Positions 1 through 64,000 of a stretch of 64,000 nucleotides of DNA are shown here, in pieces. The notes under the pieces are model-generated. The model saw only the letters and a list, made by a program, of their open reading frames with translations. It ran no database searches and had not been told where the DNA came from. The DNA lies in the NCBI GenBank assembly GCA_947184155.2, contig CAMXCT020001538.1, positions 82,359-146,358 on the forward strand. The letters run 5' to 3'. Source of the stretch: Cladocopium goreaui (taxonomy: Eukaryota; Sar; Dinophyceae; Suessiales; Symbiodiniaceae). Made by a program: the position numbers and the translations under genes. Within the stretch, counting starts at the first letter, position 1; every line of letters starts with the position of its first letter.

Positions 1-515
1 CTCTTCGGACTGTAGCTTCGATCAGCACATGTTGCGAATCATTATTGCAGCAACCAGAAGATAATGATCATACCCTGGGGTAAACTAACACAGATATGGA
101 AACCCACGGTTTCCCGTTCGGGAAATAATCTACTCTCATGGAGGGTTTTCCGCATCGAACTGTTTGTTAAGGTAAGGTCTCGACAGGAAACCCTGGCAAC
201 ATGTAGGTTTCAAAGTTTTGGGTGGCAAACATTCACTGCAAAAGGATTTCTGTTGTACCCAAAATACGTATGTGTTTCTTAGATGGGACACCTTGGGGAC
301 GAAACCTCTCCAGCCTCTCCAAAGTCCCACTGATCCTGTGAAAGGACATTGGGATCCTGCCGGTCAACTCCCGACCAAGTCGACCCGTTCTCTGGAAACC
401 AGAAAAGTCCCGAAAATTCGGACCAAAATACTGTGGAAATACTGCGGAAATACTCGAACATTGTAACATCCCAGGTGTTTGAATCAGTTCTTGTGTCATT
501 TCTACCATATCAAGT
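1..515. other. no gene recognised
   Basis: I see no convincing coding exon. A short relic at about 70-90 (CCTGGGGTAAACTAAC) resembles the end of the foldback element at 28421-28522. Confidence 0.5.
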
Positions 516-626
516 CTGGTTGGTGGTTGACCAACCTACCCCTCTGAAAAATATGAGTTCGTCAGTTGGGATGATGACATTCCCAATATATGGAAAAATA
601 TAAGCCATGTTCCAAACCACCGACCA
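516..626. mobile_element. CTGGTTGGTGG/CCACCAACCAG inverted-repeat element, copy 1 (diverged)
   Basis: Starts CTGGTTGGTGGTTGACC and ends near CCAAACCACCGACCA, so the ends are imperfect inverted repeats. The interior shares the order CTCTGAAAAATATGA, GTTGGGATGATGACATTC, CCAATATATGG and CCATGTTCCAAA with copies near 1412, 20973, 29366, 31205 and 38898. It is a MITE-like or introner-like family of about 90-120 bp with no coding capacity. Confidence 0.7.
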
Positions 627-1016
627 AAAGTTGTCATACTCAGATGATAGCGTTAACCCTTACTGATGTTCGGCAAGGCCAAAAAGTGTGAAGGTGACCC
701 CTGAAACTGAATGTCCAGGACGACTTTTGGCCCTGGGAACCATTCACATTGGTCATGTTTAGTATTCACTATCCCAGTTTGGCATGTTGGGGCTATCCAA
801 GTTTGATCCACATCCCCTTTTAACACGCATCATTTCCATATTCTATGCTCAATGAAATAAATCAATATATATATGTATATATATAAATCCCAAATTACTT
901 TCTGTCTGTTGCGCTTACACTGCCAGATATCCATGTTCAATGCTTAAGATTCACATGGTGGATGGGTCATAATCCAACCGCACATCTCACCAATTCGCCG
1001 TTGATGTTGGCATTGC
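627..1016. other. no gene recognised; short AT microsatellite
   Basis: Non-coding by inspection. There is a short (AT)n tract near 866-885. The segment leads into the J-domain exon read on the minus strand. Confidence 0.45.
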
Positions 1017-1076
1017 CTGGATCCCAAATCGATCGTAGAGCTCCCTGCGCTCCGGATCTGCCAGCAGATCATGCGC
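1017..1076 (-). CDS. orphan exon: C-terminal part of a DnaJ J domain
   Basis: Twenty codons on the minus strand read AHDLLADPERRELYDRFG plus IQ, which matches the last helices of a J domain (compare the usual A-x-x-L-S-D-P-x-K-R-x-x-Y-D-x-x-G). An AG precedes the first codon (1077-1078) and a GC donor can follow the last (1015-1016), the exon style seen elsewhere here. The HPD-bearing part is not in the neighbourhood. The segment upstream on this strand is a poly-G/GGC/GGT tract. A separate start-of-J-domain exon lies on the same strand at 27893-27932 but is 27 kb away with another gene between, so I do not join them. It could be a relic of a retroposed or rearranged DnaJ gene. Confidence 0.55.
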
Positions 1077-1091
1077 CTTGCACATCCAACG

Positions 1092-1151
1092 CGGCGGGGG
1101 GGGGGGGGGGGGCGGTGGCGGCGGCGGCGGTGGTGGTGGTGATGGTGGTGA
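1092..1151. repeat. poly-G, GGC and GGT simple repeat
   Basis: A long G run is followed by (GGC)n and (GGT)n. Six-frame reading gives poly-Gly, poly-Pro or poly-His shadows only. Confidence 0.9.
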
Positions 1152-1411
1152 GCCATGCCATCTGCCTCTTGATCCAAAAAAAAACATGTTGCATCTTTAG
1201 GTTGTCATGCAGAGTATTTTAGAGTACCGATTTCATGGCATTTTCGAGCCCATAGTTGCAAGGTAAATTGCATGCCGCTCAAGTCCGGTTGGTTGCTTGC
1301 TGAGTAAGCATGTCATGCATGACTTTGTGGCAACATAGGCATGATTCGGCATGATCGTTTGTGGCCTCCCTAAAACTCCACCTGGACATGCAAGTAGGAC
1401 CACAATATCCT

Positions 1412-1526
1412 CTGGTTTGTGGTTGACCAACCCCTCTGAAAAATGATGGAGTTAAAGTCAGTTGGGATGATGACATTCCCAATATGATGCGAAAGTCATA
1501 ATCCAGCCATGTTCCAAAGCACCAAT
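1412..1526. mobile_element. CTGGTTGGTGG-family element, copy 2 (diverged)
   Basis: Contains CTGGTTTGTGGTTGACCAACC, CCCTCTGAAAAATGATGG, GTTGGGATGATGACATTCCC and CCATGTTCCAAAGCACCAA in the same order as copy 1. The termini are decayed. Confidence 0.65.
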
Positions 1527-2204
1527 CTGTCCTACGGACGACTCCCAAATTGCAAAGCTTGAAAAATCCATTGCGGTCAACCCAAAAGTGTCAGTTGCTG
1601 CCACAGCTGGCATGCCTCAGAAAGCCTCTTGAAGCTCTCCTGGCGTCGATGGTCGGAGGTGAAGATGGTGAAGTGATACTGAAATGAGGCCAAGATGATC
1701 AAGATTTGAATGGAAAAACCAAGGGATGATCTGATGCTGGCTTATGCCTTTTTTCATGTGTTTCTATTTGTGGTACCCTCTGATAAACTAACACTTCGCT
1801 GAAATCGCCATATTTTTGATAGGTATCTCAGAGTATCTCATCCATAACTGGGTCATTTTCCAGCTCGCTTGGTTTACAGGAGCTCGATTTCTGCCGAATC
1901 CTGCTATGATATTGGACTCACAGTGGAATCATCAAAAACTGGCTGGTCCGGGTTCCTAGTTCATGGTTATCATCGCTCATATAGCTGGATAGTGTATAAA
2001 TGTGTATAATTATTAGTATAACATGAGTATAACTATAACTCCCTAAAAAAATCCAGTGATATTTCACCAGGAATCTAAAATAGTGACATAGTCTGTGTAA
2101 AAAAACTAGCCCTGTTACTACCTGGATCTCCTAGATCCAACAAATAAACAGGGCAAAAGCAAATAACTACGTTATTGGCATGGTGCCCCGACAATTCTTG
2201 GGGC
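1527..2204. other. no gene recognised
   Basis: No exon-like open segment with supporting splice signals was seen. A relic of the foldback family (TACCCTCTGATAAACTAACA) lies near 1771-1790. Confidence 0.45.
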
Positions 2205-2226
2205 GCCCTAAAAAAAACCGTTCGAA
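2205..2226 (+). repeat. 22-bp direct repeat, left copy
   Basis: Reads GCCCTA, then A to a total of eight, then CCGTTCGAA. An identical 22-base segment in the same orientation is at 20492-20513, just past the stop codon of the transposase-like module. The two copies bracket the whole + strand module array. They may be ends, or internal parts of ends, of a mobile element; no flanking target duplication was established. Confidence 0.6.
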
Positions 2227-2906
2227 AGCGTATTCACATCAAAATGCGTAATTTGATATGGTTTTGATGTTGATGAAATCCTGGAAATTCCTGGAACATA
2301 TATGTGGTATTTGCACATGATCCTCTCTTCCCAGCGGGTAACCTTTTCATGTCGCCGCCACAGGCTTTGCCTCTTCTCATCCTCTTCTCATAGCATCATG
2401 AGAAACTATGGTAGTTGAACGGCAATGGTCTTTGATCTAAACTTTGTGACTTTGCCATGGGCCAATGGTACTCAAGACCCTTCCACTACATGAGGAATAA
2501 TATTCACTAAATTTTCAAGATTATCAATAGGTCGTTCAATAAAAGATCTGATCACATTGATCACATTTTTTTATTTTTCATCCTTGCCATTCCTTGCCAC
2601 TTTCATGGTGGGAACTTCGTTGTGCTGCTGCTCATGGATTTGATGGAGCACCAGCGCTTCAGGTGCCACCTCCCTTTGACGATTTGATGACATAATCTCA
2701 AAATCTCAAAACCATGATGTCAGTTGGAATAGCCCAGATTGTGCTACAAGTTCTCACCACATGCCAACATTGCCAGCTAAGTTGAGCTGAACAAAACATT
2801 TGCCATGACAAAGCTGTATCGATCTCACTCACTGTTCATACGCTCGTCCTGCAGCATGATTTTGGCTGAGAAACCCAAAAGGTTTTGTGCCTGACTCCAA
2901 ACAGGG

Positions 2907-3330
2907 ATGACCGAAGAAGTCCTATCACCCGCAGTTCCCAAAGGAGTTTGCCCTCCAGAGGCTGAGGAGAAAAAGGGAAGTGGAAAGGGATTGGCATTGA
3001 TATGGGATAACATTCCAGAGGTCCGACAACGATTGAGAACTGGTCACAATCTGTTGGTCAACTTCGATGCCAAGTTGAACCAGTCCACCAACACCACAGT
3101 CGAAAGAACCATGGGCAATGTGAAAGTGAACTCTTTTGTGCTTTCACCCGTTTGCCAAATGATGCATGTGAAGGGTCTGACCAACATAGATGACTTGGAG
3201 AGTGAAGTGAAGCAAATGTTTTCTGTGTGTGGCGTGCTCGCCAACACAAAGACTATCATAGCACAAGCTTGGGCGATTCGCTACTTGATTGGGGTGGTCA
3301 AGGGATCCATAAAGGCCGAGAAAGGCGACA
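2907..3330 (+). CDS. exon of unrecognised protein at the 5' side of the module array
   Basis: A 169-codon open segment starts with ATG at 2907 and has a soluble helical look (IWDNIPEVRQRL, LESEVKQMFSVCGVLANT). Its end is uncertain: the lysine-rich tail after about 3330 may already be intron. I do not recognise the family. Its place ahead of the basic module, on the same strand and with a similar spacing of exons, suggests it is the first part of the same transcription unit. No signal peptide or membrane helix is seen. Confidence 0.45.
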
Positions 3331-3962
3331 AAAAAAAAGTCAAGAGATGCCCCAAGGACAGGATTTGTTTCAAAGTATATATTTCAAAGTTCTGTATTAT
3401 AGATTGTTTCCTATGATTCTTTTCATTGTTTGTATATATTTGAGAGTGTCCCACATGGTTCTAATGTGTGATTTTATGGCTCTATTTTCCTGGAACCCAT
3501 GGCGGGCCAACGTCCTGCACAGGACCCCAAAGTGCAAGGTCTTCTCCTTGATTTAGGTCTCCTGGTGCGCAAGGACAGATGCAGCTTCAGGTTTTGGGCC
3601 CAAGGTGATTCAAAGTAAGGGCTCAACATGAGCAAGGCCTCAATAGACCTTGTGAATTCTACTTCAAGTGTTCTTTAAACATCTTTAAACCTGTCACGCC
3701 AAATGTGCACCTTTTGATCCAGCTGGAACTTATTCTATATCAGGTTTTTTTTTTGATATGTTCAATGTCATTCAAAATGACTTCACCACACGGCTTCAGG
3801 AGAATGGGCAATTGGGGGTGGTTCCCAGAGAGGCCAGAGGCAGAGTGCTGCAGGACTCTTATGCGTGAAGTGTGGGACCAAAGTCATACAGTTTATTTAA
3901 TTAACCAATTATTCACAAAGAACAGCAATTGTGGAAAAAAACGCCGGTTGCAAAAACTTACA

Positions 3963-4405
3963 GATCCATGTACCAATGATTCCAACCATTGGCCACTACC
4001 ATATACCAAACCTTTCGTCAACAGACCCTGGACAGGACAAGCAGAAGAGCGAGGAGCAGCCGCTTCAAGATGAAGCACAGCGTGCAGCAGCGGATGGGGT
4101 GCTCACCCAACTGCGTCCTGATGAGGCTGAACCTCTGCCTACAGAAACGCCAAACCAAGATTTGAACCCAAAGTTTGATCGAGCTGTGGAGCCGGAGCCT
4201 CCAAAACCTTGTGAGCCTACTGCTGCTGCTGTTCAGCCTGGCAGTTCAAACCAACTGGTTGCAGCTGCAACACCAGTGGAGGAGACAGCCTCCAGTTCCC
4301 TCGCTGCATCAACACCAGTGGATGACAAGGCCAAGGCCCTCATTCCATCAGAGTCGACCAAAGTTGGGAAGGATCTCGTGGTCGAGATTCAGGACGGGTA
4401 CCACT
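3963..4405 (+). CDS. exon: Glu/Pro/Ala-rich low-complexity linker
   Basis: The open reading segment is rich in E, P, A and Q (for example EEQPLQDEAQRAAADG, EPEPPKPCEPTAAAVQ) and ends in VEIQDGYH before a stop at 4405-4407. An AG at 3961-3962 (TTACAG) could be the acceptor. The composition fits a disordered linker, and no catalytic motif is present. It is likely part of the same protein as the basic region at 5.7-6.8 kb. Exact borders are uncertain. Confidence 0.45.
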
Positions 4406-5276
4406 GACAAACATGAGCTCAAAATAATATATCCCAAAGATGTTGGAAACTTGGGGACACCGCATGCTCTAAACTCTCTAAAGCCTGCATATTTCATACA
4501 TTGTTTTTGAGATTGTGTTGAGTTGCCAAAGATATCCAAAAACATGATGTCTCGAATCAGTCTGTGATCTTTCATGGGTCAAGTCTCCCAGGACTCGCAG
4601 GATGATCTTCAACTGACCGTCTCATCCAAGAAGGATGGTGGTGGGGGTAGTGCGAAACATGCGAAACTCATGTTTATATTTCAGAGAATGCAGCAAAACG
4701 TCCAAAAATAGAAAACCCTATGATGCTATTATAATCCATGATGCCAATCTGGTTCATTACCCCAATGGTATAGTCTGAATGCCTTTGATGCACCAACTGC
4801 CCGGGGATCCTTTCAATGTCCATGTGCAGGACGCTGATGGGCCACCTTCGACAGCTGGAGGTTCCTGCGGCAAGGGCAGGAAAGAAATGGAGGATGAACT
4901 CGCTTTCTTGTTTTCCTGTCTCAGAGTGTGGCTCGCATCTGCATTCTCACTGCTTTTCTTTGGGTTGTATCTTTTTTGTTTGGGGTTGACTATGAATATG
5001 ATTTTGTTTGGTCTTGACCGAGTCAGTTACACAATTCGGTTCCTTATCCCATTAGGGGTCAAGATCCTGAGTATGACAAAACTCTGGTTAGTCCATGTTA
5101 GTCCACCCAAGGCAAGGGCATTGTACCCCGACGTCGTTGGCATCTAGAGCAGCCAGCGCTTCGAAAAGAAGCTTGGCTGAGCCCACATGGAAGCCAGTGT
5201 AATGAATACAATACAGTTCCATTACAATTTCAATCAAATTGCTTGGCATCACGTTTGTCTTACAACATAAGGTCAA

Positions 5277-5500
5277 GTGGAGCCTGTATTGGTCCTTGAT
5301 AGCTTGCCCTATGGAATGGATATGGACGAAACACTGCAGCCAGAGGTTTCGCCATCTGAGTGGATACACACTGCTCCCATCCAAGATCTCCTGGCCAGAG
5401 GTGATCCATCTCCAGAGCCAGCTGCTGACGCCAAGGGCCCAACTGCACCTGCAACCGAAGTGGCTTCAGAGGACACTGGTGGTTTGGGGGTGGGCCACTA
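5277..5500 (+). CDS. exon: acidic linker segment
   Basis: Reads as a short acidic, proline-containing peptide (YGMDMDETLQPEVSPSEW, IQDLLARGDPSPEPA, TEVASEDTGG). It lies between the linker exon at 4 kb and the basic exon at 5.67 kb on the same strand. No domain is recognised. Borders are approximate. Confidence 0.4.
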
Positions 5501-5671
5501 TATACATGCATGCCACTACTCACGAGAATGCTCAAGATATCCTTTTGAAAAAGAACAGTGTCTACTATCACAGCGATATGATGCGATATGGCAATAAAAT
5601 ACAACATTCTTTATAACTATAAGGGGTATGGATCACTGGCATTATGACCTGCCAAACCCGGTTTTCACAAA

Positions 5672-6800
5672 AGGAGAAACCAAACTTTGAAGAACTTCCA
5701 ACTGAAGACTACATCACTCGCCGGCAGCAGTTGCAGATGAAGGCAGAAAACGCAGAGACTAGAGGTAAAAGGGGCAAGGCGAAGGCGAAAGCTAAGGGAA
5801 AGAAGGCTGTAGAGGATGATGATGACAATGGTGAGGATGCCGCGACTGAATCCAAGACCAATGCTGAGCCAGCTGAAGATCCTTCTCAACCACCTGCCAA
5901 AAGGCAGCGCAAGTCAGCAGCCAAGAGCGCAGCCAAGAGCGCAGCCAAGAAGACGGCAGAAACTGAGGAGCCCACCAAAGATGGGGATGGGTCAGTGGAT
6001 CTTGAGAAACCTGAAGCTGAAGTTCCAAAGGAACCCAAGCAGAGAAAGCCTCGCAAGACCAAAGCTGAGCAAGAGGCATCTGCAGGATCCAAGCCTGCTC
6101 CCAAGAAACGTGCCCGTGGAGCCAAGAAGCAATGCGAAGCTCCTGCTGAACCTTCAGCAGAAGAGGCAGCAGAAGCATCAGCAGAGGTGTCAGCAGAGGC
6201 ATCAGGGGAGGTGTCAGCAGAGGCATCAGTGGAGGTGTCTGCAGAGGCATCAGGGGAGGTGTCAGCAGAGGCATCAGGGGAGGTTCCAGCGGCTGTTGAG
6301 GGTGGGGACAAGACTGGTAAGGATGAGGATGGTCAGCTTGAGGCAAAGGAGGCAGTGCTACCAAAGGCAAAGGGCAGAGCAAAGGCAAAGGCAAAGGCAG
6401 GAGCGGCAAAGGCGAAGGCAAAGGCAGGAGTGGTGAAGGCTACAGGGAAGGCGAAAGCCAAAGCAGGGGCAGGGAAGAGAGCCTTTGTTCGCGATGATGA
6501 TCCTAGTGGAGACCCTCTTCCTCCTAGCAGTGATTTCCCTGATCGCGATGCATTCCACGAGATGGTTGTGCAGGATGTTCTCAAGTGTTTGAGAACTTGT
6601 GAAGGGGCTGGGACTTTGAACGTCAAAGGTCGGCATGCACATGCCCACGACCACGATGAGTTTGAGATGCGTGATGGCTTGGCCTGGAACATCTACTGGT
6701 CCAGGAAGTGTGCATCGGTGAAGAAGGGAAAGCAGCAGGTTAACTACTTCTCTCGCAGCACCCCATGCTGTGGAACCAACATTGTCCTCGCACGACATTG
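5672..6800 (+). CDS. basic KAKAK-rich region followed by a YWSR-type domain
   Basis: One long open exon beginning after AAAAG at about 5668-5671. Its first part has runs such as RGKAKAKAKGKK, SAAKSAAKSAAKK and KGRAKAKAKAKAG, typical of disordered histone-H1-like DNA/RNA-binding tails, interrupted by a 12-residue acidic repeat (SAEASGEVSAEA, about 6170-6290). The last 100 codons are a compact segment with FHEMVVQDVLKC, WNIYWSRKCASV and QVNYFSRSTPCC. From memory, a YWSR...YFS segment of this kind recurs in dinoflagellate predicted proteins, usually upstream of the FYAG module. That matches the order here. Function unknown; nucleic-acid binding is inference from composition. Confidence 0.6.
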
Positions 6801-8940
6801 GGTCTGAATCTTATTTGTTCCAGTTCAAATTTGAATATATACTTAAGGTACTCTATGTTTGCACGTTTACATCGATGGCTCTCTGGTTCATGTATACTGA
6901 TCGAATACTTTACCCAAGCATTTACGCAGCAGCATGCTACTTACGGGCCCTATCAATATACCATGATACCTCAATACAATTCTTCCAGGTAACGCAGTAT
7001 CTATCTCTTCCAGAGCCCCGTGATCCAGATTGCCGACTTCTTCGCCATGTCAAGATTGTGTTGGGGTCGGCCCATTGTGAAGCACTTAGCCGCTTCAAAC
7101 AACCAGTGATTGCGCAGACTTTGGACTGAATCGTAGGGCCCTCCGCATTGGTTGAATCTTTGGGCGTTTCTCAGCGATGTTTGATTTGACATGATGGCCT
7201 CATAAAGTGCCAAGACCTATCCTGTGAAAAATGTGAAGCTCACAAACAGTGTATTAAACATGCGCATTTATAAACATTATCCCTTCGATAGTTCACGTTG
7301 CTTCAGTTTTAGACCCCATTGTGATATGTCACATGTAAATTTGAGTTTTTTATATAGAATGGGACTGTTCATGACATTTCATAACAGGCAGTACGCAGGA
7401 GGCTGTCATATTTTGGATTATGATAGCAGTCCGGCAATTGATCATGCTGATCTTGCTGGAAGATTCGAAATCTAGGTAAAAAAAAACATCAAAGTAGCCC
7501 AGATGGCTTCTTGGTGCCAATCCCGTGTTTCAAACTTCAGCCCTGCTTGGGGTAAAGGCGGTGCTGGACATGGAAAAAAATGAGCTGTTCTGTTGAATTG
7601 AAATTTTGCGAGAAGTTCCTGTTCAATCATATGCTGTACGGGTTTCAGTCCCAAACAATTTATCAATGATGCTTTCATGTGTCCAATGATGGGAGAACCG
7701 CAACAAATTTATTTGTGGTAATGGCAACAAATTTGTTTCAGTGTCTGTGTTATTATTGTTGCTTTCCCACGCAGGTGCTGAAACATGGGTCGACGGGCTG
7801 GCCTCCACTCAGTGGAGGGCGCTGTGATGGATCGTACTCCTGGCTGGTGTTGAGCATGAGGCAATTCCTTAGACATTGGCAACTCAGCATGGTTGAACTG
7901 AAAGATCCTGAAAACCACGAAAAGATCTCGAAGTTTCAGACTTCACATCTAAAACAAAAAATAATCAAATTATAGGTTCTTTAGAGCTGGATTCTTCAAG
8001 TTTGGGTTCCTGCAGTTTCGGTGCGTGAGATTGCGTTGCATCCACTAGTTCCCAAGTCAGTTGGAGACATGAAACTCCAAAAGAATTTCTTTCATGTTGA
8101 AACCATTTGAAACCTATAGTTCAATTGAATGAACCTATGGGCATTTTCTGGTACTAGCGCTTCCCCGAATACAAAATACTGCAAGACTCGGGATCCAATT
8201 CTTGAAGTGGTCATTGCAGCTGTCAACTCAAAGGGCCAAAAGCTCTTGCCGTTTTTCCAAGCGGCATGCCGGTGAATATCAATTCCTTGGTAGCCAAGTT
8301 GGAGGCTTTGTCAGCCCCGAAAGCATCTTGGTTTGCAACATAACTTGGGGAAGATTTGGGATATAGCTATAGCCATGAAAGATGGAAAGATTGTATTGTA
8401 AGATCTATAAAGATTATATATATAGATCGAATTAATCATAAGAGTCGATGATGTAAATGGTAAAGATTGATATTGGGTGTTGGTCCTTCCTACTCCCTCA
8501 TTGATTGATGAATCTTTTGCAAAATGAATTGAACTTGTTATCGCAGATGTTCCATTACTAGTATATATGCCTTCTACAGCTGAGGCATGGATTATAGGTA
8601 TCAGCCAATCGCACTGCATGACTTATTCGAGATATACAGCAGTGTGACCTAGATCACTCGAATGCTCAAGGCATTTGTTGCTGCGGTGGTCCTCGTCTAC
8701 TTCTCCGCGAATCTTGGAAATCTATGTCAGGAGAATTGCATGGATGTTGATTGGGGATGGTTGGTAGCTTTCAAATTGGACACCACACCCAGTATCGACC
8801 ACTCACAGCAATGTTGCTTCATGTTGTTTCATGTTGCTTTTTTAAAGTGTCTTTTGTTGTGCAATGTGAATCACCATCATGAGCCCTTCGAAAAATATTT
8901 GTGGGCCACTTGCTTTCAAAATAGGAAAGTGATACGACAG
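6801..8940. other. no gene recognised between modules
   Basis: Mostly AT-rich non-coding sequence. The stretch 7010-7130 could hold a short exon but the frame cannot be decided. Nothing else is supported up to the acceptor at 8939-8940. Confidence 0.4.
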
Positions 8941-10783
8941 GAAACACAAAAGCTGCATCTACAAGACATCCCCCGTCAAATGACAACGCTGGAGGAGCTC
9001 AACTTTGTGGAGTTCTACGCTGGAGTTGGGAATGTTTGGCAGGCTGTTTCTGAATCAGGATATCCTGCTGCCCGTGTTGACGTTCAGTATCATGAAACTC
9101 CTTCCAATCACCTGAAACAAAATCCAATGGACATACTTTCGAGTGCAGGATTTGCGAATTTTGGCTGCACCAATCCTAACATGGTTTATGTGAACTTTAA
9201 CATCACACGGAATCAATCCTTGTGTGGTATCGATGTTGCCAATGAAAACCATGTTGACCAAGGAAAAATACTGCAGTACAGAGAAATGTTTTGATTATCC
9301 CATCGGGTTTTTCAAGTACACATCGATACAAACCTTAGAGCCAATGGTTTTAATTTCCAATCCTAAGGACTGCTATATGGCTGATACTGCAATGCCGGGA
9401 GTCAGACTTCTTCAGCATCCTTGCAGTGGTTTGCAGCTCATGGTCAGCAGTGAATGTAGGCACCTCAAAACGATCCATCGCATTGCCGTGTGGTGACACG
9501 CGCCTGTCTTTCGTTTGCGAAGCAAACACCATGTGTGCTAGGAATTTTGGATGCAACCTATGTTCTTCACAACAGCTTTCAATGCAATTGACTTAAAACT
9601 TGAATTGCAGCTTTTCTTATTGATTTTGAATCTTTCTTTTCAATAATTTTCAAGACGCATTGAACGACATGTGTGAAAATGAGATAAGTTGGCAAAACAA
9701 ACAGCAACCCAAACCATTCTATATCCCAGCCCTCAGGACTGTGCTTTTGTGTGTTCTCATCACGGCGATGGGAGGTGCGTTTCTGATTGAACAGCCGGGC
9801 AGTAGCTACATGGAGTTCTATGACAAAATGAGATGGCTATATGAGCATATCCCTGTGATTTGTCCAAACATCAAATTGATAGGTGTGTTGCGGGGTCTAG
9901 CACAGGCTGTCAAGTTGTCACCCAGACGTGTAGCAGTAAACCAAGTGACATGATCGGGACACATAGGATGCATCATCCTCTCAGCCGGCCTAGGTATACA
10001 AATGCTGCTGGTGGATGGCGCACTATGGCCATGGTTCCCCTAAGAGGCACAAGGCTTTCACCAATACGAAGGTGGCAGGAAAGTTCAACCGTGGGAAGTT
10101 AAACCTCAAAAAGTTTCAGGAAACCCAGAAAGAGGAGGACAAACCAACCACTCGATATGTTGATTCGAAAGGGCGAGTACGATACAAGGGGTTGAAATCC
10201 CTCAAGCGAACACAGACACTTTGTCTTATAGATTCATGCAACATTTTGTGATTTGCAATGGTCCTTGCAAACTGTCCTGTGTTTCATGCTTGAATTGTAC
10301 GGGTATCCACTGGAACTTGTTTGGAAAGACTTTGACCACCTTCACAAGTTGATGTGCCATACTAAAACAACCAAATCTTTCTATAGAGATTGTGATCCAA
10401 ACTATGGAATTTCAAATGCACTTTATGACATCGAGTTCAAAGTATATGCTTTGAAGATGGTGGAGGAACTTCAATATCGAATGATTGATGTGTACTTTGA
10501 ATCTTGTTTTGTTGAGTTCCTTGATTTCTGGTCGCCCAGGATCTACCCTAGACGCTTTGGATTAGCCACGGCGCAGCTGCTGCCACAGCTGAAGAGCACT
10601 GGTGAAGGTGTTCCGGCCGTCACCTCGCAGCCGGACGGCCCTGCAATCTTCAACAGTATGAGTTGGCATTCTGATATGTGTTGGGATGAAGTGAGATTCA
10701 AATCCTTGCTGGTGTACCTAAGGGGAAATACATCCCTCAGGCTTCCAGCTGAGTGGAAAGCTGTCTTCCCAACCAAAATTTGA
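8941..10783 (+). CDS. FYAG-type DNA-methyltransferase-like module
   Basis: Five exons fit with matching phases: 8941-9155, 9368-9541, 9737-9854, 9994-10214 and 10540 to about 10780. Domain signs in order: NFVEFYAGVGNVWQAV (glycine loop like motif I of cytosine-C5 methyltransferases) with ARVDV after it; FFSILAVVCSSWSAVN and GTSKRS; GGAFLIEQPGSS (resembles the ENP segment of the same superfamily); WWMAHYGHGSPKRH; and a C-terminal helix pair ending LVYLRG...LRLPAEWKAVFP. This family is, as I recall, very abundant in Symbiodiniaceae. Introns 1, 2 and 4 use GA donors and intron 3 uses GT. The usual catalytic PC dipeptide is replaced by VCSSW, so activity is uncertain. The methyltransferase fold is inference; the family match is firmer. 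Confidence 0.75.
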
Positions 10784-11217
10784 AGTTTCAGGGGCGCCAT
10801 AAGATGAACGATTCCTAAAGGTCTCTGAATTGAACCCAAATGCTGGAACTATGGTCAGCAAATATAATTGAAAAGCTGTTGTTCTGGGGTATTTTCAGAA
10901 ATTGAGACTGAAACTTCACGAAATAATCCGAAATCATTTCTAGAACAAGGGCCCCCAGTTGATAAAGTAAATAATTTGGTTGGATTCCTGTCATTATTTG
11001 TCATTTTTAGATGGTTTCATGAAAACCTTTGGTGGAATAAAGAAAGAACATGGGAAACAAAAGACCAATTCTATAGTTCTCCAGAAGCTTAGCCAGGTCT
11101 TGGGTCTTGGGTCATCATCGACATGTGAGCTGAAACGACCACAAAATGGCTCCAGAGTATTCCTATATAGTTATGATTGTGTTTTTTTTGTTTTTTTTTG
11201 TGATTTAAGATATTTTG
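10784..11217. other. no gene recognised
   Basis: Non-coding by inspection. It separates the methyltransferase-like module from a repeat array. Confidence 0.4.
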
Positions 11218-11412
11218 GGATGCCTATACGTTCAGACCCGTTCGAACCCGTTCAAAACCATTCGAACCCATTCGAACCCGTTCAAATGCGTAAAATCCTA
11301 ACCCGAAAATGCAATATTTTTGCGTACCCGTACCCGTTCAAACCCGTACCCGTTCGAAATGCGTTCAATAAGCGTTCAAAATGCGTTCAAATACCGTTCG
11401 CAACCCGTTCGG
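11218..11412. repeat. degenerate array of CCGTTCGAAC / CGTTCAAA motifs
   Basis: Many diverged copies of ACCCGTTCGAA, CCCATTCGAA, CCCGTTCAAA and ATGCGTTCAAA follow each other. CGTTCGAAC contains a palindrome (TTCGAA). The same core, CCGTTCGAA, ends both 22-bp direct repeats at 2205 and 20492, so the array may belong to the same element. Confidence 0.75.
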
Positions 11413-12049
11413 AAATGCAATAAAATATTGCCTTTTGGTTCAATTCTCAATGTCATTTTTTTCCTCAAATTTTGGGTATGTTCCAGGGCCTAGGGAATCG
11501 GATTTGGTGCCCATGCCCCTGGCCATGCTGGTTTGACCAGACCACCTGCTGCTTTTCGTAGAGATCTTTGGCGGTTTTAGCCGCCTTGGAAGGTCGAATT
11601 GAGGATGCCAATTGATGCATGCATCCAAACATGGATCCACGCCGGGATACTTCAGCTACAAATGCTGTAAAACGGTGAAAAGTTGGAAGAATGTGCTGTC
11701 TATATGCTAGCATTGGATGATACGCAATGTGGGTATCTCAAAGAAGTCACTTTCTTATGTGATAAAGAGCCAACGGTCTTCCTCAAAACATGGAGAGAAA
11801 CACCTTGTTCGATCAGAAGTTTCAGCGACAATTCAATTTATATATGATTTTCCAGTTGGTTCCCAGCTGTGCTCCATGACTTGTGGGAAGCATAATTGTT
11901 TGACACCATCCTTTTCGACTTTTTGCTGGTTTTTGGAATCATGGTTCCCAAATTCTGAGAAAAAAGTCATGACAACAAGCTTGCATTACTTTGTGCAACT
12001 GATGCGCAAAAGGCCCAAATTACCAGTGTCAACACCAGGGTAGAAACTG

Positions 12050-12785
12050 GTTTGTGGTGGTGGAAATGTCCACCTCCCTCAAATCAAGTCAATGGAGTTG
12101 CAGCGAGCTCCAGAAAGGAGCACAAGTTTGCGCGGATATGGCTGGGATGGATTTGGCAATGGATCCAGCAACTTTAACCGAGGAAGAGCTCTTGAAAACC
12201 ATTCAGGACCCCATCTTGGGCATGGTGTCGGATTATTGTTGGATTTTGGGGCATCTTCATCAAACCACTAACACCTTAAGTACCAACAGTACAGACTGAG
12301 TTTCTACTGACCAGTTGGACCAGGAAGCCAAAAAGTTGTTGCAGACTGGTGACGCCCCCGCAGCTCAAACAGCACTATACATGAGTTGAGCGTATAGAGA
12401 GAGAGGTGTCAGGTCATTTGGTCTGGAAACTATATAGATGGACAGGACATGCTGTACTATACATTCGATATACTTGTTAATTGATATATGTCCAATATGC
12501 TGATAGCTATAATTGATCTTGACATGAAGCTGAGGACAGGCGCTTTCTGGTGCCAAAACAAGAGCTGCAGGAGGACATTGCCACTGCTGCCACACTTCCA
12601 GCTGAATCATGGTAGCAATCATAGGTTATACAAAAACTAAAAAGCAGTTCTGGGGGTTCACGCAATAGTTTTTTGATCTAGCCCCCAGTCCAAGTGCCCA
12701 AGCATGACACCAAGGAGCAATCTGAAATCGATGCAATGATGGCCGCTCCAGTCCAAGCAGAAGACACCTTGGAAACGCAGGAGAT
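12050..12785 (+). CDS. linker exons (short, acidic) of the module array
   Basis: Several short exon-like segments on the + strand: about 12054-12230 (MDLAMDPATLTEEELLKTI), 12298-12370 (DQLDQEAKKLLQTGDAP), 12541-12612 (VPKQELQEDIATAATLPA) and 12688-12780 (KHDTKEQSEIDAMMAAP). Each is open, acidic and repetitive in character and lies between stop-rich segments. They look like exons of one disordered linker. Borders are approximate and no domain is recognised. Confidence 0.4.
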
Positions 12786-12898
12786 TTGTTTTCAATTGCA
12801 TTACCATGTGGCAATCACCCATGTTTCCTGGTATTTGGGCCCCGGGTGTTTCAATTGTTATTTTCTACATAGCCTGAAAGAATAGTCAGAATAGTCCA

Positions 12899-13470
12899 GT
12901 GATGTCCAGCACGCTCTGGGAGGAGCAGCGTGTTGAAGCAGCGGAGAAGCCTGAGCAAAAATCTCAGCAAGTGCCTGTGCAGAAACGCAGCAGCCCACCA
13001 CCAACTCCCAGCAAGAAGTCCCCGGAGACGAAGGTTCCCAAGACCCAGGAGCTCACAGTACCCACAGAGGCTCCTCCTAAGATGCCTGCTGTTACTGCTG
13101 TAGCTACTCCTCAGAATGCCCCGGCACCGACCATGCCGACACCTGCACTTGCAGACCCGGCTGCCCTGTTTGCGTCTTTCATGGCTTTCATGCAGCAACA
13201 GCGGCAAGTCCAGCAGCAGCCCATGTTTGCAGCACCACCGGCACCACCTTGCAGTTCCTTCCTGACACCTGAGGCAAAGCATGCTGTGGCATCCCCGCTT
13301 ACCAGAGAAGCAACTCGGGATACACCACCTTCTGAGGCTGCTGAAGCTGAGGCTAATGATGCTAATGAAGAAGATGATGAAGGGAGGGAAGAGGAACAAG
13401 AGGGTGATGGAGCCGATGTGATCGTCATGCCTCATGGTTCCAAAGTTTCCTGGTTCAAGTATCATTCACA
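12899..13470 (+). CDS. proline/alanine- and acidic-rich linker exon
   Basis: A 190-codon open segment that is strongly P/A/Q-rich, then acidic: SSPPPTPSKKSPE, MPAVTAVATPQNAPAP, FMAFMQQQRQVQQQPMF, AEANDANEEDDEGREEE. Composition is that of a disordered spacer. It directly precedes the charged helical module and, as I recall, a P/A-rich segment usually sits at this place in related dinoflagellate proteins. The frame is well supported by length; ends are uncertain. Confidence 0.6.
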
Positions 13471-13558
13471 CCACATGCATGATCATATTGTATCACGAGT
13501 GCATGTATGATAGACTTCAAGTTCTGCATACAGACATGAAGTACTTAGCATTTTGCAG

Positions 13559-14530
13559 TCCAGACCCATCCTAACCAATCTGAGGTTATCAGTCACGATG
13601 CACTGCGAATGAGACTACGAAGACTCTGTGAAGTCAAGCCCAAGAGCAAGAAGTGTCACGTTGATGTCAAGACACATGACATGTGGAAAAACGGAGGTGA
13701 ATCCCGAGAATGGCTTGAGATTGCCTTGACCGAGACACTTGACAAGATGGGTCCATCTCAAAAGGGGCAGCACAAGAAGCTCCGTGTTTCTTGGATTGAC
13801 CAATACAGGAGAGCTATAATTCATCCTACATGGCACCATAATAATGAATAATAATGATAGAATTACGGCCCCAATTGAAGGATTGACTCACAACCATGGT
13901 CCCACTGCTATATTTCAGGCTGAATTTGCTGCTCGCGTCATCATTGTTCGGGAGCGCATGGAAACCAAAGAGATGGAAGTCAATGGTGAATGGCTCACCG
14001 AACAAAAGATGAAAAAAAGTGGTGACTACTCCGCGTAGTTAGGCTGCATTCAGAGCTGATTTAGACCATATAATTATAGTTTTCAAGATAAGAAAGGCTA
14101 TCAAGAACTGGTGTTCCCAGCGTTTATTGTTTATAATTCTATGCCCTTCCTCCCAGCGTTTATTGTTTATAATTCTATGCCCTTCCACATCAAGTCTGGT
14201 CTCGCTCAGGGACGCCATCAAGTCGATCGTCCAGTACTGCGAGCGATTTCCAGCTGCCCTCGTACGGCCAGGGGTGGGGAAGTGGTGAGAATGGTAAATC
14301 ACCCAATAAAAGTTGTAAAAGCGTATATGGTTTATGCAAAATGTTTATGCCAGTGAACTATAATGAACTTGATCTGGAATCAAAGCTTTGGTATATCTTT
14401 GGGCGCAACTCCTGCTTCAGGTCTTGGAAATACAACAACCGGGTCAAAGAGTACTTTGTCGAAACCAACACGAAGCAAACGGTGCGTCAGACCGAGATGC
14501 AGAAACGAACTGAAGCTTCTGACCAGGGAG
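13559..14530 (+). CDS. charged helical module (LRRLCEVKP type), dinoflagellate family
   Basis: Exons about 13559-13785, 13919-14034, 14210-14271 and 14419-14530. Reading order: ALRMRLRRLCEVKPKSK, VKTHDMWKNGGESREWLE, then RVIIVRERMETKEMEVNG and GEWLTEQKMKKSG, then IKSIVQYCERFPAALVRP, then KYNNRVKEYFVETNT. From memory this pattern (RRL..., K...W, EGWYTE-like, eyFV) matches a large dinoflagellate-only family of unknown function that often follows the FYAG module. The splice from 14034 to 14210 uses GT-AG and completes an Ala codon. No enzyme motif is seen; the basic helices could bind nucleic acid, which is inference. Confidence 0.6.
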
Positions 14531-14679
14531 AACCATGGCAGCACTATAGTCGTCAAACTTGTCATCAAAGACCTGCTTTCCTCGGTTTTGCCATGGGGTG
14601 CCGGATGGTTGAACAAATGTTGAACAATAGATATCATAATCTTAACTCTTTGTACATGGTGGATAAACATATATAGCCA

Positions 14680-15370
14680 TTTCCAGCCCACATGCTTATA
14701 CATTCTGAGGTACAGGAGCTTTGTGAACCTATTCATGCTCCTGGTGGACCCCTGCAACTTGTTGACGAAACTGGCATGACTCCGGAGCCAGAAAAGATGG
14801 GAGACAAGGCCCTGTGAATGTTTAAATCCAATCATGGAGTGCCCCAAAGTGAAAACAACTACGCTTGGGATAGGCGCATGATTGTTGATACGAAATCTGT
14901 CTGGGAATTATCCGGAAATTGCGCAGGTCTTGCCAGACTTGGTCAAGTTCATGGATAACGTCCACCAAAAGATGATGACGGTGCACAGGATGAATGGCCA
15001 GCTAGAGATTGAAGCTGGTGAGCTTCCTATGTCAAAAGAGTTTTTCCACTGCATTAGTTCCCAAACCCTGTAAACACAATTATAAACACGGATCCAAAAT
15101 ACTTGTAATAAAAGAACATCATTGCATGGCAAACTATATTCAAAACTATCAAGAGATATCCAATCCAATCCTGTGGGTTTGCTGTTCGCTTTGGCCTAGT
15201 TTGCAGACAGAGCTGACCCACATCAACGACCGCCTCACCGAGAGCTTCAAATTGCTTGCAGGGCTCAAGGCGGAGATCTCTTTGATGGATGAAGGTGCTG
15301 ACATCAGTCCTCAGTTGCCAGGCAGCATTGATAGCATGGATCGATGTGCCACGTCTAAAGTCCATTGATG
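14680..15370 (+). CDS. helical linker exons after the charged module
   Basis: Three short exon-like segments: about 14690-14817 (HSEVQELCEPIHAPGG, TGMTPEPEKMGDKAL), 14925-15030 (VLPDLVKFMDNVHQKMM) and 15207-15350 (TELTHINDRLTESFKLLAG). Each starts after an AG. They look amphipathic and coiled-coil-like. No family is recognised beyond their position in the array. Confidence 0.45.
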
Positions 15371-15486
15371 TTAGCGGCTCAAAGTCATGGGACATCACCG
15401 CAAAATATTTTAACTTACCATGAATGCACCAAGTCACTGAAAAAACCCAATCAATTTTGAACAATGATGCACTAGTGACTTGACAA

Positions 15487-15732
15487 ATGGTGGGATTGGG
15501 GGCTTGCAGAATTCAATCACGTTTGAGTCAAAAACGCGCTGCCTCTTTTCATATGGTGGACTTCATGGATGTCGAACCGCATGATGATGAAAGCTTGTGG
15601 CTACTGGAACTCATCCAGCACAACCGTGAGGCACTTTTGGGTGGGTGGCCCCTCTTGACCTATGATATTCTAGTCTATAATGATACTTGGAGTCAGGTCT
15701 CATTCGAAACACAAAGCAGTCTCCAGCGGTAG
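15487..15732 (+). CDS. possible exon, unrecognised
   Basis: An open segment containing FHMVDFMDVEPHDDESLW and LLELIQHNREALLGGW on the + strand between the helical linkers and the nuclease-like module. Composition is exon-like but no domain is recognised. The end overlaps intron-like sequence. Confidence 0.3.
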   Translation: MVGLGACRIQSRLSQKRAASFHMVDFMDVEPHDDESLWLLELIQHNREALLGGWPLLTYDILVYNDTWSQVSFETQSSLQR

Positions 15733-15809
15733 GCCAAGCCAGCGGTGATGATGAAGCCCCCAACCTTTCCTGAGGACCGCTGCCACAAATACTCACAAGT
15801 TGATCAGAA

Positions 15810-16440
15810 ATGCTCACCACATTTTTGGGGGATGGATGCATTCGACAGGACCCCTCTGAACCACAATGTGATGTGACCCTGGGCCTGGATGACAACCTTC
15901 GAAAATTAGATCGGACGTTTGAATGCTTTAGCAAAATCAAAGGTGACCCTACGTTAGAACTTTGGCTCCCCAAGAAAAGTAGCTTGCCTGGTTTGGTAGT
16001 CAAACATACGATGGAGACTGTCGACAAGATTCTTGAAAAGCAGTGGCCAGCAGTCTTCAAGTTTGGTTTCACCCATTGTCCACATTTCCGATTTTGGAAC
16101 AACAAATTCGGTTATGCTGTGGACAAGCACCAAAAGTGGCAAATGATGTGCGTACTTTTCGCATCTCATGAAAGCACTGGTCCAGCATTTTTGGAAGCGT
16201 CGTTGATTCAGAAATACAAAGGTAACTTGCATTGTTTTATCAATTTTTCTCCATTTGGTTGTTCCCCGAAACTTAGGACTATGGCACAATCATATTAACC
16301 ATATCCATCCATTTCCCCTCACTGGTGCCCTGCCAACTAAGGTAAACCAGGCTGCCGCAACGTATGTGATGGTGGTGAGTCCGTTCAGGACAGTCTGGGA
16401 GGACCGTTCTTTACTTATCTAGTCTACCAGTCGTTTAAGC
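15810..16440 (+). CDS. GIY-YIG-nuclease-like module
   Basis: Exon 1 is open from about 15810 to 16221 and exon 2 runs from 16351 to about 16440; a canonical GT-AG intron joins them and completes a Gly codon. Key segments: VFKFGFTHCPHFRFW (compare Y-I-G-x-T...R of GIY-YIG domains), GYAVDKHQKWQMMCVLF, GPAFLEASLIQKYKGC (a Glu in the helix where the catalytic Glu sits) and RNVCDGGESVQ. From memory the family occurs in many dinoflagellate proteins. Assignment to GIY-YIG rests on motif spacing, with F replacing Y, so nuclease activity is inference. Upstream about 40 codons (DNLRKLDRTFECFSKIKG) are an unrecognised helix. It lies between the charged module and the transposase-like module. Confidence 0.6.
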
Positions 16441-16540
16441 GACCTAGCCACAGTGCCACAACAATTCGATCCAGAGCTATAATAGCTGGTGGTTAAGTCT
16501 GAAACTTGCACCTGTCAAGTATAATTCATTTTGAGAGCAT

Positions 16541-18000
16541 ATGCAACTCCAAAATGATGAAAACGACCTACCTGCAACACCTACTGTTTCATCATGTTTT
16601 CCCGAGGAATTTCAACATCCATTGCCCCCAATCCCACATCCAAGGTTGAAGGGCAAGATCTCTTTGACCAAAGATTCAGCGAAGAAACCGTCTCTCAACT
16701 GCAAAGCATCGCCCCAGTCCAGATGGGCACATGTCCTGGGCTCAGGTGCGCAGATTTGATTGCCCTGGACCCGCGCTTCAAGTTGCCTGGCTAAAGACAA
16801 TGAGGTATATAAGTTATATAACTAATGTATGAGTTATATAACTATAATGTATGAGTTATATAACTAATATCGAACTCTTCTTTTGTAGTGTGGGTCTCTC
16901 TTTGTTGCTTGATCCATCTTGAATTTTGCGCCACAAGCCCCTGCAACCTAGGCAAGTTTTGGCTGACGCCAAGAAGCTGAAAAGCGGCAAGGAGCCGAAG
17001 GAGAAGCCTCCTAAGACTGAGAGAGCTGTTGATGGCACAGGTGGTACAGGGGCCCCCAAAAAGCCTAAGGTAAAGGCCAAAGCGAAAGCCAAAGAGGCAG
17101 CCAAGTAGATCTTAGATCCATGCACATGAGCATCTCTCTTTTTTAGCTATAGTCTGAAATCTGAAACGCTACTTTGAAGAGTGTACAACTGAGAGGGTGA
17201 CATGTTGAAAAATATATGTTGATGAGATGCCATGCATGCAGTGGATAGCCGGTACAATGGAAGCTGGAACCATTTTGCGAGCAGTGTGATCACTGCAGGT
17301 GGGGGGTGCAAGTCTGGTTAGCCCAAGCCATACCAAATTTGTTTCAAACCGCACTAAACCACAAGTGTTATTAGCTCTCTAGTGCACCTATAGTCCAACA
17401 CTTGTTTCACTTGCAGAATGGGCTAGCTGGAATTGCCAGTGTCGGGAACCTTGCACCGTGCTACGGCATCAGTTGAGCTTAGGGTGCAGGGCTATACTTG
17501 TTGGCTTCCTCCGGCAGTTTTTGATTCTCGCCGCCATCTTGTGACAAAAAATGAATTCTCCACATCTGTGGAACCTTCCCCCCTTTTTAGTAAAGTATAA
17601 AGTTGACACAACTGATCTTGCCAGGTCCCTCTGATGCTGCCGTGGATCTCGCATGGAGCTATGCTCGTGGTGCCACTTGGCCAGAAGCGGGCGCCATGTC
17701 CACGAGCAAAGAGCAAGAATGTTCAAGTATATGCTTCATAGATTGAATTCTGAAAGGATTAGGCTGAAAGTTTTTAGGGTGCCCAATGACCTGCAACACT
17801 TTTCAGATTATCGCTATATAACCCATAATCCGAATTCGGTGAACTTTGTGCTTTCTTTGGCCCCCTGAGGCCCCATGCAATGACATCATCAAGAAAGCCA
17901 CTTCAACTGTGGATTATGACCAACGTGATGGTGCGAAGGCTGCCCCATGTTGCCCTGTTCTTCGTGATTTGTACAATGCCCCGGAGAAACATGCCGTAGC
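16541..18000 (+). CDS. linker exons with a second KAKAK-rich tail
   Basis: Segments in order: 16594-16794 (open; FDQRFSEETVSQLQSIAP), 16926-17108 (KKLKSGKEPKEKPPKTE, PKKPKVKAKAKAKEAAK, stop at 17106-17108), about 17625-17718 (AAVDLAWSYARGATWPEA) and about 17885-18000 (KKATSTVDYDQRDGAK). The KAKAK run matches the style of the basic module at 5.7-6.5 kb. These are probably disordered connecting segments of the same gene or of two neighbouring genes; a stop at 17108 could be a real end if no splice removes it. Borders are approximate. Confidence 0.4.
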
Positions 18001-18115
18001 TAGCCAATGCTAGCCATATTTTTTCCAAAGTACAAATTTTGAAAGCAATATACTAGCTTAAATATGTGTGGTCAAATTCTTTCTCCAATCCATATGGTGT
18101 ATGGACAATGCTGAG

Positions 18116-20378
18116 GAAGACATTGTGTCCAAAGTCTTTGGAAAGCATGGGCTGCGCTTAGATGTGAAGCTCTCCTATGGAAAGGTTGGTCACGATCATG
18201 CATTTCCCTATATCACCCCGGAGTCCTTGGTCCAAACGTTGGAGAGGCACGGCAAACTCTTTAAGCTGCTGGGATTCGGAAGGGAATTTGACACCCTATC
18301 GAAATGTGGAGACAAACTGGAGAAGTTCTGGTCAATGTACCGACCCCTGCACCCAACCAATGAATTCTTCAAGCTGGTTGATCAGGGGGCTATGAGCCCA
18401 CGTTGTTGCGTTCCAATTTACTTTCACGGTGATGAAGGAACCACATACAAGAAGGATGGATGCCTGGTGTTGTCAATACATAGTGGCATTGGTGCTGGAA
18501 CTCTTTTAAGTCAAAAGTTGGGGTCAATTCGGCAAAATGCTCTCGGACGTGATGAGCCCAAATTAAACTTTGCTGGCCACGCTTTTGAAACCCGATTCAT
18601 GCTCGCAGCTATGCTGAGAGTTTCTTGCTGGTGGAAAGGTAAAATTTTCCAACACGTTCTTTTGACAGGCCAATCTGTTTTTCAACCCGCTACATATAGT
18701 TTTTAAACCTGCAGCCCATGGAGTATACCTATATCCTTTGCCAACTAAGGAGGACTACAGGGACAACAGTGAAGCCTATCGCCAACTCTTGGAGCTTGTG
18801 GTGCGGTCGGTGGATGAAGCTTCTAGGCAAGGTGTAAGGCTGAGGAGTGGGGAGATTGTGTACTTGATCCCCTTGGGCAACAAAGGGGACTGGCCCTATC
18901 TTGTGACTCAGCGTGATCAATTCCAAAAAGTTTGCTTTCCCCCAACGTTCACACTTGAAGGACATGATTCTATTAGTGTGTGTGTGTGTGTCTTTGCGGG
19001 CAATTGTTCCCAGTAAGGCAACCAGCGCCAACATGAACCGCAGCTACCGAAATGTACCAAAAGCAGGAAGTTCCAAGAAACCCTGCACAGGTATTTGTCA
19101 TATCTGCCTAGCTGGGAGACCGGGGTTGGACTATGAAGATGTGCATCTCAACTGATTTTGATGTAGACTTTTTTGTTGGAATGGCACCCAAAGGTGCACA
19201 CTGAAATTCACAAGTTGGGCAACATATTTTCAACTTGAAACCTGAAACACATTTTTCCGCCTACTCTCAGGTCTGATAACCCACCATTCCTGCAAACCTA
19301 TGGTATGGAGATTCCGTGGGAAGAGGAGGCTGTCTTCACGCGGGTGTTGATGTGCGAGGCCGACAAGACCTTGTTCCACAAGATAGATTTGTTCCACACT
19401 GTGACACTTGGGGTGGGGAAGTCCTACGCAGCGTCTTGCTTGACTATCCTTCAAGAGCTGATGCCTGGAAGCAGCATTGAGGAACGGCTGAGAGAACTGT
19501 CATCCCTGTTCCTGGAGTATTGCAGCGACCCTGAACTGAATTCATCAATCATGTTGTTCACATTTTCCTGTTTACGGCTTGTTGCTCAAAGAAAACATGT
19601 TTTACCTTGAATTCGGTTTGAAAACCATGAACCTTTTAAGCACTAATTGCCTTTCAGCTTAACTGACCTCAGGAACACGGCAAGACCAGCTATGTACAGA
19701 AAATTGATCGGTCACTCTTGGGATGGATTGGCTCGGCAGAACCGACGGGTGGGTGGAGCAAAGGGGCCCTTACAACAGTTTTGTGCCAGTTCATTGAGCA
19801 TTTGACATCCACGCGAAAACTGGAAGTTTCCCAAAACGAAGTTCTTCGAAGAGTTGTCATTTGACAATATTGGTTCAACTTGTGCTTGTGTTCTGTCTCC
19901 TTTTTCTCAAACAAAGTTTAAGGAAAGGTTTTTCTGTTGTATCACGGATCTGGTGCAACGACCCCAAACAAAACTAAGTAAGGCATCTACTTGTCGGGCT
20001 TTGAACTACTTTATGCGCAAGCTCTATGCTGGGGGATTGTTCATTGAGGGTGACCTGTGTGGCTACATCATTGACGCATCTACTCATTTTCTCAGGGGTT
20101 ACTCTTGGTTGGCGGCAACCTGTCACAACATGGGCCTAGCGAGATTTCCTGCAATGCCTAAGTCGCACATGCTGTTCCACGTTCGGCAGTTCTTGATGGA
20201 GCAATACAATTCATTTGGGTACTTTGAGAACCCCATCGCTGCATCATGTTCATGTGATGAGGACATGATAGGACGTGTCTGTTATCTCACGAGGTGTGTG
20301 TCACCCAAAACGCGAATAAAGAGGTGCTATGAACGCTACCTCACCCAGGTGCTTTTGCTGATGCGCCGTTGCAATTAG
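18116..20378 (+). CDS. FHGDEG-type transposase-like module (D...D(2)H...E)
   Basis: Six exons join with consistent phase: 18116-18619, 18750-18902, 19018-19142, 19271-19526, 19673-19825 and 19983-20378 (stop TAG). Donors are GT, GT, GC, GA and GT; all acceptors are AG followed mostly by G. Motifs in order: VPIYFHGDEGTTYKKDG (Asp codon 18431-18433), LNFAGHAFETRFMLA, EIVYLIPLGNKGDWPYL, KKPCTGICHICLAG (a C-x2-C-x2-C-like knuckle), FHKIDLFHTVTLGVGKS (Asp codon 19386-19388, in a D-x-x-H arrangement), FPAMPKSHMLFHV, and CSCDEDMIGRV (acidic pair 20256-20261). As I recall, this family has very many copies in Symbiodiniaceae and is usually left unnamed. The first Asp after a beta strand, the D(2)H and the late Glu fit the catalytic triad of DDE transposases with a C/D(2)H signature. 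The call is inference from pattern. The copy has no internal stop in the joined frame, so it may be intact. Confidence 0.7.
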
Positions 20379-20491
20379 TTCGCAAAGTGATTTTCACATA
20401 TCTACCAAGGGGAAATGGTGGAGAAAAAGGATCAGAGACAGTGTGGGAAGGAAAAGGGTTACAACACTCAAAATGTTGCTTTTTTGGGTGT

Positions 20492-20513
20492 GCCCTAAAA
20501 AAAACCGTTCGAA
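20492..20513 (+). repeat. 22-bp direct repeat, right copy
   Basis: Identical to 2205-2226 in sequence and orientation (GCCCTA, eight A in all, CCGTTCGAA). It begins 113 bp after the stop codon of the transposase-like module. Confidence 0.6.
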
Positions 20514-20972
20514 CCCAACATTATCCGTACGTACTCGTAATTCCAAGAAAATCATGAGAATAACATAGTTATTCAGAATTGCACTAGAAATTTGCAGGCT
20601 CCAAGGGCTGCAGGTAGTTCAATCCACCCAGTCGTGACATCCAACCAGCTCCTCTGCAGCTGCCTTCCGATCATCTGCCGCCTTGTCCGGGTGGAGCTGC
20701 CTCGCCTGAAACCACGCTGGATTGCGTGGGATGGTCCACCGAATAACGGAAATTTTCCATGGATTGAGTTCATAGAAAAAAAAATAGACCCGTGGAAATA
20801 TGTTTAAAAAAAACTGATTGAGTTCATGGAGTTGCTTTTGTAAAATCTAGCTGCGACTTAACAAAAACAGTTTCATTGAGTTATGTCGACATTATCATGT
20901 GGTCAATCGAGTTCACGAAGAAAGATGAATCTGTCTCTTTCCGAACCAAAGAAAAGTGTTGAACAATTATGA
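20514..20972. other. no gene recognised
   Basis: No supported exon. The forward open segment 20592-20807 is composition noise. Confidence 0.4.
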
Positions 20973-21090
20973 CTGGTTGGTGGTGTTTAAGTTTTAACCA
21001 TCTTGAAAAATATTAGTCAATGGGAAGAATTATCCCATATATGAAATGGAAAAATAAACGCCATGTTCCAAACTCCAAACCACCAACCAG
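20973..21090. mobile_element. CTGGTTGGTGG-family element, copy 3, with 6-bp target duplication
   Basis: Starts CTGGTTGGTGGTGTTTAAG and ends CAAACCACCAACCAG. The hexamer TTATGA lies directly on both sides (20967-20972 and 21091-21096), consistent with a target-site duplication. The interior shares CTTGAAAAATATTAGTCAA with copy 4. Confidence 0.8.
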
Positions 21091-21296
21091 TTATGATATG
21101 CAAAAATTCTACCCCACAACCCCAAAAGCGCAATGGCATCCCCTTCCGTCAGCGCCTTCTGCCGCCACGCCTTTTCGATGCTTCTAGGACTGGCGTCCTG
21201 GATGGGAAGGAAAGAATGGTACTGATGAAAAGCTGAAACTGAGGATGTCACTCAGAGACACTGGAATTCGGATCATTCGGAGACACTAGATCATCT

Positions 21297-21360
21297 ACCA
21301 TCTGGTTATGACTAACATAGCCATGGAAAATCACCATTTTTAAGTTCGGTAAACCATCTA
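21297..21360. mobile_element. relic of the foldback (TAACATAGCTATGGAAAAT) family
   Basis: CCATCTGGTTATGACTAACATAGCCATGGAAAATCACC followed by TTTTTAAGTTCGGTAAACC matches the left half of the element at 28421-28522. A similar relic is at 32835-32905. (The first motif spans about 21297-21334; only its order is claimed.). Confidence 0.5.
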
Positions 21361-21424
21361 TCCGCCGACCCCGGCAGACGCAAGGGGGAGCGCGCCAGGG
21401 AATAAGACATTTGACCCTTGTCGG

Positions 21425-21449
21425 ACTACTACTACTACTACTACCACTA

Positions 21450-21507
<58 letters not shown>

Positions 21508-21508
21508 C
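21425..21508. repeat. (TAC)n / (CTA)n microsatellite
   Basis: About 25 trinucleotide copies with a few CAC interruptions. The reading frames give poly-Tyr or poly-Leu shadows only. Confidence 0.95.
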
Positions 21509-21599
21509 AGGACTACGAGTACGACTACGGCTACGACTACGAGTTTCGAAAAAGATGTCTGGCTGTTGGTTTCTCGCCTTGGAGGCTGTTGTTTCGCAA

Positions 21600-24500
21600 C
21601 CGCTCGCTAGGAGTTTGTTGTGGAGCCGTTGCCCGCAGGCCGTCCTTCAGGGCCACTGTGTTTCCCTGTCCGGCAGCGTGCGTTTTCAGCTTCGGGAGGA
21701 AGAGCAGCAGCAGCAACAGGAGCAGCAGGAGGGTTCTATGTCTCACTATGTCTCATTGTACAAACAGCGGTACAAAAAATAGTCGAAAACTATTGTTTTT
21801 CTAGGGTTTCAGAAGGGACGTTCGGCAGTTTTTGGGCTCGATTTTGGCGCCGTTCCGTCCGTCAGGGCCACTGTGTTTCCCTGTCCGGCAGCGTGCTTTT
21901 TCAGCTTCGGGAGGAAGAGCAGCAGCAGCAACAGGAGCAGCAGGAGGGTTCTATGTCTCACTATGTCTCATTGTACAAACAGCGGTACAAAAACTGGTCG
22001 AAAACTATTGTTTTTCGGCAGGGTGCGTTTTCAGCTTCGGGAGGAAAAGCAGCAGCAGCAACAGGAGCAGCAGGAGGGGTCTATGTCTCACTATGTCTCA
22101 TTGTGCAAACAGCGGTACAAAAAATGGTCGAAAACTATTGTTTTTCTAGGGTTTCAGAAGGGACGTTAGGCAGTTTTTGGGTTCGATTTTGGCGCTGTTC
22201 CGTCCTTCAGGGCCACTGTGTTTCCCTGTCCGGCAGCGTGCGTTTTCTGCTTCGGGAGGAAGAGCAGCAGCAGCAACAGGAGCAGCAGGAGGGTTCTATG
22301 TCTCACTATGTCTCATTGTACAAACAGCGGTACAAAAAATAGTCGAAAACTATTGTTTTTCTAGGGTTTCAGAAGGGACGTTAGGCAGTTTTGGGGCTCG
22401 ATTTTGGCGCTGTTCCGTCTTTCAGGGCCACTGTGTTTCCCTGTCCGGCAGCGTGCTTTTTCAGCTTCGGGAGGAAGAGCAGCAGCAGCAACAGCAACAG
22501 CAGGAGGGTTCTCTGTCTCACTATGTCTCATTAATATACAAACAGCGGTACAAAAGATGGTCGAAAACTATTGTTTTTCTAGGGTTTCAGAAGGGACGTT
22601 AGGCAGTTTTGGGGCTCGATTTTGGCGCCGTTCCGTCCTTCAGAGCCACTGTGTTTCCCTGTCCGGCAGCGTGCTTTTTCAGCTTCGGGAGGAAGAGCAG
22701 CAGCAGCAGCAGCAACAGCAACAGCAGGAGGGTTCTCTGTCTCACTATGTCTCATTGTACAAACAGCGGTACAAAAAATGGTCGAAAACTATTGTTTTTC
22801 TAGGGTTTCAGAAGGGACGTTAGGCAGTTTTTGGGCTCGATTTTGGCACCGTTCCGTCCTTCAGGGCCACTGTGTTTCCCTGTCCAGCAGCGTCGGTTCT
22901 CAGCTTCGGGAGGAAGAGCAGCAGCAGCAACAGGAGCAGCAGGAGGGTTCTATGTCTCACTATGTCTCATTAATGTACAAACAGCGGTACAAAAGATGGT
23001 CGAAAACTATTGTTTTTCTAGGGTTTCAGAAGGGACGTTAGGCAGTTTTTGGGTTCGATTTTGGCGCTGTTCCGTCCTTCAGGGCCACTGTGTTTCCCTG
23101 TCCGGCAGCGTGCGTTTTCAGCTTCGGGAGGAAGAGCAGCAGCAGCAACAGGAGCAGCAGGAGAGTTCTCTGTCTCACTATGTCTCATTGTACAAACAGC
23201 GGTAACAAAAATGGTCGAAAACTATTGTTTTTCTAGGGTTTCAGAAGGGACGTTAGGCAGTTTTTGGGTTCGATTTTGGCGCTGTTCCGTCCTTCAGGGC
23301 CACTGTGTTTCCGTGTCCGGCCGGCAGGGCGCGTTTTGAGCTTCGGGAGGAAGAGCAGCAGCAGCAACAGGACAGCAGGAGGGTTCTATGTCCTCACTAT
23401 GGTCTTCATTGTACAAACAGCGGTACAAAAATTGTCCGCAAACTATTGTTTTTCTAGGGTTTCAGGAGGGACGTTAGGCAGTTTTTGGGCTCGATTTTGG
23501 CGCCGTTCCGTCCTTCAGGACCACTGTGTTTCCCTGTCCGGCAGCGTGCGTTCTCAGCTTCGGGAGGAAGAGCAGCAGCAGCAACAGGAGCAGCAGGCGG
23601 GTTCTATGTCTCACTATGTCTCATTGTACAAACAACGGTACAAAAAATAGTCGAAAACTATCGAAAACTATTGTTTTTCTAGGGTTTCAGAAGGGACGTT
23701 AGGCAGTTTTTGGGCTCGCTTTTGGCGCCGTTCCGTCCTTCAGGGCCACTGTGTTTCCCTGTCCGGCAGCGTGCGTTTTCATCTTCGGGAGGAAGAGCAG
23801 CAGCAGCAGCAACATGAAGTAAAAAAAAAAAAAAAAAAAAAAAAAGCAGGAGGGTTCTATGTCTCACTATGTCTCATTGGTCCAAACATCGGTAACAAAA
23901 AATCTTGTCCGAAAACTATGTTTTCCTAGGGTTTCAGAAGGACGTTAGCAGTTTTTTGGGCTCGCTTTTGGCGCCGTTCCTGGCCTTCAGGGCCCCTGTG
24001 TTTTTCCTGTCCCGGCAGCCGTTCGTTTTCAGCTTCGGGGGAAGAGCGCAGCAGCAGCACAGGAGCAGCAGGAGGTGTTCTATTTCTCACTATGTCTCAT
24101 TGTACAAACAGCGGTACAAAAAATGGTCGAAAACTATTGTTTTTCTAGGGTTTCAGAAGGGACGTTAGGCAGTTTTGGGGCTCGATTTTGGCGCCGTTCC
24201 GTCCTTCAGAGCCACTGTGTTTCCCTGTCCGGCAGCGTGCTTTTTCAGCTTCGGGAGGAAGAGCAGCAGCAGCAGCAGCAACAGCAACAGCAGGAGGGTT
24301 CTCTGTCTCACTATGTCTCATTGTACAAACAGCGGTACAAAAAATGGTCGAAAACTATTGTTTTTCTAGGGTTTCAGAAGGGACGTTAGGCAGTTTTTGG
24401 GCTCGATTTTGGCACCGTTCCGTCCTTCAGGGCCACTGTGTTTCCCTGTCCAGCAGCGTCGGTTCTCAGCTTCGGGAGGAAGAGCAGCAGCAGCAACAGG

Positions 24501-24795
24501 AGCAGCAGGAGGGTTCTATGTCTCACTATGTCTCATTAATGTACAAACAGCGGTACAAAAGATGGTCGAAAACTATTGTTTTTCTAGGGTTTCAGAAGGG
24601 ACGTTAGGCAGTTTTTGGGTTCGATTTTGGCGCTGTTCCGTCCTTCAGGGCCACTGTGTTTCCCTGTCCGGCAGCGTGCGTTTTCAGCTTCGGGAGGAAG
24701 AGCAGCAGCAGCAACAGGAGCAGCAGGAGGGTTCTATGTCTCACTATGTCTAATTGTACAAACAGCGGTACAAAAAATGGTCGAAAACTATTGGA
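21600..24795. repeat. tandem array of about 213-226 bp units with CAG-rich core
   Basis: At least 14 full units and one truncated unit (about 22013-22160). Each unit has, in order, TTTTGGGCTCGATTTTGGCG, CCGTCCTTCAGGGCCACTG, TTTCCCTGTCCGGCAGCG, a (CAG)n(CAACAG)n tract of variable length, TCTCACTATGTCTCATTG, TACAAACAGCGGTACAAAA, and CTATTGTTTTTCTAGGG. Unit length varies chiefly with the CAG tract. Many forward reading segments are open because of the repeat, but each runs into TAG within two or three units, so I do not call a protein. A block at about 22610-23190 recurs at 24176-24756 (offset 1566 bp) with essentially identical sequence, giving a higher-order repeat. Confidence 0.9.
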
Positions 24796-24984
24796 TTGTA
24801 GTCATATATCGTAACCTAATACATATACAGCGATATATGCTGCCAGGCTGGAACCAAGAAGGATGCAGCCCGCCCTCACCATTTGGGAATGTGGATAGAT
24901 ATGGATCGATATGGAGGATATGGTACAATGTGAGTCAGCCTGGAACAAAAAGACAGAGACATAGACAGATGCACACTGACAATG

Positions 24985-25125
24985 AAACACACACACATAT
25001 ATATATATATATGAATATATATATATAATATGAATATATATATATAATATATGAATATATATATATATATGGAATATATATATATGAATATATATATATG
25101 AATATATATATATATCTATTAAATA
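24985..25125. repeat. (AT)n and TATATATATGAA microsatellite
   Basis: Alternating TATATA runs with GAATATATAT interruptions. No coding capacity. Confidence 0.95.
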
Positions 25126-25139
25126 TACACAGATCTATG

Positions 25140-25402
25140 ATTCTATCTATCCATCTACCTACCTACCATTACCTGCCACTACCTGCCTATCTATCAAACT
25201 ATCTAGCTATCTATCTATCTATCTAACTATCTATCTATCTATCAATCTATCTATCTATCTATCGACCTATCTATCTATCGATCGATCTATCTATCTATCT
25301 ATCTCCATCTATCTATCGATCGATCTATCTCTATCTATCCATCTATCGAATCTAGCAAGCCTGCAGACCATCTATCTATCTATCTATCTATCTATCTAAC
25401 AT
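25140..25402. repeat. (ATCT)n microsatellite
   Basis: Long runs of CTATCTATCTAT with scattered CGATCGAT and CCAT variants. The tract ends at ATCTAACATCC. Confidence 0.95.
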
Positions 25403-26008
25403 CCTCGATGTCGAATGCCGATGTTTACCTGCACATTAAAAATGACAATGTCGACCCTAGCCGTTCCATGGCTTTTTGTGACCTGGTGTTGTCAGCCCCT
25501 GAAAATTTCAGTCATTTGAGATCCCAAATGAAAAATCCTCAAGCACAAGCCTGACTGTCCAGCAACACTATGTCAGAATGCAACATAAACAAACATTAAA
25601 AAAACATCCAAAATATATTGCCTCGCTCTGGTGAAATTTAACTCTATATATATATCTCTCTCTCTCTATCTCTCCTCTCGTATCATGGCTATGGAAAAGC
25701 CACCAACTTGAGCTGTGTGAAAACACAGCGCAAACCTCTTTTTTTTCTCCGGGGTCGGCGGCAGGGGCGGCAGCCCTTAAATAAATGGGCCATTTCCCAT
25801 GGCTATGTTAAATAACCAGAGGCTATATCTTTCAGAATCCCCAATATCTGGCCCTCCTCAAGTTGCCAGAAAAAACTATTGGAATGAACCAAACTGGTGC
25901 AGCAGCTGTGGTTTCTAAGCCGTAGGATGGGCGGAACCTGTCAACCTGGTTCCAGGATGTACCACCAAAACCACCCTGGAACCATCCCTTTTTGGATCTC
26001 GAAATCGA
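25403..26008. other. no gene recognised
   Basis: Non-coding, with a CTCTCT/ATATAT microsatellite near 25640-25680 and a small relic of the foldback family near 25795-25825 (CATGGCTATGTTAAATAACCAGAGG pattern). It is the 3' flank of the minus-strand LRR gene. Confidence 0.4.
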
Positions 26009-27548
26009 TCATCGGCGACGTCGTTTGGCAGCGGATGGCCATGGCTCATATGTGTAGCCACCCTTCCCATTTCTCACTTTTCTGAGATCCGGCAGCCGAA
26101 GATCCAACAAACTGCAGCCTCGAAAGGCATCCACTCCGATGTTCCTCACAGAGTCCGGGATGGTCAAAGTCACCAGTGAGCTGCAGCCGTCAAAGGCACG
26201 GTCTCCAATTCTCGTGACCGAGTTGGGAATGGTCAAAGTTGTCAGGGAGATGCAGCCACGAAAGGCATCTGCACCAATGCTACTGACAGAACTGGGAATG
26301 GTCAAGGTTGTAAGAGAGCTGCAGTCAGCGAAGGTCGAATTCTGTATTTCAGTCACAGATCTGGGGATGGTCAAACTGGTCAATGAGCTGCAGCCAGAAA
26401 AAGCACGACCCCCTAATCCAGTGGCGCGGTTTGGAATGGTCAAACTCGTCAAAGAGCTGCAGCCAGAAAAAAGGTCAAAGCCTATGCGGGTCGCAGAAGG
26501 TATTGCCAGATTTGTCAAAGAGCTGCAGCCAGAAAAAACATCATACCCAAGATGTGTCACAGAAGGCAGGGTCAGACTTGTCAAAGAGCTGCAGCCATTC
26601 AATGCCCGGTACCCAAGTTCAGTCACTGACTCTGGGATGGTCAAATTTGTCAAAGAGCTGCAGCCAGCAAAGGCATAATCTGCTAGTTTGGTCACAGACT
26701 TAGGGATATTCACACTGAGTAGGGAGCTGCAGTCACGAAAGGCATGGTGCCCAATTTCAGTCACCGACTCCGGAATTTCAAGATGGAACAAATATCGGCA
26801 TCCTTCAAAGGCGAAGGGTCTAATGCGTGTTTCAGTGTCAGGGATGCGTACTCCACGCAAATCCTTCACCTTGCGGCCAGATAGCTCTTTGCTGGCACAT
26901 TCAACCGTCGCGTTGACGAAGACAACCTGCAAGGTGCAAAACATATGAGTCCACACCTTCCGGGAAATGGTAATACTTTCAAATGTCTTTCAGAAGCTGA
27001 AAACCATTCACCCTCAAAGAAAACATGTAAATTCCCACGTTAGCACCAAAAAAAAAGAACATCTCAACACACCCCAAACTCTGTCTGACTTTGCAAAGGT
27101 CTGTACCTGCACTTTGGCATGGTCAGAAAGGGAGTCTTCCACCATCGCGTGCTCGAGCGCTACGAGCTTTTCACCGTCCACCACAATCTCTGGGTCGCTG
27201 AGTCTCCGCGTGAGCTCATCCTTCGATGGATGGAAAGCCTGAAGGGGGTGCCATCATGTGACTGTAGACCAATTGGATCCTGTAAAAAAAGCTGGGGGTT
27301 GCTGCTCTTTTTTGGCAATTTTCAAAGGACATCCATGGTTTGGAGCTTCATGTGTTTCTTGCAAATGCCACATCACTTCCTTCAGCGACAACGACAACAA
27401 CAACGACGACAAAAACGCACCGTTTTAAACCCTCTGCCTTTAGTTTCTCCTGCAATTCTGTTATCTTCATTTGCGGAAACACTTCCACAGTACAAACCCT
27501 GCCACTGATCAATTCCACACTCAGTTCGTTCATAGCCATGATTGCCAT
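26009..27548 (-). CDS. ubiquitin-like domain plus BspA-type leucine-rich repeat protein
   Basis: Three exons in phase 0: 27438-27548, 27107-27238 and 26009-26926, giving about 386 residues. Exon 1 starts at ATG and reads VELISGRVCTVEVFP, a ubiquitin-like beta hairpin and helix (ELQEKLK); exon 2 continues AFHPSKDELTRRLSDPE and VVDGEKLVALEHAMVE, the rest of that fold. Exon 3 has about ten 23-residue BspA (LRR_5) repeats of the form AFxGCSSLTxLTIPxSVTxIG, then a basic tail AAKRRRR. Intron 1 has a GC donor and intron 2 a GT donor. The family is, as I recall, common in dinoflagellates; such LRRs serve protein binding. No signal peptide or membrane segment is seen. Some repeats have variant residues (SATRIG, NRATGLG) but the frame is intact. 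Confidence 0.85.
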
Positions 27549-27892
27549 GGCTTCCCAAACGTCGCAGATCTTTCAACTTGAGACTCACGAGTCGCTGCAG
27601 ACATGCACCCTGCCAAGCCATGATCGGTGGGTCTACAGGCAAAACACTCAATCAAGTGCCATGTTTGTCTAAAATCAACAGTCCTAGGTGTTGGTTTAAG
27701 CTTCATTGTATATTTCACAGCATTTCACGAGAATCCTCATGTATTGGGCATCCCTTTCTCAGGTATCTATACAATCCATTATCTCCAAAATGAACATATT
27801 TCTCACCCCGGAAAAGCACGTGAAAAAAAGGGAACTTTCCCACGTTTGACCACTGGACGCTCCAGGGTCGGGTCCCTCCCAATCCACGCGGC
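27549..27892. other. 5' flank of the LRR gene, no gene recognised
   Basis: No supported exon on either strand. Confidence 0.4.
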
Positions 27893-27932
27893 GGTCCCGA
27901 GACACCCCCAAGAGCTCGTACGGGCACTCCAT
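27893..27932 (-). CDS. orphan exon: start of a DnaJ J domain
   Basis: ATG at 27932 on the minus strand reads MECPYELLGVSRD, the start of a J domain (Y-E-x-L-G-V-x-x-x). The reading then continues RRVDWEGPDPG, which is not J-domain-like, so an exon probably ends near 27893 with a GC donor. I find no continuing exon with the HPD loop downstream. It may be a fragment or the start of a gene with exons I cannot see. Confidence 0.45.
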
Positions 27933-28420
27933 GGCGAAGGATTCCAACACTGGGGAAGCTGAGGGAACTGGGTGGCTGATGGGCTGCGCCTCAAGCTGTC
28001 CACAAAGGAACGGAACGCTGCAAAAATTCTGTGCTTTGGGGAGAAGAAACGTGATGATTTTGGGAAGGAACAGAACAGGCACTTTGTGATATAGGCTAAG
28101 AATGGCTAAGAGGTGTTCTTGAGATGTGATTTCGGGTCATGATGTGAGCCTTTCTTCCCGATGAATTTGTAGGCCGACAAGATTGTCTTTGCTTGTGACC
28201 ACGTGGATCTTTTGACGTTGTGCTCTGAATGATTTAAGGTATTGTCTCTTTCAGGTGTGTTCAATCTTGAGCAGAAATGCTTGGCACAAGCGGCACACAG
28301 TCACCAACATCGGGGGCAACCTGCGCTTCTAGATCCTTGTGCACCTTGATAAACCCCAAAAATTCTTGGCACGGTCGAGGAGTTCCGACCACAAACATGG
28401 TCTGGTTGATGGTTTCAAGT
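27933..28420. other. no gene recognised
   Basis: Non-coding by inspection. Confidence 0.35.
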
Positions 28421-28522
28421 ACCCTCTGGTAAACTAACATAGCTATGGAAAATCACCATTTTTAATGGGAAAATCCACTATAAATGGCCATTTTCAATAG
28501 CTATGTTAGTTTACCAGAGGGT
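28421..28522. mobile_element. foldback MITE-like element
   Basis: A near-perfect inverted repeat: the left arm ACCCTCTGGTAAACTAAC continues ATAGCTATGGAAAAT, and the right arm reads ATTTTCAATAGCTATG then TTAGTTTACCAGAGGGT. The arms are about 33 bp around a 35-bp centre. Diverged relatives lie near 70, 1771, 21297, 25795 and 32835. It has no coding capacity. Confidence 0.8.
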
Positions 28523-29365
28523 ATGTTTTAGCTTTATGATGATCCCGACAGACGAGCATATTGTTTTTAGGGGGTAGGTCAACCACCAGCTGGGAAGCTA
28601 AAGCGCAATCTGGCACCTCCTTTCGTGAAGACCTGAAAAATCATGGAATGCCAACGAGTGACATCTTCCCGATACCTGTCAGACGGACATGGTCCAACTT
28701 GGGGCGGAGAGGTTTTTTTTAGGCTCACCCCAGTTGGGGGACAGTATCTACTGAATCTACTACAAGGAAACTGGTGGTTATTACCCACCAACCCACCGGC
28801 TTCGTATCAATGGGATACTCCCAGTTGGCCTGGTTACATGGCTACCAATCAAGAAGATTTTCCAGTCAATCCTTCCAAAACCTGCATGTTATAACCGTAT
28901 GTATTGTGTGTACAATGTTTATTCCAAGTGTCCCAAACGACAAAAATCCTATCCATGCTGCACTGGCTCCAGGGCCCCTCGGGATTCCTTCAGTGCTTTT
29001 TCCTGGGAGATCATCCCCATGTTTGGTGGTGACGGCCCAGGCTACACAGTTTCTCATGTTCCCTATTAAGATTGCCAGAACTGCCACAGACTGAGCCATA
29101 AATCCAGCATGTTCGAGACAAAATCAGAAATATCACAGAATTGTTGATGATCTTCTCCATTTGTCTTCCTATGGTCCAACCCCCCTTGTTGGTTGTTTTC
29201 CCTATGAAAATATGGCACCTTTCCCAGGTATCCAGCAAGCGCTCCCAGGAGCCACGGAGACCATCGGGGCCTCCGAAAAAAAAAATGCTGGCTTTGAAGC
29301 ATCGGAAATGGAGGTTTTAGATGGCTTAATCCTCCGGAAATGGGGATAATTATCTATATATCTAT
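28523..29365. other. no gene recognised
   Basis: Several open segments exist on both strands, none with a recognisable domain or splice support. Confidence 0.35.
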
Positions 29366-29464
29366 CTGGTTGGTGGGTTCAACCCATCTTGAAAAATATT
29401 AGTCAAATGGGATTATTCTTCCCAATATATGGAGAAATAAGAAATGTTCCAAACCAGCAACCAG
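29366..29464. mobile_element. CTGGTTGGTGG-family element, copy 4, with CTAT flanks
   Basis: Begins CTGGTTGGTGGGTTCAACCC and ends TTCCAAACCAGCAACCAG. CTAT lies directly outside both ends, consistent with a 4-bp target duplication, though the flank is a TATA/ATCT microsatellite. Confidence 0.75.
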
Positions 29465-30800
29465 CTATATATATAGTCTATTTATATATATATATACACA
29501 TGTGTGTAGTGTGAATAAAGTATCCTCCTGAAAATTGGTATGATATTTATGTATAGAGATAGAAATATGGATTTTATGTAGTGTTAATAGAATATTAATC
29601 TGAAATGAGGATAGCGATGTATCTATTGGGATAAGCAACCGTCATTTGGATATGAGTGATATAACCAGTGATAATGGGGTGATAACAGGGATGACTAGAA
29701 AGAATAGAACAAGATTGGGATATCAAATGCCCCCCCAGTCATGGGGCCCTCTGATCCGGCAAACGTTCCACCAGAATTTCGATTCGCGGTTATCTAATAT
29801 CAGGAGGATGGGATTTATATATGGATTTATGGGGTATAATTTTATGGTATATCATGGTATATCATATACCAAAGATGTCATTGGTCACCAATGCAATGGT
29901 TTTCAAAATTGATAATAGCATTGATAGCAATTGATCATATGATAAGAGCTATGAATAACGATGTGGGTCATGTGTTTCAACGAAAACTGAAATTGGCATT
30001 GATCCATATTGATCCATTGTCTTTGGAAGTTATCTTTCTTGGGAATCTACATATAGGCTATATTTATGGAATCTGATTACCAAAAATATTATATAGCTAT
30101 CTTTGGAATCAAAGAAAATGTATCTGTTATCCACAACACGTTTGTCATCTCAGGAGTGATCGCCGGATTATCCAAGAACTTAAGACACCAAGATCCAGCA
30201 AATCAAGCTGGCAATGGCAAATTCCCCCATAGAACATATCCATATTGATAGATTTAAAAGAAAATAAAACTGGCAGATGTGCCATTTCCTGGCTGGAGGA
30301 CCAGAATTTTACGATACTTAAATCAAATATAATCAAATACTATGGGCTCTATATCATGCCCATCATCTCCCAATTCTCGGGACAGTCCAGCCCGATTTCG
30401 GCTGCCCAGCCCGTCACCCCCCAGGAATTCCCCCAGCGCACCCCAGGTCTCTTTGCTCGCTAAAGCGGTGCTGCATAAGAGTTCCAGGGCTGTAAGGCCT
30501 GGACATCTCCACGCCGGCCCATGGTTGTGGGGAAAAATGGACAGGAAACCATGGTGTTTTGCACCTCGAAATGGTGGGGGGTCCTGTAACTTGTCCTTGT
30601 TTCAGCACTTCTCGAAAATCTAGAACCCCCATTCTGGGCTGATTTGGAACCCATTTTTGGGTTGGTGAATCTCTGATTTGTTGGGTGGGTCGCCTCCTAC
30701 CTGGCAACCCACAGCAACGGCCCACCCGGCCCCACCTAGACCAACGATGTCCAATTTGGTCTTGTACTGGGAACAAAAATCTGGACTTGCTGCCGTCTCC
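29465..30800. other. AT-rich, no gene recognised
   Basis: A (TA)n tract near 29467-29500 and AT-rich spacer with many ATAT and CCAT motifs. The minus-strand open segment 30414-30980 (containing FTATSSDSWNIMIEGS) and the overlapping forward segment 30835-31230 are both exon-like in places, but I cannot choose between them. Confidence 0.4.
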
Positions 30801-31204
30801 TGAGGCCGCAAGAAGATGGATCTGAAGCTCATCAATGCAGGGTTGTCCGTCACCTGTGCCCACTTCCTGGTTGGTGTTGCTGCTTCCTTCAATCATGATA
30901 TTCCAACTATCGGATGATGTGGCAGTGAACATCAAGCCGTTTGATGTGTCAGTGAACGCAGATACGATGGATAGTCGCATCCACGCACACAGGGTGGACG
31001 TTGGATCCCTCCTCTGGGCCGCAGAAGCTCATAACCTCAAGTCGTGGGGACAATGGAGAGCCTCCAATTGTTTCATCATCCGTCATTTTGCCTTGCCAAG
31101 TACTCCAGGAAAAGAAGTCGCTTCTATCTCCGCCCTTCTATCAACTTGCCTGGGCAAAATGTGTGTGTGTGACTTTCTTGTCTCAAGATATTCTCCCGAG
31201 ATAG

Positions 31205-31306
31205 CTAATTGGTGGTTTCAACCCCTCTGAAAAATATGAAAGTCAGATTGGATCATCATCCCAACTATTGGGGAAAATAACAGCCATGTTCCAAACCACC
31301 AACCAG
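31205..31306. mobile_element. CTGGTTGGTGG-family element, copy 5 (5' end decayed)
   Basis: Contains TTGGTGGTTTCAACCC, CTCTGAAAAATATGAAAGTC, GCCATGTTCCAAACCACC and ends AACCAG. Confidence 0.7.
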
Positions 31307-34044
31307 ATAATATCATGAACATTCCTTATAGGATTCTGTCAAGTCTCCATTGATCTCATCTGGGTTTTCCCGGCAAAGGATGAGGGCGCCCAGTATCGAC
31401 AGTCCCCCGCCACGTCGGTGTTGTGCCATTTCTGAGGCCTGATGTCTCAGGCAGTCGTGGCATGGTCCGTTTGTATTGACCCACCAAGTCACCAAACCAA
31501 GGTTTACTTAGGTACCATGTTTCAACCCAACATGGATTTGGAAGGTCCCTGAACCCCTGGATAGCTAAGCGATCAGAAACCCCTGTGGACTGCCTCCTCC
31601 CCTCTCTTGGTCCCAGCTCCAACAGCTTTGATTGGTGATATTTACAGTACGTGCCAATATTTAAAGCTGTTGAAAGTCACAAAAAAATACAAAAAATATA
31701 TATGGTCAAACAATGTCAAACAAATATTCCGTATTTTTTGAAAATAAGTGCCAAGCAACGAATATTTTGGACGTTCTTTCTAGTTTTGCTTGATTTATTC
31801 GATGAGCATCATCTTTATTGAGGTCGGCCATTAGGTCGCTATTAGAGATACTCAACCTAAACATCATATAGTAAATATAGTTGCCGTTATTTTTTACATT
31901 TTTTCTTCTCATACCTCCAATCTAGTGATTGAAGTTCTAAGAAGTGGTTCATCAAAGCAGAAATGTTAGAAGTCCATCTCAACACCCCGGTTATGGATAG
32001 TCCTTAGGGGGTCGGCCCCGTGCTCATCCCAGGCACCAGGATTGGGCTTCCACCGCAAGGCCGAAATCGATGAGCCAGAAAGAGACCTAAAGAGCTGCTA
32101 GTGATGGATGTTCATCCCACCAAAAAATGGGTAAGGTATTGAGTATTGACTCATACCATCCCCCATACCCCTACATATATTTGGCAATGGAAAAAAAAAT
32201 GCACCAAGAAAATGCCCGAATCCTTCTATCCACTTGCTCTGCGTCCGGAATCGGGCCATGATTGGAAGAATACCGCCACTTCTCTCCACTGGATTTGAGT
32301 TGGATGGGTGCACCGCAATTCAGTTTGTGGCCGACTCCCAAAATCCCATGGGCAGCAAATGCCAAGGCACTCGATTTGAGATCTCCTGGCATCGGACAAG
32401 TTGCCGCAACAACTTGCTGCAAAGAATCAGCCCAGTGATTGGAGGATGTTGGAGACAACTCGATCTGATCATATGCCTGGTATTGCCTGGTCTACGACGA
32501 GTCCAGATGTTCTTTGCTCAATGATTTGGAACAATATCCACATACACCCCACCAACAGCAGATCCTTTTCAGTATATTTGATCACTTTCACACACCAAAA
32601 ACGTCCAAAAACCAGATAGGACCCCATCCCAAAAGCAGGTGACAACATACGCAGATGATCGCCTCGTCTTCTACGCTACTGCCCTCTGCCACGCTGATGA
32701 GGATGTTGTGCTGGGCGGAACGATCCAGCTAGGATGGGAATCGGCGCAAATCTGATGCCAAACAAGGCATTTAGATTTTAGATGAAGCGAAAATTCCAAG
32801 CAGTCACTCTAGCTCTCGACCGTATGATCCTTTTACCATCTGGTTATGACATTCACAGTTTGCCATGGAAAGATCCACCCATTTTAAGTTCGGTAAACCA
32901 TCTATTTCGATTAGGGCCATCGAAAACCCATGGGATCCCCGGGATCCCCTGCCGAGTTCACGTCCCGGTGCCACACGTGACACGAGATCCGGCACAAGGT
33001 GGGACCCAGCTGCCGCAGCAAGGCAATGGCAAGTGCCTCAGCTGGACTTATGGCTGTTGGTCCCAATCCTTACAAATGCACAGAAGAAACAGATAAAGTG
33101 GCAAGGTGATGGGGAAAAATCAGCTACAAATGTCATAAAATCACTTAAATCCCAATTACTGTTTTTTTAATCCCCATTTGTGGCATAGCTCAAAGCCCCA
33201 TTTACGATTGAGCTCAACTGAGTTGATCCCAATTGCTGGTACTTCACCCTCCATTTCCAACTGATGAGATCCAGAAGGGTCCCCTCTCCACCTATCAGTC
33301 CCCTCCTGGTGTTTGGCCAAGGTGCGCAGCCACGGCGCACCGAGCTGGGTCCATCCTCCAGGCGGATGAAAAAATGCACTCATTTCAGGGGAAAATGTGT
33401 GTTCCGAAAAAAGGGGTAAAAAGCAACTTGGTCACTTTTTGTGCCATCAAGGCAGTCATTTCTGGGGGAGATAAAAAAAATTGAGCTATGCCAAAATGGA
33501 CATGGTGCGCCATAGTGCGCTCAAAAAATGGTAAACTCTGCAACAATTACAGCCTTTGGAACTGTTTCATGCACTGGGTTGGTTTACTGGGGCGGTTTAA
33601 GGTCCAGTAATTTTTGCTAGAAAACCTACATTCCTACATCTTTCCTCCAAATGTCGGTTGGTTCAGGCGCATTCCAATCCCCCAAGCAGCCTGCTGCTGC
33701 TTGTTGCCCCGTTTTCGGAGCCAGGAGTCCAATGACTCACCGGACATGCGGGCCATGGCCTTGGAAAGCCATTGCTTGTGGGTCAACAGCCCGGGAAGGG
33801 GGCCCCCTGGTGAACACCAACATATCGCTGGTAAATGGTGGGTTCATCCCCCCAAGGTATAGTATAGTAACTGTACGGCCAAACACCTCGTCTTGCCTGC
33901 ACCTGTTGGCCCGCCTTCTTCGTATGAGCTGAAAAAGTGGTAAAAATTTGATATTTTAGCATTATGGTTGACTTGATGTTCTAGATCAGAACGCACAGCA
34001 GAGGGACCTGTGCGGGTTCGTTCCACATCATCATCATCATCATC
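31307..34044. other. no confident gene; one weak exon candidate
   Basis: Mostly non-coding. A + strand segment at about 32642-32755 after AAAGCAG reads VTTYADDRLVFYATALCH; the YADD tetrad recalls reverse transcriptases, but no other RT motif is near. A relic of the foldback family lies at about 32835-32905. A (CAT)n run is at 34026-34049. Confidence 0.35.
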
Positions 34045-34505
34045 ATCAATGAAGATCTTCAACGAATATAGAAGTTTAACCCCGGTGGGAGAATTAAACC
34101 CTTATTGAAGATCTTCAATGAATGTAGAAATATGTAGAAGTTTAACGGGGGTGAAAGAACTAAACCCGCCCTTATTGAAGATCTTCAATGAATGTAGAAG
34201 TTTAACGGGGGTGGGAGAATTAAACCCTTATTGAAGGCCTTCAATGAATGTAGAAGTTTTACCGGGGGTGGGGGAATTAAAACCTTATTGAAGATCTTCA
34301 ATGAATGTAGAGGTTTAACGCGGGTGGGAGAATTGAACCCTTATTGAAGATCTTCAATGAATCTAGAGGTTTAACGCGGGTGGGAGAATTGAACCCTTAT
34401 TGAAGATCTTCAATGAATGTAGAAGTTTAGCGCGGGTGGGAGAATTAAACTCTTATTGAAGATCTTCAGTGAATGTGAAATGAATGTAAAGTTTAACGGG
34501 GGTGG
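34045..34505. repeat. 56-bp tandem repeat, eight copies, with 14-bp palindrome
   Basis: The palindrome TTGAAGATCTTCAA (or a close variant) starts each unit; GAAGATCTTC begins at 34051, 34107, 34177, 34233 (as GAAGGCCTTC, still palindromic), 34290, 34346, 34402 and 34458. Spacing is 56-57 bp except one of 70 bp. Each unit continues with AATGTAGAAGTTTAACG, GGGGTGGGAGAATT and AAACCCTTA. Confidence 0.9.
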
Positions 34506-36147
34506 GACTTTTATATTCCCTAATACCTTTGTTGATCTTCCCAAGACAAGAAGGGTGTGGGCGAAACGGAGTGTTTGTGCGTAACTGTATAGTAACTGTA
34601 TAGTATATAACTGTATAGTAGGTTTGGATGAATCCGCAAATATGACCAGCCAAGATACCTGTCACCATTGGAAAGGACGTGTTTGAGTAGAATGATGGGT
34701 AAGAAAGGTCAAAATGAACCACAACAGGGCACCAGCGGACCTGCTGGTGACTGGATCAGTGGCGACGATGATGTATGCTGATTCGCATCCTACAGGTTGC
34801 TTTGGCCTTGATATTTTGCAACCCCATCCTACTCGTAGATGACACTCTAGCAAGAAGAGGTTACAGGGTATTTCTAGCCCCATTACAAATGTTCAACCCA
34901 CGTCCACCTGAGTTCTTCCACACATGTCCATACCAAGGCCCCAACGAAACTCCAACACCACTTCCCACCCTTCCAGGACACCACACCAAGCAGATTCGCC
35001 AGCCCTCGCGACAGGAGTCCACCTGCGGCTCTGGAAATTCCCTCTTTTTGCAGCTGATTTTGGATCAAAAACCACACAGCCCATCGGTGTGTCCAAAAAG
35101 ATGAAGGGGAGGGGAAGCGAGCGCTCAAGCCTTGACTTGAGTTTCCTCTGTGGAAACAAAGCAGTTTTAGGGGCGCATTGCATACTTCCTCTTTTCCATC
35201 CAGCTGCCTGTAACTTTTCACAAATCGATTTGTGGCCATTTCAAAAAGGCCACGAAGTCTTGCGCATTTCAACCAACCATAGAGGAAGAAGAAGTGCCTC
35301 CACTTTGCTCAAGGATTGGAAGACAATCACAAATTCTTAGTTTCTGAATTTCTTGATTAGCTGGCTGTCAGTTTATTGCAGAATGTCTGTTTATCTGTTC
35401 ACCAATCAAAGCGGATGATTTTCCACCAGGTGTCCGCACTCACATCAGCAGCTTCATCAAATGGGGAACTGCAGAACAGGTGCACCGGACTCTTCTGGGG
35501 AAAATTGAGTGGTCTGCCCTTTTTTGAAACTGGCTCAAGCGGCGTCACTTGAAGCACGCTCCCGCTTGAGGCCCGGCACAAAAAGGGGAGACAGCCAAGC
35601 CTTGCATAGAGGAAGAACACATTCAAAGGAAGGTCTACTTAGAGTCTACTTGAATAAAATGAATCCTGAAACCATCTGAAACCCAAGTTCAGGCTCGGAT
35701 CGCCCTCAATCGGAAATGAACTACTGTAGTTCCACCTACAGTATCTATCTATCTAATTGTATCTAGTGATGCCTCTCGTAGTACATTATATAATCTATAT
35801 AGAGGATTATAGAGGAAACAACCATCATCATCAAGGTTCTTCCTGCAAGACCTCGGAAAAGGCTTCGTTCAAAAATAGTCGCTGCAGGTTCGAAATCTGA
35901 CAAGTGATGACTCCAGGATCTGCAGCCAGAGGTTTGCTGCAAGTTGGCTTTGCAAGTGCATCCCATGCACACCCTAAAAACATCCTAAAACCATGGCTGG
36001 TCTCCGATCCTTAGTGATAAAAATCATAAAAGATATAAAAGTCATGAGGCCCATACTCACTATTGTGTACATCTTCTTGATAAAGGTTTCTCCTGCGCAA
36101 GTTTGTCTTCAGGGACTTTCCAAGATCCTTGTAAAGCTGCTTGGAAT
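34506..36147. other. no gene recognised
   Basis: Several 70-130 codon open segments on both strands (for example 34883-35272 minus, 35399-35626 minus), none with a recognised domain. The region is the 3' flank of the repeat-protein gene. Confidence 0.35.
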
Positions 36148-38174
36148 CTAGCTCATCATAGGACCATTCAGGGCGCAGAGACCCCAATCAGTCAGTGACG
36201 AACATTTCTTTACAGATCTGAAGTGTTGAGAAACTGCAGCTAAAAGCTGGTCATGGTGCACTCCCATCCTGGCACAAGCCCAAACAACTACAGGCACAGC
36301 AAGACGGAAGTCTGTCTCGGTCATCTTCGGAAAGAGACCGCAGAACCGTTCCACAGCTGCCAGCACAAAATTGCCTTGTGATAAGATAGATTCCACCTCT
36401 GCGACGCTGTCACTAAGGAGCACCAGTGCGAACAAGCTGTTTGCAACCTCCTGTGCTTTCATGTCCTTGGCGATCACGCGGACTTGGGCCACAAATGCAG
36501 GGACACCTTTCAATATATCAGGCGCAGCTTCCTTCAACGTTGCTGCTGCCCACAAGCTGTTCGACACGCACTGTGCATTCATGTCCTTTGCAACCGCGGG
36601 AACCTGGGCCACAAGTGTAGGGACACCATTCAATACATCAGGCACATCTTCCTTCAAGGTTGCTGTTGCCCACAAGCTGTTTGAAACCTCCTGTGCTTTC
36701 ATGTCTTTGGCGATTCTGGGGACTTGGGCCACAAGTGCAGGGACACCTTTCAATACGTCAGGCGCAGCTTCCTTCAAGGTTGCTGCTGCCCAACGCTCAA
36801 ATACGCTCAAAGTCGTCCTCTTAGTAATTAGGCTGATGGGGCCACAGCAAGTGCTACTAGTATCTTCAGCGCTGCATCTTCAACGTTGTGATTGCCCACA
36901 AGCTGTTCGTCAGGTCCTGCGGTTTCATTATCTTGGCGACTACTTGAACCCGGGTTAAAAGCGCGGGTACCATCTCCAGTACATCAAGGCCAGCTTCGCT
37001 AAACGTTGCTGCTGCCCACAAGCTGTTCGAAACGTTCTGTGAATTCATGGTTGGTGTGATCCTAGGGACCTGGGCCGAAAGCAAAGGCACCAGCTTTCTC
37101 ACATCAGGCACAAAGTCCCTTAAAGTTGCTCCTGCCCACAAGCTGTTTGACAAATTTTGGGCATTCATCTTCTCTACTATCGTAGGTACCTGGGCCACAA
37201 GTGCAGGCACTATGTCAAATACCTCAGGAGCAGATTCTTTCAATGTTGCTGCAGCCCATAGACTATTTGACACGCTTTGAGCGTTCATCTGCTTCACAAC
37301 TGCAGGGGTCTGGGCAACAAGTACAGGCACCACATTGAGTACATCAGGGGCGACTTCCTTCAAGCTTGCTGCAGCCCACAAACTATTTGACATGCCCTGG
37401 GCATTTATCTTCTTTGCAATTACTGAGACCTGTGCCACAAGCGCAGGGACAATTTGTAGTACATCAGGCGCGGCTTCCTCCAACGTTGCTGCTGACCACA
37501 AGGTGTTTGAGACGTTCTGGGCGTTCATGTTTCTTGCAATCACATGGACTTGGGCAACAAGTGCAGGTACAAGCTGTAGCACCTCAGGCGCTTCTTCCTT
37601 CAACGTTGCTGCTGCCCACAAGCTGTTCGAAACATTCTGGGCATTCATGTTTCTAGCAATCACAGGGACCTGGGCCACAAGTGCAGGCACAGTCAGCAGG
37701 ACGTCTGGTGCAGCTTCCTTCAAGGTCGCTCCTGCCCACAAGCTGTTTGACACATTTTGGGCACTCATGTCCATCGCAACCAAGGGGAGTTGGGCCGCAA
37801 GTGCTGGCACCGCTTTCAGCACATGAGGAGCGGCTTCCTTTAGGGTTGCTGCTGCCCACAAATTATTTGACACATCTTGGGCATTCATGTTCTTTGCTGT
37901 CAAGAGGATTTGGGCCACCAGAGCATGAACCATATTCAGCACGTCCGGGGCAGCTTCCTTCAAAGTTGCTGCTGCCCAAAAGTTGTTGGACACATCTTGG
38001 GCATTCATGCTCTCCCTGGTCGCAGAGATCTCCGCCACCAGTGCAGGCACCATTTTCAGCAAATCAGGCGCAACTTCCCTCAAGGTTGCTGCTGCCCACA
38101 AGCTGTTGGACAGATTTCGGGAGTTCATGTCTTTCGCCATCAGAGGGATTTGCGCTATTAGTGCGGGTATTGTA
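36148..38174 (-). CDS. OPR/HPR-like helical repeat protein (RAP/FASTK-like), 5' end lost in gap
   Basis: Exon A 38174-36873 and exon B 36817-36148 join over a possible 55-bp GC-AG intron. The protein is made of about 14 tandem 40-residue repeats (120 nt each): core NAQxVSNSLWAAATLKEAAP followed by xVLxxVPALVAQVPxIAKDM. The S-N-S-L-W-A-A-A signature resembles octotricopeptide and related alpha-helical repeats (A-N-x-L-W-A-L-A), which bind RNA in organelles. The C-terminus (VPVVVWACARMGVHHD, LTDWGLCAL) is like the end of FASTK/OPR proteins. The frame is open up to the N gap; sequence beyond the gap is a minisatellite, so the start is missing. Role in organellar RNA processing is inference. The strong DNA identity of units suggests recent repeat expansion. 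Confidence 0.75.
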
Positions 38175-38274
38175 NNNNNNNNNNNNNNNNNNNNNNNNNN
38201 NNNNNNNNNNNNNNNNNNNNNNNNNNNNNNNNNNNNNNNNNNNNNNNNNNNNNNNNNNNNNNNNNNNNNNNNNN
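38175..38274. other. assembly gap (100 N)
   Basis: Exactly 100 N bases, the usual placeholder for a gap of unknown size. It interrupts the helical repeat gene. Confidence 0.99.
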
Positions 38275-38495
38275 GTGATGACAAGATGTGTGTGAGCAAG
38301 TTGTGTGATGACAAGATGTGTGTGAGCAAGTTGTGTGATGAGCAAGTTGTGTGATCACAAGATGTGTGTGAGCAAGTTGTGTGATGACAAGATGTGTGAT
38401 GACAAGTTGTATGTGGAAGGTGTGGAGGCGGACGACGGGAGGCGGACGGTGTGGAGGCGGACGACGGGAGGCGGACGGTGTGGAGGCGGACGGGG
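38275..38495. repeat. two minisatellites next to the gap
   Basis: First a roughly 30-bp unit, GTGATGACAAGATGTGTG plus TGAGCAAGTTGT, from 38275 to about 38405; then (GTGTGGAGGCGGACGACGGG + AGGCGGAC) three times at 38417-38493. Open minus-strand reading here (HTTCSHTSC repeats) is a repeat artefact. Confidence 0.9.
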
Positions 38496-38688
38496 GGATA
38501 CAGAACCAAAAACAAGAACCCCACACAAAGATGTGGGGAAATATATTGCATTTGCAGTGTCAATGTAAATCAGCAAATCATGTTCACATCGAAAGACATA
38601 AGTCTCAATCTCTATGTCAGCACTTGTGGCCGGACTTCGCGAGGCTGGATGGTGCAGCACAGGTGGCTCAGTTGTGCAGCTAGCAGTG

Positions 38689-38897
38689 CTAGCAGTAGCC
38701 CCACCAATTACCCTGACAGCTGCGATCGGACACCTTGCACCATAGGCCATTCGGATCGTTGTCCGGATTGCCGCAATACTGAGCATTCACGCCCGCATAA
38801 CGCCACGCCTGCTTGCAGTCGCAGCCCTTTCTTGTCTTGGTCCCTGCATTTTCGGGTGGAGGGGCTTGGGGCAAATCTTCCACCCAACTTTGGTAAC
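38689..38897 (-). CDS. cathepsin B-like gene, last exon: CUB end and Cys-rich domain, frameshifted
   Basis: The exon begins after an AG at 38898-38899. Reading in the frame set by the preceding exon gives VTKVGWKICPKP, the expected end of the CUB domain (SDYSV joined to TKVGWKIC). The second Cys-rich domain (GCDCKQAWRYAG, YCGNPDNDPNGLWC, CQGNWWGYC then stop at 38689) is in another frame. Adding one base to the C4 run (G4 at 38868-38871 on the + strand) would join the two, so this is either a one-base homopolymer error or a real frameshift. As written, the in-frame product runs past to an unrelated tail (QGPRQERAATASRRGVMRA). Confidence 0.7.
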
Positions 38898-38985
38898 CTG
38901 GGTTGAGCCACCCCTCATAGGAGAGTCGTTGGGGATCATCATCATATTTCTTTGGAAAATAAAAATGTTTGAAACCAGCAACCAG
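38898..38985 (-). mobile_element. CTGGTTGGTGG-family element that forms an intron (introner-like), copy 6
   Basis: On the minus strand the intron reads GTTT, then CTGGTTGCTGGTTTCAAAC ... GGGTGGCTCAACCCAG, and the next exon starts GTTACC. The whole intron is one copy of the family. The terminal CCAG supplies the acceptor AG and a GTT duplicated on both sides supplies the GT donor, as in known introner elements. It separates the CUB-encoding exon from the last exon. Confidence 0.75.
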
Positions 38986-38989
38986 AAAC

Positions 38990-40135
38990 GGAGTAATCCG
39001 AGAACCACTTTATCTCTCCGCTGGGTTCTTTCCCCTGTGGTCGCCTTCTGCCCGAGTACTTGTTCCCATTCACCGTCAAATAGTCATAGCCACTCTCCAC
39101 GTTGAAGTCTTCCACCTCCATTAGTTTTGGTTCAACCACATCGAACTCGCACTCCTCGTAGTTGTCGTACCTCGTGGCCGCGTCCTTGTCATAGTTTGGG
39201 CTCAAAATACAACCGTAGGCATCAACGGTGCAGGGGCCTTTGGTGAGTTTCCACGGCTGAGCACCGGCTGTTGTGGTGGCGATTGTGGTGGCAGTTGTTG
39301 TAGTGGTAGCTGTAGTGGTGCTTGTGGTTGTGGTGGTTGTGGTTGTGGTAGTAGCGGCGGTCGTGGTGGTTGTGGCAGTAGTGGTTGTCGTGGTAGTAGT
39401 GGTGGTCGTGGTGGTCGTGGTAGTAGTGGTGGTCGTGGTTGTTGTGGAGGTTGTGGAGGTTGTGGAGGTTGTGGAGGTTGTGGAGGTTGTGGAAGTTGTG
39501 GAAGTTGTAGTTGCAGCTGCAGTCGTAGTTGTGGTGGTGGCTCCAGCCGTGGTGGTAGTGGCCCCAGCGGTGGTGGTCGGTGGAGGTGTTGTGGGACCCC
39601 AGCAGTATCCCCAATTGGTGCCCTGGCAAGCTGCGTCAGTGAAGCACCAAACACCTCCTGGATCATTGTCGTGGTTTGCGCAAGAGGAGGTGCACTGGCA
39701 GCCCTTGTCTTTGGTGGTGGGTGAAGAGGCAACCCAACGGTCAATCACGGCCTGATAGACCTGTGATGGGTTCAAACCACTTGGCGGTGACTCAGTGCTT
39801 CCTTCAAGTGGAAATCCATACCCTGCACTGCTGCCTGCCAGGCTGGTCTTAGGGATGGTGAAATCGGTGAGCACGCACCAAGCCACACGGAAACTGCCAG
39901 ACTCGCCCCAGTGGGGACCCCAGGAGTTAAGGACAATCCAGTGGTCTGTGCCCCATCCAATGGCAGTGACCTCGTGATTGGGACTTCCAGTGCAGTCATG
40001 GCTGAAGACACCTCCAGAATATGCCATAAATCCTCCATCTGCGTAGATGCCTGCCGGAATGGGGCCCCCACTCATGATAGCTTCCTTGGCCAACTGGTAC
40101 ACCAACGTGGGATACGGATGGCCCAGGGAGTAGAC
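38990..40135 (-). CDS. cathepsin B-like gene, exon 8: catalytic His/Asn half, Cys-rich domain, Thr linker, CUB
   Basis: 382 codons, phase 0 at both ends, starting VYSLGHPYPTLVYQLAK after CTGAG. It carries GPIPAGIYADGGFMAYSGGV, the catalytic His in SPNHEVTAIGWG and the Asn in VLNSWGPHWGESG, which are hallmarks of peptidase family C1A. Next come a Cys-rich domain (GCQCTSSCANHDND, GVWCFTDAACQGTNWGYC), a Thr/Ala-rich linker of about 100 residues (compound ACC/ACT repeat, + strand 39260-39580), and a CUB domain (GPCTVDAYGCILSPNY, EDFNVESGYDYLTVNG). The linker suggests an O-glycosylated stalk between protease and CUB. The tail probably directs binding to glycans or other proteins; that is inference. 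Confidence 0.85.
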
Positions 40136-41511
40136 CTCAGGGTTTACAAATCTGCTTATCAATGGATCCTATGTCTGTCCTGATTTCTAGAAAAATAACT
40201 GTATTCAAGCCAAGCAGTCGCCGCCTGTGCGGGTGGCGGAAGTTTCCACAAGGACAACGTGCTCCCGCAGGAATGCGACCAAGGATTTGCCGAAAGGACT
40301 TAATTAAGTTGTTGCTTCCCCAACAAAACCACAAGAGTGTTTGAAGCCTCTCGCTTTTTTTTGAGATGGGTTTTGTCTTGAATGACCTGTTCAGCAACTC
40401 CTGTGCGAGCCTCGATTTTAGCCACCTCTGCGAGTCCCATTTCTGTTCTTCTTGCAGCTCTTTTGGATCCAATTCCTTTCTTGAGTAAAAAAAAAGTTGA
40501 CTATTCTCCGGAGTCCTTCTTGCAAGGTCTTGTCTGAATTCGTCTTTCTCTTTAAGACGCTTCTGTCGAGCCGACTCTTCCACGGACTTCTTCCCGTGAG
40601 TTGCCTCTTTGTCTGTATCTTCCGACTTATTATTCCATCTAATGCTCCTTTCTACAGTTGCTTCTCACATCCGTATAAGTGGCTCACTGCTCTCCTCTCG
40701 TCTACTCTACCCAATGTATATATATATATTGTTTTTTCCCTACTGCTCTTCTCGTCTCTTCTTCACTCTACTCTCTACTCTTCTCCTCTCCTGAGCTAGC
40801 TGCTAAGTCTTATTTTCAAACACCTCACACACCGTTCCGTTTCACAACTCGGAGTTTTGTGCAGCTGGCAAAAAAGAGTTCCAAACACACTAGAACTGCG
40901 CGCACTGGCAAACCAACTTGCTACCCCAATACCAACTCGCGATGCCCACAGTAAAATTATGTAAAATTCAAGCACTTTGGGCAACGAGAAAACCTTGCCA
41001 CAGCCGCAGCCATTCCTCCACGGAGCAGCTCCAGAGCTCCAGGACGATGACCAGCCGACACCCACCAACGCACATGCCCACATGATCACATTTACTAAGA
41101 AAACACAACACACAACACCTCATAGAATTTCTACCTTCAGATCTTACCTTCTCTGCTCTTCCAGGATAGACTCGACTTTACTCCTACTCCAATTTATACT
41201 CTACTGCTCTCTTTTCTAGGCTTCTCTACTCTGCTCATGCAATATTCCACACTTTCAGTCATTTGGAGTTTCTTTGTACTCTACCGTTCTCTACTTTTCT
41301 CTACTCGACTCAACTGTTCTCTACTTTGCGCTGCGCAACGCGACTCTACTCTACTCCGCTCTTCGCTTCTCTTTGCGCAGCTGTGAAACATAACTCAGAG
41401 TTTCAATAAAAGAAGATCATCAAATCAGCACATCTTCGGCCTGATTTCCAGTTTGAGAAGAAAATCAATCTCCAAAAACATTAAAAAAACCATCGGGGAA
41501 AAAAATCCAAC
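40136..41511 (-). other. intron 7 of the cathepsin B-like gene
   Basis: 1376 bp between exons 7 and 8, with GT donor (GTTGG) and AG acceptor. It contains CTCTACTC-rich pyrimidine tracts (40680-40800 and 41120-41370). The open minus-strand segment 40137-40583 (ATG EESARQKRLKEKDEF) looks coding-like but is not needed to keep the protease frame. Confidence 0.55.
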
Positions 41512-41675
41512 CTCAATGAATTGATCCAATCCCAGTTTGAAGGTATCAGCATGCAAGGCTTTCTGGAAAGCGCTGTTGCCACAGGTGGTCGGGCAGCTGG
41601 GCGCAGCGTTACTGGTGGCGAAGTGCTCGGTGCCCTGGCCGTGTGCGAAGTATGGCGAGCACCCCAAATCTCCAC
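41512..41675 (-). CDS. cathepsin B-like gene, exon 7
   Basis: Joins with exon 6 to complete a Gly codon and reads GGDLGCSPYFAHGQGTEHF, then APSCPTTCGNSAFQKALHA. This is the occluding-loop-like region of cathepsin B. It ends phase 0 before GTTGG at 41511. Confidence 0.8.
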
Positions 41676-41941
41676 CTGACCGGCGAGTTGTGGATGCTTG
41701 GCTTTTCACAGTAGTCAATAGATATTCAAACGATTCAAGCAACACTTGGGACATGCGAAAAACACCCTGGTCCCCGGTTATTCCTGGTTGATAAAATGGG
41801 GGAGCAACAGCCCCAAATAGTGAGTGCATCCGCCACTCAAAATGGGGCCGAGGCGATGCTGATTGTGCATCATATTTTCTCATATTTTCCCCATCAGGGG
41901 GTGGTCCTAAAATATGGCCTGGCTGTTTTGGGGCCCCCCGC

Positions 41942-41995
41942 CTGTGGGGATTCCGTAGGTGGCCAGGAAGTTAAAGACGTAGCGAGACAAGCCAC
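41942..41995 (-). CDS. cathepsin B-like gene, exon 6 (54 nt)
   Basis: A tiny exon after AG (41996-41997), reading GLSRYVFNFLATYGIPT, with a GC donor at 41940-41941. Both phases fit exons 5 and 7, and the residues match the Gly-Gly...A-x-x-Y segment of cathepsin B. Confidence 0.75.
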
Positions 41996-42168
41996 CTGGA
42001 GTTATGCTGAGGTGGCGAACGGCTCATGCCGCTCTTTGGTCGAAAAAGTGCTTCTCAACCATCCAGAATTGTCCCAACCTCCAAAAGCTACGATAATTGG
42101 AATCAAGCTGGGACAACATCCCAAAAGAAAACCGCAGAAACCAGCCATTTTCAAGGGATGTCGCAGAC

Positions 42169-42315
42169 CTTGGCATCCATCGCCACCCCCTGGTTTTGAG
42201 CAACTGGTCGCAAAGCCGCGGCTCAGCTGGGCTTGGGACCCGCTGAAGATGCCATCCGTGGCGATGCAAAGACGCGAATCCACCGCGCTCAATGAACCGA
42301 AGGCCCAGCAGCTGC
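42169..42315 (-). CDS. cathepsin B-like gene, exon 5: catalytic cysteine
   Basis: Starts after GCCGCAG and completes the codon left by exon 4 to give NC-GSCWAFGSLSAVDSR, the papain-family catalytic Cys in its oxyanion-hole context. Continues LCIATDGIFSGSQAQLS, and GGGDGCQG before a GT donor at 42167-42168. Confidence 0.85.
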
Positions 42316-42713
42316 CTGCGGCTCCACTAAAAAAAACACCAGATTTCAGCCAGAGTTCAGCCAATCAACGGCCAATCAACGGCCGGTAATATTTCTAGCA
42401 TGCCATGAAACACCAGCTGGCCCCCGGGACTCGGCGACATCAAACAATCCCCAAATCGTTGACAAATTAACCATGCTGACCGAACTTCAACGTGACCTAT
42501 GAAGGACAACACCAAACACCCTAAGGCCTATTCCTACCAGATCCACCAGTCACTAAAATCCAAGCTACCACAGGTTCCTTGGTTGTGGATGCGGCCAATC
42601 ACCTCACAGGGCCACCGGTCGGGGTCAGTTGGTCAGTTGCAGGGAGCAACCACCGAATGACAAGTCATGGATTCCAATGGATGTCGCTTCACCCTTCGAA
42701 ACCCTTGCCTCAC

Positions 42714-43092
42714 CACAATTTGACCAATGAGTCCGCGAATCAAAGCTGGATGGCAGACTGCGCTTCTTCATGTTGTCTGTGTAGCTGATGCTTTGCGTTA
42801 ACAACAATCCATGGGTCACGTTCCCCTGATTCTCGCGACCAGTGCGATCATGGAGGTCCAACATGCTGAAGTTCAATAGCCAGTCCGGGAAGTCCAAAGA
42901 GTAGTTGCCCTCAGAATCAGCCATGATCACCTCCATCAAACGTGCAGTCATCACGGGCTGCTCATGAGCCAGGGTTTCCATGAAGTCCGTCATGAAGCGG
43001 TCAGCTTGCTCCTTTGCGCGCAAAGACATTCCTTGAGAAAGTGGGGTCGCTTCGGTACCGTTGGTTCTTTGGATCCCCATGGATGCAAATCC
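42714..43092 (-). CDS. cathepsin B-like gene, exon 4: propeptide and start of mature enzyme
   Basis: After AAG the exon reads GFASMGIQRTNGTEATPLSQ, then RAKEQADRFMTDFME and LDFPDWLLNFSMLDLHD, then the mature N-terminus KRSLPSSFDSRTHWSNC, the standard L-P-x-x-F-D-x-R-x-x-W-x-x-C start of C1A proteases. A GT donor (GTGAGG) follows at 42713. Confidence 0.8.
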
Positions 43093-43267
43093 CTTCCGAA
43101 AAAGTAGGCTACCCGGATAGATGATGAAGCACAGCTTCCTTTCATCATCATCATCATCATCATCATCATCCCGAATCATCCCGAATCATCCCTATTAAAA
43201 TGGTCTTGTTTTTTGAGTTATTCTTCCATATTTGGACAACCCCAGGCCCAAAAAAAACACTAGGCGC

Positions 43268-43463
43268 CTGTGGATCCGTGATGTCCTCAATGTGGTCGTG
43301 CTTGCAGTAGATCTCCATCTCCTCCAGGACCCGTGCCATCAAGGCATCCAGCTCGGTGCTGTTGAGCTCCTCCGGCAACCCGGTGGTCGCGGCAAAATGA
43401 TCCACCGCCTGACGCACGTTTTCCAGGCAGCTCTCGTCCTTCACAAAAACGCGGTACGCAGAC
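43268..43463 (-). CDS. cathepsin B-like gene, exon 3: propeptide
   Basis: After an AG at 43464-43465 the exon reads SAYRVFVKDESCLENVRQ, LPEELNSTELDALMARV and HIEDITDPQ, with a GC donor (GCGCCT). It starts with one nucleotide that completes the codon left by the exon at 55419-55543, so the two are phase-compatible across the 12-kb intron. Confidence 0.7.
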
Positions 43464-43740
43464 CTTGTTCCCGACCAGGAGACCACAGAAAAGTTTTGAA
43501 AGGGGAGATTTCATGAGATTTCCCCGTCAGATGAAAACCCCGTGGGAAAATAAGAAAAACATGGAAAAAAACATCAGCAAATCCAGGAGACTGGTGAAAG
43601 TTCCGGAAGTCCTGCGCGCAGCTCGTTTCACTCTGTGACCCCAAAAAAAATGCGAAATGAAAAGTATGATGCAAACCTCTATAGAACCATCATCAACCAA
43701 CAGGTCAAGTGGGCATTGTTTGTTCCACATATATATATAT

Positions 43741-43953
43741 ATACATCTCAAAGTGTTATATGAAACTCGATACTACTCGCTCTTCCGCAGCTTTCCTTTT
43801 TCACAGCACTGCCAATGTCAATCACATTTCACCTGCAATCCTCAGGTTTGCTTTGGGTCGTCACGTTGTGACATGTACATAGCCTCAGACCAGTATCACC
43901 ACTGGTCAGCTGCCTGGCAACCCAGGCTGGAACCTGCTCAGCAGGTATCACCC
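43741..43953 (-). repeat. YR retroelement split direct repeat, B2 (3' terminus)
   Basis: About 213 bp identical to 44221-44433 (starting TACATCTCAAAGTGTTATAT on the + strand and ending CTCAGCAGGTATCACCCA). In element orientation (minus) it is the 3' terminus. The outer flank is a (TA)n tract. Confidence 0.85.
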
Positions 43954-44101
43954 ATCCCTTAAACCTAAGGGAGGGAAGGCTCTCTTGGTCGCCCCAAGAG
44001 AGGGTCCCCGAAAGAGGCTATGGACTCGCCTGCCGTGCAGGCTCCCCTAACCTAGGCGGACATCTCCACGGGAGGTCGGCTCTTAGGGTTGGGAGGGTGG
44101 G

Positions 44102-44222
44102 GAAAGAAAACCGCAATGAATGCTATTTTGGTTCAAGTTTACTTGAGCCAAAATGATAGCATTCATTGAACACTTGAAGATGATACATGCACACCCAAGC
44201 CTGCCAAACTCGATGCATGGGT
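44102..44222 (-). repeat. YR retroelement split direct repeat, A2, with SL-like hairpin
   Basis: About 121 bp almost identical to 53703-53825 (one A/C difference near the start). It contains the inverted repeat ATGCTATTTTGGTTCAAGT / ACTTGAGCCAAAATGATAGC. Confidence 0.85.
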
Positions 44223-44433
44223 ACATCTCAAAGTGTTATATGAAACTCGATACTACTCGCTCTTCCGCAGCTTTCCTTTTTCACAGCACTGCCAATGTCA
44301 ATCACATTTCACCTGCAATCCTCAGGTTTGCTTTGGGTCGTCACGTTGTGACATGTACATAGCCTCAGACCAGTATCACCACTGGTCAGCTGCCTGGCAA
44401 CCCAGGCTGGAACCTGCTCAGCAGGTATCACCC
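44221..44433 (-). repeat. YR retroelement split direct repeat, B1
   Basis: Identical to 43741-43953 over about 213 bp and directly abutting A2. It lies just 3' of the RT polyprotein stop (44457). Confidence 0.85.
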
Positions 44434-44456
44434 AATGCACTCAAATCCCCAAAGCA

Positions 44457-47400
44457 CTATAGGAATTCAAAGGTGAGAATGACAGCGACGAAAGGCAGCT
44501 GGAAAAAGATAGTGGGAAGGTACGACGAATAAAAGTCAAAACCATGGCATCGCCACCATGGGTCCTCAGCGCCGAGGCGGCTGATGTCATCAGCCCAGTT
44601 GCTCTTGCTCTGGACGTACTCCCAGTAACCCTGGGCTCGCAGTGCAAACAGAGCTAGATGGATCAAATGACCTAGCTTGGCTAAGTCGGCATTGCTAGAA
44701 CGTCCTCTCACTAGCGTCATGACGGCTGCAACATTGTCCAGAAACCAAAGCCCGTGTCGATTTCGAAACAGGTCAGGTCGTTCCACTAAGGCGTACAGCA
44801 CCATCGAGAGCTCCAACTGGGCGATGTGTGTGTCTGCAGGCTGCCATAATTTCTGAAGCTCTGCACAATTGTTGGCTACAAAACTGTGACGTATCTGGGA
44901 TCCGTCATGCTGGAAAAAGATGAGGTGAAAACCTCCGGAACCTGGATTGTCAGCTTCCACCGCAGCATCCGAAGCAGCAAGGAAACGTAGGTTGTCCAGG
45001 TGAAGAACGGGAAACTCCCGTTTTGGCTGAAAGCGCATCACTGCTTCGATCACCTCGAAGCATGCTTCAATCTCAGGGGTTACCGCTGTAGTGGTTTCAT
45101 CCTGTCTGGCTTTGATTGCCATCAGGCCACCATATCCTACACGGCCATAAATACCCTGCTCCAGGAAATTCGCTAGGCCATACAACTTCGCAGCTGTGCC
45201 ACGGCTGAAGTGACCTGTAGTCCTGGCCGTAGTGAGGAGGCCACGAACTTTATCATGAAGGCGTTCACGGGCCCAAAACCGGACATGCCCTGTCTGGTTG
45301 ATGCAGTCGAGGTCATGGGTTAGGCCCAAAAAGGTGCCTGTGCTCTGCATTGACTGCTTCTTGTCCTCAGCAAAGGGGGAGCCGATCAGCTTGCAAAGCT
45401 GGTTCATGGCCCATTGTCCGGAGCCTTTGGAAGAACGTAGGTCGGTGATGGTCGCATCGTCGAAGTAAAGAGATGTCAAAACTTGGCAAAAACGCCTGGC
45501 TAGAGCTTCCAACAACCGGGAAAAGCGGTTGAATGAAGTGACCGCTAACGGAAGTCCAAAAAGGAGGCCTGCATAGACCTGATATGCTGGAGTTTGCCAT
45601 TCATGGTGGTACCACACCACCACGCAGCCTAAGCTTTCCTGCATCGCCATGGGGCAATACCGGTAGGCTGATGGGAGATCCTCTTGGCCTGTCTCCCAGG
45701 CATCGTTGGCGAAGAAGTGGTCGATGTCCTCGGCTGTCCATTTGTGCATCACCAAACGAATGTGCTGGGCCGGGCGCAAAGGGCTGCACAAGGTGAGCTT
45801 GTTGGCATCAGAGGAGAGGGCTGATTGTCCTCCAGTGTCGCCATTGTCGATCACTCTCTGCTTGCCGGAGCTCTGCGTGATGACACAACGAGGGATCAGA
45901 CGATGTGCTCGATTGCCAATAAGCCGCAAAAACTCGGCTCGTCGCAGAGGTGCGGTGCAAAAACCGTTGTTGGCATCCTCCATGGATTGTTGCAAGAGAA
46001 ACTCGTCATCTTTGCCTGCTCGCAGCTGTTTCAGGATGTGCTGGTTGTGCTCCTGCCATCCATCCAAAACATCTGCCATGCTGATCACCTCAGCCGGCTG
46101 CTGGGGAAAAATTCCATAGGGTGGCGCGTAGCCCACTGCCGGCAAACCACAGATCAAGCCAAAGGGGAAGCTAGTGTCAGCCCAAGATGTCAACACCATC
46201 AACAATGCTATGAGCCCCATATCTCGATGTTTTGTGACTTGCTGCACGGCGGTTTCTTGAAACGCTCTCAAGTGGAGGGTCACCCCCTCCCAGCGTCTCT
46301 TCAGCTCGCGCAGTGCCCCCACTGCCTGTTGCCTCCACGGCCTCAGCGATTTGGTCGGGGATGCATATGCCTCGGCCACGAACTCCAAGTCCATGTCGGA
46401 GACTGGAAGGTCTTCATATGGCAAAGGCCGCTGGGCCCGTTGGAGGGCTTGGTGGAAGTGATCATCTGGCTCCAGGTTGAACGCCAGGAGTGGTGGTAGT
46501 GCTGCTCTATGCGTCATTGCACCGACTTGGCATCCATCTCCAATTCGGGCCATTTGCCTCACGGACCCCGCAGCAAGGTGGGGGACTAAAGGACCGTCCC
46601 AAGCCTCACCACGCTCTGCCAACCATTCTGCATAGGAACAAAACGGCGGGCTGTTGATGAGGTCCTCCACCATCGCAAACTTATAGCTCCTGAACCAATG
46701 CTCGGGGAAAAGCTTGCGAAAGGCCAGCACTACTGCCTCTTGGCTCATCATGGGTAGGGCTACTCCTTTGGGGATCGCTTGAATACCTTGCAACAATGTA
46801 ACTGCCCGGCTCCATTTGCCATCTGTGCCTCTGCTGCCTGGGTCGCCCCCAGGAGCCATGGCATCGAAGTAGAGTCCAATGAGAAGATCGGCCTCGCAAA
46901 GTTGCTCCATGGGACAGTCGCAAGCTAAGGCCATGCCCTTGAGCTCATGCAGGGCGTCCCACAACGGCGATGTGCGGATATGGACAATGTATCGTGCATG
47001 CCATTCTCCGGCCTCGCAATTGTGGCCTGGTGTCCAAGGCGATTTCCACTTGGTCGTCGTCAGCCGATGGTGGAAGCTGCCTCGCCCGACATAGATTGTC
47101 TGGTGCGGCAACTTGTTCTTCTCGATCATGACGTCCTGTGCGAGCTTCCTGACTGGTAACCCCGGTCGTTCGGCTCGCAGGGATTCTGTCAGCCCAAGTG
47201 TCACCGCCAAAGGTGCCATGGCCCACTCTCGCATTGCGCGAGGGTCCATGTCCAGCCAATGCTCCCGTCGCCCCACAGCCAGAAATGTGGGCATGCGAGG
47301 AACTTGCAACTTGGCCATCCCTCGACGGGCTGCCCACCAACTCGCTGAGACTGCAATGGAGAAAGCAAGGATTGCCGTGTACTCTGCCTCTTCTTTAGAA

Positions 47401-48026
47401 GGGTAAACTCTGATGCCCTCAGATGTGTAGGGGGTCCATTCTTGTGGGTCATGCACGTGGTGGCAATTGGCTGGGGGCCATCGCTGGATCTCCTCCACAT
47501 TGTGCCGCAACACCTGATGCTTGCAACGTGCGCCACCTAAGGTGCATGCTGCGTACGATGTGTCAACCCATTGTCCAGACTCCCACATGGTCACCTCTGC
47601 TGAAGTCCACCAGTGCAAAGAACGGGCAGGATTCTCTCGTACACTGCCTCCACCTCTGTCTCTCAGCTTCTGGATCTCTCCCAAGACGTAGTTGCATGCC
47701 TTGTTGTCCATGTCAACCCTTTTGGCATCTCTGCCAGTCAAATGAGGCAGGCCATCTGGGTAGACTTCAGAACGGAGAGGGCCAGGTGCTGGCCTGCCAT
47801 CTTCGAACTTCCGAGGAATCTCTCTGGCTCGGCTCTTGGTGGAGCAATCGATGGCCGCTGCAATGAAGATCACCTCTTCAAGTTGCTTGCTCAAAGATCG
47901 TTGCCTGCGCTCATCCGAGAGGTCATGGCTCGCGTCCAGCAACCAGTCTACTGTCAGGCAGCTCCAACCACAGCTGATAAAGGCTTTGGTAAAAGGGGCA
48001 TTGGGACCCGCCATAAGATCCGCCAT
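44457..48026 (-). CDS. YR retroelement polyprotein: methylase-like, DUF4326-like, reverse transcriptase, RNase H
   Basis: 1189 codons, uninterrupted. Residues about 45-240 resemble the retroelement DNA-methylase-like domain: AAAIDCSTKSRAREIP, GLPHLTGRDAKRVDMDN, RENPARSLHWW, CKHQVLRHNV. Residues about 310-395 resemble DUF4326: TIYVGRGSFHHRL, KWKSPWTPG, HELKGMALACDCP. RT: EDLPSAYRYCPMA (motif A, about residue 782), GLLFGLPLAVTSFNR, and SLYFDDATITD (motif C, YFDD in place of YxDD, about residue 855). RNase H: AASDAAVEADN, IAQLELSMVLYAL, LDNVAAVMT and NWADDISRLG give D, E, D, D. RT and RNase H copy the element RNA. The methylase and DUF4326 roles are unknown. It starts 73 bp downstream of the Gag-like stop. 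Confidence 0.85.
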   Translation of the reverse strand: MADLMAGPNAPFTKAFISCGWSCLTVDWLLDASHDLSDERRQRSLSKQLEEVIFIAAAIDCSTKSRAREIPRKFEDGRPAPGPLRSEVYPDGLPHLTGRDAKRVDMDNKACNYVLGEIQKLRDRGGGSVRENPARSLHWWTSAEVTMWESGQWVDTSYAACTLGGARCKHQVLRHNVEEIQRWPPANCHHVHDPQEWTPYTSEGIRVYPSKEEAEYTAILAFSIAVSASWWAARRGMAKLQVPRMPTFLAVGRREHWLDMDPRAMREWAMAPLAVTLGLTESLRAERPGLPVRKLAQDVMIEKNKLPHQTIYVGRGSFHHRLTTTKWKSPWTPGHNCEAGEWHARYIVHIRTSPLWDALHELKGMALACDCPMEQLCEADLLIGLYFDAMAPGGDPGSRGTDGKWSRAVTLLQGIQAIPKGVALPMMSQEAVVLAFRKLFPEHWFRSYKFAMVEDLINSPPFCSYAEWLAERGEAWDGPLVPHLAAGSVRQMARIGDGCQVGAMTHRAALPPLLAFNLEPDDHFHQALQRAQRPLPYEDLPVSDMDLEFVAEAYASPTKSLRPWRQQAVGALRELKRRWEGVTLHLRAFQETAVQQVTKHRDMGLIALLMVLTSWADTSFPFGLICGLPAVGYAPPYGIFPQQPAEVISMADVLDGWQEHNQHILKQLRAGKDDEFLLQQSMEDANNGFCTAPLRRAEFLRLIGNRAHRLIPRCVITQSSGKQRVIDNGDTGGQSALSSDANKLTLCSPLRPAQHIRLVMHKWTAEDIDHFFANDAWETGQEDLPSAYRYCPMAMQESLGCVVVWYHHEWQTPAYQVYAGLLFGLPLAVTSFNRFSRLLEALARRFCQVLTSLYFDDATITDLRSSKGSGQWAMNQLCKLIGSPFAEDKKQSMQSTGTFLGLTHDLDCINQTGHVRFWARERLHDKVRGLLTTARTTGHFSRGTAAKLYGLANFLEQGIYGRVGYGGLMAIKARQDETTTAVTPEIEACFEVIEAVMRFQPKREFPVLHLDNLRFLAASDAAVEADNPGSGGFHLIFFQHDGSQIRHSFVANNCAELQKLWQPADTHIAQLELSMVLYALVERPDLFRNRHGLWFLDNVAAVMTLVRGRSSNADLAKLGHLIHLALFALRAQGYWEYVQSKSNWADDISRLGAEDPWWRCHGFDFYSSYLPTIFFQLPFVAVILTFEFL

Positions 48027-48098
48027 CAGAGGTCGCCCCTCCTGCAGCTCTATGCCGTCTGACCCAAAAGAGGCAGCCGCCTCCTCTTCTGGGGTGTG

Positions 48099-49298
48099 TC
48101 AACGCTTGCCAGTGCAATTAGCCGCCCCATGGTTGAAAGCTCCACACACTCGGTCTTTCCTGATAACCGCTGCGCAACGGTGGGCTCCTTGGGGGCATGG
48201 CTTGGCTTTGCACCCTCCACGTTGAAACTGGGGGCAAAGTTTGGTGCCATCCTTCATGGCCGTGGCCACCTGTTTGCCATTGATCGGTTTCCCCAACTTC
48301 AAAGGCGAAGTACTGGGCTGGACTTTGGATGGACTCGCAGTCGAAGCTGCCGTGGGGGCAGTGGCCTTCTTCTCCGGAGTAGCCGGCCCGGGGGCTGACC
48401 AATGCGCATCCCTGGAGGTATAGATTTCGCTGATCACCTGGCCCAGGCTCATGGTGGATTCACGGAACTTGGAGACCCATTCGCTGCGCTCCTCCACGTC
48501 CTTGGCCTGCAGCCATTGCATGCGCTGTGACGCAGGGAGCCCTGTCACTGTGCGCTTGGCCCTGAAGTAGTACTTGTAGACTACATCCATGGGGACGTTG
48601 ACAAACTTCACTGTGTCGGCTCCCAGGTTGAGCTCCTGAGCAGGGTCTGGCGCTCCGGTCACCCCGGAACATCCTGCCATAGCATACGCCAAGAGCAACG
48701 TGAAAAGCCTGTCCAGGTAGTTGTCAACATCGTGGGTCACAACTTCGTCATCCTCTCCGTCCTCCAAGAAGAGCCCCTCACTCAGCTTCCTCTTCTTCTG
48801 CGATGTGGTGAGCTGGAATTGCAGGGTCTTCACCCGCCAAATGTTGTAGACGCACAGTATGCGCTTCTGCATTTCCCTGGCCACTCGGGAAATGGTGGTG
48901 TCTGCCGGGTGGATCTCTGGGGGGAAACGCATCTTGTAGCGACGCCAAAACTGCTGCTTGGTGTCTCGCAGCTCGGTCTCCCCGAGCATGGTATCGAGGT
49001 CCGACAGTGCGACCTTGGACCGATCCTGCTCCACCTGACGGTAGTAAAGCCCCACTGCGGCCCATGCTCTGCGGACCCTTGCTGTCATCAGCAGGGCCTT
49101 GTCTCCCAGGCCTAACTTGGCTACCCATGTCTCGATTGCCTGTTCTGAGGCCCAAAGGAACCGAAACTCTTGCAAGCTCTCCACCCCTAAGCGGAGAAGG
49201 GCCTCCACTACCCCATCATCCAATAAGAAGTTGTCACCCAACTTCCTAAGGACTTCTTCGGGGGAACCCTTTTCCAGGGGGACTTTATCAGTCTCCAT
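48099..49298 (-). CDS. YR retroelement Gag-like protein with CCCH-type finger
   Basis: 399 codons from ATG at 49298. The N-terminal 280 residues are helical (LLDDGVVEALLRLGVESLQ, YLDRLFTLLLAYAMAG). A P/T/S-rich spacer follows, then a C-terminal cysteine cluster: KLCPQFQRGGCKAKPC, GAHRCAAVIRKDRVC, NHGAANC. Spacing is CCCH-like, fitting an RNA-binding nucleocapsid role, which is inference. The same cluster type occurs in the recombinase ORF. Confidence 0.75.
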   Translation of the reverse strand: METDKVPLEKGSPEEVLRKLGDNFLLDDGVVEALLRLGVESLQEFRFLWASEQAIETWVAKLGLGDKALLMTARVRRAWAAVGLYYRQVEQDRSKVALSDLDTMLGETELRDTKQQFWRRYKMRFPPEIHPADTTISRVAREMQKRILCVYNIWRVKTLQFQLTTSQKKRKLSEGLFLEDGEDDEVVTHDVDNYLDRLFTLLLAYAMAGCSGVTGAPDPAQELNLGADTVKFVNVPMDVVYKYYFRAKRTVTGLPASQRMQWLQAKDVEERSEWVSKFRESTMSLGQVISEIYTSRDAHWSAPGPATPEKKATAPTAASTASPSKVQPSTSPLKLGKPINGKQVATAMKDGTKLCPQFQRGGCKAKPCPQGAHRCAAVIRKDRVCGAFNHGAANCTGKR

Positions 49299-49800
49299 GG
49301 CCTGATCTTGAGGACACCCCTCTAGCTAAGGCCCAGGGATCCCTCCCTTTGACTGAAAACTGCGCCTCGGGTCTCCCCCGTGCAGTGTGCTCGAACGGCC
49401 TGACATGACAGATAGGACGCTGTTCCGCAAAAACTAAAATACAAAACATGCGTCAGATTTGAAAAGACAACATGGGCATCACATGAACTCACCTTCATGG
49501 AGTCACCTGATGACGTCAAATGTCCCGCTGGAGTCCCCCTCCTGCGTGTCCGACATGCCAGGACCAAAATAATGAAAAAGAAATGAGTCACTCATGACAG
49601 TTGCGGTTACCACAGTGGGCCCCCCACTGTAACCTAGCAGCTTGATTTTTCAAACGCACTCGATGTCACTGCTGGGGGCGGTCATGCAGGCTGGATGTAA
49701 GCTCTTATCCGAGCCCCGAGCTGATGAATTTGGCTCTCCATGGCCGGAACGGGCCTATGCGGCTAAGTCAGCGCAAAGGCCAAAAATTCGGCTTGGTCGA
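49299..49800 (-). other. retroelement spacer between phosphatase-like and Gag-like ORFs
   Basis: About 500 bp without a supported ORF. It contains the short palindromic stretch ATGAGTCACTCAT near 49583-49595 and CAGTGGGCCCCCCACTG near 49613-49629, both able to form hairpins. Confidence 0.5.
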
Positions 49801-50343
49801 TCAGGCTGGTGGCCACCATGATGCCGGTGCTCGTCGGAGGCACTGGTCACACCAGGGACGCTCCCAGGCTAGGGCCTCATAGATGTCCGTGGACATGTAC
49901 GGGTTCACCAGGCGCTTCGCCTTCCCGTCAGCCTGCTTGTGCTGGCACAAGGTGATGCCATCCTCGACCGTGACATGTGTGCTGGAACGCTCTGTGGCTG
50001 CATACCCCTGGGGTTCAGGATGCTGTGTCCCCACGGCTGTGTCCTGGAAGGTCTTATGCAGCCACTTTTTCATGCCTTGGTCCTTGATCACCTTGTGAAG
50101 CTCTGTGTCCCGGCGACTCTCCACGAAGTTGTTGGCCGCCTCAATGGACTCGCCTTCCAGCAAGGCTCGGCAGAGAATGCCTAGATAGGCCCCACGGTGT
50201 CTCCCTTTGATGCAGTGCACTAGGACATTGTCACCGTGCCAAACCGTGTTCTTCACAGCTGGCCACACATCTGTCCATTGCTCATTGCGCTCCTGGCTGT
50301 AGGCCGCCGCAAAGGTCATCAACTGAGCTCCCGGGAGGGTCAC
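49801..50343 (-). CDS. dual-specificity-phosphatase-like domain, second half
   Basis: 180 codons, opening with GTG rather than ATG, which fits a continuation of the upstream ORF in another frame. It carries NVLVHCIKGRHRGAYLG, a C-x5-R phosphatase loop (HCIKGRHRG, + strand about 50198-50226), then LLEGESIEAANNFVESRR, the usual helix after it. The first half of the fold (GLYLAGLPMQQTMDRFP, ALQICCFP) is in the upstream ORF. The frames meet at a run of eight G (50343-50350 on the + strand as C8); nine would fuse them. A usual Asp general acid is not identified. Confidence 0.7.
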   Translation of the reverse strand: MTLPGAQLMTFAAAYSQERNEQWTDVWPAVKNTVWHGDNVLVHCIKGRHRGAYLGILCRALLEGESIEAANNFVESRRDTELHKVIKDQGMKKWLHKTFQDTAVGTQHPEPQGYAATERSSTHVTVEDGITLCQHKQADGKAKRLVNPYMSTDIYEALAWERPWCDQCLRRAPASWWPPA

Positions 50344-52790
50344 CCCCCCCGGCTCTCAGGACCATGCGGGAAGCAGCAAATCTGCAGTGCCGTCTTGGGG
50401 AACCTATCCATGGTCTGCTGCATTGGAAGTCCCGCCAAGTAGAGGCCACCTCCCTTCCGTGACTGCCAGATGCATGTTGGAGCCTGGGCTGTCCCTGAGC
50501 CAACACCCAACCTTTCGAGGTGCATGTCCAAGGTATCACCCGCCGCCTTCCCACGGCCTTTCTTGGGCATGGCCTTGATCTGTGGCTTTCCAGGGGCTGC
50601 CATACGCTTGGGGGTTGTGGCAGTCGCCATTGGCTTAGGGGTAGTAGCCGTAGCCTTTGGAGGCGTCTTTGGGGCTGCAATCGCCGGCGCCTTAGGCGGT
50701 GTCCTCGGTGCAGCGCTGCCTCGGGCTCTCTTAACGGCTGAGCGCATAGCCTCTGCCACCTCATCATCGGTTGCTCCACTTGCCCCGGTCCTCTTTCTGC
50801 CGAACTGAGCCTTCGCTCCAACGGCTGCCGGCACCAAGGATGCCGAAGGCTTGGGGGCTGCCGGGACTGCGGTCTCAGCGAGCACTGCGCGCTTGATGCG
50901 GCACACACCAGCGCCGTGTTTGCCACCGCATGCCCGTCCCGATTTTTGTAAGACGGCACATAAGTGCACTCCGAAGGGACAGGAGTCTGCTTCGTTCGGG
51001 CACGAATCCGTCTGGTAGTCTGGGCAGATGGCCTTGCCGTTCTTCAGGGTGGCTGTCAACACTTTCCCCTGAAGGTGGTCCGGCATTTGGGGGGCCGGTG
51101 CCGCTTCTGCCTCCTGGCGGGCTTGTTGCGCGGCTTCGACAAATTGCTGTGACAGTTTGAGCCTCTTCTTCACATCCTGAAAGTTGTGGGAGGAGGCCCA
51201 CATTGGTTGCCTGTCCTGCCTCAGCAACCGGTCTGCCTCTGCTAAGCCGTGGACCCGGGCTGCGTCTAGCTCTGACTGCGGGATCGCCTCCCACAGCAGG
51301 TTGCTAGTCAGCTTCGCTGTCGCACCCCAGATCAGTGATTTCACCTTGATCGACGCGGCGTATTTGGCCGACGAATAGTGGAAGGCCATTGCACCCACTT
51401 CTGGCACCTCGCCCTTGGCTTGCCAGTCACCCAGGGCGGCCATTTCTTCAGGCTTGCATTCCAACAATTGGGCCACCGTGGGTGCCATCCTTCTCCAACT
51501 GTAGGTGGTCAGGTCTTCAGGATTGTCGAGGAACACGGACATTTCCTGTTGCATCGTTTCTTGAACTTCAAGGATCGTCCAAGGGCGTCCTTCGTCCGAA
51601 AAACAAAGACCTGCCAGCCTCTGCCTTGCCGGTGCCAGTGTCCTGTAGGCCTCCAACACCTCCTTGGCCCAAAAGAACCCATTGGCAAAGGTTGCCGGCA
51701 CTGCAAAGTCGAATCCCTCACGAGCATGCCTTTGTTTGCCTTTGGGACACCTGCAATGGAGGAATGCAGCGGTGAGGCGTCGAGGTTCCGTTCGAGATAT
51801 ATGCGCATACCTCAAACAGCCAAACGCCATGATCCAAGGGGCCAGGAGGACTGACCACCTTTCATCGCCTACCGCATGCAGTTCCATGATGCGGTCCTCC
51901 AAGGCCTGCACCAAGGGTGGCTCGACCACCGGAGCTTGCCCACGCTGCCCAGTCGCCCTGGGTGTTGTGGGAACTTGCAAGTTGCCCAGCTCAAGATCCT
52001 GGTCGGCATTCTTATTCATCCACTTCAAAGCTTGGAGTGCCCGTGCTGGTGCCGCTGTGTGGTTCAGGAACTGGTCAAGGTCGACCATTCCGGGAGGAGC
52101 GGGTCGCCCCCGGCTCTCCAAGAAGGTCCTCAGCTCCAACCAAGTGTTGACCACTCTGTCAATGGTGGCCTTTTCAGCGTCCTTCACCTTCTTTTCGGCG
52201 ATCCTCCTGCACGTCTGCTTCCATTCAGCTTTGAGGGTGTCGGTCAAAATGCCGGCTGGCTTGTACGCGCCCATGCCAACAAACATTGAAACCACGCCGT
52301 TCACCCTCTTCTGGACGGCTTCACTCAGGTTTTTGTCGACGTTGATGGCTCTGGGCTTCTTCTTGTAGATCGTCTTGCGCGCTGGGCGCAGAGTGACGTA
52401 ACCCTTGGGGTGGTCCTCCACGACTTTGGCTCCAGCGGCAAGGAGGGTTTCTTCGACCCTTGCTCGCGTCTGCAACCAGTCATCGGCGACATGATGGCCA
52501 GCGAGTCCAACGACTTGATCGTAGTCTGTGTAGGCATAGGCAAAGTCATTGTCATCCAGAAGGCCTTCATTCTCCCTCCATTGGCGAGCCCTCTGAGCAG
52601 CAATCATCATTAAAGAGTCGGCCGCCCTCCATCCTGGTGCAGGGTCACCCCCTGACGAAGATGAGGCTGCCGCCTGAGCTGCATAGTAGCCTTTTCCGCC
52701 TGATGCCATGGCACTGCACCCTAACAGAATTGCTAAGGTGCGGAGAGCAAAAAGATGCTGCGGTGACTCCAGAGGTGCCTCCTCTGTCAT
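50340..52790 (-). CDS. YR retroelement tyrosine recombinase with CCCH finger and first half of a phosphatase-like domain
   Basis: 816 codons from ATG at 52790 (five bases after the previous ORF's stop). Residues about 205-260 are a helical core-binding-like region (VVNTWLELRTFLESRG). Recombinase signature residues: Arg in FGCLRYAHISR (about 327), Lys in KGKQRHAREG, Arg in TTYSWRRMAPT (about 433), Trp in LGDWQAKGE, and Tyr in MAFHYSSAKYAAS (about 471-477). The box II His is replaced by Ser or Tyr. A CCCH cluster (CPDYQTDSCPNEADSC, VHLCAV, CGGKHGAGVC) follows near 560-610, then an A/P/K-rich linker and the start of a DSP-like fold. It would integrate circular cDNA; the DSP fusion is odd. Confidence 0.75.
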   Translation of the reverse strand: MTEEAPLESPQHLFALRTLAILLGCSAMASGGKGYYAAQAAASSSSGGDPAPGWRAADSLMMIAAQRARQWRENEGLLDDNDFAYAYTDYDQVVGLAGHHVADDWLQTRARVEETLLAAGAKVVEDHPKGYVTLRPARKTIYKKKPRAINVDKNLSEAVQKRVNGVVSMFVGMGAYKPAGILTDTLKAEWKQTCRRIAEKKVKDAEKATIDRVVNTWLELRTFLESRGRPAPPGMVDLDQFLNHTAAPARALQALKWMNKNADQDLELGNLQVPTTPRATGQRGQAPVVEPPLVQALEDRIMELHAVGDERWSVLLAPWIMAFGCLRYAHISRTEPRRLTAAFLHCRCPKGKQRHAREGFDFAVPATFANGFFWAKEVLEAYRTLAPARQRLAGLCFSDEGRPWTILEVQETMQQEMSVFLDNPEDLTTYSWRRMAPTVAQLLECKPEEMAALGDWQAKGEVPEVGAMAFHYSSAKYAASIKVKSLIWGATAKLTSNLLWEAIPQSELDAARVHGLAEADRLLRQDRQPMWASSHNFQDVKKRLKLSQQFVEAAQQARQEAEAAPAPQMPDHLQGKVLTATLKNGKAICPDYQTDSCPNEADSCPFGVHLCAVLQKSGRACGGKHGAGVCRIKRAVLAETAVPAAPKPSASLVPAAVGAKAQFGRKRTGASGATDDEVAEAMRSAVKRARGSAAPRTPPKAPAIAAPKTPPKATATTPKPMATATTPKRMAAPGKPQIKAMPKKGRGKAAGDTLDMHLERLGVGSGTAQAPTCIWQSRKGGGLYLAGLPMQQTMDRFPKTALQICCFPHGPESRGG

Positions 52791-52794
52791 AGCA

Positions 52795-53631
52795 TCAACC
52801 TTCAGCGAACATCTTCTTACGGCCTCCACAAACTGTGCATGGCTGCCTCCATGTATAGCAGTCACTACACATGCCAACGCAGCAGGCCCAACACACGCGC
52901 CTGGTGGGGTCGCCGCACTCCGTGCATGCAGTCCCCAGATGCTGGACTCTGGCTTCTTGGCTTTCCAGCCATCCACAAAGAGCTCGATGAGCCCTGGCGC
53001 CCTCTCTCCCCCATGCCGGCCAGGGTCGCCCCCTGGGGGCCCTGGGGAAGTGACGCGGCTCGAGAAAGATCGGCAGGAGCTCGTGCGGGCCCACACATCG
53101 AAGCCAGACCCTCCATTGCTCGAAAAGCTCGCCCAGACCCAGCTGCCCAGCGTCGCCCGCTGAACATCTGAGCTGGAGTCCGTAGAGCTCTTGGGGCACC
53201 ACGTCCTCGGCCACTTTGAAGTTCGTGTATGCCGAAACCAGCAGGAGATCCATGGGTTCCTGGTGCTGGTAGTAGTACTCCCAAGCATCCGCAGGCGCCA
53301 CATCATCAGGCAGCACAACTCCCCGGCTATTCCACAAGCCAAGCCACGGGAACTTGAACCCACCCACATGAGCTGCGCAACGTGGACATCCATCAAGGCA
53401 GCAGGGCATTTTCGGCAAGGGGGGGAACAACTCACAATCTGTCCCAGTAGTGAGAACGTAGGGGGAGTGCAACACCTCGATACCATGCATCCAGCATGTG
53501 TATGCTGCTGGGCCCGAATCCTCCCTTGCCAGCCTCTCCACGTGGTTCTTGAATTCCAAAAACGCAGCCGCATGCAGGATCTTCGCCTCAGTGGCTGCTG
53601 GGATATCAATGCCTGGGAGTTTGCGCTGCAT
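52795..53631 (-). CDS. YR retroelement first ORF: cysteine-rich zinc-finger protein
   Basis: 278 codons from ATG at 53631. N-terminal half is unrecognised with scattered Cys (LPKMPCCLDGCPRCAAH). The C-terminus is a dense Cys cluster: TACTECGDPTRRVCWACC, GMCSDCYTW, CTVCGG, which looks like a zinc-binding B-box or MYND-like fold. I choose this frame over the longer overlapping open frame because composition is more protein-like and the next ORF begins right after its stop. Function unknown. Confidence 0.6.
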   Translation of the reverse strand: MQRKLPGIDIPAATEAKILHAAAFLEFKNHVERLAREDSGPAAYTCWMHGIEVLHSPYVLTTGTDCELFPPLPKMPCCLDGCPRCAAHVGGFKFPWLGLWNSRGVVLPDDVAPADAWEYYYQHQEPMDLLLVSAYTNFKVAEDVVPQELYGLQLRCSAGDAGQLGLGELFEQWRVWLRCVGPHELLPIFLEPRHFPRAPRGRPWPAWGREGARAHRALCGWLESQEARVQHLGTACTECGDPTRRVCWACCVGMCSDCYTWRQPCTVCGGRKKMFAEG

Positions 53632-53702
53632 ACAAGGTCACCCCTTGTGTTGAGTTTGAACCAACCAATCAAGGTCAAGTAAGGTCGCCCCTTACAATGA
53701 CC

Positions 53703-53825
53703 GAGAAAGAAAACAGCAATGAATGCTATTTTGGTTCAAGTTTACTTGAGCCAAAATGATAGCATTCATTGAACACTTGAAGATGATACATGCACACCCA
53801 AGCCTGCCAAACTCGATGCATGGGT
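53703..53825 (-). repeat. YR retroelement split direct repeat, A1 (5' terminus), containing spliced-leader-like sequence
   Basis: Nearly identical to 44102-44222. In element orientation it is the 5' terminus. It contains CATTTTGGCTCAAG (minus strand; + strand 53745-53758 reads CTTGAGCCAAAATG), identical to the last 14 bases of the dinoflagellate spliced leader as I recall it. The complementary arm is at 53725-53740. Confidence 0.8.
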
Positions 53826-54239
53826 ATATATATATACATACAAAGGTTTAGCGATCTAAATAAATAATTAGCATCCTTTGCCAACAGCTGGTCAGTTATT
53901 TTTGCGTAGCGATGGATTCCGACCTTGGGGGTCGCTTGGAACGTGCCAGGGCTTGTCCCGGCCACTGCCCGACCATCCACAAGCACAATTGTCCGCAACC
54001 TTGCTTGAGATGTTACAAGTGGGAAGCTCGGAATTATTCATGCTTCATTCATGACATTTTGCGCATCAAAATCAAGTTTTTGTGGCAGGCACAATACCTT
54101 GCATGGTCCTTGCACAAATTAAGTTGCTTGTGTGAGGCAAGCACAGTACTCCGGAGATTTGCAGTTGCATATGAGGTGGTGCAGAATCTGCTGCTACCTG
54201 ATTCTCAAACGAACGACTTCCAAGTGGGTGCCGCACAAG
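53826..54239. other. intron sequence of the cathepsin B-like gene, no exon supported
   Basis: Outer flank of the retroelement. The minus-strand segment 53878-53990 (TIVLVDGRAVAGTSPG) is coding-like, but the flanking exons already join in phase without it. Confidence 0.4.
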
Positions 54240-54615
54240 AGTGTCTGACAGGTCGTGTCCAACGAGAGTGTCGTAATTGCAGGAGTGTCTGACAGGAGTG
54301 TCTGAGAATCGTGTCCCACAATAATCTCTTCCAAAAGTGTCTTACGCAAGTGTCCTACAGAAGAGTCTCTCACAAGAGTGTCCTACAAAGGTTTCCAGCA
54401 TGCGCACCTTCTTGCAAGAGTGTTTGTCTTACAGGAGTGTCTCACGAAAGTGTTTCGCAAGACTGTCTTTCACGAGAGTCAGACAGGAGTGTCCCCACAA
54501 GACCCCACAAGCGTGGCACCCCAGGATCATTTACCAGACTCTTACAGCAGTGTCTTACAAAAGTCTCTCACAGGAGTGTTACTACTTCCAAGGGCGTCGT
54601 ATAAGAGTGTCCTTT
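54240..54615. repeat. degenerate GAGTGTCTTACAG minisatellite
   Basis: Over twenty diverged copies of a 13-16 bp motif AGTGTCTYACARR, with variants such as AAGTGTCTTACG and GAGTGTCCTACA. No coding capacity. Confidence 0.85.
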
Positions 54616-55418
54616 TAGGGGGTTCAGGGAAAATCTACAGAAACGCATGGGTCTTTACAACCCAAATATAATATATGATATATGCTTTTCCTGCAGCTTT
54701 TCCCTTCAAATCCTTCAACCAATTCTTGGATACCACAGCAGTGTCCGATTACAATGTTTGATGAGACTGCGGGTTGAGTGTCTGTCAACATTAGCATAGC
54801 GTTTTCGTAACAGCTTGCTGCAGCATTGACTGAATACGTTTCATTGGTATATATGTTTTTAAGAAACCTGTACAACCAGCTTGTGATGTGCATTGGGCTT
54901 TGTGGGTTCCCTCTGGTTTCTTTTAGCGTAATCAACATGTGAAGAAAAAGGCATAGGGAGATAATGAGACATATGGTCAGCAAGACACATGGAGAGACAG
55001 ACAGAGGACGAGAGACGTAAAGATATCATTTGAGAAGAGAAAGATGAAGAAAGTTAGAGACAAGTTCGAACATCTTCAAATACGGACAACTTGATCGAGA
55101 TGCTGTGATGATAAGTAATGATGATTGATGCGTCTGTAGATGGTACAAAAAACTTGAGGTAGATTCAGATAGATATGAGATTAAGAGATCAGTAGACAGG
55201 ACAGAGAACTTGAAAACAAGAAACTGCACTCTTTTGACAAGCACAAGATGGGAAAAGTTCACGGTGGTAGAAAAAGGTGGGTAACATGTGCTGACATGTG
55301 CTGAGGTCAAGAAGGAAAATTCAATAGAGGCAACTTGACATTGCTCGACACATTACTCGAAAAATAAATTGACAGAGGCAGAGGGGAAAGGCTACAAGGA
55401 TCCAAATTCGGTACTCAC
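54616..55418. other. intron sequence of the cathepsin B-like gene
   Basis: AT-rich and purine-rich spacer (GAGAGACAGACAGAGG near 54990). No exon supported. Confidence 0.4.
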
Positions 55419-55543
55419 CCTGTGGCCCTGTCCTGTTCCACTAACAACTTGGATCTCTTGAGCTTCTTCTGGGCTGAGGCGTACGAGTCCTTTACCCTGG
55501 CTTCAAACTCTTCAAACGTCATCAGGTTGGTCCCGGCATCCGC
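55419..55543 (-). CDS. cathepsin B-like gene, exon 2: propeptide helix
   Basis: Bounded by an acceptor TTACGAG and a donor GTGAGT. Reads ADAGTNLMTFEEFEARVK, then SAQKKLKRSKLLVEQDRAT, and ends in phase 2. Phase and sense fit the exon at 43268-43463. Confidence 0.7.
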
Positions 55544-55752
55544 CTCGTAAAGTCAGGCCCAGTTGACAGCAAACAGCGAAAATTCGGGACCGTTGAAGGG
55601 ACCAAATACTTGGCTAGCCATGATTTCAAGATTGACCTACCCGCTGGAAATCAAAATTTGTAGTTGGTATGTCCTGTTCATCATGGTCTTCCGCAGTTTT
55701 CCAATGCCAGGTTTCAACAGTTTCCCAGAGACGCTCTCCAGTTTGCCCCGGC

Positions 55753-55890
55753 CTCCATCTTCATTATTCCTTTGTGCTTCTGCAGCAACTCATGTCCTTT
55801 GGCCGCACAGGATGGATCAGATTCAGAGCAATGCTCTGCAACGGTTGAACATAGGAAAGTGAACGCAGCAAGGCGCAGGATGGTGGCCAT
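55753..55890 (-). CDS. cathepsin B-like gene, exon 1: signal peptide
   Basis: ATG at 55890 reads MATILRLAAFTFLCSTVAEH, a clear secretion signal, then CSESDPSCAAKGHELLQKHK and ends ...KME with a GC donor at 55751-55752. Phase 0 matches exon 2. The style is typical of dinoflagellate secreted proteins. Confidence 0.65.
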
Positions 55891-56929
55891 ACTGCAAATG
55901 CTTAGAATGCTACAGCTTTCTCTCCGCAAATTGAGGAGAACCAGCTTGAGCCAAGGAAGCCACGAAATGTTCAGCAGATGATATCTGTGATTTGTTGCGG
56001 GGGATCACCTCAGAGACGTGTGGCCGGGTATGGGTCAATGGGTCACCCCAAAATATAGATTGTTTAGTACAAAAATGTACAAAAAATGACCCATTTACAG
56101 GCCAAAACAGGTACAGTATCCCAATGGATACCAATGATTTGAATACTGTACCCACATCAAAAAAGAGGTCAGTCTTCGAAACGTAAACCTACTTACCCTG
56201 CACTTGGCATTGCAGAGTGGTTCCTCCAAACATCACTTTTTGGGAGAGTTAGTCACTATTTGAACACTGAAAGGTGATGTTTAACTCTGATCAAAGGGTG
56301 ACATTTAAGGACTGGATGAAGGATTGCATCTTGCGTCGCCTCAGTACCAGACCCTGTGCGCCAATCAGAGCAGCGATGAGGGCTCAAGCACTTCCTGTTC
56401 CAAGTTGTCGGACTCTTGGCATGACCATCCTGAGTGTTGTTATTCACTTGCCAAGCTGAAGGCACGGAAGTCCAATGACCTGACATATGCCGACTCAGGT
56501 TTCTGAACGGCAACTGAGGGCAGCACCGAACGGAGTTCCTGGGCATCGCTTGGTGAAAGTGATTATCCCTCACCCAGCTGGCACTACAAACACACATACA
56601 CCGTAAACTCTAGATGGCCAATCTGCAGATGGACGAGAAAAACATTAAAAGAAACAACCTTTCAAACGTTGGATAATTCTCGGGATAGAAACTGTGGGAG
56701 TTGAAACCAGCGTCCAAATTCATTCACAGACACAAAGCCCAAGAAAGGGCAAGAAAGCTCTGCGTCTTTTCGCGCTTTCTCTTTTCAAACGACTCGTAAG
56801 CCGCTGGAGTGGCTGGTCAAACTCCGCCCTGCAACATTTTGCACCAGAGGTCTGGAGGTCTGGACACCCGCTCCAGCGAAAGGGAAAAACCTGAGGCGGC
56901 ACCTTTGGTGTCCCCAGGATCCAGACGAA
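55891..56929. other. 5' flank of the protease gene; no gene recognised
   Basis: No supported exon on either strand. Confidence 0.35.
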
Positions 56930-57022
56930 AGCCGACGGCACGACGATGCACGACGGCACGGCGGCACGGCTACGAAGACTGCTGCGATTTACTACTCAAA
57001 AATGGAGCTTCCGAGGAATTCA
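56930..57022 (+). CDS. ankyrin-repeat-like fragment
   Basis: The + strand reads ARRHGYEDCCDLLLKNGASE, which resembles one ankyrin repeat (A-x-x-x-G-H-x-x-x-V-x-x-L-L-x-x-G-A). It overlaps the 3' end of the minus-strand kinase-like gene by about 30 bp. No neighbouring ankyrin exon is seen. Chance resemblance is possible. Confidence 0.3.
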
Positions 57023-57785
57023 CAGGCGATGCTGGTGGGCATCAAGGTGTACTCTGAGGTCTGCCAGGGGGTGGCCCAACTCAAATAGTTGGCCAACTCC
57101 TGTTTGCGAAATTGCACGGTTGCATCCTCACTCTCTGCATTCTCGACATCTGCACCCACCACTGCCCGCAAGGCAGGAATTTCATAATGCAGGGTGGAGT
57201 CAAAGATGACATCTGCACTTGCTGCAAATGGAAAAATGTTCATCTGCTCTCCAGCGGCCACCGATGAGAACTTGTGCATCACACGTGCTGCATCCACACC
57301 CCGAGTGCGTACATCCCGGCCGATGCGCCGCAGCAGGCGGAATTTCCTCTCGGGCATGACACACAGGTTGCCAAGACGGGCACCGGACCAGGGGCCGATC
57401 AACACCTTGAAGAGACTCACATTTCCAAAAGCTGAGAGGAACTTTGGATGCAACCCGAAGATGCCCTCAATGATCAGCACAGCTTGTTTTGGCAGCTGCA
57501 GAATGTTGCCCGTCTTTTCCTGGATGGTTCCCGTCTTGAAGCAGAATTTCGGAAGCTCAACTGCTTTGCCATCCAGAAGTGCTTCCAAATCTTCCTTGAT
57601 CTTTTCAATCCTCAGGGACCCTGGATCCTCGAAGTTCAGCTCTCCCTTGGCATCCCGTGGATGTGTTGGATCTGCCCGAGCCTTGAAATACATATCGCAT
57701 TCCAAGGGTCGCGCCTCCAAACCCCTGGCCTGAAGATGCAGCGCCAAGCGCGCTGCAAAGGTAGTCTTGCCACTACTCGAAGGTC
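56992..57785 (-). CDS. uridine-kinase-like P-loop protein, last exon
   Basis: 264 codons, starting two bases into a Gly codon completed by the preceding exon. Joined, they give VVVAGPSSSGKTTFAARLA, a Walker A motif of the uridine kinase/phosphoribulokinase type. Then ECDMYFK, GELNFEDPGSLRIEKI, VELPKFCFKTG, VLIIEGIFGLHP, RRIGRDVRTRG and a C-terminus PTSIACEFLGSS, all in the order of bacterial and plant uridine-kinase-like proteins. It likely phosphorylates a nucleoside using ATP or GTP in the cytosol or plastid. In the family the segment after Walker A usually reads DDYF; here it is CDMYF. Confidence 0.8.
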
Positions 57786-58175
57786 CTGCCGACAGCAGTC
57801 GACAGCCCGAAAATTTGGGTCGAGTCATTGGGGTATGGACCCATCTTGAGGGGGGTGATCACAGAGATGTAGCCTACCACATATGAAGGCATCCAGGTCT
57901 GAAATCCGAAAATTGTTATACATGAAATCCCAAATCCTCATATGTTTTGGTTTGAGAAACTATTCAGGTCCCAATTTTTGTGGATTACAGCATTTGTTGT
58001 TGGTGGAATCCTTGTTTTCTGTGACCAATCACCATCCTTGTGGGACGGATACATATACATATATATATATATACATAAACATATTAATACACCACATAGA
58101 AGGAGATCTAACGTTTCTTTGATAAATATCAACTTTTAGGGTGACAACTCTATCTCACATGGAAAAATGAGGCTC

Positions 58176-58283
58176 CTGCCACAACCACAGCACAGGACTT
58201 CTCTGCTGCTGCCGCCGCGATCCGGCTGCTGAGCTCCGCGAAGGTGTTGTTCTGCAAGGTTTCGGCCTGGCCGGGAGCGAAGT
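58176..58283 (-). CDS. uridine-kinase-like gene, penultimate exon
   Basis: 108 nt starting after CTAG and ending at a GA donor (GAGCCT at 58170-58175). Reads FAPGQAETLQNNTFAELS, then SRIAAAAAEKSCAVVVA, the helix and first beta strand ahead of the P-loop. Phases match both neighbours. Confidence 0.7.
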
Positions 58284-58491
58284 CTAGCATGAAAAATGGG
58301 GAGTTAACCATGGCCAACTGTCCCACCAACGACCATTACACTGTTGGGGTATTGAATGGACCCACCTTAAATTGCTCGTTCTCAGAAGTGAACCCTCCAA
58401 ATGTTGAGGATTACAAAAATTTGAGCCCAGCTCAACACTTGCTGGCAACAGCACTTTGGTTCTATCCCTCTCTTTGTCATCGCTTCCACAC

Positions 58492-58903
58492 ATCCCAACC
58501 CCGCCTGCAAGGCCATGTTGGTTTGTTTCCCCTCTGCTGCGGCAGCATTACACTCCTGTATCCCCAGCTGCATCGGCAGCTGGGCTCCCAGCTTCCCAAA
58601 GCGCCCCGGCACCACGGCATCCAATGCCACGCTGGGGCCCAGTAGCTGGAACTCTCCCGGCCTTTCAGCGGCCCGGATCTGCCAGGGCACCCCTTTCAAG
58701 CTGCTGGGCAGCGCCACCGGCTGCACCGCCACGGTGCGAAAGGTGTCCTGGTTGAAGTGCACTAGGTGCAGCCCCAAACTGCTGCAGTCGATGGATTTGG
58801 CAAAGTCCTGGCACTTGGGAAAGTTGGACGAAAGGAGCTGCACTGCCTCTGGCTTTGGGAGGACCTGCAGCTCGATACTGGAGTCCAAAATCAATGCTTT
58901 CAC
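58492..58903 (-). CDS. probable upstream exon of the uridine-kinase-like gene
   Basis: 412 nt, starting after GGCCAG with VKALILDSSIELQVLPKP. Continues SLGLHLVHFNQDTFRTVA, LPSSLKGVPWQIRAAERP and ends ...NMALQAGLG with a GT donor. Ends in phase 1, which fits the next exon. The domain is not recognised; it occupies the place of the N-terminal domain in larger kinase-like proteins. Start of the gene is further upstream. Confidence 0.55.
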
Positions 58904-59129
58904 CTGGCCGGGGGTGATCATCTCCAATTTTTCAGGGAAAATCTGAAAATCTCACAGTATATCCAGTACCTATAACGAAACTCAATTCGTAGCTCCTTGG
59001 CTACCCCTTTGGTAAATTGGGAATATGGATCCAACGATAGCTCCCAACAGCTCCCTACATTCACCACCCCAAAGTCCACTGGTTTATCACATAGAATTGC
59101 CATGTGCGGATCTCCCGGAGATCCCCCAT

Positions 59130-59275
59130 CTATGTATGTATGTATGTATGTATGTATGTATGTATGTGTTTATTTATTTATTATTTTATGTAATTTTTTA
59201 TTTATGGATTCATATATATATATATATATATCCATATCCATATATATATATATCCATATCCATATATATATATAT
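59130..59275. repeat. (TATG)n, (TTTA)n and (AT)n microsatellites
   Basis: ATGTATGTATGT repeats near 59132-59168, TTTATTTATTTATT near 59170-59190 and ATATATATCCATATCC blocks to 59275. Confidence 0.9.
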
Positions 59276-59299
59276 CCCCAAATATTCCCCATTTTCAGA

Positions 59300-59420
59300 T
59301 CCAAATGCTGTGTCCTCCGGCCTTCTCAGCGAGCTGCGTAGCGAAGGCCTCACAGTCGCTCTTCGACCACGTCTTAGCGCAGCTCACGGAGAAGCCCAGA
59401 AAGGCCTCAGCTCCGGAGCA
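59300..59420 (-). CDS. possible further exon of the uridine-kinase-like gene
   Basis: The minus strand reads CSGAEAFLGFSVSCAKTW, then SKSDCEAFATQLAEKAGG, an open exon-like segment of about 40 codons on the same strand, ahead of the exon at 58903. Borders and phase are not settled. Confidence 0.3.
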
Positions 59421-60640
59421 CGCGAAAAAATAAACATGCGATGTTCACAACCTGTTGGAAAAGTTATAGCAAAAATGAAGATTGTAGTGATTAAGGCGGT
59501 TGAGGTCGAACCATGTCAAAGCAATATAGTGTTTAAATGTGTTTAATGATGTTTAATGCATAAATTGGCGTCGTTTGAAGGGTTCGTTTCTATCTCACGG
59601 GGGTTGAACTAACTTATCAGGGTTTAAAACAGAAGGGAAATATGGAATCATTTTTTTGGCCACGAAAAAGGTGTACTTCCAGGCAATCTAAGCACCAAAA
59701 ATGCGGGACGATCGGATGGTCGGCCACCAAAAATGTGACCATGAACGGTGGGTTCATCTGTGAAAACTTTACTGGTTAAGCGGCCAAAAAGTTGGAATTC
59801 ACAGTGTTTCACAAGCCCAAGGTGGAAGACATGAGAGAGCTGTGGGTAGCACCCTTTTGTTTCAGCCATCTCAAACCAGCAGCACGCACTGCGCCAGCGT
59901 CCCCCAGCTCAACCACTTCACAGGGCCAGTCTTTACTTCTACGCCCTCTGCCCATAGCTTAAGCCTTAACCACTGGTCCCCACAAGTCCATAGAAGCTGG
60001 CAAACAAACGTCCAAATGAATCCAACCCCTATCCAAAAAGAATTAACTTGAGAGTTAATTCACCAGGGTCCGAAGCAGCAAGAATTAACTCTGGAGGTAA
60101 ATCCTTGGAAGAGAGTAGTGGATCACCACAATCTAAAGAATTAAACTCCAGAGTTAATACCTTCAAACTCTTGTTTTTACTCTATTTCCAAGCGAAAATA
60201 CGTCAATAACCAAAAAGTGGGACTGTTCTGGATCCTCGAATCCTCAAACATCTCTCAGCATTTCGTCTCTGTGGAAGATCACATCATTTGCTTGGAAATC
60301 TCCCAATCATGTGGTAGACGCAATTCAAAATCTCCAATATGACAGATGGTTGACCATCCCAACTGCAAATCACCAATCCAATTAAGAATGAAAAGTGAGC
60401 AAAATGGGAAATGTCAACATCCAAACCAGTCTTCTCCCAACCATCGGTAGTGGCATCCCACGTTCCCCCGCGGGCCTCAGGAGTCGAAGGCATCTCCTCC
60501 ACACGAACTTCTCCGGAGGAGCCCTTGAGGCTAAAAGAGGCCGTGGCCACAAGCAGCACCAAGGTTTGCAGGGCCAGCCTGGGGCTCTGGGATGCTCTGG
60601 GTCAAGTTCGGCTATCATGATTCAGCTTGAAATGTTGGGG
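59421..60640. other. no confident gene; possible signal-peptide exon
   Basis: A minus-strand segment at about 60410-60590 reads LALQTLVLLVATASFSLKG, then SSGEVRVEEMPSTPEA. It resembles a secretion or plastid-targeting signal but lacks an in-frame ATG before a stop. It might be an early exon of the kinase-like gene. The rest is non-coding. Confidence 0.3.
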
Positions 60641-63600
60641 TTACATATTATATACATATTATATACATATTAGATACATATTATATACCTATTATATACC
60701 TATTATATGAATATTATATACATATTATATACATATTATATACATATTATATACATATTATATACATATTATATACATATTATATACCTATTATATACAT
60801 ATTATATACATATTATATACATATTATATACATATTATATACATATTATATACATATTATATACATATCATATACATATTATATACATATTATATACATA
60901 TTATATACATATCATATACATATTATATACATATTATATACATATTATATACATATTATATACATATTATATACATATTATAAACATATTATAAACATAT
61001 TATATACATATTATATACATATTATATACATATTATATACATATTATATACATATTATAAACATATTATATACATATTATATACATATTATATACATATT
61101 ATAAACATATTATATACATATTATAAACATATTATATACATATTATAAACATATTATATACATATTATATACATATTATATACCTATTATATACATATTA
61201 TATACCTATTATATACCTATTATATACATGTTATATACCTATTATATACATATTATAAACATATTATATACCTATTATATACATATTATATACATATTAT
61301 ATACATATTATATACATATTATATACCTATTATATACATATTATATACATTATATACGTATTATATACGTATTATATACGTATTATATACGTATTATATA
61401 CGTATTATATACGTATTATAAACATATTATATACGTATTATATACATATTATATACATATTATATACATATTATATACATATTATATACATATTATAAAC
61501 ATATTATAAACATATTATATACATATTATATACATATTATAAACATATTATAAACATATTATATACATATTATATACATATTATATACATATTATATACA
61601 TATTATATACATATTATATACATATTATATACATATTATATACATATTATAACCATATTATATACATATTATATACATATTATATACATATTATATACAT
61701 ATTATAAACATATTATAAACATATTATATACATATTATATACATATTATATACATATTATAAACATATTATAAACATATTATATACATATTATATACATA
61801 TTATATACATATTATATACATATTATATACATATTATATACATATTATAAACATATTATATACATATTATAAACATATTATATACATATTATATACATAT
61901 TATATACATATTATATACATATTATATACATATTATAAACATATTATAAACATATTATATACATATTATAAACATATTATATACATATTATATACATATT
62001 ATATACATATTATATACATATTATATACATATCATATACATATCATATACATATCATATACATATTACATACATATTATATACATATTATATACATATTA
62101 TATACATATTATATACATATTATATACATATTATATACATATTATATACATATTATAAACATATTATATACATATTATATACACATTATATACATATTAT
62201 ATACATAGTATATACATATTATATACGTATGTATTATATACGTATTATATACGTATTATATACGTATTATATACATATTATATACATATTATAAACATAT
62301 TATATACATATTATAAACATATTATAAACATATTATATACATATTGTATACACATTATAAACACATTATAAACATATTATATACATACTATATACATATT
62401 ATATACATATTATATACATATCATATACATATCATATACATATTATATACATATCATATACATATCATATACATATCATATACATATCATATACATATCA
62501 TATACATATTATATACATATTATATACATATTATATACATATTATATACATATTATATACATATTATATACATATTATAAACATATTATATACATATTAT
62601 ATACATATTATATACATATTATATACATATTATATACATATTATATACATATTTATACATATTATATACTGATTATATACATATATTACATATTATATAC
62701 ATATTATATACATATTATATACATGATATATACAATTATAAACTTTATTACAATTTATTACTTTATATACATATGATATACATATTATATACCATATTAT
62801 ATACATATATATACATTTATATACATATTATATACTATTCTATACATCTATATACATATTATATACATATTATATACATTATTATTAACATAATTTATAT
62901 ACATGTTATATACATATTATACACATATTATATACATATTATACACATATTATATACATATTATACACATATTATATACATATTATACACATATTATATA
63001 CATATTATACACATATTATATACATACTATATACATGTTATATACATGTTATATACATATTATATACATGTTATATACATATTATATACATGTTATATAC
63101 ATGTTATATACATATATTATATACATATATTATATACATATATTATACACATGTTATATACATATTATATACATATTATATACATACTATGTACATATTA
63201 TATACATGTTATATACATATTAGATACATGTTATATACATATTATATACATGTTATATACATGTTATATACATATTAGATACATGTTATATACATGTTAT
63301 ATACATGTTATATACATGTTATATACATGTTATATACATACTATATACATATTATATACATGTTATATACATGTTATATACATGTTATATACATGTTATA
63401 CACATGTTATATACATATTATATACATGTTATATACATATTAGATACATGTTATATACATATTATATACATCTTATATACATATTATGTACATATTATAT
63501 ACATGTTATATACATGTTATATACATATTATATACATATATTATATACATATATTATATACATGTTATATACATGTTATATACATGTTATATACATGTTA

Positions 63601-64000
63601 TATACATGTTAGATACATGTTATATACATGTTATATACATGTTATATACATGTTATATACATATTATATACATATTATATACATATTATATACATATTAT
63701 ATACATATTATGTACATATTATATACATATTAGATACATGTTATATACATGTTATATACATGTTATGTACATATTATATACATATTATATACATGTTATA
63801 TACATGTTAGATACATGTTATATACATGTTATATACATGTTATATACATGTTATATACATATTATATACATGTTATATACATATTATGTACATATTATGT
63901 ACATATTATATACATGTTATATACATGTTATATACATGTTATATACATGTTATATACATGTTATATACATATTATATACATGTTAGATACATGTTATATA
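60641..64000. repeat. 11-bp satellite ATATTATATAC, more than 300 copies, running off the window
   Basis: Nearly uninterrupted copies of ATATTATATAC from about 60641 to the window end, more than 3.3 kb. Variants are zoned: ATATTATAAAC is frequent at 60980-62350, ATACGTATTATATACGT at 61345-61440 and 62225-62270, and ATGTTATATAC dominates after about 63030. A short disturbed stretch lies at 62650-62900. Open frames of IYILYTYYIH repeats are artefacts. Confidence 0.97.

Follow-up and report, generated by a model that had tools for sequence, protein, structure and literature searches.

Evidence from empty insertion sites, a near-identical pair of copies and colinear copies supports the view that the predicted modules in the window (the whole 64,000-nucleotide stretch of Cladocopium goreaui DNA that was analysed) belong together in one giant mobile element of 18,494 bp. 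The element inserts at TA, duplicates the TA, and exists as many diverged copies. What is new is that a 21-bp direct repeat at the limits of the original prediction is a subterminal motif, the CGTTC core of which is found again in a phased array that sits at or close to the center of the element in most measured copies.

Limits and mobility of the element

The original prediction had read an ordered array of modules at 2205-20513 as a giant mobile element. The empty sites, copy pair and colinear copies described below bear out that reading of the modules as one unit, but the range does not mark the ends: the alignment of copies for common ends that was proposed with it, together with the empty site, places them at 2121 and 20614, so that the element is slightly larger on both sides. 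The joined flanks of the window element are present as C1911:36749-36925 (100% identity over 177/177), with the element absent and a single TA, and the same contig is 100% (rounded) identical to the 1,501-bp left flank in the window. An empty site with a single TA is also present for copy C63 (99% over 160/160); none was found for C393 and C601, giving empty sites for two of the four copies tested. The two members of the C1729/C2591 pair (18.1 kb) are 99.24% identical over 18,168 aligned columns and have unrelated flanks, and C463 and C602 are 99.7% identical as far as a right end of the same kind. Because of the empty sites and the near-identical copy pair, mobility is demonstrated. The assembly holds some allelic or duplicated contigs.

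Short and imperfect inverted repeats of the type CCTG[C/G]... were found at both ends (13 left and 14 right ends compared), but it should be noted that TACCTG served as the search key for the left ends, save for the C1729/C2591 pair, and that the same caveat applies to the right ends, where those of C463/C602 and C1729/C2591 were taken from the alignment. The end type was first noticed in C1729/C2591, without a search key.

Modules and their association

The predicted arrangement on a single strand held, all named modules being seen on the + strand of the window (Table 1), in the order N-terminal basic module, P/A-rich linker, KAKAK/YWSR module, methyltransferase-like exons, charged helical module, GIY-YIG-like exons, second lysine-rich linker, and DDE-like exons.

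Table 1. Features of the window element (positions are those of the window)
Feature	Position	Strand	Evidence
Whole element (18,494 bp)	2121..20614	+	Empty site; end type matches copy pair C1729/C2591
TA target-site duplication, left	2119..2120	.	TA single in empty site
Left terminal inverted repeat CCTG..., short, imperfect	2121..2132	+	Comparison of 13 left ends
Left subterminal direct repeat, CGTTC core	2206..2226	+	Exact repeat search
N-terminal module	2907..3362	+	Other copies, codon test; 69 genome matches
P/A-rich linker	4036..4404	+	Translation; resembles stretch of gene model P0007 by eye
KAKAK-rich module, YWSR domain at its end (6475-6804)	5671..6804	+	Translation, other copies, codon test
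Hydrophobic segment LKAFVAAVVLVYF, possibly membrane-spanning	8653..8730 (limits approximate)	+	Similar in P0007, P0008, P0011 by eye
Methyltransferase-like exon 1 (FYAGVGN)	8980..9156	+	Translation, other copies, codon test
Methyltransferase-like exon 2 (VCSSWS)	9408..9542	+	Translation, other copies, codon test
Methyltransferase-like exon 3 (IEQPGSS)	9738..9857	+	Translation, other copies, codon test
Methyltransferase-like exon 4 (YG..SPKRH)	9994..10215	+	Translation, other copies, codon test
Exon 3' of methyltransferase-like domain	10534..10773	+	73% DNA identity with C6070; resembles P0011/P0009 C-terminal part by eye
Central array, 11 CGTTC cores, last six spaced 11 bp	11229..11410	+	Element midpoint 11367.5
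Short conserved module (ADMAGMDLAM)	12129..12236	+	Other copies, codon test
Charged helical module, part 1	13576..13788	+	Other copies, codon test; present in P0004, P0008
Charged helical module, part 2, two exons	14154..14535	+	Other copies, codon test
GIY-YIG-like module, two exons	15999..16445	+	Other copies, codon test, motif conservation
Second lysine-rich linker	16950..17108	+	Translation only
DDE-transposase-like exons (HGDEG, KGDWP, CHIC, DLFH, DEDxIGR)	17873..20378	+	Translation, other copies, codon test
Right subterminal direct repeat, CGTTC core	20493..20513	+	Exact repeat search
Right terminal inverted repeat ...CAGG	20603..20614	-	Comparison of 14 right ends
TA target-site duplication, right	20615..20616	.	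TA single in empty site

Most modules of this intron-separated set evolve under coding constraint. In the totals for the 16 module blocks with matches in other copies, divergence at third codon positions exceeds that at positions 1 and 2, which indicates that the modules are more than chance, but the choice of blocks by protein similarity somewhat favors this result, the totals include the near-twins C463 and C1729, the KAKAK block is represented by one copy and 38 codons, and the P/A-rich and second lysine-rich linkers lie outside the test. In-phase joining of the exons is a prediction for the window; the one DDE junction of the window tried by eye gave no simple fit. P0011 is a homologue of the methyltransferase part that looks like a transcript, its introns having been removed. 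In-frame stops occur in some copies, in C5897 within the first methyltransferase-like exon and in others where the reading runs through introns.

The enzyme labels rest on motifs and are not confirmed. No Pfam match at the curated cut-off was obtained for the pieces scanned, ten window pieces among them, and a PDB profile search with the methyltransferase-like and DDE-like alignments gave no match. C5 cytosine methyltransferases have motifs I, IV, VI, and VIII in order; in the methyltransferase-like domain, F.AG, the cysteine in VC[ST].., and EQP are present in all copies and the VIII-like stretch is conserved less. Comparison of its profile with C5 methyltransferases (hhalign) aligned 15 columns at motif I with P 0.086, which is not significant (four negative controls: P 0.11, 0.2, 0.22, and 0.8). 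The residues of the GIY-YIG nuclease motif (Y/F-K-x-G-x-T...R, E, N) are conserved in six independent copies of the corresponding module, which has no Pfam match. The acidic motifs of the DDE-like exons are likewise conserved, and in Pfam their homologues P0003 and P0005 matched nothing up to E 10.

In five other independent copies the modules are colinear with the window, with the qualification that C463 is cut by a contig end and that a different query was needed to find the N-terminal module of C2591/C1729. Within the same genome, partners in the right order, on the same strand and no more than 30 kb apart were found for at least 35 of 69 N-terminal matches (with the DDE module; the 69 come from scoring all 143 candidates), at least 26 of 133 methyltransferase-like matches (with DDE), at least 37 of the same 133 (with GIY), and at least 53 of 149 GIY matches (with DDE). 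Modules lying apart in unrelated order had been named beforehand as contrary evidence; among the matches listed, same-strand neighbors were never in the wrong order in any of these four pairings, and opposite-strand neighbors numbered 0, 2, 0, and 1 for N-terminal-DDE, methyltransferase-DDE, methyltransferase-GIY, and GIY-DDE, respectively. Many methyltransferase-like and GIY relatives among the matches listed have no partner, and some may truly stand alone. As to the other contrary outcome, that transcripts never join the modules, gene models P0007, P0008, P0002, and P0004 from other data sets join overlapping subsets in the window order, but no one model contains every module: P0007 has only the last of the methyltransferase-like exons, and P0008 has none of these, no GIY module, and an incomplete DDE.

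CGTTC repeats at the ends and midpoint

The exact 21-bp direct repeat CCCTAAAAAAAACCGTTCGAA (22 bp when extended) occurs just twice in 64 kb even with as many as 3 mismatches allowed (expected number 0), and its copies coincide with the limits originally predicted. Of 12 other measured copies, 10 have a CGTTC ~95-130 bp in from the left end (all but C6070 and C601) and 10 have one ~67-126 bp in from the right end (all but C602 and C393). Most measured copies also have a helically phased array of this motif, which sits exactly at the geometric middle of the element or close to it; in the window, the array falls in a block 81% identical with C6070. Measured at the final CGTTC in the regular run, the offsets from the element midpoint are +40 bp in the window, +48 in C6070, +34 in C1291, +54 in C5897, +44 in C393, +34 in C63, +68 in C375, +2 in C601, -38 in C2591, and +16 in C1169 (about +86 if an outlying CGTTC 70 bp past the run is counted), so that the run ends within 70 bp of the midpoint in 10 of 13 copies of 17.4-22.1 kb; the other three are C558 (+112), C602 (-182), and C596 (-510). 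The array position in C142 could not be measured, and this copy is outside the 13. It should be recognized that the centering was first noticed retrospectively, in six independent copies with the window copy among them, and that several definitions of array center were tried. A prospective check of eight copies gave five within 70 bp, one at 112 bp, one at 510 bp, and one unmeasurable. In C1169, mirror symmetry predicted a right end at 345,991, and the actual last base is 345,979.

Arm lengths range from 8.6 to 11.2 kb with a left-right correlation of r = 0.92, matched by none of 200,000 shuffles. The median absolute deviation (MAD) of position, relative to element length in the 13 copies, is 0.0013 for the array as compared with 0.0082 for GIY, 0.0067 for the N-terminal module, and 0.0050 for DDE. 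Measured by ordinary standard deviation, the array (0.0078) is placed no more tightly than the DDE landmark (0.0074), the array value being driven mainly by C596.

Proposed mechanism, alternatives, and comparison with known systems

As a whole, these observations are probably best explained by a giant TIR DNA transposon with a putative polyprotein and a proposed end-pairing mechanism. One polyprotein gene would be transcribed across the element, and the DDE-like module would be the transposase, cutting at CCTG/CAGG and joining into TA. CGTTC would be the recognition motif of one DNA-binding module, and protein bound to the central array would fold the element at its midpoint, equal arms bringing the ends together in a manner comparable with the Mu gyrase site; off-center arrays would be selected against because end pairing would be reduced. 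The GIY-YIG-like nuclease may help in processing or in cutting of the target, and the methyltransferase-like domain may mark the CpG in CGTTC and so tune binding or silencing. We somewhat favor the further view that the element belongs to a new superfamily of giant DNA transposons in eukaryotes, in which the midpoint array is held to ~0.2-0.4% of length in most copies while the arms change by kilobases. Since the midpoint is kept while the arms resize, the life cycle would measure or enforce equal arms; if so, these would arise from central synapsis folding in condensed dinoflagellate chromosomes or from bidirectional replication from a central origin.

Replication from such an origin, proceeding outward both ways with the arms finishing together to give a double-stranded or circular intermediate, is an unlikely primary explanation of the array. 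Phased direct repeats resemble iterons, the arms are nearly equal, and in a circularized element the array would lie diametrically opposite the joined ends; however, no replication protein was recognized among the modules, and DDE transposition with no replication step would suffice to explain the TA duplications and the single-TA empty sites. That the centering is an ancestral coincidence, the array having lain near the middle in an ancestor whose arms drifted little or in parallel, appears doubtful to a somewhat greater degree. The copies are all related with a common gene order, the pattern was recognized post hoc in six of them, several definitions of center were tried, and the standard deviation of the array is not unusual, but in 10 of 13 copies the two arms match to within 135 bp although arms vary by >2 kb between copies, the MAD of the three other landmarks in these copies is ~4-6 times larger, and the prospective copies mostly conform (five of eight within 70 bp, one at 112 bp).

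The sharp common ends bear on two further alternatives. A dispersed family of a large, immobile host gene, the pairs of which would be segmental duplications or allelic contigs, would account for intron-rich modules under purifying selection in an assembly where allelic or duplicated contigs occur, but is very improbable, being largely refuted by single-TA empty sites with intact flanks; sharp common ends with unrelated flanks and common inverted ends also speak against it. It is hardly credible that two or more elements are nested or abutted, with the DDE part alone a transposon and the rest an assemblage: although methyltransferase-like and GIY relatives without a DDE match nearby exist among the matches listed, the ends enclose the whole module set, the empty site lacks that set as one piece, which refutes nesting for the window element, and module order and spacing are kept in diverged copies.

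In the broad sense of a class II TIR DNA transposon, the element has inverted ends, a TA duplication, and an empty site. En/Spm (CACTA) elements have subterminal motifs, as does the window element, and their ends begin CACT[A/G]. Membership of that group was rejected, the ends here beginning CCTG and no Pfam match to a tnp2-type transposase being found in the pieces scanned; the window element differs in its CCTG...CAGG ends with TA duplication and in its additional GIY-YIG-like and methyltransferase-like modules. Tc1/mariner (IS630) elements target and duplicate TA but are much smaller and have other ends; the TA duplication is shared, but no Pfam match to the family transposase was found (P0003 and P0005 up to E 10, window DDE pieces at the cut-off). 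Maverick/Polinton elements carry genes for a protein-primed DNA polymerase, an integrase, and capsid, none of which is among the modules seen or was matched in Pfam at the cut-off with ten window pieces. In Chondrus crispus, En/Spm elements enlarged to 16-20 kb (cited in PMC6431247) are similar as giant algal TIR DNA transposons with several coding parts. Fungal DNA transposons with a TET/JBP dioxygenase, including KDZ and Plavaka, resemble the element in that its methyltransferase-like domain would also be a DNA-modification enzyme, but the enzyme in these fungal elements (PMC12730594) is a different one and no sequence relation was detected with Pfam.

In the account of the phage Mu gyrase site in PMC10052514, the middle position is best, and deletions that offset the site delayed development. 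The likeness lies in a transposing element with a central site, best placed mid-element in Mu, that helps, or here would help, distant ends to pair, and we infer a Mu-like role for the array by this analogy; a site within 70 bp of the center is found in 10 of 13 copies, C558, C602, and C596 being outside. In contrast to Mu as described there, the window array has the motif of the subterminal repeats, there is no evidence for gyrase, and the host is eukaryotic; furthermore, the Mu site apparently needs only central placing, and the ~0.2-0.4% precision found here is not explained by the Mu model. The centered array is a quantitative feature that is simple to test, since arm equality can be measured in whole genomes; if arms stay equal, the array would be a eukaryotic counterpart of the Mu central site and would offer a way to study the meeting of distant ends in chromosomes that lack ordinary nucleosomes.

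In the large and poorly annotated genomes of dinoflagellates, several modules without a Pfam match can now be explained jointly as parts of one putative polyprotein-type transposon. SymbioLINE-Dnmt and SymbioDIRS-Dnmt3 are likewise mobile, come from the same algal group, and carry a cytosine-methyltransferase-type domain, but as characterized in the corresponding sections of PMC5890265 these Symbiodinium retrotransposons have a reverse transcriptase and a Pfam-detectable DNA_methylase and are mostly intronless, whereas the window element is an intron-rich TIR DNA transposon with a methyltransferase-like domain that has no Pfam match. A DNA transposon joins the known retrotransposons of this group with methyltransferase-type domains.

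Ends and Insertion Site of the Element

The original prediction of a giant mobile element at positions 2205–20513 is borne out by a pair of copies with unrelated flanks and by empty sites that retain a single TA. In a contig alignment, the copies on contigs C1729 and C2591 of the same genome have 18.1 kb in common at 99.24% identity, and their flanks are unrelated; leaving aside the TA-repeat overhang, the common block starts with ATACCTGCT and ends with AGCAGGTAT. This alignment for common ends had been proposed as a check, and the same type of end is found in the window at 2121 and 20614. The limits originally taken as ends need correction: the 21-bp repeat that marks them is subterminal, and the true ends, as placed by the copy pair and by the empty site, lie about 85–100 bp further out, which rules out the repeat as a target-site duplication or as the end of the element.

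The empty-site query for the window, 80 bp of left flank and 97 bp of right flank with a single TA kept, was searched against the genome and matched contig C1911 at 177/177 bases (100%); the left flank likewise aligns to C1911 over 1,501 bp, with a rounded identity of 100%. The match indicates that an allelic or duplicated contig lacks the element and that insertion duplicated TA. An empty site of the same kind was found for the copy on C63 (99%, 160/160 bases), and the same kind of joined-flank search gave none for those on C393 and C601. Many flanks of element copies are made up of TA repeats. A 21-bp target-site duplication inside a TA microsatellite of C1729 was discarded as an effect of the repeat.

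Modules and the Likely Gene

All of the predicted modules (N-terminal, P/A linker, KAKAK/YWSR, methyltransferase (MTase)-like exons, charged helical, GIY-YIG-like, second lysine-rich linker, and DDE-like) are present in the stated order on the + strand of the window, which is C1538:82359–146358 in a genome of 1.166 Gb. They are colinear in the copies on C6070, C1291, C5897, C602 (with a partial twin, C463), and C2591 (with a near-twin, C1729); the N-terminal module of C2591/C1729 was missed by the window query at the threshold used and was reached by the C6070 query. For counts across the genome, positions were taken from the matches listed, with exon hits of one locus merged (69 N-terminal and at least 109 DDE, 133 MTase, and 149 GIY), so that the fractions are lower bounds. 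Neighbors were sought at 1–30 kb in one count and at 0.3–30 kb in a second, in which wrong order was scored only for hits lacking a right-order partner. Same-strand pairs in the right order, no more than 30 kb apart, were found for N-terminal and DDE modules in at least 35/69 N-terminal matches, for MTase and DDE in at least 26/133 and MTase and GIY in at least 37/133 of the MTase matches listed, and for GIY and DDE in at least 53/149 of the GIY matches listed. Modules lying apart and in unrelated order would have argued against a single element; among the matches listed, none of these four pairs shows wrong order on the same strand, but many of the MTase and GIY matches listed have no partner within 30 kb. 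Opposite-strand neighbors among the matches listed number two for MTase-DDE, one for GIY-DDE, and none for N-terminal-DDE or MTase-GIY. Third codon positions diverge more than the first two in 16/16 module blocks with matches, as judged from totals.

It is likely that one gene extends across the element. Among homologous proteins and gene models from other data sets, P0007 is colinear with C6070 between the N-terminal module and the final MTase-like exon, without the other three MTase-like exons. P0008 is colinear with C5897, beginning at the KAKAK module and reaching the end of DDE, and lacks the MTase-like exons, GIY, and part of DDE. P0002 links KAKAK, YWSR, GIY, and DDE; P0004 links the charged module and DDE; and P0011, encoded on a contig of 1,252 bp, contains the MTase exons of a C5897-like copy with the introns removed. 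Those protein relatives that have a named source belong to Symbiodinium and Durusdinium trenchii, and the window is accordingly taken to be dinoflagellate DNA. The P0008 gene model starts inside an element copy and runs on into an apparently unrelated membrane protein (precomputed PF07787), a continuation that is either read-through or a model error.

The MTase-like part contains the motifs FYAGVGN, VCSSWS, IEQPGSS, and YG..SPKRH in the order of motifs I, IV, VI, and VIII of C5 methyltransferases; a profile comparison against Escherichia coli Dcm and phage enzymes gave P 0.086 over 15 columns, short of significance (controls 0.11–0.8). In the GIY-YIG-like part, the Y/F-K-x-G-x-T, R, E, and N positions are kept in six independent copies, and the DDE-like part shows HGDEG and KGDWP, with further acidic motifs downstream. 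No Pfam family reached the cut-off in the module pieces scanned, PDB profile searches with the MTase-like and DDE-like alignments returned nothing, and Rfam has no match in the window. The element is probably a transposon with the modules described.

Position and Possible Role of the Central Array

CGTTC, the core of the subterminal 21-bp motif, recurs as an array after the MTase-like part, all on one strand and with a spacing of mostly about 11 bp in a regular run. The array is located in the most similar block of window and C6070 DNA among those longer than 200 bp (81%), and its position is at, or close to, the geometric middle of the element.

Position of the final CGTTC in the regular run, as an offset from the element's midpoint; where there were two candidate end motifs, the coordinate chosen is given with the other in parentheses
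Copy	Offset (bp)	Left end	Right end
Window	+40		
C6070	+48	7017 (870)	
C1291	+34	4830 (4306)	25703 (26591)
C5897	+54		
C393	+44		
C63	+34		
C375	+68		215953 (215611)
C601	+2	27573 (28735)	
C2591	-38	5775 (4058)	
C1169	+16		
C558	+112		
C602	-182	4316 (4384)	
C596	-510		

The array is within 70 bp of the midpoint in 10 of the 13 copies, at element lengths of 17.4–22.1 kb. In the copies whose ends are proven by empty sites, the center of the regular run is +13 bp (window) and +8 bp (C63) from the midpoint. Left and right arms correlate with r = 0.92; among 200,000 shuffles not one was as good, relatedness being uncorrected. The median absolute deviation relative to element length in the 13 copies is 0.0013 for the array, as compared with 0.0082 for GIY, 0.0067 for the N-terminal module, and 0.0050 for DDE, but by plain standard deviation, which C596 dominates, the array (0.0078) scatters no less than the DDE landmark (0.0074).

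For the first copies, the ends were fixed before the position of the array was examined. Several definitions of the array center were tried, a looser run rule and then run center, all-array center, median, and last CGTTC; the offset in C6070 is -112 bp by the strict run rule and -34, -14, and +48 bp by the other three. One overlapping CGTTC in C375 (225649) was left out, and in C1169, where another CGTTC lies 70 bp beyond, the last one of the regular run was used. The 13 copies do not include C1729, a near-duplicate of C2591 (offset -81 by the looser run rule), or C463, which is truncated.

Ends were predicted for eight further copies: array and DDE coordinates served for seven (C375, C596, C393, C601, C558, C63, and C142), and MTase and DDE coordinates for C1169. 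The rule, without numbers, was recorded beforehand for the first four only, the other predictions being unrecorded. Five of the eight (C375, C393, C601, C63, and C1169) are within 70 bp of the midpoint, C558 and C596 are 112 and 510 bp off, and C142 gave no measurement. The left pieces extended about 1.25 kb to each side of the mirrored position; ends further out would thus be missed, as was that of C142, whose N-terminal module is 26.8 kb upstream of DDE, a distance that suggests a large insertion in the left arm. The right end of C1169 was absent from the first piece, placed by DDE distance; a second piece, taken at the mirrored position, showed the last base at 345,979, the mirror prediction being 345,991.

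A genome-wide scan for the phased motif gave 431 matches as compared with 1,306 for a reversed control pattern, so that the pattern alone is not specific. Among the matches listed, a DDE hit lies downstream of 11 of 58 clusters. For one of the 11, C375:243112, the DDE is simply that of a nearer cluster; C375:243112 is also the one cluster in the wrong order with an N-terminal hit. Arrays of similar appearance at C102:752718, C520:155923, and C603:9569, with no DDE or MTase nearby among the matches listed, are possibly cut-down copies.

The best supported reading is of a TA-targeting DDE-type transposon whose ends would be drawn together through a central site that shares a motif with them. Phage Mu provides a precedent for such a site: according to PMC10052514, its gyrase site worked best in the middle, and development was delayed by deletions that shifted the center. 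The precision of the array in the present element exceeds what this precedent requires. The chief rival explanation is that the central array is a replication origin. A role of the array in end pairing, taken by itself, is a proposal with slightly less than even odds.

Relatives, Variant Copies, and Surrounding Repeats

Weak scans, each with one short peptide pattern, confirmed no DDE relatives outside dinoflagellates in IMG/VR or GTDB genomes and found no MTase-like relatives in IMG/VR, where the 21-bp repeat also has no exact match. Giant DNA transposons (PMC6431247) and methyltransferase-carrying retroelements of this algal group (PMC5890265) are already known. Searches of the open-licence literature, including PMC5890265, PMC11071213, PMC6431247, and PMC12730594, gave no report of such an element, nor of the combination of modules, ends, and centered array.

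Uninterrupted MTase-like relatives on C614, C1358, C5998, C996, C113, C1454, and C1724 have open frames of 190–198 amino acids, several with equal scores, and no DDE nearby among the matches listed; they are perhaps a separate mobile family. C4557, C3298, C1677, C391, C1176, and others form a compact, intron-poor branch with a GIY-DDE distance of about 0.8–1.3 kb versus 2–3.4 kb. C605 and C375 are similar copies, but the distance from MTase hit to array is about 5.9 kb greater in C605, which suggests a later insertion.

In the window, an interspersed repeat of about 115 bp (515–626, 1411–1525, 21013–21097, and 29363–29469) occurs on either side of the element and dozens of times in the genome; it does not belong to the element itself. 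A 218-bp tandem repeat at 21671–24793 (about 12.6 copies; periods of 345 and 439 bp are reported as well) begins about 1 kb to the right of the element, and a 120-bp tandem repeat occupies 36432–38112 (about 14 copies, 70% match). The low GC content at 60642–64000 results from an 11-bp tandem repeat, TACATATTATA, of which about 305 copies reach the end of the window; several copies of the element are located in TA-rich repeats.
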